The position numbers and the translations under genes are program-made. A stretch of DNA of 43,132 bases from a virus. Of this stretch, positions 1 to 43,132 are shown in pieces. Within the stretch, counting starts at the first letter, position 1, and each line of letters begins with the position of its first letter. The DNA is taken from the IMG/VR virus record IMGVR_UViG_3300013286_000020, positions 1 through 43,132 of that record; one strand, 5' to 3'. Below the pieces are notes generated by a model that saw only the letters and a list, made by a program, of their open reading frames with translations, was not told where the DNA came from and did no database searches.

Positions 1-50
1 CTCTTGTATTTTTGACTCCAGCCTTCGCTTAAAAGTTCTTGTATTCTCAT
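1..50 (-). CDS. Start of a truncated gene, unknown product
   Basis: An ATG at 50-48 on the minus strand opens a frame that runs off the left edge of the window. The visible N-terminus reads MRIQELLSEGWSQKYK. It starts five bases after the stop of the gp13-like gene and so probably continues the same transcript. Only 16 codons are visible. The start looks like that of many short phage proteins beginning with an amphipathic helix, but no family can be assigned. Confidence 0.5.
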   Translation of the reverse strand, partial: MRIQELLSEGWSQKYK

Positions 51-55
51 ATTAA

Positions 56-835
56 TTATCCAATAACAAATGTGTACCCAGTGCCGCCAGACACTAGAGT
101 TTCTAATTCTTTGTCCAACGCGGTAATTTCTTCTTTACCTGCAGACTTTAATTCTCCGCCATTTAAACTACCGCCACCCTGTGGGCCTGCAATATTTTGA
201 AACTTGCTACGAGCTTCGCCTAGTATAATTTTACAATGCGCCAGAGTATAATCTCGTATCCATTGTTTAGCATATAAATCTGTTAGCAATACATAATCTG
301 GGCGATGATTATACACTTGTAACATGATCACTTCTCCGTCCATAAAAGGGCGCTGTAAAATTCTAAGTGTGCGGCTGTATTGTATATATTCAAACTCAAT
401 GTAGCTACCAAACATGCGCCCTACCATTTCTTGATATTGTGCAAACATGTCGTAGGTAGCAATGCCGCCCAGCATGGTTGAGTTTAACAAATAAGTGTTT
501 GTGTAGGCCAAGTTGAAAGGTTCAAAATTACTGCCTGTTCCGCCACCTGTTCTTGATCCCAGTGTTCTACGATGTGCATTTCTAACTGTGATTACTTCTT
601 TAGGTAAAATATAATCATTGGTGTCTTTTTTAGCTTCTAACATCAAGTAGCTTTCTTCTACAGCATTAGGGCTACGCTGACGGAAACGATTGAGTGTTTT
701 TTCAAGGGCAACTTCGTAATGTACAGGGTCTAGTTCAACATCGATCATGCCGTCACCCAGCATTAGGCGCACATAATCAAACACATTTTGGCGTTCTTGT
801 TGTGGATTCGGCGTTTCAGTTGTTTGTGCAGTCAT
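56..835 (-). CDS. 13: Neck / head-completion protein, T4 gp13-like
   Basis: This 259-residue protein resembles the T4 gp13 family, which forms the neck ring with gp14 and closes the DNA-filled head before tail joining. The recognisable part is near residues 19-66, a helical segment with YVRLMLGDGMIDVELDP followed by a conserved stretch of basic and acidic residues. A central region rich in Tyr, Met and Phe (about 110-190) is also typical. T4 gp13 is about 309 residues, so this is somewhat shorter. The likely partner, gp14, lies directly upstream on the opposite strand, whereas in T4 the two genes run the same way. A late promoter octamer TATAAATA (851-858) and a GGGAGA ribosome site precede the ATG. 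The family call is from recalled sequence patterns. Confidence 0.75.
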   Translation of the reverse strand: MTAQTTETPNPQQERQNVFDYVRLMLGDGMIDVELDPVHYEVALEKTLNRFRQRSPNAVEESYLMLEAKKDTNDYILPKEVITVRNAHRRTLGSRTGGGTGSNFEPFNLAYTNTYLLNSTMLGGIATYDMFAQYQEMVGRMFGSYIEFEYIQYSRTLRILQRPFMDGEVIMLQVYNHRPDYVLLTDLYAKQWIRDYTLAHCKIILGEARSKFQNIAGPQGGGSLNGGELKSAGKEEITALDKELETLVSGGTGYTFVIG

Positions 836-850
836 CTTGGTCTCCCATTA

Positions 851-858
851 TATTTATA
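851..858 (-). promoter_or_regulatory. T4-type late promoter for gp13-like gene
   Basis: Read on the minus strand this is TATAAATA, the exact T4 late -10 octamer recognised by the gp55 sigma factor. It ends 15 bases before the gp13 ATG, so the transcript would have a leader of roughly 8-12 bases containing GGGAGA. No -35 element is expected for this promoter class. Confidence 0.75.
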
Positions 859-860
859 CA

Positions 861-867
861 CTAAATA
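861..867 (+). promoter_or_regulatory. Possible late promoter for gp14 (CTAAATA)
   Basis: CTAAATA on the plus strand differs slightly from the late octamer and lies only five bases before the gp14 ATG at 873. It abuts the opposite-facing TATAAATA at 851-858, giving a near-palindrome of 17 bases. If used, the transcript would begin at or next to the start codon and be essentially leaderless. No Shine-Dalgarno is seen for gp14. Confidence 0.4.
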
Positions 868-872
868 TACAT

Positions 873-2168
873 ATGCCACGCTTATCACTATATAGGCCCG
901 AAAAGGGCAATGACTACAAGTACATAGATCGTCAGATCTCTGAAATGTTCCAGGTTGGGGGTACTGATGTACACCTGCACAAATATCTTGGGACTAATAC
1001 TGATGCGGCAAATGCCACTGCTGATCAACCCAACTATGCCGCAACCAGCATAACAAATATACAAGACTTGCTGTTGTTAGAAAACCGTGATAGAACCTAT
1101 GACACCAGTATCTTTACAATTCGTGGAATTTACAATGTAGCAGACATTGACTTTAATCTAAGTCAATTTGGTCTGTTTATCGACAACGATACTGTTTTCA
1201 TGACAGTGCATATCAATGACTTTGTTGAGTACATTGGTCGCAAGCCCATATCAGGTGATGTGGTAGAACTACCTCATCTTAAAGATGAATTTGCTCTGGG
1301 TACCGCAGATGTTGCCTTACCAAGATTTTTTGTAATTACTGAAGTGGGCCGTGCTGCCGAAGGTTTTAGCCGCACTTGGTATCCACACTTGTACAGATTA
1401 AAGTTAAACAAGATTGCTAACCAACAACAGTATGCCAGTATCTTTAATGTGCCAACAGATACTGACGCCAATTTTGTTGGACCCTACACTGCTGGAACTG
1501 CATACACAGCTGGTCAGATTGTCAGCTATCAAAGTCAATTATACACTGTAACCAACAATACCAATTCAGCAGTGCCGCCGGATGTGGCATTCTTTACTCC
1601 TTATACCGGAACCACATTGGCCAGCGTGACCAACACTGCGGCAATCAATTTGAGTATCAATGACAGTATACTGGCCCAAGCAGAAGCCGATGCACCGTTA
1701 AGTGGTTACGAAACTAGGCAGTTCTTCACACTGGCAGTTGACCCCGATACTGGTCATCCCTTGTTAAAGACCGTGGATGAATCTACCGTCACAGCGGATA
1801 TGGATACTGAAGATGCCAGCGCATTTCATCAGCGTCCGAGTCGAACTGGATATAGCGGATATTTACTGGGTGACGGATTCCCCAGCAACGGTTACTATTT
1901 TGGACACGGCATTGTATTTCCAGTACAGGCACAAAACGGGGATTTCTTTTTACGCACTGATTTTATGCCCAACCGGTTGTTCAAATATGATGGTCGTAGA
2001 TGGTTGAAGTACGAAGACGATGTTAGAACAACCATGACCAATACAGATACTAGAAACACTCTCAAAGGCGGTTTCATTAACAATACCAAAGTGAACGAAA
2101 TTGCAGGACAACCTGTTCAAGAACGACAATCACTGTCTAAAGCACTTAGACCCAAGGCAGATTTATAA
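873..2168 (+). CDS. 14: Neck protein, T4 gp14-like, with inserted carbohydrate-binding-like module
   Basis: The N-terminus MPRLSLYRPEKGNDYKYID followed by QISEMFQVGGTDVHLHKYLG is characteristic of T4 gp14-type neck proteins of aquatic phages, which join head and tail together with gp13. I place the start at the ATG at 873, because the family begins here. An in-frame TTG at 837 would add 12 residues, but they lie across the late promoters. The protein is 431 residues against 256 in T4. Residues about 203-247 (nt 1480-1612) contain YTAGQIVSYQSQLYTV, which resembles the CBM5/12-like repeats of the 1833-residue fibre protein at 24036-29537. The tail end (about 300-431) includes Tyr/Gly-rich segments and a WLKYEDDVR stretch. 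The stop overlaps the gp15 ATG by one base (TAATG), so the two are translationally coupled. Confidence 0.8.
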   Translation: MPRLSLYRPEKGNDYKYIDRQISEMFQVGGTDVHLHKYLGTNTDAANATADQPNYAATSITNIQDLLLLENRDRTYDTSIFTIRGIYNVADIDFNLSQFGLFIDNDTVFMTVHINDFVEYIGRKPISGDVVELPHLKDEFALGTADVALPRFFVITEVGRAAEGFSRTWYPHLYRLKLNKIANQQQYASIFNVPTDTDANFVGPYTAGTAYTAGQIVSYQSQLYTVTNNTNSAVPPDVAFFTPYTGTTLASVTNTAAINLSINDSILAQAEADAPLSGYETRQFFTLAVDPDTGHPLLKTVDESTVTADMDTEDASAFHQRPSRTGYSGYLLGDGFPSNGYYFGHGIVFPVQAQNGDFFLRTDFMPNRLFKYDGRRWLKYEDDVRTTMTNTDTRNTLKGGFINNTKVNEIAGQPVQERQSLSKALRPKADL

Positions 2169-3772
2169 TGTTATACTATTACGACGGACAATTAAGAAGA
2201 TACCTAATACAGGTCATACGATTACTCAGCAACTTTGTGGTCAAATATGGTGACGGTACCCTGGTAAGAGTGCCAGTTATCTATGGAGATCCAGATAGGC
2301 AAGTTGACAACATCATCAGTCAGAACAGTGAAAATACTCTGTTGAGTGCTCCCAAGATTGCAGTGTATATCAGCGACTTTCAGTTGGATCGTAGTAGATT
2401 GAGTGATGCTTCTTACATCGGAAAAATCAATATTCGTGAACGAGACATTGATCCAGACACTGGGGCATATACCAGCGGTCAAGGTGCCAACTACACTGTT
2501 GAACGACTGATGCCTACTCCGTTCAAATTGACATTGAAAGCAGACATATGGTCAACCAGCACTGATCAAAAATTACAGATATTAGAACAGATGCTGGTGT
2601 TGTTCAATCCCAGTTTGGAAATACAAACTTCAGACAACTTCATTGACTGGACCAGTTTGAGCGTGGTTGATCTTGATCAGCTGGTGTTCAGTAGTAGGCA
2701 AATACCCACTGGACAAGCTACAAATTTTGACATAGCAACACTAACACTAACTACTCCTGTATGGTTAACTCCGCCGGCAAAAGTAAAAAAATTAGGCGTT
2801 GTTACCAACTTGATCAGCAGTATGTTTGGCAGTATTGATCCTGCTATCCCAGATTACATCAATGGGTTGGGCACAGATCCCAACAGCGGAAGCCGTGTTC
2901 CCGGTGCTCCGTTGTTTAATAAAAAAACAACTATTGGCAATTTTGATATACTAGTGTCTGACGATATGATAAGGCTGATCAGCAGCACACAGCCAGGCGC
3001 ATACCTGCACTGGACCATTGTGTTAGATCAACTTCCTGGAAAGTATCATGCAGGACTTACTAAAATCTATTTGTTACAACAAGATACTTCGGAAGTTTCC
3101 GGAACAATAAGTGTTAATCCTCTAAACGACAGTATGGTCAGTGTGGCTTGGGATCCGGATTCATTTCCAACCAATACCTTGATTGTGGGCCCTGGCAGGT
3201 CGTTGGGCTCCAGAGGCAGTTTTGATGCCGTAATTGATCCTAGTACAAAGGGACCTAGAGGTAGCGGATTGCCTAACCCCGTACCAGGCACTAGATATCT
3301 CATACTGGAAAACATCGGCGGCGGCGTTAGAGAAACTTACATTGCTGCGGCTAGGACTCAGCTGATTGACACAGGTGTTGAGTTTCACAAGGTAAAAACT
3401 TATCATGTGTTTGTCAACGGCAGCGAAGTGGGATTAAATCCTCCCATTGAACGCAACGGAAATTTATTAATCGTGACCAGTGCTCCGATAGCCATTGGCA
3501 GTACTGTACAGTATGTGCTAAATCTAAACGAAGACGGGCCTGATGCATGGAAAAACAACAACGGCAGTGACTTTATTGCCGATGCCAACGATATTATTGA
3601 GTGGGACGGAAACACATGGCATGTGGTATTTTCTGCTCACGAAACAACCGATCAAATAGTCTATCAAACTAATTACTATACGATGGTTCAATACAAGTGG
3701 AACGGGGTAGCCTGGACAAAAACATTTGTAGGTGAATACAAGCGTGGTGATTGGAGACTAGAATTAGCCTAA
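2168..3772 (+). CDS. 15: Tail completion / sheath terminator, T4 gp15-like, extended
   Basis: The first 220 or so residues match the pattern of T4 gp15, the hexamer that caps the tail tube and sheath and docks to the neck: MLYYYDGQLRRYLIQVIRLL, then VRVPVIYGDP, then PFKLTLKADIWS and a beta-rich stretch ending in VWLTPPAKVKKLG. T4 gp15 is 272 residues; this protein is 534. The extra C-terminal half (about 226-534) is beta-rich and ends with NDIIEWDGNTWHVVF and GEYKRGDWRLELA. I recall similar ends in marine T4-like relatives, so the extension is probably ancestral to this lineage. It sits immediately after gp14 and its 3' end overlaps the Nudix gene by 22 bases. Confidence 0.75.
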   Translation: MLYYYDGQLRRYLIQVIRLLSNFVVKYGDGTLVRVPVIYGDPDRQVDNIISQNSENTLLSAPKIAVYISDFQLDRSRLSDASYIGKINIRERDIDPDTGAYTSGQGANYTVERLMPTPFKLTLKADIWSTSTDQKLQILEQMLVLFNPSLEIQTSDNFIDWTSLSVVDLDQLVFSSRQIPTGQATNFDIATLTLTTPVWLTPPAKVKKLGVVTNLISSMFGSIDPAIPDYINGLGTDPNSGSRVPGAPLFNKKTTIGNFDILVSDDMIRLISSTQPGAYLHWTIVLDQLPGKYHAGLTKIYLLQQDTSEVSGTISVNPLNDSMVSVAWDPDSFPTNTLIVGPGRSLGSRGSFDAVIDPSTKGPRGSGLPNPVPGTRYLILENIGGGVRETYIAAARTQLIDTGVEFHKVKTYHVFVNGSEVGLNPPIERNGNLLIVTSAPIAIGSTVQYVLNLNEDGPDAWKNNNGSDFIADANDIIEWDGNTWHVVFSAHETTDQIVYQTNYYTMVQYKWNGVAWTKTFVGEYKRGDWRLELA

Positions 3773-4206
3773 CTAACGAACAAATTGATTGTAGCGGAGC
3801 ATTGATATGTGCTCGCAGCACAGGGCGATTTCTGCTGTTGCAAAAGTGTGAAGGCAAACATGCAGGTCGTTGGGGACTAGTGGGCGGAACCAATCACCTA
3901 GGCGAATCAGCCTGGCAAGGACTTAAAAGAGAAATTGAAGAAGAACTTGGTCTATTGCCCGACATTAAAAAAACATTGCCTTTAGAACGATTTGTGTCTA
4001 ATGACAGCATGTTTAATTTTCACACTTATTTTTGCGTAGTGGACAGTGAGTTTGTACCTACTCTGAGCAACGAGCATATTGCTTGGGGATGGTTCAATTT
4101 AGATGCACTTCCTAAACCTGTACACAAGGGATTGGATCTCAGTCTGCGTAATAGAATTATACAAACCAAGATACAAACAGTTATCGATATTATCGATAAT
4201 CTTTAA
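3751..4206 (+). CDS. Nudix hydrolase
   Basis: A complete Nudix box is present at residues about 46-68: G, five residues, E, seven residues, then REIEEELGL. This fits the consensus GX5EX7REUXEEXGU that binds the metal ions and diphosphate. Nudix enzymes cleave nucleoside diphosphates linked to another moiety; the substrate here cannot be told. The 151-residue length is normal for a single-domain member. The only start that keeps the first beta strand is TTG at 3751, inside the end of gp15, with GGTGA just upstream; a rarer codon nearer the domain is possible. Its stop overlaps, tail to tail, the stop of the 2256-residue gene on the other strand (shared bases 4203-4206). The gene ends the short plus-strand unit 14-15-Nudix. 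Confidence 0.85.
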   Translation: METRISLTNEQIDCSGALICARSTGRFLLLQKCEGKHAGRWGLVGGTNHLGESAWQGLKREIEEELGLLPDIKKTLPLERFVSNDSMFNFHTYFCVVDSEFVPTLSNEHIAWGWFNLDALPKPVHKGLDLSLRNRIIQTKIQTVIDIIDNL

Positions 4207-7200
4207 GCCTGTGCTTCCGACCAACGCACCAATATGTTGGTTGGCACACTGCCAGTACCGCTTGATCGATACAGATTAATAGCCAGCACATCTGGACCGT
4301 TTGGATAGCATCCTCGGCCACCCAGTGTGGTATTGGTCAATTCTTTCAAATCACTCAAATCAAGCACTGTGGTAGTTCCAGGTGCTGCAATGAAAGAAAA
4401 CACAGTTTCGCCAGGCAGTGCATAAGCAGGCAAACCAAATTGGAATGTTATTGCTGTAGCTGCTGCCACCGCTTGCAAAGAGGTCTGTGTAAAGGTCACT
4501 CTATAGTAGCTGGTTACGCCAAAGGTCAACAAAGTACTGACTGATGATATGGTAGTTCCACTGGGGTAATAGGTAGGAGTTACTACCAATGTTCCAGTTG
4601 CGGCACTGTATGCACCAACCAGCGTTTCCCACGAAGCTTGACTAAAATACAAGAAGCTGGTGTTGGTCGGTACAATGGCAGGAGTTAATGAAATTTGCGG
4701 TGTTACCAGTCCACCGCTTAGGCCAGTCTGGTTAGTTGCCACATTGGTAAACGAAACACTGCTGTTTCCTCCGCCGCTAACTACAGGAGCAGTAATCAAG
4801 TTAAATGCAGCTGCTGTTGGGACTCCTGTACTACCGGTAACTGTTACATAGGTACCCACCGGGTAAGGAGTAAACGACTGCGTACTAAATGTAATATTAG
4901 CTACATTGCTGGTCAATGTTCCGCCAGTCAATGCCAGAGAGATCAACGGTGCTAGTGTTGGTACACTGAGAGTCAATGTATAGTAGGCAATAGTTGACAG
5001 AGTAACTGTAGCACCGTTAGTTACCGCAGTTGTGATACCTGTACTAAATGTCACAGGATAATAACTAACTCCCCCAAAGGTAGTCAAGGCACCAATATTG
5101 CTAATTGTGGTGCCTATGGCAAACTTGGTGTCGTTAACTGTATTACCGGTAACCCCGGTGGCAATTGGCAGTGCTGACCAGCTGGCCTGTGTGAAGTTGA
5201 TCACAGTAGTACCAGCGGTGTAAGTGCCCAATCCATTGGCACCACCTATTCCAAAAAGAGTAGAGACATTAGACTGGCCTGGTCCGTGTCCGCTTAGAGC
5301 ATTGGCGCTTAGATTTACCTGATAGTAGTTAATGCCGCTGGAGTTGAACGGTCCAACTATACCAGTTACTGTAGTACCTGTCGGGAATGATGCATCTACA
5401 ATAAAAACTCCGGTAACCAATTTATTTGAGTCAACTCCGTTTTGACTTAAGAAAAGTATATTGTTATTTGCATTAGTTGCAAATACCGATGCAATACTAG
5501 CGGTAATCTGTCCTCTTATTGTAGACACCGGTGCTGCACTAGGGCTGACAGAAGTAACTGTAGTACCACCACTGAATCTAGTATCAGTTGTGGCAAAGGC
5601 ATAACCTGTGGCAGCGCCGCTGGCATCCCAACTAGCTTTGCTAACATAGATAACTGTTGTGCCAATAGCAGTGTTGAATGCTACATTGGCTGGCAAACTG
5701 ATCTGTGCAGTAGGTGCAGCAATGGTAGTGGCAGTTGAAGTTACATTAGATGCACCCCCTGACCAGGATACTGAGCCGCCAGGTGCTACCTGTACAAAGC
5801 TGGGTTGTCCGCCGGCAGCACTGCTGGATAAACCTGTCCATCCAATAGCTGCTGGGTTGACTGGATAGTTTTGAGGATTTAATATACCTTGCACAACGAT
5901 ACCACCAGTGACCGGAGTATTACCTACACCAGTGTACCCGTCAGATGTGATTTGTATTTCTTTTAATAGCAGTTGCGCACGATTGATCAGCTCTCGATCG
6001 CCAAGATCTCCAATTACCGCATTTGACACACTGGGAGCCAGTCTTACCAAGAAGGCAGTGTAGATTGTTGTAGTGGCACTTAAACCAGTAGATGCATAGT
6101 TGAACAAGTAACCACGATCGCTGTCAAAACCACCATCTGTTACAAAAGCACTACCCCAATGGCTAATGATTGGACTAATGGTATTGTCAACTAGTATAAC
6201 TCCAGTGTTGATCTCATGTGTAGTGGCAGATCCAGCTGTATATGTGCGGGTGGAACCAGCTACAAAGTTAACCATGGGCGCGGCTCTGACACAGTTGATC
6301 AAATTGTTTCCACTCTTTCCGCCTACAAATATCAATTCGTTGTCAATGTATACTATGCATGAATCTGTAGGAAAGTAAGTGGTATCAGTCAAAGGAATGG
6401 TTGTGGCTGATGCAGAAATGCTGGCAGAAAGTTTACTCACAGCACTTTCGTTGACAACTTCGTAACGCACCGGCATGTTACCTGTACGCATATAGGCTTC
6501 TGTGTTAACATTGCTGTTGCGAATTCTATGTACGAATACAAAATTACCATCGGATCCACGCATCATGTAATCAATAAATCCAGCACCATACCACGACCAT
6601 TGTAATCCAATCATCTGCATTTTGCCTATGTCAATATTATAACCGCTAGGACCAGTGCCGTCACAATTATCTAGATTCCATTGGCCCTGAGGTGTTACAA
6701 AATCTTGTATCAAACAGGCCTTGGCAGCTACTACATTGTTGGTTCCTCTATAGTCAGGTGTCACTGACAAGCTGGTTTGACTAGTGACAGCAGAAACCAC
6801 ATGTGTCATACCGCGTATAACGATACGATCACCTGCTTTAAGCTGATCTCTAAATCTAGTACCAACCCCGGTTACGGCATTAGTGTCAACTACTACACTT
6901 ACAGTTCCGCTTAATTGATAAGTTGAAGATCGTCGGCAGCAGGACAAATAGCGACCGTCATACTGGAAGAACATGCCGTTTTGGTCGTCAAAAGTTCCTG
7001 CTCTCACCGAAGCCCCGTGCCATCCCGATACTGTCATCTGTGCTACTGTGCTAATTGATGCATATATGTTGCCCAAAACGGTTTGTGCCCGCACATTCAA
7101 TGTTCGTTCGTCAATGATCGATGTTACAATATAAGTACCGTTGTAACCGGCGGTGTCAACACCTACAATTCTGATTTTGCCGCCGGTTTGCAGGCCGTGA

Positions 7201-10200
7201 TCAGTGTCATCTGTGCTCAGCGTTATCAAAGATCCTACAGCAGTACCGGACGCACTAAGACTAGCAATATTATAGCTAGGTGCAAATAATGCTCCGGTTG
7301 TATACATAATACCCTTACCAGATTGGTAACGAATATATTTCTTACTCATACGAATTGCTTGAGCACCGTGTTGTGGTCCGCCGGTACCTAACTGTACTCC
7401 GCCGTCAAATGGTCTGTGAATGAAGAAACTATTGGGTTTGGCATACACTTGTCCGATCAGAGTAATCGCAGTATCTATGATTCCTGAAGTTCTTGCTGTA
7501 TAAATCACAGTGTTCAGACTCGGTGTCTGCTCAATAAAGCACGGTCCATTAGCTAGTGCATGATTAGTACCTGTACTAGTTATATTGACTAAAATACTTG
7601 TACCGGGAACTAGTCCGTGATTATTGGCAAAAGTTATTTGTATCTTGCCAATGGCTGCGGTATTGACCGTTGTGGCGTTGGCAATTGTAGCTGTGGTAAA
7701 ATCACTTAATGATACTGTGGAGTAAAAACTTATACTAGCGCCAGAGGATGCTGTACCCGAAGTAGAGGCTGTGGCAACAGCAGTACCACTTAGTGTAACT
7801 ACAGTCACTAAGACATCGTTTGCCGGAGTTGCTCCGCCTAGACTTGTTCCTAAGATTTTCACCACATCGTTCACAGCGTAGAGACTGCCGCCTAGATTGG
7901 CTGTCGCTGTATAAACGCCGCTATTTCTAGTTATATTAAATGTTGCACCAGAGCCTAATGCAACATTTGTACCAATTAGTGTAGTGAATAGAGCGTTGGA
8001 AGATTTTGCTGCTGGAACTGTGGATATTGCAGTGCCTGCGATTGTGAAATTAACGATAGCGCCTGTGACAATGTTTACATTGGTCACTGTAATGACCAAA
8101 TTATTAGCAGGTGCTGCGCCGCCTAGGCTTGTTCCTAGAATAGTCAGTGTGTCGTTGGCGCGATAGTTTGTGCCGCCATTGTTTAACACTAGGGTATATG
8201 TAGTGGCTAATTTTGATACAGTAAATAACGCTGTAGATCCCGCAACACTGACAGTACTATCCGCAGGTATATTGCTGTATGTCGTGATACTGCCTTGTAC
8301 TAGATCAGTAATACTACCTTGTGCATTTACAGCAGTCACTGTGACTACCAAATTATTACCAGGAGTGGTGCCTCCTAGACTTGTTCCTAGGATAGTCAGT
8401 GTATCTCCTATAGCATAGGCAATACCTCCGTTATTCAGTGCTAGTTGATAAGCACCTAACAGTGTTGTTATGGTAAGTCTAGCATCAACACCGGCACCGC
8501 TAGTACTAGCAGATATGTTGGCAAAAGTGGATTCACCGCTTATGCCAGAGCCACTATAGACGCTAGTACCAGTAACAGCACCGGTTCCGTTGACTGAAGT
8601 AACAGAGATGATCAAATCATTATTTGGGGTCACACCACCTAGGCTATTGCCTAATATTTTGACACGATTGCTGACAGAGTATCCAGACCCTGCTGTAGTG
8701 ATGTTGATACTATATACACCGCCTATTCTTGTTACTGAAAATACGGCGCCACTACCTGAAGAAACAATATTGGTTCCAGATACGCCGTAGTATGTTTGTA
8801 TATTTCCGGCATATGATGCTGTAAAAGGAGAACTTAAGGTTACGGTATTTCCTGTAAGTGAAGTCACATAATTGACTGCCCCGGTGCCGTTATCAATGGC
8901 AAATCCTCCAAGAATTCCAGTGGCAGCTACTACTGTGAAACTGGTATCTCCTATACTGATAGGCGTAGCAACATTGGCGGTAACTTGAAGCCCACCGGAG
9001 CCCACTGTGCCTGTTACCTGAGTTCCTGTGTTGATACCTGTGCCGGACACCGGTACGCCAGACACAGGGGGAGTTCCTGAAAATGCTATTTGATTACTGC
9101 CCGGAGGTGTAGTGAACTGTGTGGTAAATGAGCCTGTGGCTCCGTTTGAAAAAACTGTAAATGCTGGATTTCCTATTGAAGCTCCTGTATAGAAAGCTCC
9201 CTTGCGCAACTGTGTATAGTTTGAACTCAGCACATCACCGCTGTTAAGGCCTACCTTGCTGGTAGCGTAATAGGTGAAAGTAGACGGAGTTGTCACACTA
9301 TTGACTAAAAAGCTGCCTTGTGCTCGACTAAAACCAGTCACTGAGTTAGAAAAAGCTGTAATGGTAAACGGTGTACCTATTGTAAATGCGTGAGGACTAA
9401 CAGTAGTAACAGTGATCAAACTAGATCCGATGTTGTTAGTTCCTGTAGATGCATCTGTGCTTACTGATACAACCGAAATATCTGTTCCAGGTACTTCATA
9501 AATTGAGGGGTATCCTCTAGCTATTCCAATAGCCTGCCACTTGGTAGGTTGTAATCCATATTCAAAGTCAGCATCCAACATGCTTTGAGGAGGAGCAACT
9601 CGTTGTCTCTCAATAGCATCAGTACCAAAGTCATAAGGTCTAGTTCGTATCTCTTTGTCTTCAACAAAAATCTGTATACCATCTGTTTTAAGAGCAGTAG
9701 TAGTGTCAATATCAAAGGTTATAACTGTAACATAATCAGCTGTCTGCTTGAACGCTGGAAAATCACTGTCTGGATATGTGGTATTCGCGCCATAGGTAGT
9801 GGTCAAGTTTACACCTGCAGCATGTGAGGAGTCTGAAAAATTGTACAGTATGGTATTAGTTGTAGTGTCTGTGATCAATAACAACTGTTCAAGCCTAAAG
9901 ATACCTTGTAATTTGATAGTAGTTACACCGTTGACCAGTGCGGGCAAACTGCCAACACCGTTTTGCATCACTGCGGTCAATATGCCAGACAGAGTAGTAA
10001 TACGGGCAGCGGCTGCTGTTTCATATGTGATTGAACCATTGGTATATCGCTGTACTACATTTTGCAATGGTGTATACGCAGCTTGAGTTAAAATATAGTT
10101 GTTGATCAATACCGCTATGAACTGATGTGTTAGAACTTCTGGGATCCTACTACCTGTGATTAAAGGACTTCCGTTGTTCCAGTATCTAGATGCAGTTAGG

Positions 10201-10973
10201 CTAGTTTGATAATTGCCGCCGTAGCGTAGATCATTCAAATAGGCAGCAACCACAATGCCGATGTCTTGTACATATTTGGCGCTGTCATACACATAGTTTA
10301 CATAAGGAAAAGTTGGAGGCGTTGAAGCTGGCAACACACTTAGTCCACCGTTTATCACATTGGTAATGTACACACTGATAGATTGCGATTTGGTCAGTGC
10401 TACCGATTCAGCACTACTACCTGATAGTGACTGAGCGGCAACTACAGGGCTCTGCTGACTCGGATAGACCACGTTGGATAGTACATAATTATTAATGATA
10501 GCCCATAACTGTGATTGTGCTGCTACTTCTACTGCTTGGTTTGTTACCTGAAGAGTTCCGCTGAGATAGTACTGACTAGCTGCAAATATACTTTGCTCTG
10601 TGCCCCCGTAACGAATATCATTAATCAATGCAGTTACAGTTGTGCCAGTGTCTCGTATATATTTGGCTTTTGCGGCATCATTAAAGACATAACCGTAGAA
10701 GGTGGTACCTACTGTTGCTGTGGCTACCTGGTTGGTGATCCACGCTGATATTTCGTTAGCAATAAATGAAGCGTTACTGGTCAACAAGGACACAGCATTG
10801 AGATATAAATTTTGTGCTGCGTTAGCAGTAGCCTGATTTGCTATGTATTGTACTGCTTCTTGTGTTATGAATGTTGCATTTCTGCTGATCAAACTGTATG
10901 CATTTGGGTAAGCATTACTGCTACTGGCTGTGCCAGGTAAAAATACATAATTTGATATTCTTCTTTTTGCCAT
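4203..10973 (-). CDS. Very large modular virion structural protein (fibre or baseplate-associated)
   Basis: A 2256-residue, Thr/Ser/Gly/Val-rich protein. Residues about 31-345 hold two helical repeats, each with a KYIRDTGTTVTALINDIRYGG-like core (near 104-124 and 233-253). Residues about 440-500 carry a block with QSMLDADFEYGLQPTKW. A beta-rich section follows, containing four copies of a module with LGTSLGG (about 755-1060). Residues about 1180-1225 contain HRPFDGGVQLGTG and YIRYQSGKGI. Residues about 1445-1490 contain MQMIGLQWSWYGAGFIDYM. At least three further beta repeats around a QASW motif lie at about 1770-2190. The C-terminus contains LKELTNTTLGGRGCYPNGPD and ends in RWSEAQA. I recall these blocks from large structural proteins of marine T4-like phages; the exact position in the virion is not known to me. 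It has a CGGAGA ribosome site and follows the 322-residue fibre gene by 11 bases. Confidence 0.7.
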   Translation of the reverse strand: MAKRRISNYVFLPGTASSSNAYPNAYSLISRNATFITQEAVQYIANQATANAAQNLYLNAVSLLTSNASFIANEISAWITNQVATATVGTTFYGYVFNDAAKAKYIRDTGTTVTALINDIRYGGTEQSIFAASQYYLSGTLQVTNQAVEVAAQSQLWAIINNYVLSNVVYPSQQSPVVAAQSLSGSSAESVALTKSQSISVYITNVINGGLSVLPASTPPTFPYVNYVYDSAKYVQDIGIVVAAYLNDLRYGGNYQTSLTASRYWNNGSPLITGSRIPEVLTHQFIAVLINNYILTQAAYTPLQNVVQRYTNGSITYETAAAARITTLSGILTAVMQNGVGSLPALVNGVTTIKLQGIFRLEQLLLITDTTTNTILYNFSDSSHAAGVNLTTTYGANTTYPDSDFPAFKQTADYVTVITFDIDTTTALKTDGIQIFVEDKEIRTRPYDFGTDAIERQRVAPPQSMLDADFEYGLQPTKWQAIGIARGYPSIYEVPGTDISVVSVSTDASTGTNNIGSSLITVTTVSPHAFTIGTPFTITAFSNSVTGFSRAQGSFLVNSVTTPSTFTYYATSKVGLNSGDVLSSNYTQLRKGAFYTGASIGNPAFTVFSNGATGSFTTQFTTPPGSNQIAFSGTPPVSGVPVSGTGINTGTQVTGTVGSGGLQVTANVATPISIGDTSFTVVAATGILGGFAIDNGTGAVNYVTSLTGNTVTLSSPFTASYAGNIQTYYGVSGTNIVSSGSGAVFSVTRIGGVYSINITTAGSGYSVSNRVKILGNSLGGVTPNNDLIISVTSVNGTGAVTGTSVYSGSGISGESTFANISASTSGAGVDARLTITTLLGAYQLALNNGGIAYAIGDTLTILGTSLGGTTPGNNLVVTVTAVNAQGSITDLVQGSITTYSNIPADSTVSVAGSTALFTVSKLATTYTLVLNNGGTNYRANDTLTILGTSLGGAAPANNLVITVTNVNIVTGAIVNFTIAGTAISTVPAAKSSNALFTTLIGTNVALGSGATFNITRNSGVYTATANLGGSLYAVNDVVKILGTSLGGATPANDVLVTVVTLSGTAVATASTSGTASSGASISFYSTVSLSDFTTATIANATTVNTAAIGKIQITFANNHGLVPGTSILVNITSTGTNHALANGPCFIEQTPSLNTVIYTARTSGIIDTAITLIGQVYAKPNSFFIHRPFDGGVQLGTGGPQHGAQAIRMSKKYIRYQSGKGIMYTTGALFAPSYNIASLSASGTAVGSLITLSTDDTDHGLQTGGKIRIVGVDTAGYNGTYIVTSIIDERTLNVRAQTVLGNIYASISTVAQMTVSGWHGASVRAGTFDDQNGMFFQYDGRYLSCCRRSSTYQLSGTVSVVVDTNAVTGVGTRFRDQLKAGDRIVIRGMTHVVSAVTSQTSLSVTPDYRGTNNVVAAKACLIQDFVTPQGQWNLDNCDGTGPSGYNIDIGKMQMIGLQWSWYGAGFIDYMMRGSDGNFVFVHRIRNSNVNTEAYMRTGNMPVRYEVVNESAVSKLSASISASATTIPLTDTTYFPTDSCIVYIDNELIFVGGKSGNNLINCVRAAPMVNFVAGSTRTYTAGSATTHEINTGVILVDNTISPIISHWGSAFVTDGGFDSDRGYLFNYASTGLSATTTIYTAFLVRLAPSVSNAVIGDLGDRELINRAQLLLKEIQITSDGYTGVGNTPVTGGIVVQGILNPQNYPVNPAAIGWTGLSSSAAGGQPSFVQVAPGGSVSWSGGASNVTSTATTIAAPTAQISLPANVAFNTAIGTTVIYVSKASWDASGAATGYAFATTDTRFSGGTTVTSVSPSAAPVSTIRGQITASIASVFATNANNNILFLSQNGVDSNKLVTGVFIVDASFPTGTTVTGIVGPFNSSGINYYQVNLSANALSGHGPGQSNVSTLFGIGGANGLGTYTAGTTVINFTQASWSALPIATGVTGNTVNDTKFAIGTTISNIGALTTFGGVSYYPVTFSTGITTAVTNGATVTLSTIAYYTLTLSVPTLAPLISLALTGGTLTSNVANITFSTQSFTPYPVGTYVTVTGSTGVPTAAAFNLITAPVVSGGGNSSVSFTNVATNQTGLSGGLVTPQISLTPAIVPTNTSFLYFSQASWETLVGAYSAATGTLVVTPTYYPSGTTISSVSTLLTFGVTSYYRVTFTQTSLQAVAAATAITFQFGLPAYALPGETVFSFIAAPGTTTVLDLSDLKELTNTTLGGRGCYPNGPDVLAINLYRSSGTGSVPTNILVRWSEAQA
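7790..8700 (-). repeat. Four tandem LGTSLGG beta-module repeats in the 2256-residue protein
   Basis: The codons for the LGTSLGG-type motif recur with their core near 7837, 8122, 8374 and 8638, that is every 84-95 residues. The DNA copies share long runs such as CCTAGACTTGTTCCTAG with scattered changes. Each unit has the form ILGTSLGG, a short Pro/Asn linker, then a VTVTxVN strand. Confidence 0.8.
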
Positions 10974-10984
10974 CTAATTCTCCG

Positions 10985-11953
10985 TTATGCGCCTAATGCG
11001 ATAGCTAATGCTGCTGCTGTTCTGTCAACATAGTCTTTTCTAGTCACTTGATTGACTGCTGTTGGGGTAATTGTTGTTGTCAATTGTGTAAATGCCCCAG
11101 TACCCGGAGCCGTTGCACCAATATTTATACCATCTATAGTACCAGGTGTTGCAGAACGATTTCTAATAGTGATTTGACCATTGGTCACTTTCAATGAGGG
11201 ATTTGAATTGTAGTCAACTTCAAAAGAAGTCAATATGCCAATACTGGTCAAACTACTATTGACTATAGATGAGGGCAAAGTATTTGCAGTGGTCAATACT
11301 ACTATCGGATTGTTGTTTACTGTGATAGTGCCGATGGTAATGTTGAGACTTGTGGCAGTTACTGCTCCTGCGCTTATTGCGCCCGAAGTAATTGCGCCCG
11401 AAGTAATTGCGCCCGAAGTAATTGCACCACTAGTATTAACTGAAAAGTTTGGACTGGCAAAACCAGTGTTACTCATTGTGGGTTGAAATACCACATTGCC
11501 TGAGCCAGTGATGGCATTAGGTGTGTTTAGCGTAGTGCCCTTGTTGACCCCAACCCTAGTTTCGTTAGCTGTTTCAGCATAGTTGGCGAAGAAAGTAAGT
11601 TTGGCGTTGGCATATGCCGAGTTAGTTACTGATGCAGTTAGTTGGAAATAACTTGCTGTCACTGTACCGGATAGAGTGATTATTTCATCATCGATCATAG
11701 TACGATTCACTATGCTGACACTGGCGGCATTTGGTCTTGCTACTACCCTAACCTGCATGGATTCTTGTTTGTTACTGGCATAATTAACAGTGATAGTGTA
11801 TAGTGCCGAGCTGAAATCTCCAACAAAAAATTGATCAATAACGGTATTAGTGGTTACTGCAACCACAGTTCCCATATGAGATACTGACACTCCATTATTG
11901 AATCTTAGGGTTCCGTGGAGCCCTGTTTTTAGTTTCTTTAAAAAATCAGACAT
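10985..11953 (-). CDS. Short tail-fibre-like protein with collagen-like GAITS repeat
   Basis: A 322-residue beta-rich protein. Residues about 1-150 are an unrecognised N-terminal part starting MSDFLKKLKTGLHGTLRFNN. The middle (about 178-197) is a low-complexity run of GAITS pentapeptides encoded by perfect 15-bp repeats, likely a trimeric fibre shaft. The C-terminus contains NQVTRKDYVDRT, similar to the PKKYVDRV end of the 1833-residue protein; KxYVD motifs are frequent in phage tail fibres. It heads a two-gene unit with the 2256-residue protein. A late-promoter-like GCTAAATA lies at 11977-11984, with GGTGA before the ATG. Confidence 0.6.
   Translation of the reverse strand: MSDFLKKLKTGLHGTLRFNNGVSVSHMGTVVAVTTNTVIDQFFVGDFSSALYTITVNYASNKQESMQVRVVARPNAASVSIVNRTMIDDEIITLSGTVTASYFQLTASVTNSAYANAKLTFFANYAETANETRVGVNKGTTLNTPNAITGSGNVVFQPTMSNTGFASPNFSVNTSGAITSGAITSGAITSGAISAGAVTATSLNITIGTITVNNNPIVVLTTANTLPSSIVNSSLTSIGILTSFEVDYNSNPSLKVTNGQITIRNRSATPGTIDGINIGATAPGTGAFTQLTTTITPTAVNQVTRKDYVDRTAAALAIALGA
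11376..11420 (-). repeat. Three perfect 15-bp tandem repeats
   Basis: Three identical copies of ATTGCGCCCGAAGTA (plus strand) lie head to tail, flanked by one degenerate copy on each side (11361-11375 and 11421-11435). On the coding (minus) strand they encode the pentapeptide GAITS. The unit length keeps the reading frame whatever the copy number. Confidence 0.95.
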
Positions 11954-11976
11954 AGTATTTAATCACCAGTTATAAG

Positions 11977-11984
11977 TATTTAGC
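11977..11984 (-). promoter_or_regulatory. Late-promoter-like octamer GCTAAATA
   Basis: On the minus strand this reads GCTAAATA followed by CTTATAAC, 24 bases upstream of the ATG of the 322-residue fibre gene. It matches the T4 late octamer at six of eight positions. It shares CTAAATA with the candidate upstream of gp14. Confidence 0.4.
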
Positions 11985-12029
11985 TAGACAAAGATAATAA
12001 GTATATGTACTTTAAACACAGGAAATAGC

Positions 12030-12554
12030 ATGAATCGATACAGATATTTAATTGCAAACACACAAAATTCAAATAAATTTATTGGATTGTTTCCATGGGG
12101 CATCTTAATCGATAGTGCTCTAACCGATCACAAGAAGAACGAAATACATTTTACAGATGCAGGGGTTGATTTTTTGAAAGAATTAGCTGTTAGAAATATT
12201 TCAGTTGTTTTGTTTATGAATCAGTTTAAACCGCATGTGCTAACACAAGAAAAACTCAGCGATTTTGTCGGCTCAGTAGAGGGATTTGTCAAATCACAAG
12301 GAGTCAACAGTATGGGTATGTATTGGTGTCCCGGTGTTGATTCAAAAGATCCCTTTGTTGTACCTAATCCCGGCATGTTTGTGCGTGTGACAGAAAATAT
12401 AGGAGTTGATTGGAAAAATATTCCTGTGCTCAGTGTCGGTGACTCGGATCTTTCTGCAGCAGTAAAAGTAAAAGCCACTCCTATCAAGATAGGCAGCGGC
12501 CATAAAAAGTATCAAAGTTTTGATAGTCTAGCTGATTGGTTATCGGCTCAATAA
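12030..12554 (+). CDS. HAD-fold protein, GmhB/HisB-phosphatase-like, catalytic motifs degraded
   Basis: The 174-residue sequence follows the layout of heptose-bisphosphate / histidinol-phosphate phosphatases: a first strand with Asp, a FTDAGVDFLKEL helix (PGV.eaL..L in the family), VVLFMNQ (normally VVVTNQ), MYWCPG (normally YYCPH), PNPGM (normally KPxPGM), and VLSVGDSDLSAA (normally VGD...D..AA). Only the nucleophile-like Asp28 and Asp138 remain. The acid/base Asp of DxD is Ala30, the motif II Thr is Met63, and the motif III Lys is absent before Pro112. It is therefore probably not an active phosphatase and may bind a ligand or a partner protein. It is alone on the plus strand, with AGGA eight bases before the ATG, and is followed by a strong terminator. 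Confidence 0.65.
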   Translation: MNRYRYLIANTQNSNKFIGLFPWGILIDSALTDHKKNEIHFTDAGVDFLKELAVRNISVVLFMNQFKPHVLTQEKLSDFVGSVEGFVKSQGVNSMGMYWCPGVDSKDPFVVPNPGMFVRVTENIGVDWKNIPVLSVGDSDLSAAVKVKATPIKIGSGHKKYQSFDSLADWLSAQ

Positions 12555-12570
12555 AATTTTGTTGCTTATG

Positions 12571-12600
12571 AAAAAAGGCACTCTGGAAGTGCCTTTTTTT
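12571..12600. terminator. Bidirectional rho-independent terminator
   Basis: AAAAAAGGCACT at 12571-12582, a five-base loop CTGGA, then AGTGCCTTTTTT at 12588-12599 form a perfect 12-bp stem with T tracts in both directions. It lies between the convergent HAD-like gene (+) and the carbamoyltransferase gene (-), and can end both transcripts. Confidence 0.9.
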
Positions 12601-12614
12601 ATGATCAATTATTT

Positions 12615-14387
12615 TTAGTAATCTATGTTTTCGGTAGAGTTGTTAGGAATGCTGATCAATTTACCAATCTCTGGCAAGTAAAGATATTTTAAATCACTCA
12701 TTCTCAGTGTGTGCAATGCATCTTCAATAGTTTCAACTAAAGGGTCGCCGCCTAGATTAAAGCTGGTATTGAATAAAATTGGCATGCCAGTGAGTTTATT
12801 AAATTCGCTGATCAAATTGTAATAGTTAGCGTTTTCCTCAGTAGTCACAGTCTGTATGCGGCAAGTTCCGTCTACATGGATAATACTAGGTACTTTATCA
12901 GCTACCCCTTCTTGACAGTTGACTGCATACATCATAAACGGAGTTGCATCCATACCGCGTAGATCAAACCAATCGTGTACCGCTTCTTTAAGAATTGTGC
13001 CGGCAAAGGGACGGAACCATTCACGATGTTTGACTTCGTTAACTACATCTTTGCCGTCTTTAACACGGGGATCAAAAAGAATACTTCGATTACCCAATGC
13101 TCTAGGACCTGCTTCGCTGGCGCCTTGGTATAAGCAAACAATGGTTTCTTCGCTGATAAGTTTAGCGATGTCAGCATCGTTAGCATCAACCATTGTTTCG
13201 CCGTCTTGCAATTTGATTTCGTAACTGCCTTTCTCAGCAAAGTAATTTGGGCCGTAATAGATAGTCTTGTGCGGACGACGAGTAGTATCTTGAGTAAGTT
13301 CGTGATATACCAGTTTTGCAGCTCCAATGCAGGTGCCGCCATCGTGTGCAATTGGTTCTACAAATAGGTTAATATCTTTGGGCAAGTGTTTTAGATATTC
13401 GTAATTGCCCACACAGTTCAGACCAAATCCGCCTGCAATTACAACATTCTTTTCTCCTGTACGCTCTACTGCATCCAAGATCAGTCTAACTATTTGCTCC
13501 TCACAGGCATGCTGAACAGCATAGGCTAGATCCATTTTAGATTCAAGTTCGTCGTTGTCTAGAGCAGGAAATGTCACTCGATCAATGTAAGCACCGTTAG
13601 GGTAATTAGGTGTGAATAAATTTCTATTGCTGAGATTACGACCTTCTGAACCCATAAAGATTTGCGGAATATTAGCATTTTCTTTACCGTATGGAGCTAG
13701 GCCCATGGCTTTTCCAGCTTCAATAAAACTAAATCCACAATACTCTGTCATAGCTTCGTAACATTTAGTAATACCGCAATGATCACTAAAGATCACATCA
13801 TGTAAGTCTTCCGACTTACCTCTATGATCGTGTGGTACTTGATATTTTGCATAAGCAGGTCGAGGGCCTCTTACACCAATGTGCTTAAATTTAGTACTGA
13901 AATTACAAGGATAATTGGCGGAGAAAATAGTTTCTAATTCCCAACCAGTTTCACCACTATCTCCCAATGGGATAAATGTCCCTGCGCCGTCAACAATCAA
14001 ACAGGCAGCCGAGTCAAATCCACTATTATAGAATGCACAAGCGGCATGTAATTCGTGATGTATATGTCCTAAGTCAATGACTTGGGGATGTTTTGCATCA
14101 TCATTATGTTGATCAATAAGTCCTAGCTTTCTTGCCCAGCCAGTATACATATCATCGCCGGTGAAATCAATTTTACCAGCTGCTGTTAACGGTTGAGTAT
14201 GTGCGACTACAAGATAATCCAATTTGTCAGTGTATTCTTTAATCTTCAGCATACCAGCAAGAGGGCCGCCATCGTATTTTTTACGGCTTAGTCGTTCTTC
14301 TTCTATATAAAATACAATTTCGCCATCTTTTAGTAAACAAGTTGCGCCATTATGGCCTCTAGTAATTCCTGCAATCCATTTTGCCAT
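12615..14387 (-). CDS. Carbamoyltransferase, NodU/CmcH/TobZ family
   Basis: The 590-residue length and the motifs fit full-length O-carbamoyltransferases, which use carbamoyl phosphate and ATP to form carbamoyl-adenylate and then carbamoylate a hydroxyl, often on a sugar. Seen: the ASKHA-type start IAGITRGHNGATC; metal-binding HIHHELHAACAF at about 108-119; VDGAG at about 132-136; VIAGGFGLNCVGN at about 315-328; EAGPRALGNRSILFDPR at about 424-440; HREWFRPFAGTIL at about 450-462; and LFNTSFNLGGDP near the end. All core elements are present, so it should be active. It has a CGGAGA ribosome site, follows the glycosyltransferase gene by 12 bases, and ends at a terminator. The linked GT9-like gene suggests the acceptor is a glycan; the actual acceptor is unknown. 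Confidence 0.92.
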   Translation of the reverse strand: MAKWIAGITRGHNGATCLLKDGEIVFYIEEERLSRKKYDGGPLAGMLKIKEYTDKLDYLVVAHTQPLTAAGKIDFTGDDMYTGWARKLGLIDQHNDDAKHPQVIDLGHIHHELHAACAFYNSGFDSAACLIVDGAGTFIPLGDSGETGWELETIFSANYPCNFSTKFKHIGVRGPRPAYAKYQVPHDHRGKSEDLHDVIFSDHCGITKCYEAMTEYCGFSFIEAGKAMGLAPYGKENANIPQIFMGSEGRNLSNRNLFTPNYPNGAYIDRVTFPALDNDELESKMDLAYAVQHACEEQIVRLILDAVERTGEKNVVIAGGFGLNCVGNYEYLKHLPKDINLFVEPIAHDGGTCIGAAKLVYHELTQDTTRRPHKTIYYGPNYFAEKGSYEIKLQDGETMVDANDADIAKLISEETIVCLYQGASEAGPRALGNRSILFDPRVKDGKDVVNEVKHREWFRPFAGTILKEAVHDWFDLRGMDATPFMMYAVNCQEGVADKVPSIIHVDGTCRIQTVTTEENANYYNLISEFNKLTGMPILFNTSFNLGGDPLVETIEDALHTLRMSDLKYLYLPEIGKLISIPNNSTENIDY

Positions 14388-14399
14388 GTGTTTCTCCGT

Positions 14400-15326
14400 T
14401 TATTTGGTTGTTTGTTTAATATGTGAGTCTATACTAGAGTATAGTGTCTCAAACTCGTCGTCTGATAAAGATAATGCTTGATCGTTAATTCGATCAGTTA
14501 AATGTGCATTGAAATCGCTGATTCGTATAGGACTGTAGCGTTTTCCAAATCCGGGTTTTTCCCATATGTTAAAATGCTGCGGATATGAGACATTAACTGC
14601 AAATGTGCTACCTAATACTACTGTTCCAGGAGTATTATATGCATAGGCAAAATGCTGTCCCACACTGTCACATCCTATAAAGTAATCAGCCACTTCTATA
14701 ACACCTGCCCATTTTCTCAAATCAAAGTTTTTAGGTTGAATGGTAAATTTATCACCGTCTGTGGGAAACTCACTCATGCATATAACATTATAACTGTTTC
14801 TTAATCTTTCTGCAAGTTTTAAAAAATCTTTTTGCTCAAAACTTCTAGTTCCCATGTCTGCTACAATGCCTAGATCTTGATTTTGCACAGCACCGCGGCC
14901 GTAAGGTTGTATTACAATGGTCTTTTCTTTGCCGTGTTCTTTTTTAGCAATATTAATAGCGGCCAGTGCATGCAGCTCTTCATCTTTGTTGAGATAAATT
15001 TTAGGTTTTGGTAAGTCTCGTAATTCAGAGTGATCATTGATTTGTTTATCAAATGCTTGGCTGATACTACACAGTTGATTATAGTAATCGTGATCTCGAT
15101 AGGGCTCGGTGGTAACTATCTCACCATTTTTAATAATATCTTCAAAAAGATTTTTATGATTCACATCAAATGCTCGATCTTGCAGCGTAGGATGACCAAA
15201 AAACATATCTAATCCTGATTCGCAAACAATATAAAACTCATCATGTGTTTTGGCATATAGTTCCAGTGCAGGCAATGCACTTACTACTCGTCCAGAACCG
15301 CCATTAATAAAAAATATTTTATACAT
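14400..15326 (-). CDS. GT9-like glycosyltransferase (heptosyltransferase type)
   Basis: A 308-residue protein with the two-Rossmann GT-B pattern of the ADP-heptose:LPS heptosyltransferase family (GT9). It begins FFINGGSGRVVSALPALEL, has the phosphate-contacting IVIQPYGRG at about 139-147, a FLKLAERL helix, and near 215-240 ADYFIGCDSVGQHFAYAYNT, equivalent to the family's CDSGPMHLAAALGTP segment. The usual Lys/Gly-rich acceptor loop at the N-terminus is reduced to GGSGR. Activity is plausible, but the sugar donor is unknown. It is preceded by the exact late promoter TATAAATA (15355-15362) and heads a two-gene unit with the carbamoyltransferase. Confidence 0.75.
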   Translation of the reverse strand: MYKIFFINGGSGRVVSALPALELYAKTHDEFYIVCESGLDMFFGHPTLQDRAFDVNHKNLFEDIIKNGEIVTTEPYRDHDYYNQLCSISQAFDKQINDHSELRDLPKPKIYLNKDEELHALAAINIAKKEHGKEKTIVIQPYGRGAVQNQDLGIVADMGTRSFEQKDFLKLAERLRNSYNVICMSEFPTDGDKFTIQPKNFDLRKWAGVIEVADYFIGCDSVGQHFAYAYNTPGTVVLGSTFAVNVSYPQHFNIWEKPGFGKRYSPIRISDFNAHLTDRINDQALSLSDDEFETLYSSIDSHIKQTTK

Positions 15327-15354
15327 TAAAAACCCTATATTATAAGTTGTGGAA

Positions 15355-15362
15355 TATTTATA
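15355..15362 (-). promoter_or_regulatory. T4-type late promoter for the GT9-carbamoyltransferase unit
   Basis: Minus-strand TATAAATA, identical to the T4 late consensus, 28 bases before the ATG of the glycosyltransferase gene. A small hairpin (ACACT-TAAT-AGTGT, 15366-15379) lies just upstream of it, between the SGNH-like gene stop and the promoter. Confidence 0.75.
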
Positions 15363-15392
15363 AGGACACTTAATAGTGTAACACAGATATGG

Positions 15393-16193
15393 TTAGATTA
15401 TGCTAACTGTCTGCAGGTATTCGTATAATTTGTCTGCCCATATTTGGTGTTGTAGAGCATCAGGGTGCGGTGGTACCGGAAAAGTGCCATTTTTATTCCA
15501 TACTGGAGCCCTAGGAAACTTATTGGTAACATGATTCCAAAATGCATAAGATCGATCAAATGGATGAAAATATTCGTTGTCAATAAGACTTAATGCCGCA
15601 CTGGCATGATCCGGAATAATGTCGGGGATAATCTCATCTATCCCGTTAAATTGCAAAATCTTAATTCCCAGTTTGTTTGCTAACCCTGTTAACGATAAAC
15701 TGTAATTTATTAACAATTCTTGTTGATAGTGCTGATGCGCCCAGTAATTAAAAAAATATTGATGAAGCCCGGCAAATGACTGTTGAATTTTTATATCTAA
15801 AATTTCGTTTGGAGAAACGCAAAAATAACTGCCCTCTGGTCCGGGGTGATGATGTTGTCCACAAGAGTCTTTATAAAATTTTTTTAAATCAAATCTAAAA
15901 GGAGTAAAAAATTCCAAACGCATCTCACCTGACCATTGCACTATCAATATTCCGTTGTTACCTAATTTGTTCTTATAGTTTGCTAATTCTTGTACAGCTA
16001 CTCTGTAAATACTGTTGTTGCTGCGTCCCGGATATCCTCGATTGATAATAGTATTTGCTTTGAGTAAATTTCCAAGATGTGCCGGCCATGCAGATAATTT
16101 GTCTTGTTCTAGGCTTTCACCTGGTTGGGTAATTTCACTGCCCCAAGTCAAGCTACAACCAACTGCAAGTAACCAATCAGTTTTACATGTCAT
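15393..16193 (-). CDS. SGNH-hydrolase-like protein
   Basis: The start WLLAVGCSLTWGSEI gives the nucleophile-Ser block of SGNH/GDSL hydrolases (Ser14), and RGYPGRSNNSIYR supplies the Gly/Asn-type second block. The end PPHPDALQHQIWADKLYEYL matches the last block, which carries the catalytic His, but the Asp three residues before HP is replaced by Val, so the triad looks incomplete. SGNH enzymes remove or transfer acyl groups on sugars and lipids. I chose the ATG at 16193, eleven bases inside the upstream gene, because it begins just before the first strand; an ATG at 16223 would add ten residues and enlarge the overlap to 41 bases. Neither has a strong ribosome site. Confidence 0.65.
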   Translation of the reverse strand: MTCKTDWLLAVGCSLTWGSEITQPGESLEQDKLSAWPAHLGNLLKANTIINRGYPGRSNNSIYRVAVQELANYKNKLGNNGILIVQWSGEMRLEFFTPFRFDLKKFYKDSCGQHHHPGPEGSYFCVSPNEILDIKIQQSFAGLHQYFFNYWAHQHYQQELLINYSLSLTGLANKLGIKILQFNGIDEIIPDIIPDHASAALSLIDNEYFHPFDRSYAFWNHVTNKFPRAPVWNKNGTFPVPPHPDALQHQIWADKLYEYLQTVSII

Positions 16194-16953
16194 ACAATGT
16201 TTTTTTAAAATAATCAGTCCCATGTTCTCTAGATTTTATCCATTGCATGTTTGGACTACATATACCGCTTTGGCTTTGAGTGCGACCTTGATATTCGTAA
16301 CCTTCCATTAGATACGGATTGTCGCAAACCACAGTAGTCCATCCTCCACCCATACTGAACATTTCTGTACATAGAACATGCCATCTAAAAAAACAATCTT
16401 CTGGTCCTGTTTCTTTTGGAACATTAACACTGGCAAACAAAATATCAATACCGTTGTTTTTTAATTTTCTAAGTAGTACCCCGCTGGCATCTGGCCATAA
16501 TATAGGATTAGACCAAAAATCGTTACAAATTAGACCGGCAATTTTATATTGCTTATACTGAACTGTCTCAACAGTAGTTCCAGGATTATAGTATTTTTGT
16601 TCCTCACCAAATATAATATTTTTGTAATGGGTATGTATTACTTCACCGTTAACTATAAATTTTTGTGTATTTGCCCAACGGTTAGTTTCGTCAACAAAAG
16701 CCGTACCTAAAATAATATCTACATCGGCGTCTTTAGAATAGTTTTTAATTTCTTCTAATGCACAAATTACTGCTGCTAACCTAGGGTCGTCAACAGAATC
16801 TGGTTTCCACATATAACCGCTTAATGCACATTCGGGGGTTGCAATTATTTCTACAGAATTGTCTTTGGCCCAGTCAATAGCTTTTTTAATTTCTTTAATA
16901 TTTTTTCCAATGTCCTGTGTCACAGGAATTTGACATCCGGCAAATGTAATCAT
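16183..16953 (-). CDS. Carbon-nitrogen hydrolase (nitrilase superfamily amidase)
   Basis: A 256-residue single-domain protein with the full Glu-Lys-Cys triad of the nitrilase superfamily: Glu41 in ATPECALSGY, Lys111 in HTHYKNIIFGEE, and Cys143 in IAGLICNDFW. Glu118, the second structural glutamate, is also present. The family hydrolyses amides, nitriles or N-carbamoyl groups, or transfers acyl groups. The Cys motif lacks the aromatic residues that mark well-defined subfamilies, so the substrate cannot be named. The length is close to that of the shorter amidases. It is translated from an AAGGAAC site, lies 7 bases after the 2OG oxygenase gene and overlaps the SGNH-like gene, so the three are one operon. 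Nitrilases are not part of the usual T4 virion gene set. Confidence 0.85.
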   Translation of the reverse strand: MITFAGCQIPVTQDIGKNIKEIKKAIDWAKDNSVEIIATPECALSGYMWKPDSVDDPRLAAVICALEEIKNYSKDADVDIILGTAFVDETNRWANTQKFIVNGEVIHTHYKNIIFGEEQKYYNPGTTVETVQYKQYKIAGLICNDFWSNPILWPDASGVLLRKLKNNGIDILFASVNVPKETGPEDCFFRWHVLCTEMFSMGGGWTTVVCDNPYLMEGYEYQGRTQSQSGICSPNMQWIKSREHGTDYFKKTLYDM

Positions 16954-16960
16954 AAGTTCC

Positions 16961-17716
16961 TTAGTACTTGTTGGTTAATGTGCGATCTTTAAAATACATG
17001 TCTAATCCGTCCATTGTAGCAGGATCGTCAAACAAATGATGGGGGCGCCACATGTTAGATTCGGCACTGTGGGCACTGCATATGTCAAATGCAATACTTA
17101 TTCGTAAATCTGCTTCTTCATATACAGTGCTTTCATGAGCAACATAGCTAGGAAACATTAGTATAAGATTTTCCTTAGTAGTAAATCGTTCTTTGTGTTG
17201 TAATCTAGTAGGGTCAATAAGATCTAAAGTGGTATTGTTTGTAGTAAGGTAATAGGTTCCACTAAGATAACTATGAGTATCTGAACTATGACTGTGTAGA
17301 CTAATAAATTCCCCTTGTCTCAGTACATTTGTCCATCCATGAATATATACTTTTGCTCTAGGATAATTTAATTCTTTCAAGAACAACAGATAATTTTTTC
17401 TAATTATGTGATACAGAGTGGTCAACTCTTGAGTCATTGGGAACCTTTGCAAATGTTCGCCGGCTTCTACGGGCACATCAAAGAATATGCTGTGCTGTTT
17501 CCAGTGTTGAGTCCAACTATAGGGATCTTTAAGATTTCGTGGGACATCGGTCACTAATTCTTCGCCTTGAATTTGTTGTTCAAAATCAAGCATCTGTGCT
17601 CGTAGTCTATTGTTTAATTCGTTTGGAGTATCGGTTAGATGGCAATAGATTGGAATTTTGATATTGGGTGCAAATTTAGATTTTGGCGGCTCAGAATTAA
17701 ACCATATCACACTCAT
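16961..17716 (-). CDS. 2OG-Fe(II) oxygenase-like protein
   Basis: The C-terminal half matches the phage-frequent 2OG-Fe(II) oxygenase family (Pfam PF13759 type): GEFISLHSHSSDTHSY with His141 and His143, SGTYYL at 152-157, DPTRL at 168-172, LILMFPSYVAHES with the distal His194, and LRISIAFDI with Arg205 as likely 2OG ligand. The N-terminal 120 residues are an extra region containing DPYSWTQHWKQHS. Such enzymes hydroxylate proteins or small molecules using Fe(II) and 2-oxoglutarate. The gene leads the 2OG-nitrilase-SGNH operon. Its ribosome site AGGAGGT is the strongest in the window, and lies inside an inverted repeat that also contains its late promoter. Confidence 0.8.
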   Translation of the reverse strand: MSVIWFNSEPPKSKFAPNIKIPIYCHLTDTPNELNNRLRAQMLDFEQQIQGEELVTDVPRNLKDPYSWTQHWKQHSIFFDVPVEAGEHLQRFPMTQELTTLYHIIRKNYLLFLKELNYPRAKVYIHGWTNVLRQGEFISLHSHSSDTHSYLSGTYYLTTNNTTLDLIDPTRLQHKERFTTKENLILMFPSYVAHESTVYEEADLRISIAFDICSAHSAESNMWRPHHLFDDPATMDGLDMYFKDRTLTNKY

Positions 17717-17721
17717 AAGAA

Positions 17722-17770
17722 ACCTCCTGTTTTAATATCATTCTTATGATGATATTTATTTACAGGAGGT
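17722..17770 (-). promoter_or_regulatory. Nested inverted repeat masking the ribosome site of the 2OG oxygenase gene
   Basis: On the minus strand ACCTCCTGT (17770-17762) pairs perfectly with ACAGGAGGT (17730-17722), which contains the Shine-Dalgarno AGGAGGT five bases before the ATG at 17716. Inside, AATATCAT and ATGATATT form an eight-bp stem with a seven-base loop. RNA that reads through from the upstream gene would bury the ribosome site. RNA starting at the internal late promoter (17760-17753) would lack the masking arm. Confidence 0.75.
17753..17760 (-). promoter_or_regulatory. T4-type late promoter for the 2OG-nitrilase-SGNH operon
   Basis: Minus-strand AATAAATA, one base from the T4 late octamer, 36 bases before the ATG. 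The expected start site falls in the left arm or loop of the inner hairpin, downstream of the anti-Shine-Dalgarno arm. Confidence 0.7.
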
Positions 17771-17792
17771 AAGTTGATGATTTAGATATGAG

Positions 17793-18059
17793 TTAACGAG
17801 TTAAAATTAATTTTTGAGTAAAGTCAGGAGCTTGAGGCCATTCTATTTGTGATAAGTCTTCTAGATCCTTATATTTAGTTGGAATATCTCTAAGTTCTTG
17901 CTTGTACGCCTTCCATGCATCTTTTATACTAGTTGGGGTATCAAAGTTGTAACGGTTTTCTGCTTCTAGCAACATTTGATCACGCATATTTCTAATGTTA
18001 TCCCATGTGACTGGGATAACATTGGTTATTTCTTCAGATTGTTGATTTTCAATTGTCAT
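17793..18059 (-). CDS. Tail-fibre assembly chaperone-like protein, short form
   Basis: An 88-residue protein whose core VTWDNIRNMRDQMLLEAENR, followed by a linker and DAWKAYKQELRDIP, matches the phage tail assembly chaperone family (Pfam PF16778 type: W..iR..Rd.lL ... w..YRq.LRdlp). These proteins usually help the fibre or adhesin encoded next to them to fold or attach. The gene directly follows the 341-residue Cys/Gly-rich protein by one base. Its first five codons (MTIEN) and the bases around the ATG are nearly identical to those of the 214-residue chaperone gene at 19100-19744, which suggests duplication. Confidence 0.7.
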   Translation of the reverse strand: MTIENQQSEEITNVIPVTWDNIRNMRDQMLLEAENRYNFDTPTSIKDAWKAYKQELRDIPTKYKDLEDLSQIEWPQAPDFTQKLILTR

Positions 18060-18060
18060 T

Positions 18061-19086
18061 TTAATATATTATCCTTACATATCCTGGGCCGCCGCCGCCG
18101 CCATTAGTGTGTTGAAAGCAACAGCTCGTAACAAATCCACCGGCACCACCTCCACCTGGGAACATGCCCGGCATTGAATTTTGGTGTCTTTCACATGCCG
18201 CATTGTCTGCAGTTGAACATGCATAATTTGTACTGCCTGCCGAATTGAACACGCAGCCAGTCGGAGGAAGGTCGCCCCCTATGCCCTTTGTTCCGGCAGT
18301 GTTGGTACAAGCCGTATTAAATCTAGTTTTGCTCCAACAGAAACAACTATAAGAATTCCATTGTTGATCAGCACCAAACGGAGTGCCCGATGACAACATG
18401 CGTTGGTTTGTACAGTTGCCGCTGCAACCAGGTACTACAGACATACTTGGACCAGATTGAATACATTTTCCGCTTGTGTACGCCACACATCCAGAATTTG
18501 TACCAATGTCGGGATAAACCGCGCTGGAAGTGAAGCTCGAATGTCCGCAACTTCGCTGTAGGCATCCGCACTGGTAGTAACAGTCAGAAGGACCGGTACC
18601 GCCACCTTGGCTGTCCATACAGAAGTTACCATTTCTTTTAATGAAAGAACATCCGCCTCTCGGTCCGGTACAACAATAAGTTGTCGCATCGCAGTTTGCT
18701 GGCCCACCGCAACCGCCTGCTCCTGCACATACTGTAAGAACATCACCTGGAGCAACCGTCAATATACCAGATATATATGTTCCAGCCCCCGCGCCTGGAG
18801 TAATTCCGCAACAATTTGCGGATGCGCCCGACCCGCCGCCACCGCCGGATCCCCACATTTCAACAACGACCTGTGTTACTCCTGACGGGACTGTAAATGC
18901 ACAACAGCAACCAACCGGAGTATATGTACCTTGTAGACAATTACAGTTATTTTCGCCTACCGTTGGATCAGGTGTACAGCCGTAGACTTCTAATGATCGA
19001 TATTTTCCACCGCCAGCACCGCTAGGTGCCGAAAAAGGCAGAACCTGACACGGAGCTGTTTTTGTAATATTAATAGTATATGGCAT
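18061..19086 (-). CDS. Cys/Gly-rich adhesin-like protein (paralogue 1)
   Basis: A 341-residue protein with 32 cysteines by my count (9.4%), many as CC pairs, and long Gly runs. Residues about 63-83 read FTVPSGVTQVVVEMWGSGGG, the signature of Gly-rich beta domains found in fibre tips, and the C-terminus GGGGGPGYVRIIY is shared in form by all three paralogues. A conserved middle element is VTVCAGAGGCGGP-like. The glycine content recalls the polyglycine-helix adhesins of T-even gp38 type, but the cysteines are not part of that family as I know it. No signal peptide is present. It is followed by the 88-residue chaperone-like gene and preceded by the 214-residue one, so receptor binding at the tail-fibre tip is the likely role. 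Confidence 0.6.
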   Translation of the reverse strand: MPYTINITKTAPCQVLPFSAPSGAGGGKYRSLEVYGCTPDPTVGENNCNCLQGTYTPVGCCCAFTVPSGVTQVVVEMWGSGGGGGSGASANCCGITPGAGAGTYISGILTVAPGDVLTVCAGAGGCGGPANCDATTYCCTGPRGGCSFIKRNGNFCMDSQGGGTGPSDCYYQCGCLQRSCGHSSFTSSAVYPDIGTNSGCVAYTSGKCIQSGPSMSVVPGCSGNCTNQRMLSSGTPFGADQQWNSYSCFCWSKTRFNTACTNTAGTKGIGGDLPPTGCVFNSAGSTNYACSTADNAACERHQNSMPGMFPGGGGAGGFVTSCCFQHTNGGGGGPGYVRIIY

Positions 19087-19099
19087 ATGAGTTCTCTAA

Positions 19100-19744
19100 T
19101 TAAACAGTTTTAGTAGCTATAATTTTTAAAAACTCTTCATGTGCTGCTAGACTTTCTGGACTGCCAACTATTGCTTGTGGCGGATATGTATCTTCTCCTT
19201 TGTACCAAGCACAAGTAGGTTTGACATCTTCTGGAACCCCAATACGAGCACTTGGAGGATATGGCGGCACATAGTCAGTCCATTTAACTGTCATAGGAGT
19301 TCTTCCGGCAGCCTGTTCTCTAGGAATTAAATTTCGGAGCAGTTGTCGGTGTTCTATCCACTCAGCTTTTAAAGGATTAGGTGTATCTTCGTTGAAAAAG
19401 TTATCAGAACCTGATAGCATGGAATTTCTTTGATTTCTTACATCGTCCCATGAACGATCTGCATAATAAACTGGCACTACATCGCCTGTGGCCCAATCAT
19501 AGTGGCATTTAGACATGTCAATATCAATGTTTCTGTCACCTGTTTCAAATGTAGATGGGTCAGCAAACAGCTTGTATAACCAGGTGCCAGGCACTGCCAA
19601 TACAAATTGTCTAGTCGGACCTGTTACCTGATCCTCAATATCCGGGCCTGGGTGTTCTTTTTCAGAATATACATGTGACTCAACAAAACCTGGAACAGCA
19701 CTATCAGCAGTCCAAATCATTATATACTTATTTTCAATTGTCAT
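19100..19744 (-). CDS. Tail-fibre assembly chaperone-like protein, long form
   Basis: A 214-residue protein. Residues about 96-145 carry the chaperone core RSWDDVRNQRNSMLSGSDNF followed by WIEHRQLLRNL, as in the 88-residue neighbour. An N-terminal domain (about 1-95) begins MTIENKYIMIWTADSAVPGF. A Pro/Tyr-rich C-terminal tail (about 150-214) contains VKWTDYVPPYPPSARIG and a similar second element, CAWYKGEDTYPPQAIVG, which looks like a short tandem duplication. It lies between adhesin-like paralogues 1 and 2, 13 bases from each. The likely role is folding or attachment of one or both. Confidence 0.65.
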   Translation of the reverse strand: MTIENKYIMIWTADSAVPGFVESHVYSEKEHPGPDIEDQVTGPTRQFVLAVPGTWLYKLFADPSTFETGDRNIDIDMSKCHYDWATGDVVPVYYADRSWDDVRNQRNSMLSGSDNFFNEDTPNPLKAEWIEHRQLLRNLIPREQAAGRTPMTVKWTDYVPPYPPSARIGVPEDVKPTCAWYKGEDTYPPQAIVGSPESLAAHEEFLKIIATKTV

Positions 19745-19757
19745 TTTATTTTTCCTA

Positions 19758-20585
19758 TTACATCCAAATTCTTATTAATCCAGGTGCACCTGGGCCACCG
19801 CAGCTGCATATACCGCAGCAACAGCTAGGGATTCCGCCGGTGCCGCCGCCACCGGGGAACATGCCTGTGAATCCGCAGACACCACCTGCTTTTCCGTTTC
19901 CGATAATATCTGTGTACGATGAATCGCAATCATATCCCTGGTGAATTGTTCTACCACCAAACGGACTTGATCCGCCCATAGTCCATCCGCAGTAGACGCC
20001 ATTATACCAAGCGTATCCAGAGCTGCCGCAGACATTTAAGTCCCCACCTGAGCCAGGATAACCTCCGTTTAATGTATTAATGTTATAAGAGTTTGGGTAG
20101 CAACGACTTTCGCCACCGTATCCGCCTTCTGCACAAAAATTAGTCAATCCAGAGCCTGTAACATATGTAGTGCTGCCTTTTAATCCACAACAGCATGTGC
20201 AAAATGCGCTAGGAACTCCACCTGCGCCACCTGCGCCTGCACAAAGAACATAGCTAGTTCCTGCAATCACTGCTAGCGTTTTTCTAGAGTATGCGCCGCC
20301 ACCGCCGCCTTGGCCGTAATTACAGCATATACCGTTTCCTCCAGGTGCAGCTCCGCCACCACCACCGCCCCATAGTTCAATGGTCATGTTGGTAACGCCT
20401 GCCGGTACAGTATATGTGCAACTTATTCCAGATCCAACATTGCCAGTTGATGCACATCCGCCTGTACCGCCTGAAAGTTGAAAAACACATGTGCCGGGCG
20501 TAGTAGTTACGGTTCTAGCACAGTTCCATGCGGCCTTGCTAGTAGAATCAGTGCCTAAAGTTATTTGAGAAACATATCTAGTCAT
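19758..20585 (-). CDS. Cys/Gly-rich adhesin-like protein (paralogue 2)
   Basis: A 275-residue paralogue with 22 cysteines by count (8%). The core motif YTVPAGVTNMTIELWGGGGG lies at about 54-73, followed by GQGGGGGAYSRKTLAV, YVLCAGAGGAGG, CTCCCGLKGSTTYVTG and FCAEGGYGG, and the end has MFPGGGGTGG then GGPGAPGLIRIWM. The order of blocks is the same as in paralogue 3 (20595-21395) and more loosely paralogue 1. The region between FCAEGG and MFPGGGG is the least alike among the three, as expected for a receptor-contact surface. The ribosome site is AAGGAC. The call rests on composition and on neighbouring chaperone-like genes. Confidence 0.6.
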   Translation of the reverse strand: MTRYVSQITLGTDSTSKAAWNCARTVTTTPGTCVFQLSGGTGGCASTGNVGSGISCTYTVPAGVTNMTIELWGGGGGGAAPGGNGICCNYGQGGGGGAYSRKTLAVIAGTSYVLCAGAGGAGGVPSAFCTCCCGLKGSTTYVTGSGLTNFCAEGGYGGESRCYPNSYNINTLNGGYPGSGGDLNVCGSSGYAWYNGVYCGWTMGGSSPFGGRTIHQGYDCDSSYTDIIGNGKAGGVCGFTGMFPGGGGTGGIPSCCCGICSCGGPGAPGLIRIWM

Positions 20586-20594
20586 TATTTGTCC

Positions 20595-21395
20595 TTAATA
20601 CCATAATCTTACAAGTCCGGGAGATCCGCAAGACCCACAAAGACAGTAGCTGCATTCACAAGTAGTAGCTGTTCCGCCGCCACCGCCGCCTGGGAATGCC
20701 GCGCCATATGCACTACAGCAACCGTTAGGACAGCATCCGCTATATGTAGTAAATGAACCAATGCCTCCAGCAAAGGCTGCATTACCACCTTTACCGTCCG
20801 ATCTGCAACCATTACTGCATCCAAAAATGTGACCACCTTCTCCGCATGCAGCTATGGCAAAATTTTGAATGTTTGCACTTGATAAACCGTTAATCGTTGA
20901 GCAGTTGGCGCCATTTTGTCCGAAACAAAGTGAAGTTAGATTACAACCGCCACAGCCGCCCATACCGCCTACTGCACAAAAAGTAGTTAGGCCAGTTCCT
21001 GTTACATAACTAGTTGCGCCTTGGGCACCTCGACAACAGGCGCCCATACCGCCGGCAGCGCCAGCGCAAATACTGTAGGTATCCCCAGGTGTGACCGCAA
21101 GAGTAGTTGAGATATAGTTGCCGCCGCCGCCGCCTTGACCCATCGTGCAACACTGGCAATTGGTGGTACCGCCTCCACCGCCTCCACCACTCCATAATTC
21201 AATAAAAATGGTGTTAACTCCGCTAGGTACTGTAAATGTACATTGGCAACTGCCAATAACTTCTAATCTAGTCTTAGTTGCTTGTGAATTTATAGTGCAT
21301 GTAAATGTACTGCCGTAGTTGGTACACATGGTAGCATCATCAATAGGAACCGTGATAGTATCTGTTCTATTGGGTAAATCTTGATAACGAGCCAT
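20595..21395 (-). CDS. Cys/Gly-rich adhesin-like protein (paralogue 3)
   Basis: A 266-residue paralogue with 27 cysteines by count (10%). Shared blocks are FTVPSGVNTIFIELWSGGGG, GQGGGGGNYISTTLAV, YSICAGAAGGMG, GATSYVTGTGLTTFCAVGG, FPGGGGGG and a C-terminus GSPGLVRLWY. Pairs such as CC and CxC recur through the chain. Its ATG overlaps the stop of the 870-residue protein by one base (TAATG), so translation is coupled to that structural gene. Disulfides, metal binding or intersubunit cross-links are possible uses of the cysteines; none can be shown from sequence. Confidence 0.6.
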   Translation of the reverse strand: MARYQDLPNRTDTITVPIDDATMCTNYGSTFTCTINSQATKTRLEVIGSCQCTFTVPSGVNTIFIELWSGGGGGGGTTNCQCCTMGQGGGGGNYISTTLAVTPGDTYSICAGAAGGMGACCRGAQGATSYVTGTGLTTFCAVGGMGGCGGCNLTSLCFGQNGANCSTINGLSSANIQNFAIAACGEGGHIFGCSNGCRSDGKGGNAAFAGGIGSFTTYSGCCPNGCCSAYGAAFPGGGGGGTATTCECSYCLCGSCGSPGLVRLWY

Positions 21396-24007
21396 TATTG
21401 GGCCTCCGTAATTCCAACTGCCAGCACATTAACCAGATTAGTTGACGAGCTAGCATACAAGTAAGTATTGGGCGGCATCAGCACACCTGTGCGCTCAATG
21501 ATACCGTTAGATGCAATTAACGCATCATATTCTATAAAGTCAGTGTTAAGCGGTTGTCCAGTTACTGTCAACTGTGCCTGTGCTAGACTGTTAAATGCTG
21601 TGGTTGTGGTAAATGTCTGTAGCGTGTTGGCCAATGTTTGTTGCGGGTATGGCAACAAGGTAAAGTGGCTAGTGCTAGTAATAGCACCAACATAATAGCT
21701 GGGCAACATATACATAGTACCGGTAGTGCTGCTTAAAGACATTCCAGTACCTGCTAGATAGTTAGCATAGCTAGTAGATATACTAAATGTAGTGCTGCTG
21801 ATTACCTGATATACATAATACACAGTGTTGGCAGTGATACCAGTACCAAAGATTGTGTTGGCACTGTTACCGTAGAACTGTATTGGTTGGCCTGCTACCA
21901 GTCCCACTGTACTGGTTGTTGTGCAGTAACCCGGTGAACCACTAGTTGTGTTAGTGATAATGAACGGGGTTACTGCACCCAATGCAGCACTAGGTGCTGG
22001 CAGTGTCTGCACATTGCCTGCCGATGTTCCTGTAAATACTACTGGTTGGTTTGGTAACAGATTGGCTGTTGTGCCAGAGCCCAGTGTAAACATATTGCTG
22101 TTGACTGTGGCAGTGTACTGGTTAATATTGGCCAGTGTAACTGGTGAACCAGAGCCAGGTGTTGTTGAAACTGTGAATGTGGTCAAACTTGGCACTGTGT
22201 TGACATAGTATGTGGTCAACGGTGCCAGTGCAGTAGCTCCTGCACCAATAGCTGTAGTAGCAGTCATTGGATAAGCAAAGTTACCAAAAGCAACTGCTGA
22301 GCCGCCGTTTGTCAAACTTAATGTGATAGTAAATGCTGATACCACTGTGACATAGTAAGCAACACCTGCTTGGATACCACCATAGGTATAACCATAGAAT
22401 GTAATCGGTTGATTATTAGACAATGAATTAGTATTGCCCAAAGTGGTTAGTGTAGTACTTTGACTGCTGACCACTGTGATCGTCTGTCCTTGCAAGTACA
22501 CTGGCTGATTCTGTGCCAAACTCAGTGTGCTGGGATAAACCTGTAATAGACCTGCTGAAACAGCAGTCAATGTGCTTGCTGATCCGCCGCTGATAGCAGC
22601 TATAGTAAAGGTTGTTGAACTTGGTATAGTTTTGATAAAGAAGTTGGTCAATGTGGCTGCAACACCAAACACATTACCAGCTGCATAGGTCATAGTGCCT
22701 GTAGCACTGGTACCAACTGCAAATGTGCTGCCGCCAACTGCTGTTGAAATAGTAACTTGTGCTGCAGGTGCAATGGCAGCTGCAGGAGCAGTGGTTAATG
22801 CCACTGTGCCACTAGTACCGTGTGTAAATGTAAACTGGCTAGTAGTGGCTACTGTGACTACCACATTGGAAATATCTGTGATACCCAATGCTGTGATACC
22901 TGTTATGCTTACTGACTGACCACTGGTTAATCCGTGCACCTGAGCACTGACCGCAGTGGTTGTGCCACTGCCGTAGGCACCTGGATCTGTTGAAGTGTAG
23001 GCCAGTGTAATGCTAGTAGTTGTGCTAGCGACAGCAGTGAATGTGCCGTTATAGCCAGTGTTGCTGTTACCTGACACTACATAACTAATACCAGTTAATG
23101 GTGCAATAGTTGCTGAGGGAATAGCAAATGTCACATAGAATACACCAGCTGAGCTGTTCCATTGTTTTAGACTCACACTGCTTAGTGTAGCGCCCCAACC
23201 TGTGTTCACAGTAACTGTGGTCAATGATCTAGAAATGCTGGCAATATAAATTGGACTTTGATCAGCAATTGTCAACACATAATACTGTGTGCTAGCCACA
23301 ATGTTTGAAAATGTGGTGCCTGAGAACACAATACCAACACCTGGATATAGGTTAGTTGTAGTACTTAGGGTTAGGTAGTTACCAGTTGAAGTATTAGCTG
23401 TTAAATTACCAGTAGCTGAATAATAGTTAAATGTAATTGGTTGATTCAATGAAAAAGCCGCAGTGCTCATGCTAACTGTGACTGAGCTGGTAAATGCACT
23501 GGTCAAGTACACTGCAGGACCGCCATAGCTAGTGCTAACTGTAAATGTGTAAGCTGTGGGAATAGTCAGTACATAATAAGTAGTACCGCCAGTCAAACCG
23601 CCTAAGTTGCCGCTGAATACTAAAGGCATGCCTACATACATCCACTGTGTGCTGTAGCAGGTAATTGTGTTTGTGCTTTGTGTAGTAAAGTGACAGGCTA
23701 CACTCTGTGTGGTATATGTGCTTGTTGAGCAAGATTGTACATTTATTGGCTGTGTGGTCAACACATTGCCAGTTGAACTAGTAGACCCAACTTGGAATGG
23801 AATCATTGCTGTGGTAGCTGTTACCAACTGTGGGTTCAACGGAACGCTAGTTTGTGCTAGTCGTACTCTAGTATCTGACGCGTTTCTATTGGTTACTGTG
23901 ACATTGACCACTGTGTTGTTAGCAGATGTAGGTGCCGCTACTTGTTGATAGTTAAAGCCATTTGGTGTTAGTAAGTCGAGAGCACCGTATTTTGCCGCTA
24001 TTGTCAT
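21395..24007 (-). CDS. Modular virion structural protein with repeated beta domains
   Basis: An 870-residue Thr/Ser/Val-rich protein. The N-terminus MTIAAKYGALDLLTPNGF leads into a strand-rich region with TVTNRNASDTRVRLAQTSVP (about 36-55). From about 100 to 800 it is built of repeated units with an FSGxxxGxLxxGxTYYVLxI, F/TVSTSYGGP pattern, the same beta module found in the 1833-residue protein. The C-terminal domain contains TDFIEYDALIASNGIIERTG and PPNTYLYASSSTNLVNVLAVG, which I recall from small structural proteins of marine T4-like phages. The original protein was probably the N- and C-terminal parts, expanded by inserted modules. It has an AGGAGA ribosome site and lies 28 bases downstream of the 1833-residue gene. 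Confidence 0.6.
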   Translation of the reverse strand: MTIAAKYGALDLLTPNGFNYQQVAAPTSANNTVVNVTVTNRNASDTRVRLAQTSVPLNPQLVTATTAMIPFQVGSTSSTGNVLTTQPINVQSCSTSTYTTQSVACHFTTQSTNTITCYSTQWMYVGMPLVFSGNLGGLTGGTTYYVLTIPTAYTFTVSTSYGGPAVYLTSAFTSSVTVSMSTAAFSLNQPITFNYYSATGNLTANTSTGNYLTLSTTTNLYPGVGIVFSGTTFSNIVASTQYYVLTIADQSPIYIASISRSLTTVTVNTGWGATLSSVSLKQWNSSAGVFYVTFAIPSATIAPLTGISYVVSGNSNTGYNGTFTAVASTTTSITLAYTSTDPGAYGSGTTTAVSAQVHGLTSGQSVSITGITALGITDISNVVVTVATTSQFTFTHGTSGTVALTTAPAAAIAPAAQVTISTAVGGSTFAVGTSATGTMTYAAGNVFGVAATLTNFFIKTIPSSTTFTIAAISGGSASTLTAVSAGLLQVYPSTLSLAQNQPVYLQGQTITVVSSQSTTLTTLGNTNSLSNNQPITFYGYTYGGIQAGVAYYVTVVSAFTITLSLTNGGSAVAFGNFAYPMTATTAIGAGATALAPLTTYYVNTVPSLTTFTVSTTPGSGSPVTLANINQYTATVNSNMFTLGSGTTANLLPNQPVVFTGTSAGNVQTLPAPSAALGAVTPFIITNTTSGSPGYCTTTSTVGLVAGQPIQFYGNSANTIFGTGITANTVYYVYQVISSTTFSISTSYANYLAGTGMSLSSTTGTMYMLPSYYVGAITSTSHFTLLPYPQQTLANTLQTFTTTTAFNSLAQAQLTVTGQPLNTDFIEYDALIASNGIIERTGVLMPPNTYLYASSSTNLVNVLAVGITEAQ

Positions 24008-24035
24008 AAATTATTCTCCTGATTCCTTTTGTTTA

Positions 24036-27000
24036 TTACCAAGCATTTGTCCACATTGTATTTAGCGAAAGAACACGATCAACATATTTCTTTGGCACAA
24101 TATCTGTTGGATTTGTTGGAGTAGCATTTTGTGTACCTGTACCGTTAATGATCAAACTTGCACCGTTTACCACTGTGGCTGTCACATTAATATTAGTATT
24201 AGTATTAAGCTGTACCCTTTGGCCAGTCTGCGCTGTGATTGACAGATCATTTGCATTTTGTGTAGTAATTTGATTACTGTTAATAATTACCTGGCCGGCA
24301 GTCAAACTACTCACCGCCAATATAGCACCGCCTGCGCCCAACTGGCTGGCCAAAAAAGTCTTGATAGCTCGTTGTGTTGGTACTATGGCATCGCTGTTGG
24401 CTGAGAATGTGCCGTCAGTGCTGAACTGTGTTACACTGGCTCCGCCTGCGGCAAATTGTAGTGCATTCAAACCGCTCAAGTTGAACAAGTTGGCGTTTAA
24501 TGTGGCAACACCGGTGGCCTGTTGGACTGTAAACAATCCACCCACTCGGAAGTTACCGTCCTGATCAGTTGATGTAAAGAACACACGACCGCCACCGTTG
24601 CCCACAGCTTCGTTGGTTTGGATACGATTGGCTGTTGAAAAGTTGTTGGGGTAACCTGTAGATCCAAAATTACCAGATCCCACATACAAAAAGTCATGAC
24701 CTGTTAGTCGAACTTGGCTGTACTGTATAGTGGCTGTTGTTGCTGTGGCATTAGTAGGCGCATTAGTAACATTGAATCCAGGGTTTACTTGAATGTAAGC
24801 ACTGTAGTTACCCGGAGTACCACTTGATGATACTGTTTGTACTAATGTGTAATATGTAGTATTTCCTTGGAAAACCAAGTTAGCTCCTGCTACCGGTAAT
24901 GCTGATAGATTATTTAGATATATGTAAAAACCAACAGGTTGTACATCGGCATAACCATCACCGGTAATCACTGCCTGTGCATCTTTATATCCTGTCCCTC
25001 TGCTGGTCCAAGTTGGCTGACCTAATACGCCAGATGCTACCCTAACTGTAGTAGTGGCCGCTGAAGTTGCATTTGGATCTGTAATTACAATAGTAGGACT
25101 AGTATAATTACTTCCAGGATTGATCACACGGAATTCTGTAATAATTCCAGACAGTACCTTACAGCGTACTAATGCACCGCTACCTGTTGAGTCAGTAAAT
25201 GTTACACGAGGTTCAATAATATATTTAGAAGTAAAGTCTAAGTTGGTCAGTACGCTTGTACCTGACACTGCCACATCCCATCCGCACAACTGTACAGTCA
25301 TTGCTCCGCCGCTGGCCAAAGGAGTCAATGCTGCTGGAGTTGTACTACTTAATGTTGTCGATACCGAGAATGTAGTAGCAGTAAAGTTAGTACTGATTAC
25401 ATAATAAACAGTAAAATTATTAACTCCACCAAAAGTTGTTCCTTGGAATACAATAGGTGATCCCACAGGAATAGTACTAGTACTGCTAATGGTAAATGTT
25501 GATGCTGTACAGCTAGTAGCGGTCAGTGTGGCAAATGATTCTTTACAAACAATGGCAATCTTTGTACCACCGTTGTAGTAACCAATAAATCCATACTGGC
25601 CTGCACCTGTACCGTCGGTGAGCACAATACGCTCACCGTTGTAAGAAGCTGTATTGGCTGCATCAGCTGCTGACAATGTTAGTGTAGTACTAGTACCTGT
25701 TTGTGCATTATTTACAGCTGACTGATAATTGGCTCCGGCAGTAACAATACGCACTTCGCAGATACCGTTTGTAGAAATGTTAGGTCCACTAACACTAGCA
25801 CCAACTCCGGTACTCGATACTACATTGTAAGATGCTGAACTATATGTTTGTCCGGCATTAACATATTCTAACCACTGTATTGCGCCACCGCTGATTAAGA
25901 CATTAGTTACTGTTGCTTGTGTAGCACGAGTATTGACAGTACCTGTGATTGATAATTCTGCAGGGTTACCGCCTTCGGCTACGCAACCGTATGTACCATA
26001 TGAACTATTACCGTTTGTAGCACGGATTGCACCACCAAGCTCACTTAGATATCCTGCGTAACCATAGTATGAGAACACACTAACTGCTTCAACTTTAGCC
26101 AAGTTAGTACACCAAACAGCAATACCGTCTGATAAAATATTAGTAAAATCGTTTAAGGTCAATGACTTGTTGCCGCCTGCATGTAGTGAGCCGTCAATCT
26201 TTGCGCCAACACAGGCTGTACCAAACAGTGACACATTCTGAATATATGGGCTACGGCTGGTGATCCATACTGTGTCATCTTGTACGCCAGTTCCTGGATC
26301 TAGACTAAAATATGCGCCGGCATTCGGACGCTTGGTTCCGTAGCCATTGGCAGTGCCTAGTGCTCCGCTGAGTCCTGTTACGCTCATATTTCTAGCGCCG
26401 GTTGAATTACGCATGTAGAACATGTTGCTCATGGTATAACCAACAGTCACTGCACCTGTAACATTACCAGTAGTTGCATTGCTCAATGTCAATGTGTTAC
26501 TTGAAATGCTGATAATATATGTACCGTCAGGTATATATGCATTACCAGTCACTGCCATGCCTGCTACTACGCCGCTGGCGCTGGATAGTACTAAACTTGT
26601 ACCAGTAGAGCTGCTAGCTGTGGCAGTAAATGTATAAGGTTGTACTACTGTGGTTCTTAATTCGTCGCCTACTAAGGCCGTGAATGCTGGAACACTGATA
26701 GGTAATACTTCCGAGTATGTGCCTGTTTTAACATAGATAGTGGCATTTGGATTTTGCGGTATAGCCACAGCATTAATAGTACCTGCTGTAAGCCCGCTAG
26801 TTACAATGCTGAGCAAACTGGTAACTCTAGTAGTCATACCAGCTTCTGCAGAATATGCGCCATTGATTGTCTGTGACACATTGGCCGATACTCCGTTCAG
26901 TGTTTGGTAGTTGCTAGCAGGTGCTGTATTGGCCAGTACAGCGGTAGTAGCCAATGTTGATAGATAACTTAGACCAGCAATAAATTGAGTTATTAAAGGC

Positions 27001-29537
27001 GAAACTTGTAATATGTAGGTAGTAGTGGTTGCATAGAAATATTTTGCAAATATAACAGTTTCTATAGTGCCACCACGACCAATATCAAATATGAAAGAAT
27101 CAACACCATTTCCGACATAACTGCCGATATTGGAGCCGTTGAATGCTAGTTTGGCTGTAGCACTGCCAGTACCTCCTACTGTGGTTGCGCCACCACCACT
27201 GGTAGTCGCAACTGTGAAGCTGGTATTAGAAGTTATAGTTCTAACATAATATGTTGTGCTGGCTACTACAGATAAACTACCGGTAGCTGCTGTTACACCG
27301 GCTAATACTGGACCGCCATTAGTAGTTGACACTGTGATCAGTGTACTGCTCAATACATCTAACACATAGTATTGTGTGCTGTTGCTCAATGATCCAAATG
27401 CTGTGCCACTGAATGTTACCGGCTGACCGCTGGATAATGTACTACTGCTACCAACAAGTATAGCACCTGCCACTGAGGCTGTGATGGTTAATCCGCTGAT
27501 AATACCAATTGTCAGTGCAGCTGTAGCTCCTGCAGTAGTTGAAATCTGTAGTGTTGATCCTGACACATTGTAAACATAGTATATAACACCTGCTACCACA
27601 GAACCAAAACTGGTAGCAAATGTAATTCTTTGATTGACCGCAACCCCAGTTATGCTAGCACTCATGGTGATAGTAGTACCGCTTACACTGTTAACTGTCA
27701 ATGATTGACTAGCATAAGTTTGAGTGGCTGTAGTAGCTGTGGTAGCCACTGCTGTACCGTTAACATTTAATGTGCCGCTGATGTTTGTAAATGTCACGGG
27801 CATGTTGACTGCAAGTCCAGCAGTGTTGCTGGTCAAGAACGCATTACCGCTGGTAGAAACAACACTGGCCTTGTATGTGTAGGCCAAGTAGTTGACAACT
27901 TCTGCACTCATAAATGATCTGTTGTTTAACAACAGGTATTGTGCGCTAGGATTAGCTGGTCCCGATGCTACTTGAGCACAGGCATAGGCAATGGTTTTCC
28001 ATGGCTTGTCTAGTGAAGACCCGTATCCAGCAGCAGTATTGTCAGTGCCGGTAGGAGCAACATAGTAGACATTACCTACTTGATTGACTGTAGACCAAAC
28101 AGGATCTGAGCCAACCACTTTGAGCATTTGTCCGTCTGTGCCGATAGGTAATCTAGCATTACCGTTGGCAGAATAATAAATTAAGTCGCCGCGGGTTGTT
28201 GTAACATTACTGGCAGCACCTTGTGTTAAGGGATTCCAATAAGTGCCAGATAAATCGTTATCTGGTCTGTTGCCAGTAGAAGCTGTGTGTGCTTGAACTA
28301 CAATGTAACTATTTGAAGCATAGGTAATCGCATCACCTAGTTTGTATACTGTGCTTGCGGTCCACAGGCCTTTCCAAGCAATACCGGTGGTAATTAGTGT
28401 CCAAGATGCAGTATCGCTGGCAGGATTGGTATTGGCATTGTCTGCTTTGGCCACATAGACATATGAACCATAGCTGACTACATCGCCAACTTTGTATGTG
28501 GGACTAGCTGAACCGCTCCAAACACCTCGTAGATTAAATCCAGTGGTCAGTAACGCCCAGTATGTTGTTGCTGTAGAAGGTGTTTGGCTTGTTGAATGAT
28601 TTTGTTTGGCAACATAGGCATATCCGCCGTAAGTTACAATGTCACCTTGCTGATATGTTGTGCCACCGGTCCAGCTGTTTTCAAACTGCAAACCTTCTAC
28701 AAACAATGCAAATTTATCTGTGTCAAATACAGTACTCGAATCATGGGCAGTGGTACAGATCCATTCGTTGGCTCCGTATTTTACCACATCATTTATTTTA
28801 TAATGGGTGCTGTTACTATTCCATGTGCCCTTCCAATCAAACCCTGGAACAAACACAATCCACTTGTTGATATCAGATTCAAGTAAAGTAGCATCACTGG
28901 TATGAGCTGTGGCACACTGGTAAACCATGCCGCCGTATTTGACCAAATCACCTTGGCGGTAAAATACATTACCTGCCCATAGTCCGTAGAATGTCAAACC
29001 ATCAAAAATCAGTGTCCAATAGTTGTTAACATTTAGGTCGGTATAAAATCCGCCATTAACAGATCCGGCGGTGTGTCCAACTAGACAGATATAGTCTTTA
29101 GCGCCGTTCTTGACAATGTCGCCTATTTTGTAAAAAGCTCCACTGGTCCATGTGCCTACCCATTGGATACCGTCGGTCATCAAAGTCCAGTTGCTGGCTG
29201 CTAGATCTGAATAAAATCCACTGTTGGCAACTGCACTACTGACATGTCCTGTTGTACAGATATAGTCTTTGGCGCCAAATTTAACAATGTCATTGATTGC
29301 ATAGGTAGAGCTGACTGTCCAAGTACCTTTCCAACTGATACCATCAGACATCTGTGTCCAATAGCCACTGGCTATGTCGGTGTTGAATCCAGCTTGTGTA
29401 CTAGAAGAAGTGTTGCCAACTAAACAAACATATGTCTTTCCGCCATAACGAACAACATCGTCTTTAACGTAAGCAGTACTGGTGCTCCAAGTACCTTGCC
29501 ATACGAATCGTAGTCTACCTAATTTAAATTCAGCCAT
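24036..29537 (-). CDS. Large tail-fibre-like protein with eight CBM5/12-like repeats and a beta-helix
   Basis: An 1833-residue protein. Residues about 8-440 are eight tandem units of the form W.GTW...T.Y..GDIVKYG...Y.C...H..., resembling CBM5/12 carbohydrate-binding modules. Residues about 487-526 contain YVAPTGTDNTAAGYGSSLDK then PWKTIAYA, the usual entry of a pectate-lyase-like beta-helix. Residues about 556-800 are inserted beta modules. A helical VGNGVDSFIFDIGRGG element (about 805-820) follows. Further on come YVKTGTYSEVLPI, YFSLDPGTGVQDDTVWIT and SLFGTACVGAKIDGS. The C-terminal region has RVFFTSTDQDGNFRVGGLF, FSTDGTFSANSDAIVPTQ and ends with PKKYVDRVLSLNTMWTNAW. The last blocks are typical of long tail fibres in aquatic T4-like phages as I recall them. 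The late promoter GATAAATA is at 29576-29583; AAAGG precedes the ATG. Confidence 0.75.
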   Translation of the reverse strand: MAEFKLGRLRFVWQGTWSTSTAYVKDDVVRYGGKTYVCLVGNTSSSTQAGFNTDIASGYWTQMSDGISWKGTWTVSSTYAINDIVKFGAKDYICTTGHVSSAVANSGFYSDLAASNWTLMTDGIQWVGTWTSGAFYKIGDIVKNGAKDYICLVGHTAGSVNGGFYTDLNVNNYWTLIFDGLTFYGLWAGNVFYRQGDLVKYGGMVYQCATAHTSDATLLESDINKWIVFVPGFDWKGTWNSNSTHYKINDVVKYGANEWICTTAHDSSTVFDTDKFALFVEGLQFENSWTGGTTYQQGDIVTYGGYAYVAKQNHSTSQTPSTATTYWALLTTGFNLRGVWSGSASPTYKVGDVVSYGSYVYVAKADNANTNPASDTASWTLITTGIAWKGLWTASTVYKLGDAITYASNSYIVVQAHTASTGNRPDNDLSGTYWNPLTQGAASNVTTTRGDLIYYSANGNARLPIGTDGQMLKVVGSDPVWSTVNQVGNVYYVAPTGTDNTAAGYGSSLDKPWKTIAYACAQVASGPANPSAQYLLLNNRSFMSAEVVNYLAYTYKASVVSTSGNAFLTSNTAGLAVNMPVTFTNISGTLNVNGTAVATTATTATQTYASQSLTVNSVSGTTITMSASITGVAVNQRITFATSFGSVVAGVIYYVYNVSGSTLQISTTAGATAALTIGIISGLTITASVAGAILVGSSSTLSSGQPVTFSGTAFGSLSNSTQYYVLDVLSSTLITVSTTNGGPVLAGVTAATGSLSVVASTTYYVRTITSNTSFTVATTSGGGATTVGGTGSATAKLAFNGSNIGSYVGNGVDSFIFDIGRGGTIETVIFAKYFYATTTTYILQVSPLITQFIAGLSYLSTLATTAVLANTAPASNYQTLNGVSANVSQTINGAYSAEAGMTTRVTSLLSIVTSGLTAGTINAVAIPQNPNATIYVKTGTYSEVLPISVPAFTALVGDELRTTVVQPYTFTATASSSTGTSLVLSSASGVVAGMAVTGNAYIPDGTYIISISSNTLTLSNATTGNVTGAVTVGYTMSNMFYMRNSTGARNMSVTGLSGALGTANGYGTKRPNAGAYFSLDPGTGVQDDTVWITSRSPYIQNVSLFGTACVGAKIDGSLHAGGNKSLTLNDFTNILSDGIAVWCTNLAKVEAVSVFSYYGYAGYLSELGGAIRATNGNSSYGTYGCVAEGGNPAELSITGTVNTRATQATVTNVLISGGAIQWLEYVNAGQTYSSASYNVVSSTGVGASVSGPNISTNGICEVRIVTAGANYQSAVNNAQTGTSTTLTLSAADAANTASYNGERIVLTDGTGAGQYGFIGYYNGGTKIAIVCKESFATLTATSCTASTFTISSTSTIPVGSPIVFQGTTFGGVNNFTVYYVISTNFTATTFSVSTTLSSTTPAALTPLASGGAMTVQLCGWDVAVSGTSVLTNLDFTSKYIIEPRVTFTDSTGSGALVRCKVLSGIITEFRVINPGSNYTSPTIVITDPNATSAATTTVRVASGVLGQPTWTSRGTGYKDAQAVITGDGYADVQPVGFYIYLNNLSALPVAGANLVFQGNTTYYTLVQTVSSSGTPGNYSAYIQVNPGFNVTNAPTNATATTATIQYSQVRLTGHDFLYVGSGNFGSTGYPNNFSTANRIQTNEAVGNGGGRVFFTSTDQDGNFRVGGLFTVQQATGVATLNANLFNLSGLNALQFAAGGASVTQFSTDGTFSANSDAIVPTQRAIKTFLASQLGAGGAILAVSSLTAGQVIINSNQITTQNANDLSITAQTGQRVQLNTNTNINVTATVVNGASLIINGTGTQNATPTNPTDIVPKKYVDRVLSLNTMWTNAW
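28215..29515 (-). repeat. Eight tandem CBM5/12-like modules
   Basis: Eight units of about 50-58 residues, each with a tryptophan near the start, a (Y/H)xxxDxV strand, a Tyr-Gly or Phe-Gly turn, and a second aromatic block ending in W(T/N/A)L before an xxxG linker. Units 1-3 are closest to each other (GAKDYIC in units 2 and 3). Unit 6 has AYVAKQNH in place of YICxxGH. Confidence 0.8.
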
Positions 29538-29575
29538 GTTTTTATACCTTTAATACAAAAATTAATTTCTCTTGT

Positions 29576-29583
29576 TATTTATC
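29576..29583 (-). promoter_or_regulatory. T4-type late promoter for the 1833-residue fibre gene
   Basis: Minus-strand GATAAATA, 38 bases before the ATG. It overlaps the stop codon of the preceding 119-residue gene. Confidence 0.65.
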
Positions 29584-29941
29584 ATGCATTATTGGAATTA
29601 GGGTAGCTATATTTCTGCCCAATTCTAACAACCAAGTTACCGTTAGCATCCATGTAATAATACAAATTGCGATCGTCCCAACGGTACTGCTCATAGTTTA
29701 AATTTTTATAAACTAGGTTATGATAAACATCCCGTCCTTCAAAAAAATCTACACCCACTTCAAATTCTTTAAAATCATCATTTACATCGCCGGGGTTATT
29801 GATAGTGATACTGTCACTTTTGCTCATTTGGTCAACTCTGACAAAATACAAGTCGCCGTCGGCGGTTTTTCTCAACCCATAAAAATATCTGGGAGCATTT
29901 CCCAAAACTTCTTGCGGCACATTACCAACTAGGTTACTCAT
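29582..29941 (-). CDS. Conserved small virion-associated protein, function unknown
   Basis: A 119-residue soluble protein with many aromatic residues and no membrane segment. Notable blocks are NAPRYFYGLRKTADGDLYFV at about 15-34, SITINNPGDVNDDFKEF, and EQYRWDDRNLYYYMDANGNL at about 84-103, ending in VVRIGQKYSYP. I recall similar short proteins among fibre genes of marine T4-like phages, without an experimental function. It lies between the 182-residue and 1833-residue genes with an AAGGA site and is probably part of the virion. Confidence 0.6.
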   Translation of the reverse strand: MSNLVGNVPQEVLGNAPRYFYGLRKTADGDLYFVRVDQMSKSDSITINNPGDVNDDFKEFEVGVDFFEGRDVYHNLVYKNLNYEQYRWDDRNLYYYMDANGNLVVRIGQKYSYPNSNNA

Positions 29942-29951
29942 AATTTATTCC

Positions 29952-30500
29952 TTAAACAATTTCAGCATAGCTGATCACGGCGTCTAAACTGCTGGCCACA
30001 TCTGAAGTTATGGTCAATGATGTATTTTCCATCAGAATCAGTTTTTCACCATTGGTGATAATTTTGGCGCTGTTGTAAGGTGGAATCATCATTTGATTTA
30101 GATAGTAAACTGTGGTTTGATTTGCATCAGTCACTGTCAAATTAACTATTAGGTCCACATCTGTAGTGTTGGCTAGATTACAGCCAATCAGCGTGAATCT
30201 ATTTGCACCGCCAGTGGCCAGTGAATTTTGTACTACTGCACCGCCTGTGGCTGCTGCGGTGGTACTGTTGGCATAGCTGACTGTGGTTGCTGTGCAACCT
30301 GTCACTAGGTATGTGCCGTTATAACCTTTTACTGATACACCACTAACATTGATGCTGGATCCTATAGCATAAGGAGCAGTTCCTTGTGTACTAAAAGTCA
30401 AAGTCACATAGCCTGTTGTTGGACTTCCGGAGGCCACGCTGGTCACTGTTAATCCAGCGCCTAGGCCTTTTACGACTTTTGTTCTAAAATAGGTTGCCAT
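29952..30500 (-). CDS. Small virion protein with an inserted beta module
   Basis: A 182-residue protein in two parts. The ends, MATYFRTKVVKGLG and the segment from NRFTLIGCNLANTTDVDLIV to SLDAVISYAEIV, look like one small beta-sandwich domain. Between them (about 18-95) sits a module with YAIGSSINVSGVSVKGYNGT and ATTVSYANSTTAAATGG. Related GYNGTY elements occur in the 870- and 2256-residue proteins. The simplest reading is a small structural protein that gained a mobile beta module. It lies between fibre-like genes on the same strand, 10 and 6 bases from its neighbours. Confidence 0.55.
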   Translation of the reverse strand: MATYFRTKVVKGLGAGLTVTSVASGSPTTGYVTLTFSTQGTAPYAIGSSINVSGVSVKGYNGTYLVTGCTATTVSYANSTTAAATGGAVVQNSLATGGANRFTLIGCNLANTTDVDLIVNLTVTDANQTTVYYLNQMMIPPYNSAKIITNGEKLILMENTSLTITSDVASSLDAVISYAEIV

Positions 30501-30506
30501 GTTTCT

Positions 30507-32201
30507 TTATCCAAAAATAAGAGCAAATGTTGCCGCAGTCCCGTCTGCTGTACTTTGACTGATACCGGATTGTGTACCACCAACCAGTACCCACTGTGTA
30601 CCATCATACAGTTCAGTGACTTGATCCACTGTGTTATATCTAATCATACCTGTTACTGCATTCAGTGGTCTAGTCGACGGTGTCCCTGTTGGGATAACTA
30701 CCCCGTTAGATCCACTGAATTTAAAATACCCGTTGCCCGATGACACAAAGTTTAATACAGCGCCATTTAGGTTCTGTATCAAATTATTTGTAATCTTAAA
30801 GTTATTTATTATAATTCCACCAGTTCCATTTGAACTCAAGGAAATGCTAGAATTTGCACTTGTAGCACTGATTACATTGGAATTATTAATGGTCAGTTGG
30901 TTAACGATCAATTGATTAATAGTTAACGCTGTGGAATTCAAGCTGGCCTGTTGTGTGCCGTTGGCGTAAAATCTAAGGGTGTTATCTGCTGCGCCAGGGG
31001 TTAATTCTGGAGTGATTTTGGTGTTGCCGTCTACTGAACGAACACCGCCTAGTGCTAGCCAGACTGATCCTTGATAACCTTCAAAAGTATTTTGACCAGC
31101 ACTGGTGTTAAATCTGACCATGCCAGATTGCGGGCTTGCTGGTCTTTCTGCGGTGGTTCCTTTTGGAACAATCAAACTCTGTGTTGAATCAATTTTGACA
31201 TAACCAGTGCCACTGGGAGTCAAGTTGATATTTTCATTGATACCAGTTGAACTGATTGTGTTTTGATATATGGCTAGATCGCCAAGTACTATAGATCCAG
31301 AGCCGTTGGCGGTCAAGGTTAGGTTACTGCCAGTTGCGTTGGCGCTGACTGTGTTGCCTGTTATTTTTACACTGCCGATATAAGCAGTGTTTAGATAGGC
31401 ATTGTTCCAACTTAGTGTCCTGTTTCCCAAATCATAGGTGATGTTGGCATTAGGCACTAAATTGCTGGTTATTCGAGCGTTGACAGTTGCTGTATTAGTA
31501 CTATCTGTTCCAAGTATGGTATTACCCCGGATATTAGCATCGGCGGTAGTAGTTAAACTGTTAGTTGTAGTCGCACCAGCATTTAGTGTACCAGCATTTA
31601 CGACTGTGGCCCATACTGATGCCCATTGTAAATCTGTATTTCCTAAATTATAAGTTGCAGTAGTGCTGGGCAGTATATTGCTGTTTACTTCTGCATCAAA
31701 TGTTACTGTATCAGTGCTGGCGTTGCCTAGTGTGATATTGCCGTCGGCAGTGATAGTACCAGTGGCGTGCAAATTTCCGTAAACTGTGGTATTTCCGGTG
31801 ATGTTAACAGTGCCGGTGCCATTAGGTTGTATCGCTATATCGCCGTCTACGGTCAAGCCACTGATGGTGTTTTGATAAACACTTAGACTGCCCACTAGTA
31901 GTCTATTGTTATAGATTACACTGTTAAGTCCGCTGGCCTGTAGGCTCAGGGTAGGAGTTTTACTCTGTATAGTATTGCCACTGATAGTGACATTGGCAAT
32001 GTTGGCAGTGTTGGTTACTTCAAAATTGGTAGACCTAGTAGTACCGTTTACTTCAAGTTCGTACTGAGTTGGAATTGTCTTAATACCAATTCGATTGTTG
32101 TTAACATCCAAGTACAATAAATTTGTTTCAAAGGCGAGATCAGTGCCAGCCCTAGTTAGGTTGTCTTGAAGTAATTGCCCTGAGATTCGCCCTAATGCCA
32201 T
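30507..32201 (-). CDS. Tail-fibre-like protein (tandem paralogue A)
   Basis: A 564-residue protein. The N-terminus GRISGQLLQDNLTRAGTDLA and the following FETNLLYLDVNNNRIGI form a signature I recall from fibre-like proteins of aquatic T4-like phages. The body contains repeated ITSNLVPNANITYDLGNRTL-type units (about 165-200 and 235-275), consistent with a trimeric beta shaft. Two copies of a GMVRFNT / GMIRYNT ... WV.LGG module lie at about 360-385 and 515-540. It is closely similar in layout to the 567-residue protein directly upstream (32237-33940), so the pair arose by tandem duplication. The late promoter AATAAATA is at 32220-32227; no clear Shine-Dalgarno is seen. Confidence 0.65.
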   Translation of the reverse strand: MALGRISGQLLQDNLTRAGTDLAFETNLLYLDVNNNRIGIKTIPTQYELEVNGTTRSTNFEVTNTANIANVTISGNTIQSKTPTLSLQASGLNSVIYNNRLLVGSLSVYQNTISGLTVDGDIAIQPNGTGTVNITGNTTVYGNLHATGTITADGNITLGNASTDTVTFDAEVNSNILPSTTATYNLGNTDLQWASVWATVVNAGTLNAGATTTNSLTTTADANIRGNTILGTDSTNTATVNARITSNLVPNANITYDLGNRTLSWNNAYLNTAYIGSVKITGNTVSANATGSNLTLTANGSGSIVLGDLAIYQNTISSTGINENINLTPSGTGYVKIDSTQSLIVPKGTTAERPASPQSGMVRFNTSAGQNTFEGYQGSVWLALGGVRSVDGNTKITPELTPGAADNTLRFYANGTQQASLNSTALTINQLIVNQLTINNSNVISATSANSSISLSSNGTGGIIINNFKITNNLIQNLNGAVLNFVSSGNGYFKFSGSNGVVIPTGTPSTRPLNAVTGMIRYNTVDQVTELYDGTQWVLVGGTQSGISQSTADGTAATFALIFG

Positions 32202-32219
32202 GAATGAGTACCGTTTTAG

Positions 32220-32227
32220 TATTTATT
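32220..32227 (-). promoter_or_regulatory. T4-type late promoter for fibre paralogue A
   Basis: Minus-strand AATAAATA, 18 bases before the ATG at 32201. A four-base complement (TACC / GGTA) flanks it, much weaker than the masking repeats at 17722-17770 and 33946-33978. Confidence 0.6.
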
Positions 32228-32236
32228 GGTATTTCT

Positions 32237-33940
32237 TTAAAAAATCAACGAGTATATTTCAGTTAATTCTGCTACTATATCTTCTGAAACAGTTGAGTTG
32301 ACTCCTCCGCTTGCCGGTACCCATTCTGTTCCGGTATACACTTCTAATATTTGATTGGCATTATTGTATCTTTGCATGCCTGCTTCTACCAATACTGGAC
32401 TTGGATCACTAGCGGTCCATACTGGAATACTCAAAGCTGTTCCATTAAACTGACTGTAATAGATTCCGGTATTCTCAATCACCGAAACAGCATCGATAGT
32501 AGTGTTAGTCCAGTCACTACCAGATATAGAAAAATTATTCACATTAACTTTTCCGCCGGTATAAGGCTCTAGAGTCAAGTCACTATTGTTAGCCACTGTG
32601 GCTATGTTAAGATCAGTAATCTGTATATCGCCAATGTCAACTCGTGTTGTTGATACCCCGTTAGAGTCAATAGATAACTTTAAACTATTGTTGACATAAA
32701 AACCCAAAGAATTATCGGCGTTGCCTGGTGTTAATTCAGGTAATATATAGGTAGTCCTAGCAACATCGTATACTGAATACAGGCTGTTAACTACAGAGTT
32801 GTTAAATCCTTCATAGATATCAAGTACTGTGTTGTATCGTACTTCTCCCGGTATTGATAAGGCCCTAGTGCCGGTATTACCTTTAGGAAATATCACAGCG
32901 CCGGTGCCGCTAAACTGTACTTGCCCTGTGCCGTTTGGTTTTAATATTACACTGCGAGTTTGATCAGTGCCACTGGTCAATGTGTTGGCAATAGTACCTT
33001 GATTAAAACTCAAATTAGCCGCTGTTACAACTCCCAAACCGTTAGCAGTAAAGGTTAAATTAGTATCGGCAGTAGTAGAAGTAACACTATTACTGGTTAT
33101 GTTAATTCCACTAATGACGGCAGTGTCAGCATATAAATTATGCCAACGATTTGATAATGAACCTAAATTAAAAGAGCCTGTTGGTACTAAACTGTTAATT
33201 AATTGTCCGTTTATTCTAACAGTATTAGAAGAACTACTGCCAATAGTAGTATTCCCATTAACTTGCAATAAATTTTCAATTGTAGATGATACTGTAGAAA
33301 AGTCTGTTACATATAAATCACTACTATGTTGTGTATTAACATAGACAGTCTTCCATTGTAGTTGACTAGATCCCAAACTATAGTCGCTGTAGCTCGTTTG
33401 GCTAGGTAGTATGTCACTATTAATGTATGCGCCAAATGTTACAGTGTCAGTATTAGCATTACCTAGTGTAATGTTGCCGTCAAAGGTAATGTCACCAGTG
33501 GCGTGCAAATCTGCATCTACTAAAACATTACTTTGAATTTTTAACTGGCCAGTGCCGTTGACCACAATGTTAATGCTGTCATCGTTGGCATAAGTTGAAA
33601 TAGTATTAGTACCAAGCTGTAAATTATCAGTTTGTATGATGCTAGCAGTGATCTGTGGCATCAAGCCGCTGGCAGATAAATTAATATCGCCGTTGGCATT
33701 TACTATTTGATTGACTGTTATGTCTAGTTCCGATGAACTGAATCTTGTATCGGCGTACAAGTCAACAGTACTGCTAGTACCGTTAACAGTTAGTGTTCTA
33801 TACGGAGTGTCGCTGTTGACGCCAATATACTTGGCATTGACATTTAGATAAAGAAGAGAAGTTTCGAACGCAAGATCAGTGCCTTCTCTTGTGAGATTAT
33901 CAAAAAGTAATTGACCTGATATGCGCCCTATTTCAGACAT
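32237..33940 (-). CDS. Tail-fibre-like protein (tandem paralogue B)
   Basis: A 567-residue paralogue of the 564-residue protein. It opens with GRISGQLLFDNLTREGTDLA then FETSLLYLNVNAKYIGV, and contains ITLGNANTDTVTFGAYINSD and SLGSSQLQWKTVYVNT, matching blocks of paralogue A. The late module has AGMQRYNNANQILEVYTGTE followed by WVP. Divergence is greatest in the last third, where receptor or partner contacts may differ. The gene has its own late promoter (33958-33965) and an AGGAG site. The GGAGC of that site can pair with GCTCC just upstream of the promoter. Confidence 0.65.
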   Translation of the reverse strand: MSEIGRISGQLLFDNLTREGTDLAFETSLLYLNVNAKYIGVNSDTPYRTLTVNGTSSTVDLYADTRFSSSELDITVNQIVNANGDINLSASGLMPQITASIIQTDNLQLGTNTISTYANDDSINIVVNGTGQLKIQSNVLVDADLHATGDITFDGNITLGNANTDTVTFGAYINSDILPSQTSYSDYSLGSSQLQWKTVYVNTQHSSDLYVTDFSTVSSTIENLLQVNGNTTIGSSSSNTVRINGQLINSLVPTGSFNLGSLSNRWHNLYADTAVISGINITSNSVTSTTADTNLTFTANGLGVVTAANLSFNQGTIANTLTSGTDQTRSVILKPNGTGQVQFSGTGAVIFPKGNTGTRALSIPGEVRYNTVLDIYEGFNNSVVNSLYSVYDVARTTYILPELTPGNADNSLGFYVNNSLKLSIDSNGVSTTRVDIGDIQITDLNIATVANNSDLTLEPYTGGKVNVNNFSISGSDWTNTTIDAVSVIENTGIYYSQFNGTALSIPVWTASDPSPVLVEAGMQRYNNANQILEVYTGTEWVPASGGVNSTVSEDIVAELTEIYSLIF

Positions 33941-33945
33941 TTAAC

Positions 33946-33978
33946 GCTCCTGTGTAATATTTATTGGAGCAATATTAC
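33946..33978 (-). promoter_or_regulatory. Overlapping inverted repeats around promoter and ribosome site of paralogue B
   Basis: On the minus strand GTAATATT (33978-33971) pairs with AATATTAC (33961-33954). The loop between them contains GCTCC (33970-33966), which is complementary to GGAGC (33950-33946) inside the ribosome site. A pseudoknot or alternative stems can form in read-through RNA. The late promoter AATAAATA (33965-33958) lies between the two GGAGC/GCTCC arms, so late-initiated RNA loses the masking arm. The left arm overlaps the stop codon of the 172-residue gene. Confidence 0.55.
33958..33965 (-). promoter_or_regulatory. T4-type late promoter for fibre paralogue B
   Basis: Minus-strand AATAAATA, 17 bases before the ATG at 33940, with ACAGGAGC between it and the start codon. 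Confidence 0.65.
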
Positions 33979-34493
33979 TTGTCAAAACCGTTGATTACTG
34001 TTACTGGTTTATTTATGGGTACTGGTGCAGTGAATGTGATCCAGTAATCAGTACCTGATTCGCCATTTGCAGGTGCTTGTGTTACTGTGTAGTTTGTTGT
34101 TGATACTTGTATGACATTTTCAACTATCACAATAAGGTTTTGCGGACCCCAGGTAGAACCCGTTTCTGTTACTGTTGGGCGAACACCGACTGCTAGAGGT
34201 CCAAAATTGACTTTAGTGCCGTTACCGTTTCCTAAACTGTACTGAGTAATTGCTGTGGATTCTTTATACCGCAGTGCTCTCCATGTAGCATATTGACCTT
34301 GGTACACTTCAACTTGATCTGTTGATGTATTATAACGCATCATTCCATTAGTTGGGCTGGTAATACTAGATTGGCTATTTGGCAATGTCATAACTGTACT
34401 GTCTTTTAGAGTAAAGTTATTTGTGGTGTCTAACGCAACACGACTATCGTAGATACCTCTACGATTAAGTGTTAGAGTTTTTAAAAATCTCAT
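33975..34493 (-). CDS. Small fibre-like virion protein
   Basis: A 172-residue protein. Residues about 1-45 (MRFLKTLTLNRRGIYDSRVA) lead into a GMMRYNTSTDQVEVYQG module at about 49-65, the same kind seen at the C-termini of both tandem fibre paralogues. The rest is a beta domain with WGPQNLIVIVENVIQVS (about 117-135), ending in NKPVTVINGFDK. It is probably a fibre connector or tip component, inferred from the shared module. It is translationally close to the 105-residue gene (three-base gap). Confidence 0.55.
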   Translation of the reverse strand: MRFLKTLTLNRRGIYDSRVALDTTNNFTLKDSTVMTLPNSQSSITSPTNGMMRYNTSTDQVEVYQGQYATWRALRYKESTAITQYSLGNGNGTKVNFGPLAVGVRPTVTETGSTWGPQNLIVIVENVIQVSTTNYTVTQAPANGESGTDYWITFTAPVPINKPVTVINGFDK

Positions 34494-34496
34494 TGC

Positions 34497-34814
34497 TTAT
34501 ACCGCCAATGTGCTTACTGTTGCTGATAAGCCCGTTCCTGAGCTAACGGCCCAGACATCATCACCGGTTGTTAATACCATTTTTTCTTGATCAAAGCTAA
34601 CAGTATCTCCTGCTGGAACATTTAATGAGTTTACAATTTTTGTAGCATTACTGATAATACCTGCGGCGCCTGCGTTATTTTGAACAGCATGAATAGTCAA
34701 TGGCAAATCACCGGTAGTTGTATTGCATACTATGATGGTGGTAATTGCTCGTTCACCAGTACCACTTGTTAATTTTGTATTTGATGCTAGAATTGGTGTG
34801 TTATAAATTGCCAT
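34497..34814 (-). CDS. Small beta-rich virion protein, function unknown
   Basis: A 105-residue protein starting MAIYNTPILASNTKLTSGTG. It has ITTIIVCNTTTGDLPLTIHA, a VNSLNVPAGDTVSFDQEKMV strand pair and LTTGDDVWAVSSG. The pattern looks like a single beta-sandwich of the sort that trimerises in decoration or fibre-connector proteins. No family with known function is recognised. It has an AAGGAAC ribosome site and lies in a chain of fibre genes. Confidence 0.5.
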   Translation of the reverse strand: MAIYNTPILASNTKLTSGTGERAITTIIVCNTTTGDLPLTIHAVQNNAGAAGIISNATKIVNSLNVPAGDTVSFDQEKMVLTTGDDVWAVSSGTGLSATVSTLAV

Positions 34815-34823
34815 GTTTGTTCC

Positions 34824-35873
34824 TTATAGTAAAATACTCAATAGTACAGCACGCTTTCTGCTGACTAATTCATCTTGAGTATTTACATTTGAAATATATA
34901 CGCCAGATTTTCCTGGGCCAACCGAACCGGTTGAATAAATTTTTGTTAGTCCGCTTACTGACGCAGGGGGTGTTGTTGATTGGTTGTCAATATTAAGATA
35001 ACCTTGCACTTGGATATTGCCGGTATAAGCTGACAATTTTAAATTGTTAGTGGTATTGGAAACTGTATCATTAATAATATTGACATTATTAACCGTTACA
35101 CCATTTGCATCAATCTGAGCTGTTAATGTATTATCAATTTTGAATTCTAATCGACTAACTCCATGGCCCGATACTTCACTGTCAAATGCAGTAATGCTAG
35201 TAGGTGTTGCTCCGCCTTCACCAATTGTTCTAGCTTGGAAATAATAAAGTCTACTGTCCACATATTCTTTAACTGATTTGGCAGTGGTCAATACATCTGG
35301 ATCACTAGTTAACAGCAATATCCCTGTAGGTGCAGGTGGTGTCAGTGCTTGATTCCAATTGGCATAGTTCCATACTCTTTGTTCGTAAGTGCTGGTACCA
35401 GTAACTGTGACTTTTCCGCTTCCTGAATTAATCAATGCTAGATTACCACCGTTGGTATTAATACTGTTTGTACGAATACCAACCAATGCTCCTGCATCGT
35501 TGTTAAAAACCACAGTGCCTTTGACACTGGTTGCAGTTACAGGATCATAATGATACACGCTGTCGTCTACTAGAATATTAATGTTTGGCAGTGTGCCTCT
35601 GTCAATGCTAAGACCACTGGTATTGAAACTGATACCGTTGCCAGTATCACCTTGATTAAGATACAAAATCCTGTCAGAAAGATTGATAGTATTTGAAGTA
35701 ATGGTAGTAGTAGCACCTAATACAGTTAAATTACCTGTAATCGTAACGGTGCCGGCGCCTTCAAGCCCGTCTCCGTTACCGACATCTAAAACAATGTTTG
35801 AATAGCTCTGGTGTGTGCTATTAGTTACACTTATTTTATAATCGCCATTATTAACTCTTACAATCTTTGACAT
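34824..35873 (-). CDS. Fibre-like virion protein
   Basis: A 349-residue protein. The segment GNLTVLGATTTITSNTINLS followed by DRILYLNQGDTGNGISF (about 46-84) is a block I recall from many virion proteins of aquatic T4-like phages. Downstream there is a SVKEYVDSRLYY element (about 200-211), related to the KxYVD motifs of tail fibres, and a RLEFKIDNTLTAQIDANGVT beta strand region. A UUCG-capped hairpin lies in its leader at 35886-35903. No membrane or signal sequence is present. Confidence 0.6.
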   Translation of the reverse strand: MSKIVRVNNGDYKISVTNSTHQSYSNIVLDVGNGDGLEGAGTVTITGNLTVLGATTTITSNTINLSDRILYLNQGDTGNGISFNTSGLSIDRGTLPNINILVDDSVYHYDPVTATSVKGTVVFNNDAGALVGIRTNSINTNGGNLALINSGSGKVTVTGTSTYEQRVWNYANWNQALTPPAPTGILLLTSDPDVLTTAKSVKEYVDSRLYYFQARTIGEGGATPTSITAFDSEVSGHGVSRLEFKIDNTLTAQIDANGVTVNNVNIINDTVSNTTNNLKLSAYTGNIQVQGYLNIDNQSTTPPASVSGLTKIYSTGSVGPGKSGVYISNVNTQDELVSRKRAVLLSILL

Positions 35874-35885
35874 GTTTTTCCTTAA

Positions 35886-35903
35886 TAGGAGCCGAAGCCC
35901 CTA
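35886..35903 (-). terminator. UUCG-capped hairpin, terminator-like or processing site
   Basis: On the minus strand TAGGGGC-TTCG-GCTCCTA forms a seven-bp stem (one G-T pair) with a UUCG tetraloop, 13 bases before the ATG of the 349-residue gene. It lacks a T tract (TTAAGGAAAAA follows), so it is at most a weak terminator; RNA processing or translational control are alternatives. Confidence 0.45.
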
Positions 35904-35931
35904 GCTCAATTAACTAACTTGGATCTGAGTT

Positions 35932-36345
35932 TTAGTTGTTAGGATCGTCGTTTGCAAAGTCGTCTGCACCAACGTTGGTAGCTGTTGTTCCAGTACCTGC
36001 TTCTTCCATCTCTACAGCACCGTCAGTGGTTGAAGTTGAGAAATTCCACTTCTGTCTAACTCCACTAACTACAACAAAATGTGCAGTGATCTTAGAAACA
36101 CGAGACACAACAGCACCATCAGTCTTAACGCTGATGTTCATCTTGCCTGCTGTGAGAACTGCACTGTCAGTTAGTGTACAAGTATAGATTGTTGTGGCAA
36201 CTCCGTACTCACGGACTTTGAATCTTCTAGAACCAAGTTGCTTAACGATATAACCGTTGACACTGGCAGTGCCGTTATGAAATTGAACTTTGATGTTGTT
36301 TTTGGCATTAGCGCCAAAGTATTTTTTATTTAGAGGTCTTCCCAT
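35932..36345 (-). CDS. Probable capsid-associated small protein
   Basis: A 137-residue protein starting MGRPLNKKYFGANAKNNIKV, a start I recall from conserved proteins next to the capsid gene of aquatic T4-like phages. It has GYIVKQLGSRRFKVREYG (about 31-48), VSKITAHFVVVSG and a short acidic tail DDFANDDPNN. Placement right after the capsid gene suggests a head-decoration or head-associated role, which is inference. It has its own late promoter (36431-36438), an unusually structured leader of about 80 bases and an AAGGAG site. Confidence 0.6.
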   Translation of the reverse strand: MGRPLNKKYFGANAKNNIKVQFHNGTASVNGYIVKQLGSRRFKVREYGVATTIYTCTLTDSAVLTAGKMNISVKTDGAVVSRVSKITAHFVVVSGVRQKWNFSTSTTDGAVEMEEAGTGTTATNVGADDFANDDPNN

Positions 36346-36438
36346 TTTATTTCTCCTTGTGAAATGTAGCGTTCTATGCTATACGCGGTTGAGGATCCGC
36401 ATAAACTCGCACCGTGCGAGCGAACAATAATATTTATC
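36346..36438 (-). promoter_or_regulatory. Late promoter and hairpin-rich leader of the capsid-associated gene
   Basis: GATAAATA (36438-36431, minus strand) is the late octamer. Between it and the AAGGAG site are three successive potential hairpins on the minus strand: CTCGCAC/GTGCGAG (36420-36406), GCGG/CCGC (36400-36385), and GCGT/ACGC (36387-36370, overlapping the second by three bases). The other late leaders in this window are mostly under 40 bases. Confidence 0.55.
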
Positions 36439-36448
36439 CGATCAAGAG

Positions 36449-36470
36449 AAAGCCCACCGAAGTGGGCTTT
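36449..36470 (-). terminator. Terminator after the major capsid gene
   Basis: On the minus strand AAAGCCCAC-TTCG-GTGGGCTTT is a perfect nine-bp stem with a UUCG tetraloop, ending in TTTCTCTTG, 26 bases after the capsid stop codon. It separates the capsid transcript from the next late promoter. Confidence 0.85.
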
Positions 36471-36495
36471 GTCTAACTTCTAGATCTACTAGGGA

Positions 36496-37665
36496 TTAGC
36501 TGAATACTGCGTTAGCAATAGTTACTGTACCTAGGTAGTCAGCTGCATTGCCTAGAGACGATGCAGTATTTGACAACTCAACATAACCATAACGAGTCAT
36601 GAATGAAACGACTGGTTCGAATGTTGATGGATCTAAAACAACACCACTGCTCATCAATGGAATGTATGGGCAGTAGAATGCAGCTGCATCGCTCTCGTTA
36701 GCACCTTTGTAGCCAACTAGAACTGTGTCGTTTTGTGCATATGTGTTAACATAAATCTTCATAGCATTGTTCAATGTACCAACAAACTTGGTGTTTGTAG
36801 GTGCTTCGAATGTGCCTTCTGTTGTACGAGCAAATGCGCTTGTAGTAGCAGACTGAAGAATTGTCAATGCTGTTGGGCTAATTACGGCCCAGTTACCAGC
36901 ACCACGGCGTGTACGCTGGGCGATACGGTTAGCAACACGATTGATCTGAACTGCCAATGCGGCATGCTCGTCACCAACGAATGTAGCTGTACCAGAAACA
37001 GCAGATTGATCATAAGCTTCTTGGTTCTGTGAACCAGCCAATGTTGTCAAGCTACCGATGATTTCTTGATCGATTTCAGCAGTAATTTCTTGTGCCAAAG
37101 CAGCCATGATTTCTGCTTCGATGTCAATGCCTTGTTGGGCTTGTGCATCTTGAGCAGCTTCAAATGTCCAGCGAGCTGACAACTTACGAGTCTTGGCTTC
37201 AACTGTTTGCTTTAGAATTTGGATGCTTAAACGCTTACCAGCAACACCTTCTAATGTAGCTGTGCTAGCGGCTGTTCTAGCAGCTCCGTTGTTTGCAGAA
37301 TAGCCTTCTGCGATTTTGAATGGGCTTAGGGCCTCTTCACCAGCTGTTGCACCATAGCTACCTGAAACGCTATCTGAATAGCGAACACGTAAAGTATGAA
37401 TTTGACCAACTGGGCCAGTCATTGGTTGTACACCTACCAACTCGTTAGCGATAACTGTTGGCATTACACGACGGATCACTGGAAGGATCACGCGATTTAA
37501 AGTTGCGACATTGCCGGCAGAAGTAGCACCAGTGCTAGCACTTTCAGCCAAATACTTGCGAGTATTTTCTAAAGTTGCAGCCATTACTGATTTCTTGGTG
37601 CCTTGAAGGCCTTCAAGAAGAGCCTCTTTGGTTTCTGTCCAACGTCCTGTTAGTAGTTCTGACAT
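36496..37665 (-). CDS. 23: Major capsid protein, T4 gp23-like
   Basis: A 389-residue protein with the classical gp23 core: an N-terminal part removable by the prohead protease, then NRVILPVIRRVMPTVIANEL and VGVQPMTGPVGQIHTLRVRY (about 57-96). The GAATAGEEALSPFKIAEGYS region and the KRLSIQILKQTVEAKTRKLS element of the HK97 fold follow, then a long helix with EITAEIDQEII, and a C-terminal FMTRYGYVEL. T4 gp23 is 521 residues and many cyanophage versions about 470, so this is a short form of the type seen in divergent aquatic groups. The vertex protein gp24 has no gene in the window. The ribosome site is AGGAGAAA; the gene lies 14 bases after the scaffold gene. Confidence 0.93.
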   Translation of the reverse strand: MSELLTGRWTETKEALLEGLQGTKKSVMAATLENTRKYLAESASTGATSAGNVATLNRVILPVIRRVMPTVIANELVGVQPMTGPVGQIHTLRVRYSDSVSGSYGATAGEEALSPFKIAEGYSANNGAARTAASTATLEGVAGKRLSIQILKQTVEAKTRKLSARWTFEAAQDAQAQQGIDIEAEIMAALAQEITAEIDQEIIGSLTTLAGSQNQEAYDQSAVSGTATFVGDEHAALAVQINRVANRIAQRTRRGAGNWAVISPTALTILQSATTSAFARTTEGTFEAPTNTKFVGTLNNAMKIYVNTYAQNDTVLVGYKGANESDAAAFYCPYIPLMSSGVVLDPSTFEPVVSFMTRYGYVELSNTASSLGNAADYLGTVTIANAVFS

Positions 37666-37679
37666 TTATTTTCTCCTAA

Positions 37680-38774
37680 TTAATGTTTAATTCCAGCTAG
37701 ACGACGCATATTGAAAATATTGCTTTCGTACTCACTGCTACCTACGCTGTTGGTTTCTTTGTTGCCTGTTACTTCTTTTGCCTCTAATAATGCCTTCTTC
37801 TTCTGTGGAGCTTGACCAGCAATAACAGCTGGTAGGTACTTGTCAAAACTAGTTCTTAGTTTTGCAGTGTGTACACTTTCAAGTAGTTCGATCATGATTG
37901 CTTTCTGACCGTTGGCCAAAGGTGCAATCAATTCGCCGATTACTTCTTGTCTTTCTTGGCTCTCCATAAGAGCTTTAACTTGTGCTTCCTTGCTTTCTAG
38001 GATTCTCGTTGCATTGTCTACAGCGTGTTTAGCTTCTGCAACTTCCAAATCTTTCTTGTCTATGACTTTGAGCAATTTAGCTGTTTCTGATTTGTCATTT
38101 AGGTAACTGCCTTGGTATTCTGAAGCAAAAGCTTCGAATAATTTGCGTCCAAAGTCGTTACGGCGAGCCAATTCAATGTCTTCTCTCAACTGACCAATCT
38201 CTTTTGATAGAGTGTGTTCAACTGTAGTTTCGACAAGTTTTGCTGCCTTCTTAATGAATTGTTCTTTCATTTCGCCTAGTGCCTTGCGGCCGTCGCGAAT
38301 CAAGCGAACCTTGGTTTCAGCAAGGTCTTGTTTGTCCGAATGAAACTCTGCAATTTCTTGAGCCAATGCTTCTACTACAAACTTTTCAAGTCTTTTAAAC
38401 TTGCTAGCCATTTGTACTTGATCTTCGTGCAACTCTTTAACTTCACCTGCCAATTGACGAGTAACGAATTCCTTCATCATCTCAGCATCGCTACGCATTT
38501 TTACTGCATAACGGGCTTTAGCTTCTGCTAATTGATTGCGATCTTGTACAAATTCAGAAATTTCAACACTCAAACGATCAGTAAGCATACGATCGATTGC
38601 TTCAACCATGACAGACTTGTCATGCTCGTAGCGTGTTGCAAATTCTTCGCGTAGTTCTTGAGTAACTTGTGTGCGGGCCTCGGTTAAACGAGACTCCCAA
38701 GCTCTCTCAATGTCAGCTTTGATCTCTTCAGAAATCACGTTGTTTTCAAATAGGTTCTTAAGTGCGTCCAACAT
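37680..38774 (-). CDS. 22: Prohead core scaffold protein, T4 gp22-like
   Basis: A 364-residue, almost wholly helical, highly charged protein. It begins MLDALKNLFENNVISEEIKA and has long coiled-coil-like runs of E, K, R and Q (about 20-290). The T4 gp22 family forms the internal core around which the capsid assembles and is then degraded by gp21. T4 gp22 is about 269 residues; this is longer, as is usual in aquatic relatives. It ends MRRLAGIKH. It sits between the protease and capsid genes, exactly as in T4, with an AGAGGAG site. Confidence 0.88.
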   Translation of the reverse strand: MLDALKNLFENNVISEEIKADIERAWESRLTEARTQVTQELREEFATRYEHDKSVMVEAIDRMLTDRLSVEISEFVQDRNQLAEAKARYAVKMRSDAEMMKEFVTRQLAGEVKELHEDQVQMASKFKRLEKFVVEALAQEIAEFHSDKQDLAETKVRLIRDGRKALGEMKEQFIKKAAKLVETTVEHTLSKEIGQLREDIELARRNDFGRKLFEAFASEYQGSYLNDKSETAKLLKVIDKKDLEVAEAKHAVDNATRILESKEAQVKALMESQERQEVIGELIAPLANGQKAIMIELLESVHTAKLRTSFDKYLPAVIAGQAPQKKKALLEAKEVTGNKETNSVGSSEYESNIFNMRRLAGIKH

Positions 38775-38789
38775 GTGATTCTCCTCTTG

Positions 38790-39416
38790 TTATCGGAGCT
38801 TGCTTATTATGCCTAATAAGCTCTCTTTGAGATATTTTTGTGCTTTAGGATCACCTTTGACCTCTTGCGCTATACGCAAGCTACTATAACCACCACGATT
38901 ATTCATCAGGTGTTCATAGATTGGTGTGGGATATGCTCCAGGGGCACTAGGTTGAGCTACCACATCAACTGTGATAATCTCAAAATCTGATACTTCACCG
39001 GAACCGTTATCGCTAACGTTCCCGGATCCGCGGCTTGAAACTCCTAACTTAACACCGCTTTCTAACATGGTTTTAATCAAGTTACCCATTGGTGTAGGTA
39101 GGATTTTTAATTTTCCGTAACCGTCTGAGCCATCCATCCACATATCTGTGACCATATGGCAAACACGATCTAGGTTTATTTTTAGGTCGTCTGGATGATC
39201 TACTTCGCCTAATACTGAGTATCCGCCTTCCATTTGATCTTTGAGGGTCTTGACAGCCCTGGCAATCTCTCTTGCAGGATAAACTCTCTGATTTTGATTC
39301 CGTTTGTCGCCTTGGATAAAAATCCCTTTCATATAAAGATTTTTACCCGCTTCTCCATCGGTCTCAACGATCATTTTGGCTTGATCGAAACTCAGATTTT
39401 CTCGTAAGTAGTTCAT
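38790..39416 (-). CDS. 21: Prohead maturation protease, T4 gp21-like
   Basis: A 208-residue protease with the expected pair of motifs: VLGEVDHPDD with catalytic His74, and GVSSRGSG with Ser127/Ser128, followed by DFEIITVDVVAQPSAPGA. The early RVYPAREIARAV and GGYSVLGEVDHP segments are typical of the family. In T4 this enzyme cuts the scaffold and the capsid N-terminus during maturation. The length is close to T4 gp21 (212). It lies between the acidic core protein and the scaffold gene, preserving the T4 order. Confidence 0.92.
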   Translation of the reverse strand: MNYLRENLSFDQAKMIVETDGEAGKNLYMKGIFIQGDKRNQNQRVYPAREIARAVKTLKDQMEGGYSVLGEVDHPDDLKINLDRVCHMVTDMWMDGSDGYGKLKILPTPMGNLIKTMLESGVKLGVSSRGSGNVSDNGSGEVSDFEIITVDVVAQPSAPGAYPTPIYEHLMNNRGGYSSLRIAQEVKGDPKAQKYLKESLLGIISKLR

Positions 39417-39428
39417 CTAATAACCTGA

Positions 39429-40250
39429 TTAGCTACCAATAGTGCTTTTCTTATTTGCACCATTGTCGCCGGTCGCTTTCTTTTCTGCTCCGTGACCGGC
39501 TGATACTCTAGTTGTAAATGCTTTACCTGCTTTACCAGGTACTGTATTCATGTTACCAAAGTTCTCTTCTTTGGTGCTTGGGTTTAGCAAGCCACCTTTT
39601 GTGCCTTCACCTTTAGACTCGCCGCCTTTAGCGATATTAGCAGATGTACCGCCCATATCATTCTTACCAGCTACTGTTGATTTGGTGTTTGCACCATTGT
39701 CACCGTGTTTAACAGTTCCAACTTTTTCTACATATTCACGCATGAACATGTCGTTTTCGTCCATTTCTGGCTCATCAGCAGGCATGTCCATTTCCATGTC
39801 GTCGCCCATGTCGTCACCGCCCATGTGCTCTTCGCCATCTTCCATCTGATGACGCATGCATTCTTCAAATTCTGCACGGAGGTCGTCAAGTGCATCTTCT
39901 AGGTCTTGAACGCGATCTTCAACTTCGCCTTCACCGCCCATGTGCTCTTCGTCTTCGTCTCCGTCCATTTCGATATCGCTAACAAAGTCGTCACTAGCGT
40001 CGCCGCCAATTTCACCTTCTTCGTCTTCGCTATCGTGGTATTCTGCTTCTTCCATGTCGTCGTCATGGTGCATTGCTTCTTCCATGTCGTCGTCTTCTTT
40101 AGAGTCTTCTTCAAAATCTTCAGAAAGGATGCCTTCGTAGATTTGGCGGGATTTTTCGACTACTAGCTGATGGAATAATTCCTTCGCTTGGTCTGTTTCG
40201 TCGTTTACTAAATGCTCAAGCATCTGCTCGAACTTTGATCGATCAGTCAT
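39429..40250 (-). CDS. Acidic prohead core protein, T4 gp67-like N-terminus
   Basis: A 273-residue protein. Residues about 1-48 (FEQMLEHLVNDETDQAKELF, then HQLVVEKSRQIYEGILSED) share the pattern of T4 gp67, a short helical region followed by a run of acidic residues. Residues about 49-175 are extremely acidic with DDDMEEA repeats and two EEHMGG elements. Residues about 180-273 are Gly/Asn/Lys-rich and contain a duplicated GDNGANxKST motif. T4 gp67 is only 80 residues, so the tail is specific to this lineage. It is likely cleaved with the core. An AGGAGA site and a late-promoter-like TGTAAATA (40288-40295) lie upstream. Confidence 0.75.
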   Translation of the reverse strand: MTDRSKFEQMLEHLVNDETDQAKELFHQLVVEKSRQIYEGILSEDFEEDSKEDDDMEEAMHHDDDMEEAEYHDSEDEEGEIGGDASDDFVSDIEMDGDEDEEHMGGEGEVEDRVQDLEDALDDLRAEFEECMRHQMEDGEEHMGGDDMGDDMEMDMPADEPEMDENDMFMREYVEKVGTVKHGDNGANTKSTVAGKNDMGGTSANIAKGGESKGEGTKGGLLNPSTKEENFGNMNTVPGKAGKAFTTRVSAGHGAEKKATGDNGANKKSTIGS

Positions 40251-40287
40251 GTTTATCTCCTAAAAGTGGTTGTAAGGCTGTCAAATA

Positions 40288-40295
40288 TATTTACA
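40288..40295 (-). promoter_or_regulatory. Late-promoter-like octamer upstream of the acidic core gene
   Basis: Minus-strand TGTAAATA, one base from the T4 consensus TATAAATA, 38 bases before the ATG. The 128-base gap in which it lies (40251-40378) also holds a short hairpin (ATACC-GTAGA-GGTAT, 40341-40355) and an imperfect A/T-flanked stem near 40306-40333 that may end the 79-residue gene's transcript. Confidence 0.45.
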
Positions 40296-40378
40296 ATATA
40301 ATACAAAAACACCGGTGAAACGGCTGGTTTTTGAAGTATAATACCGTAGAGGTATTTACCTTGTGAAATAAAATCTCA

Positions 40379-40618
40379 TCAAGCAGGTGGAGCTGCCGGA
40401 GTTTTATACATTTTTTTCACAAACTCTAGTTCTTTTTGTTGCTCTAGAATATGTGTTTCGCTAGCTTTGCGTAGCTCATTTATTTGTCTTAGAGACAGTC
40501 TGGTCTTGCGAGTGTCTTTGCGATGCAGTTCATTACTGTCGCGAGACGGATCATAGCGCATGTCGTTAGACACGCTTTTGCTATCTCTGTCTATTGAAAA
40601 CAATTCTCTAAGTATCAT
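40379..40618 (-). CDS. Small conserved protein between portal and core genes
   Basis: A 79-residue charged protein: MILRELFSIDRDSKSVSNDM, then SNELHRKDTRKTRLSLRQIN and a helix ELRKASETHILEQQKELEFV. The DTRKTRLSLRQINELR block is one I recall from small proteins at this place in aquatic T4-like phages. T4 has genes 67 and 68 here, but this basic sequence does not resemble gp67. A role in prohead initiation is inferred from position only. The late octamer CATAAATA overlaps the portal stop codon, and no Shine-Dalgarno is seen before the ATG. Confidence 0.6.
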   Translation of the reverse strand: MILRELFSIDRDSKSVSNDMRYDPSRDSNELHRKDTRKTRLSLRQINELRKASETHILEQQKELEFVKKMYKTPAAPPA

Positions 40619-40623
40619 AATAA

Positions 40624-40631
40624 TATTTATG
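40624..40631 (-). promoter_or_regulatory. T4-type late promoter inside the end of the portal gene
   Basis: Minus-strand CATAAATA, containing the portal TAA stop codon, five bases before the ATG of the 79-residue gene. A transcript from it would have almost no leader. Confidence 0.5.
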
Positions 40632-42375
40632 CCGGAGGTGCGCCATTTCCACCCGGAGCACCACCATTGGCTGCTGTACCAGGAGCTGTTCCTGCTGGAG
40701 TTGCGGCTGCGGCACCAACTTCTCCGTCCATGCCCGGAGGTGCTGTTTGATCTCCCAGTTCTTCTAAATCGCTTTCAATACCTGCTTGACTAATGCCTGC
40801 GCCACGCAACTCGCTTGAACTGTCAGTTGAGGTAGTTTCGCTTTGGCCCTGCTCTTCGGCCCACAAGCGTTCATTTTCTGCCATCTCTTCGTCACTCATA
40901 CCTAAGAATCGTTTCATAGCAAAGCGTTTGCTCATAAACGGAATCTGACTCATAGTTTGGAACTGTGGCACACGCTGTCCGTCTAGTTCTGCTTGACGGT
41001 ATGTGGCAAAGTTCTGCGGTGGTTGGAATTTGAGTTCAAATAAACTTGAATCAATATTAACACCCTTGTCATTTAAGAACAGTTTAAATTCTAAATCAAT
41101 TGCTTCTTGCATCAGACTTTGTAGTCGCATGCAATAGTTGTTGAACCGCAATTCTTGAATGTAAGCAGTACCTACGCGGCCGTCGTTGTACTGTGCTTGA
41201 CTGTCATCTGCGCCTGTTGGCAAATAGCTTGATGGTATGCGCAATCCGCGGAATAGCTTGTTGGTAAAGTATCTTAAATCGTCAATTTCGCCTAGATTAG
41301 TACCGCCCGGAAGTGTTTCAACTTTTGATCCACGACCTTCTGCTGTCTGCGGAAAGAAGTAGTCTTCGTTAATACTCAACGGATTGTAAGCACTATCAAT
41401 TACATTCTGCCCACCGCCTGTGGCACTTGGTATGCGTCTTTGATGGATTTCGTTCTTAACACGCTCAACAAATCCCATGGCCAAGTGACTGGGCATGTTA
41501 CCCACATCAATATAGAATATTCTACGCTCGGGAGCTCGCTGTATACGATAGATCAAGATAGCATCTTCTAGCAATTCTTTTTGTTTGAATACCTTAAAGA
41601 TATTTTCTAACAAACTGTTGCCAAAAGGAAAGTTGTTGTCAAGACCTTCGCTAAGAGAAAGATGTATCACATGCTGTGCATCAATAGCAACTTCGTTTTG
41701 ATTGTTGCTGAATCTAGTGCCCGGAGTCACAGGGTAAGCACCTGATTGTCCTCTGGCTGCTGCGCCGCCTGCCACATAGGCAGTACCACGACTGTTAGAG
41801 TTGGTGGTGTTGGGATTGATTGTAGTGACTACTAAATTTTGAAAGTTGGGATTTAGATCACGAATAACATACTGTTCAGGTTCTTTGCCTTCACTTTCGT
41901 TCACAATAATCTTAGTAATTTTACCCGGATCAATGTAGACCCATTTTTTATTTTCAGGATCACGCACAAAAAATGCATCACCGTATTTGAACACATTTCG
42001 AACAATACGGAAAATTCTGGTTTCAAATTTTTGTAACTTAGACCATTGTTGCAGGTATTCTCTAAGTATGGAAATTTCGCTGTTAGTAGCTTTAGTGCGA
42101 TATTCTAAATGAAACGGTGTGTTATTTTCTTTGTTCTTTTGACTGCAAAATTCTGCAATAATATCCAATGCGGCATTAACTTCGCTGTCCATGTCCATGG
42201 TATCGTACTGCAAATAACGCTCAATACGATTAGGTGTACCTGTGTAAACATCAGGCAGATAGCTGGAATAATTGGTACGAGCAGGACCAGGTCGCGAGCC
42301 TCCGCCACCCATTGGGCTATAAGTGCCAGGTGCTGTATCTGTTGATACTGGAGAGAAATACTTTTTCCAACTCAT
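40627..42375 (-). CDS. 20: Portal vertex protein, T4 gp20-like
   Basis: A 582-residue portal protein, the dodecameric ring that initiates the prohead and conducts DNA. Seen: RIERYLQYDTMDMDSEVNAA then LDIIAEF (about 52-77), RIVRNVFKYGDAFFVRDPEN, HVIHLSLSEGLDNNFPFGNS, DAILIYRIQRAPERRIFYID, GNMPSHLAMGFVERVKNEIH, and near 358-375 a GGTNLGEIDDLRYFTNKLF block with RGLRIPSSYLP. The length is near that of T4 gp20 (524), with an extra Ala/Gly/Pro-rich tail of about 70 residues (GGAPGGNGAPPA at the end). It is followed within T4 order by the core and protease genes. Confidence 0.95.
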   Translation of the reverse strand: MSWKKYFSPVSTDTAPGTYSPMGGGGSRPGPARTNYSSYLPDVYTGTPNRIERYLQYDTMDMDSEVNAALDIIAEFCSQKNKENNTPFHLEYRTKATNSEISILREYLQQWSKLQKFETRIFRIVRNVFKYGDAFFVRDPENKKWVYIDPGKITKIIVNESEGKEPEQYVIRDLNPNFQNLVVTTINPNTTNSNSRGTAYVAGGAAARGQSGAYPVTPGTRFSNNQNEVAIDAQHVIHLSLSEGLDNNFPFGNSLLENIFKVFKQKELLEDAILIYRIQRAPERRIFYIDVGNMPSHLAMGFVERVKNEIHQRRIPSATGGGQNVIDSAYNPLSINEDYFFPQTAEGRGSKVETLPGGTNLGEIDDLRYFTNKLFRGLRIPSSYLPTGADDSQAQYNDGRVGTAYIQELRFNNYCMRLQSLMQEAIDLEFKLFLNDKGVNIDSSLFELKFQPPQNFATYRQAELDGQRVPQFQTMSQIPFMSKRFAMKRFLGMSDEEMAENERLWAEEQGQSETTSTDSSSELRGAGISQAGIESDLEELGDQTAPPGMDGEVGAAAATPAGTAPGTAANGGAPGGNGAPPA

Positions 42376-42377
42376 GA

Positions 42378-43132
42378 TTAATTAGCCTTATCGTACATGT
42401 TACCGCTGTTGCTCTTAACTGCGCTAACCTGTTGTTTGCCCACGGTGACATGGGTATCTATTAATTTGTGCATACTACTATTTAACGCATCTAGCTTCTT
42501 GACTACATCATCAAGAGTAGCAGATTTAGTGCCAGGTCCGGCAGACTTGCTTTCGGATTTTTTATCACCCTTGGTTTCATCTTCTTTCTTTTTAACTTCC
42601 TCAGCTTTTTTAGCTTCAGCGGTTTTGGCGTCTTCTTCTTTCTTTTTGGCTTCTGCGGCAGCGCCGCTGGCACTGAATTTCATTTGTGGTCCAAAGCCCG
42701 GAAGTTGTAGTGCGTTTAGATCTACTTTTGGGCTTGCTGTCTTACCGGTGGTAGTTTGTTGTGCTACAGATTCTTTTCTAGCTCTGGCTTCTTCTTCAGC
42801 CCCTTGTTGCATTCCTATCAATTTAAGTTTAGCTTCTTTTACTTGAGCCTGTACATCTGCACCTTCTTTGCCACCAGGAGCTACTTCTTTGCTGTTAGAT
42901 TTTAAAATTCCAACACTAGACATCAAATCAGCAGGATTAGGCATATTCTTCATAGCGGTGTTCAGCTGTTCTGCTATGGCCTTGCCAGCTTCACTACCGG
43001 GATCCACTTCTTTGCCGTTAACTTTCAAAGTGCCGCCGCCTGACATCAAATCAGCAGGATTGGGCATATTTTTGGCCATATCGGCTAATGCAGTATTCAT
43101 TTGAGCTGCGGCTGTTTTACCTTCTTCACTAC
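42378..43132 (-). CDS. Truncated repeat-containing protein upstream of portal, function unknown
   Basis: The frame runs to the right edge: codons upstream of the first visible ATG (43100) continue the same repeat (SEEGKTAAAQ), so the true start is outside the window. Units of about 41-45 residues contain NMPNPADLM, LKxNxKEVxPG and SEAGKAIAEQLNTA. A helical, Lys/Glu/Ala-rich segment with about 60 charged residues follows (EAKKKEEDAKTAEAKKAEEV), then SATLDDVVKKLDALNSSMHK and a C-terminus VKSNSGNMYDKAN. The last part resembles C-termini I recall from phage tape-measure or hub-like proteins, but this is weak. It ends two bases before the portal gene. Confidence 0.5.
   Translation of the reverse strand, partial: SEEGKTAAAQMNTALADMAKNMPNPADLMSGGGTLKVNGKEVDPGSEAGKAIAEQLNTAMKNMPNPADLMSSVGILKSNSKEVAPGGKEGADVQAQVKEAKLKLIGMQQGAEEEARARKESVAQQTTTGKTASPKVDLNALQLPGFGPQMKFSASGAAAEAKKKEEDAKTAEAKKAEEVKKKEDETKGDKKSESKSAGPGTKSATLDDVVKKLDALNSSMHKLIDTHVTVGKQQVSAVKSNSGNMYDKAN
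42921..43132 (-). repeat. Tandem 123-bp coding repeat at the right edge
   Basis: The plus-strand sequence CATCAAATCAGCAGGATT recurs at 42921 and 43044, 123 bases (41 codons) apart, with similar flanks. A third partial unit begins at the protein level just after the second PG. More copies may lie beyond the window. Confidence 0.8.

Follow-up and report, generated by a model that had tools for sequence, protein, structure and literature searches.

A widespread class of cysteine-loaded, glycine-rich proteins, usually encoded in sets of three, as candidate receptor-binding tips of T4-like phage tail fibres

The closest described relative of the proteins considered here is the fibre of phage Pam3, in which a TNF-like and a glycine-rich domain lie distally in a trimeric fibre and receptor contact is proposed to be made by the loop ends (PMC9608196). 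The fibre protein, gp24, is folded by a dedicated phage chaperone, gp25; it is a single fibre protein that forms a homotrimer, and its N-terminal helical bundle serves for trimerisation and for docking onto the baseplate (PMC9608196). The words cysteine and disulfide are absent from the text of that paper. A second point of reference, likened by description and not by sequence, is phage Milano, in which structural proteins contain 2.1% cysteine on average and virion proteins, including receptor-binding proteins, are joined by disulfides despite their cytoplasmic synthesis (PMC10811340). There, it is the sheath and baseplate that are linked, not a glycine-rich tip. The TNF-like plus glycine-rich (TG) domain is also found in the ectodomains of the animal receptors ALK and LTK.

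The locus analysed here is part of a 43,132-base virus record, referred to below as the window, whose genes include those for a portal and a major head protein of T4 type; its source is an uncultured, T4-like, aquatic phage. Three cysteine-rich genes, transcribed in the order A, B, C, follow a gene for a long tail fibre and one for an 870-aa protein:

24036..29537, minus strand: long tail fibre of 1833 aa containing eight CBM_5_12 stretches (phrog_9851, PF02839)
21395..24007, minus strand: repetitive protein of 870 aa, encoded between the long-fibre gene and gene A (C-terminal match to a P-SSM2 protein)
20595..21395, minus strand: gene A, slot 1, 266-aa cysteine- and glycine-rich candidate tip protein (open reading frame, PF21722, 27 cysteines, slot-1 orthologues)
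19758..20585, minus strand: gene B, slot 2, 275-aa cysteine- and glycine-rich candidate tip protein (PF21722, AlphaFold model, slot-2 orthologues)
19100..19744, minus strand: putative tail-fibre chaperone of 214 aa, between B and C (sub-cut-off PF16778, phrog_4912, position)
18061..19086, minus strand: gene C, slot 3, 341-aa cysteine- and glycine-rich candidate tip protein (PF21722, 32 cysteines, slot-3 orthologues)
17793..18059, minus strand: short putative tail-fibre chaperone of 88 aa, after C (PF16778 over cut-off; mostly the PF16778 helical region)

All three open reading frames are found on the minus strand where a preliminary description of this DNA had placed them. It had also called the genes adjacent; they do form one cluster but are not strictly contiguous, as the chaperone gene at 19100–19744 separates B from C. 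The long fibre is matched by the tail fiber family phrog_9851 (1.7e-196) and by PF02839 (5.4e-37), and its N-terminus is 34% identical to the P-SSM2 tail fiber PSSM2_301. The C-terminus of the 870-aa protein resembles a 106-aa P-SSM2 protein at the equivalent position (28% identity over 57 aa, E 3e-6).

Cysteine accounts for 10.2% of A (27/266), 8.0% of B (22/275) and 9.4% of C (32/341), in agreement with the 8–10% (32, 22 and 27 residues) first reported, whereas the other window genes counted average 0.58% (69 of 11,992 residues). Together, A, B and C contain more cysteines than all remaining genes of the 43 kb window, and, judged against the other window genes, the binomial chance of the observed count is 1e-18 to 1e-28 per gene. 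As had been noticed, the residues often occur as CC (4, 5 and 5 occurrences in A, B and C) or CxC (4 in each). Glycine makes up 19–26% of the three proteins. B and C are 42% and 32% identical to A, respectively, and the alignment confirms a common glycine-rich scaffold, described earlier as TVPxGV...ELWxGGGG with a PG-type end, which starts with TVPxGV...E[LM]WxGGGG and closes with G..G.PG.[VI]R in all three. The entropy profile likewise agrees with the earlier statement that the middle parts differ most.

All three proteins score above the curated cut-off (24.3 bits) of the Pfam family Gly_rich_2, PF21722 (A, 39.2; B, 50.2; C, 47.3 bits). The structure of B was modeled with AlphaFold as a single chain from an input of 82 window and viral-contig sequences, whereas the fold assignment of A and C rests on the Pfam profile. 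The model has a pTM of 0.78 and pLDDT mostly above 70 over residues 51–275, lower near 170 and 220–240; residues 1–49 are disordered, with pLDDT below 50 nearly throughout, and contain no helix of four or more residues that could correspond to the Pam3-type N-terminal bundle. Its best structural matches are to the Pam3 fibre (PDB 7ypx and 7yfw), with Z 20.4 (7ypx, rmsd 2.7) and 19.6 over 196 residues at rmsd 2.7–2.8 and 28% identity, and both the TNF-like β-sandwich and the glycine-rich loop stack of the gp24-type tip are present. Next come the Bxb1 tail tip (Z 14.8) and the TNF-like/glycine-rich domains of ALK and LTK (Z 8–8.8), the latter with ~17% identity and far below the Pam3 match; the remaining entries among the matches listed have Z below 4. 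Structure 6F45, the S16/T2-type gp38 whose PGII sandwich caps gp37, is outside the matches listed, an absence that carries no weight. In profile searches against the PDB, the three-gene profile found no match, and the 82-row profile recovered RemZ (E 1.4e-4) and one chance-level match. The window proteins share with Pam3 gp24 the TNF-like plus glycine-rich distal domain, GGGGxGG loops, variable loop ends and an accompanying chaperone, putative in the window, but differ from it in being usually encoded by three genes, in their 8–10% cysteine, in a short N-terminus and in their place behind a long fibre.

Two neighbouring genes appear to supply the chaperone function. The 88-aa protein scores 41.9 bits against Phage_tail_APC (PF16778), over the curated cut-off of 26.6 bits, and its orthologue follows slot 3 in the four other loci of the window group described below (L003–L006). 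The 214-aa protein stays under that cut-off (20.2 bits) but matches the tail fiber assembly family phrog_4912 (2.6e-5), and the S-SSM7 protein at the matching position reaches 38.4 bits with PF16778. Its own structural model, of moderate confidence (pTM 0.55), gave no Foldseek match at E 0.001 and aligned with 7ypx_a at Z 3.9 (rmsd 9.7 over 132 residues). Since this is no clear match to Pam3 gp25, in which an N-terminal β-sandwich is joined to a helical trimerisation domain, its assignment as a putative tail-fibre chaperone stands on profile matches and position. A homologue of one or the other window chaperone adjoins 140 of the 161 family loci described below. The adhesin-like character proposed at the outset has good support from Gly_rich_2 scores over cut-off in all three proteins, the Pam3 fibre-tip fold of the B model, and the chaperones and long tail fibre alongside.

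To find relatives, two scans of viral contigs were made, which yielded 443 family open reading frames (325 unique) in 161 loci, including four cyanophage regions and two genome-bin loci; every one contains at least 5.7% cysteine. As this first sample was chosen by similarity to cysteine-rich queries, a second was drawn solely with a DNA motif for ExWGGGGG, which contains no cysteine, and its proportions refer to a sample of the matches listed. It comprises at least 68 domains, of which at least 36 have no more than 3.2% cysteine (at least 30 of these below 1%) and at least 32 have more than 5%, mostly 10% or more; among the matches listed, none lies at 4–5%. This bimodal distribution indicates that the cysteine-rich class is a discrete subfamily. 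Within it, about ten alignment columns hold cysteine in more than 80% of sequences, and the columns are kept among relatives at 30–60% identity. In the other four loci of the window group (L003, L004, L005 and L006), slot-1 orthologues of A are 41–50% identical, slot-2 orthologues of B 51–62% and slot-3 orthologues of C 43–54%. The preliminary description had named homologues without conserved cysteines as one observation that would count against it; instead, the columns are kept across a large family. Its suggestion of a new kind of fibre tip goes too far: fold, family and role are already known in outline from Pam3 gp24 and Gly_rich_2, and what is new is the cysteine loading together with the usual three-gene layout. 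Our survey of the open-access literature, which covers few subscription journals, found no paper on the cysteine-rich members or the triad.

The family is also present in the cultured cyanophages P-SSM2, P-SSM5, S-SSM7/S-SSM6a, Sf-FS3, S-CAM1 and S-CAM3, where its members are annotated as 'hypothetical protein'. With A and C as tblastn queries and the default E, isolate phages gave no match; relaxed limits and queries taken from relatives recovered the cyanophage members, with profile E-values from 8e-55 to 9e-20 for those of P-SSM2, S-SSM7 and S-CAM1. Like the window genes, P-SSM2 PSSM2_304/306, S-SSM7 SSSM7_114–116, S-CAM1 SXBG_00224–226 and the S-CAM3 members are cysteine-rich and follow a long tail fibre. 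In these four regions, the order is long tail fibre, cysteine-rich genes and a chaperone-like gene (matching PF16778 in S-SSM7 only), then a gene like that at 14400–15326 of the window and one for a carbamoyltransferase, for which the window and S-SSM7 versions share 45% and 56% identity, respectively. The window shares this synteny, with a long CBM fibre, cysteine-rich genes, chaperone-like gene, sugar genes and carbamoyltransferase, but differs from these Kyanoviridae members in belonging to a separate lineage, to which slots A, B and C are specific, and in having a chaperone gene between B and C. P-SSM2 differs further in having only two cysteine-rich genes, with the chaperone-like gene between them. 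Syn9 gp38, annotated 'tail fiber assembly', and S-SM1 SSM1_049 are likewise Gly_rich_2 proteins behind a tail fibre, yet they contain just 0.8% and 0% cysteine, respectively; cysteine richness is thus a trait of the subfamily and not of the fold or genomic place. As only cysteine-poor members or none were found in S-SM1, S-PM2 and Syn9, the virion proteomes of these phages (Sullivan 2010) have no bearing on the cysteine-rich members. The gene psbA is present in P-SSM2 and S-SSM7 and was found in none of eighteen uncultured carriers of 76–223 kb, which are possibly incomplete, hinting at non-cyanobacterial hosts for the latter.

Taken together, A, B and C would sit at the end of the long tail fibre as its receptor-binding tips, and their loop-tip cysteines would probably become oxidised once the cell has lysed; we assign this reading a probability of about 0.7. 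Each tip would consist of a short variable N-terminus, a TNF-like β-sandwich and a stack of glycine-rich strands, the loop ends of which would face outward and form the most variable part. Two Tfa-type chaperones may fold and assemble the tips, as gp25 does for Pam3 gp24. The position on the fibre and the receptor binding are deduced from fold, neighbourhood and the Pam3 precedent. Counting against the reading, the model of B lacks the helical bundle by which Pam3 gp24 docks, so that a Pam3-like attachment is doubtful, and the chaperone model has no clear counterpart in gp25.

The number three calls for an explanation of its own. If a non-redundant locus is counted as complete when its array is flanked on either side by 1.2 kb or more (n=76), 66 arrays have three members and 10 have two, although one two-member locus (L092) contains two more cysteine-rich open reading frames that the profile overlooked. 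In 78 of 83 triads, the nearest relative of each member is found in a different array and not among its siblings. In the window group (the window and L003, L004, L005 and L006), every slot forms a clade with support of 0.975–0.998, and the same is true of a second small lineage (0.79–1.0); some deep supports in the tree are weak (0.25 for one large group). A single ancient split into A, B and C was considered and rejected, as the slots are not monophyletic across all arrays. Sibling distances and lineage-limited slot clades suggest that the sets are lineage-specific, having arisen by separate triplication or homogenisation. In the large 'SYKK' group, scaffold likeness is higher among siblings (0.72) than among same-slot relatives (0.59) and the middles differ, which suggests scaffold gene conversion or recent duplication in some arrays.

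One way to read these sets, to which we give an even chance and which is compatible with A, B and C as fibre tips, is that the three genes encode separate homotrimeric tips, providing one phage with three receptor specificities. Pam3 gp24 is a homotrimer (PMC9608196), the sibling middles are strongly divergent and two-gene lineages occur, P-SSM2 among them. By contrast, exactly three members in 66 of 76 arrays, together with the slot clades of the window lineage, seem too regular for freely varying specificities, and there is a single long fibre gene upstream. A 1:1:1 heterotrimer would account for the number three: A, B and C would be obligate partners in one tip per long fibre, analogous in principle to the C1q head with its three different chains, and their loop-tip cysteines would hold this tip together as a redox-sensitive crown, cured once the cell has lysed. 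Triads would then recur in several phage lineages, each with clades of its own, because the shaft is threefold. We regard this arrangement as unlikely; two-gene lineages such as P-SSM2 indicate that a set need not have three members, and the data are explained equally well by three separate homotrimers.

With respect to the cysteines, 19 of 22 in the B model are outside predicted strands, and many are in turns between glycine stretches (87–88, 129–133 and 255–262). They would replace ordinary side chains, chiefly in the turns that close the glycine loops and, in a few cases, where a strand ends. Because the fibre is made in the cytoplasm, they are presumably reduced inside the cell; disulfides within and between subunits would form after lysis in oxic water and stiffen a tip of otherwise floppy glycine loops. 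This disulfide step, taken separately, falls a little short of even odds, and is favoured because exposed, clustered thiols are likely to oxidise in oxic water and because the receptor-binding proteins of phage Milano are disulfide-linked in the virion (PMC10811340). Even cysteine numbers are not favoured (176 of 325 proteins have an odd number), and hence there is no sign of full pairing within one chain. On the tree, cysteines are mostly gained and lost singly; in a co-loss analysis, a single adjacent column pair passed correction for 1035 tests, probably an effect of alignment register. Parity and single gains and losses thus imply that many cysteines are probably outside fixed intramolecular pairs. 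No VKOR homologue was found when four cyanophage genomes were searched together with six long contigs; a search of the same set for Erv1/Alr also found no match but is uninformative, as its control matched nowhere. Glutaredoxins are present in the four cyanophages. The parity, co-loss and VKOR results neither support nor exclude inter-chain disulfides, metal or free thiols, and so speak neither for nor against the cross-linking or metal binding suggested in the preliminary description.

Cysteines that stay reduced, serving as small packing residues or in direct thiol–receptor contacts with neither disulfide nor metal, would fit the small size of the residue, its replacement in conserved columns mostly by Ala, then Tyr, Gly, Ser and Asn, and the lack of a VKOR homologue in the phages tested. 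This is nevertheless doubtful, given that family members poor in cysteine dispense with them and that oxidation is expected of thiols clustered on a tip exposed to oxic water. Binding of iron or zinc, giving a metal-clasped tip in place of a disulfide-linked one, appears improbable: the CC, CCC and CxC clusters at loop ends, odd cysteine numbers as common as even ones and single, unpaired gains and losses would all suit it, but conserved histidine partners are absent (A and B have one His each, and His at cysteine columns is an occasional replacement) and profile searches revealed no similarity to a known metal-binding family. Finally, an artefact of codon composition or low-complexity reading frames, for which the raised G+C of the glycine-rich coding sequences (0.48–0.50 vs 0.42 for the window) might speak, has next to no chance and is already refuted by protein-level conservation of the cysteine columns at 30–60% identity, the 0.8–0.9% cysteine of the neighbouring 214-aa chaperone and long fibre, and the existence of glycine-rich homologues with 0–1% cysteine.

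To our knowledge, most marine T4-like phages have no assigned receptor-binding protein. The proteins described here give a name to a widespread and recognisable candidate receptor-binding class, usually encoded in sets of three and carried by numerous aquatic phages, cultured cyanophages among them. If the three proteins co-assemble, they would form a heteromeric tip on a threefold fibre. If their cysteines oxidise in seawater, the tips would exemplify, to an extreme degree, a virion component whose maturation is left to the environment, at 8–10% cysteine compared with 2.1% in the structural proteins of Milano.

Around the adhesin module (the three Cys- and Gly-rich tip genes and their tail-fibre chaperones), the following features were considered in the window:

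21395-24007, minus strand: 870-aa repetitive protein
17793-18059, minus strand: 88-aa protein, most of whose length is a region matching PF16778, the tail-fibre chaperone profile
16183-17716, minus strand: CN_hydrolase and 2OG-Fe(II) oxygenase genes, directly after the module
12615-15326, minus strand: carbamoyltransferase and adjoining protein, similar to those of cyanophage S-SSM7

The 88-aa protein, whose counterpart after the third array position is conserved in the window's own group of loci (L003-L006), is by its sequence a second, shortened chaperone. Sequence comparison revealed that the C-terminus of the 870-aa protein resembles that of a 106-aa protein at the equivalent location in cyanophage P-SSM2, and the N-termini match too, but more weakly; the 870-aa protein looks like a small protein carrying a long repeat insertion. 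The carbamoyltransferase and its neighbour, arranged as in cyanophages, match the S-SSM7 Nol-like carbamoyltransferase and counterpart at 56% and 45%, respectively.

Elsewhere, the array at locus L092 (728-4950) has two profile-detected family members, flanked by two more Cys-rich, Gly-rich ORFs which the profile did not detect, and probably comprises four members. Three-member arrays occur at identical coordinates on two contigs (L164 and L165) of a single Neomarinimicrobiota MAG (RS350), probably representing phage sequence inside the bin. In cyanophage Syn9, a Gly-rich stretch occurs twice in gp39 (L191:7150-8328), almost unchanged, with a seemingly out-of-frame segment between the copies; this arrangement may reflect duplication or an assembly error. 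Finally, the family profile aligns with residues 5-198 of RemZ (PDB 8gl8_D), the Gly-rich N-terminal portion of that protein, at E 1.4e-4.
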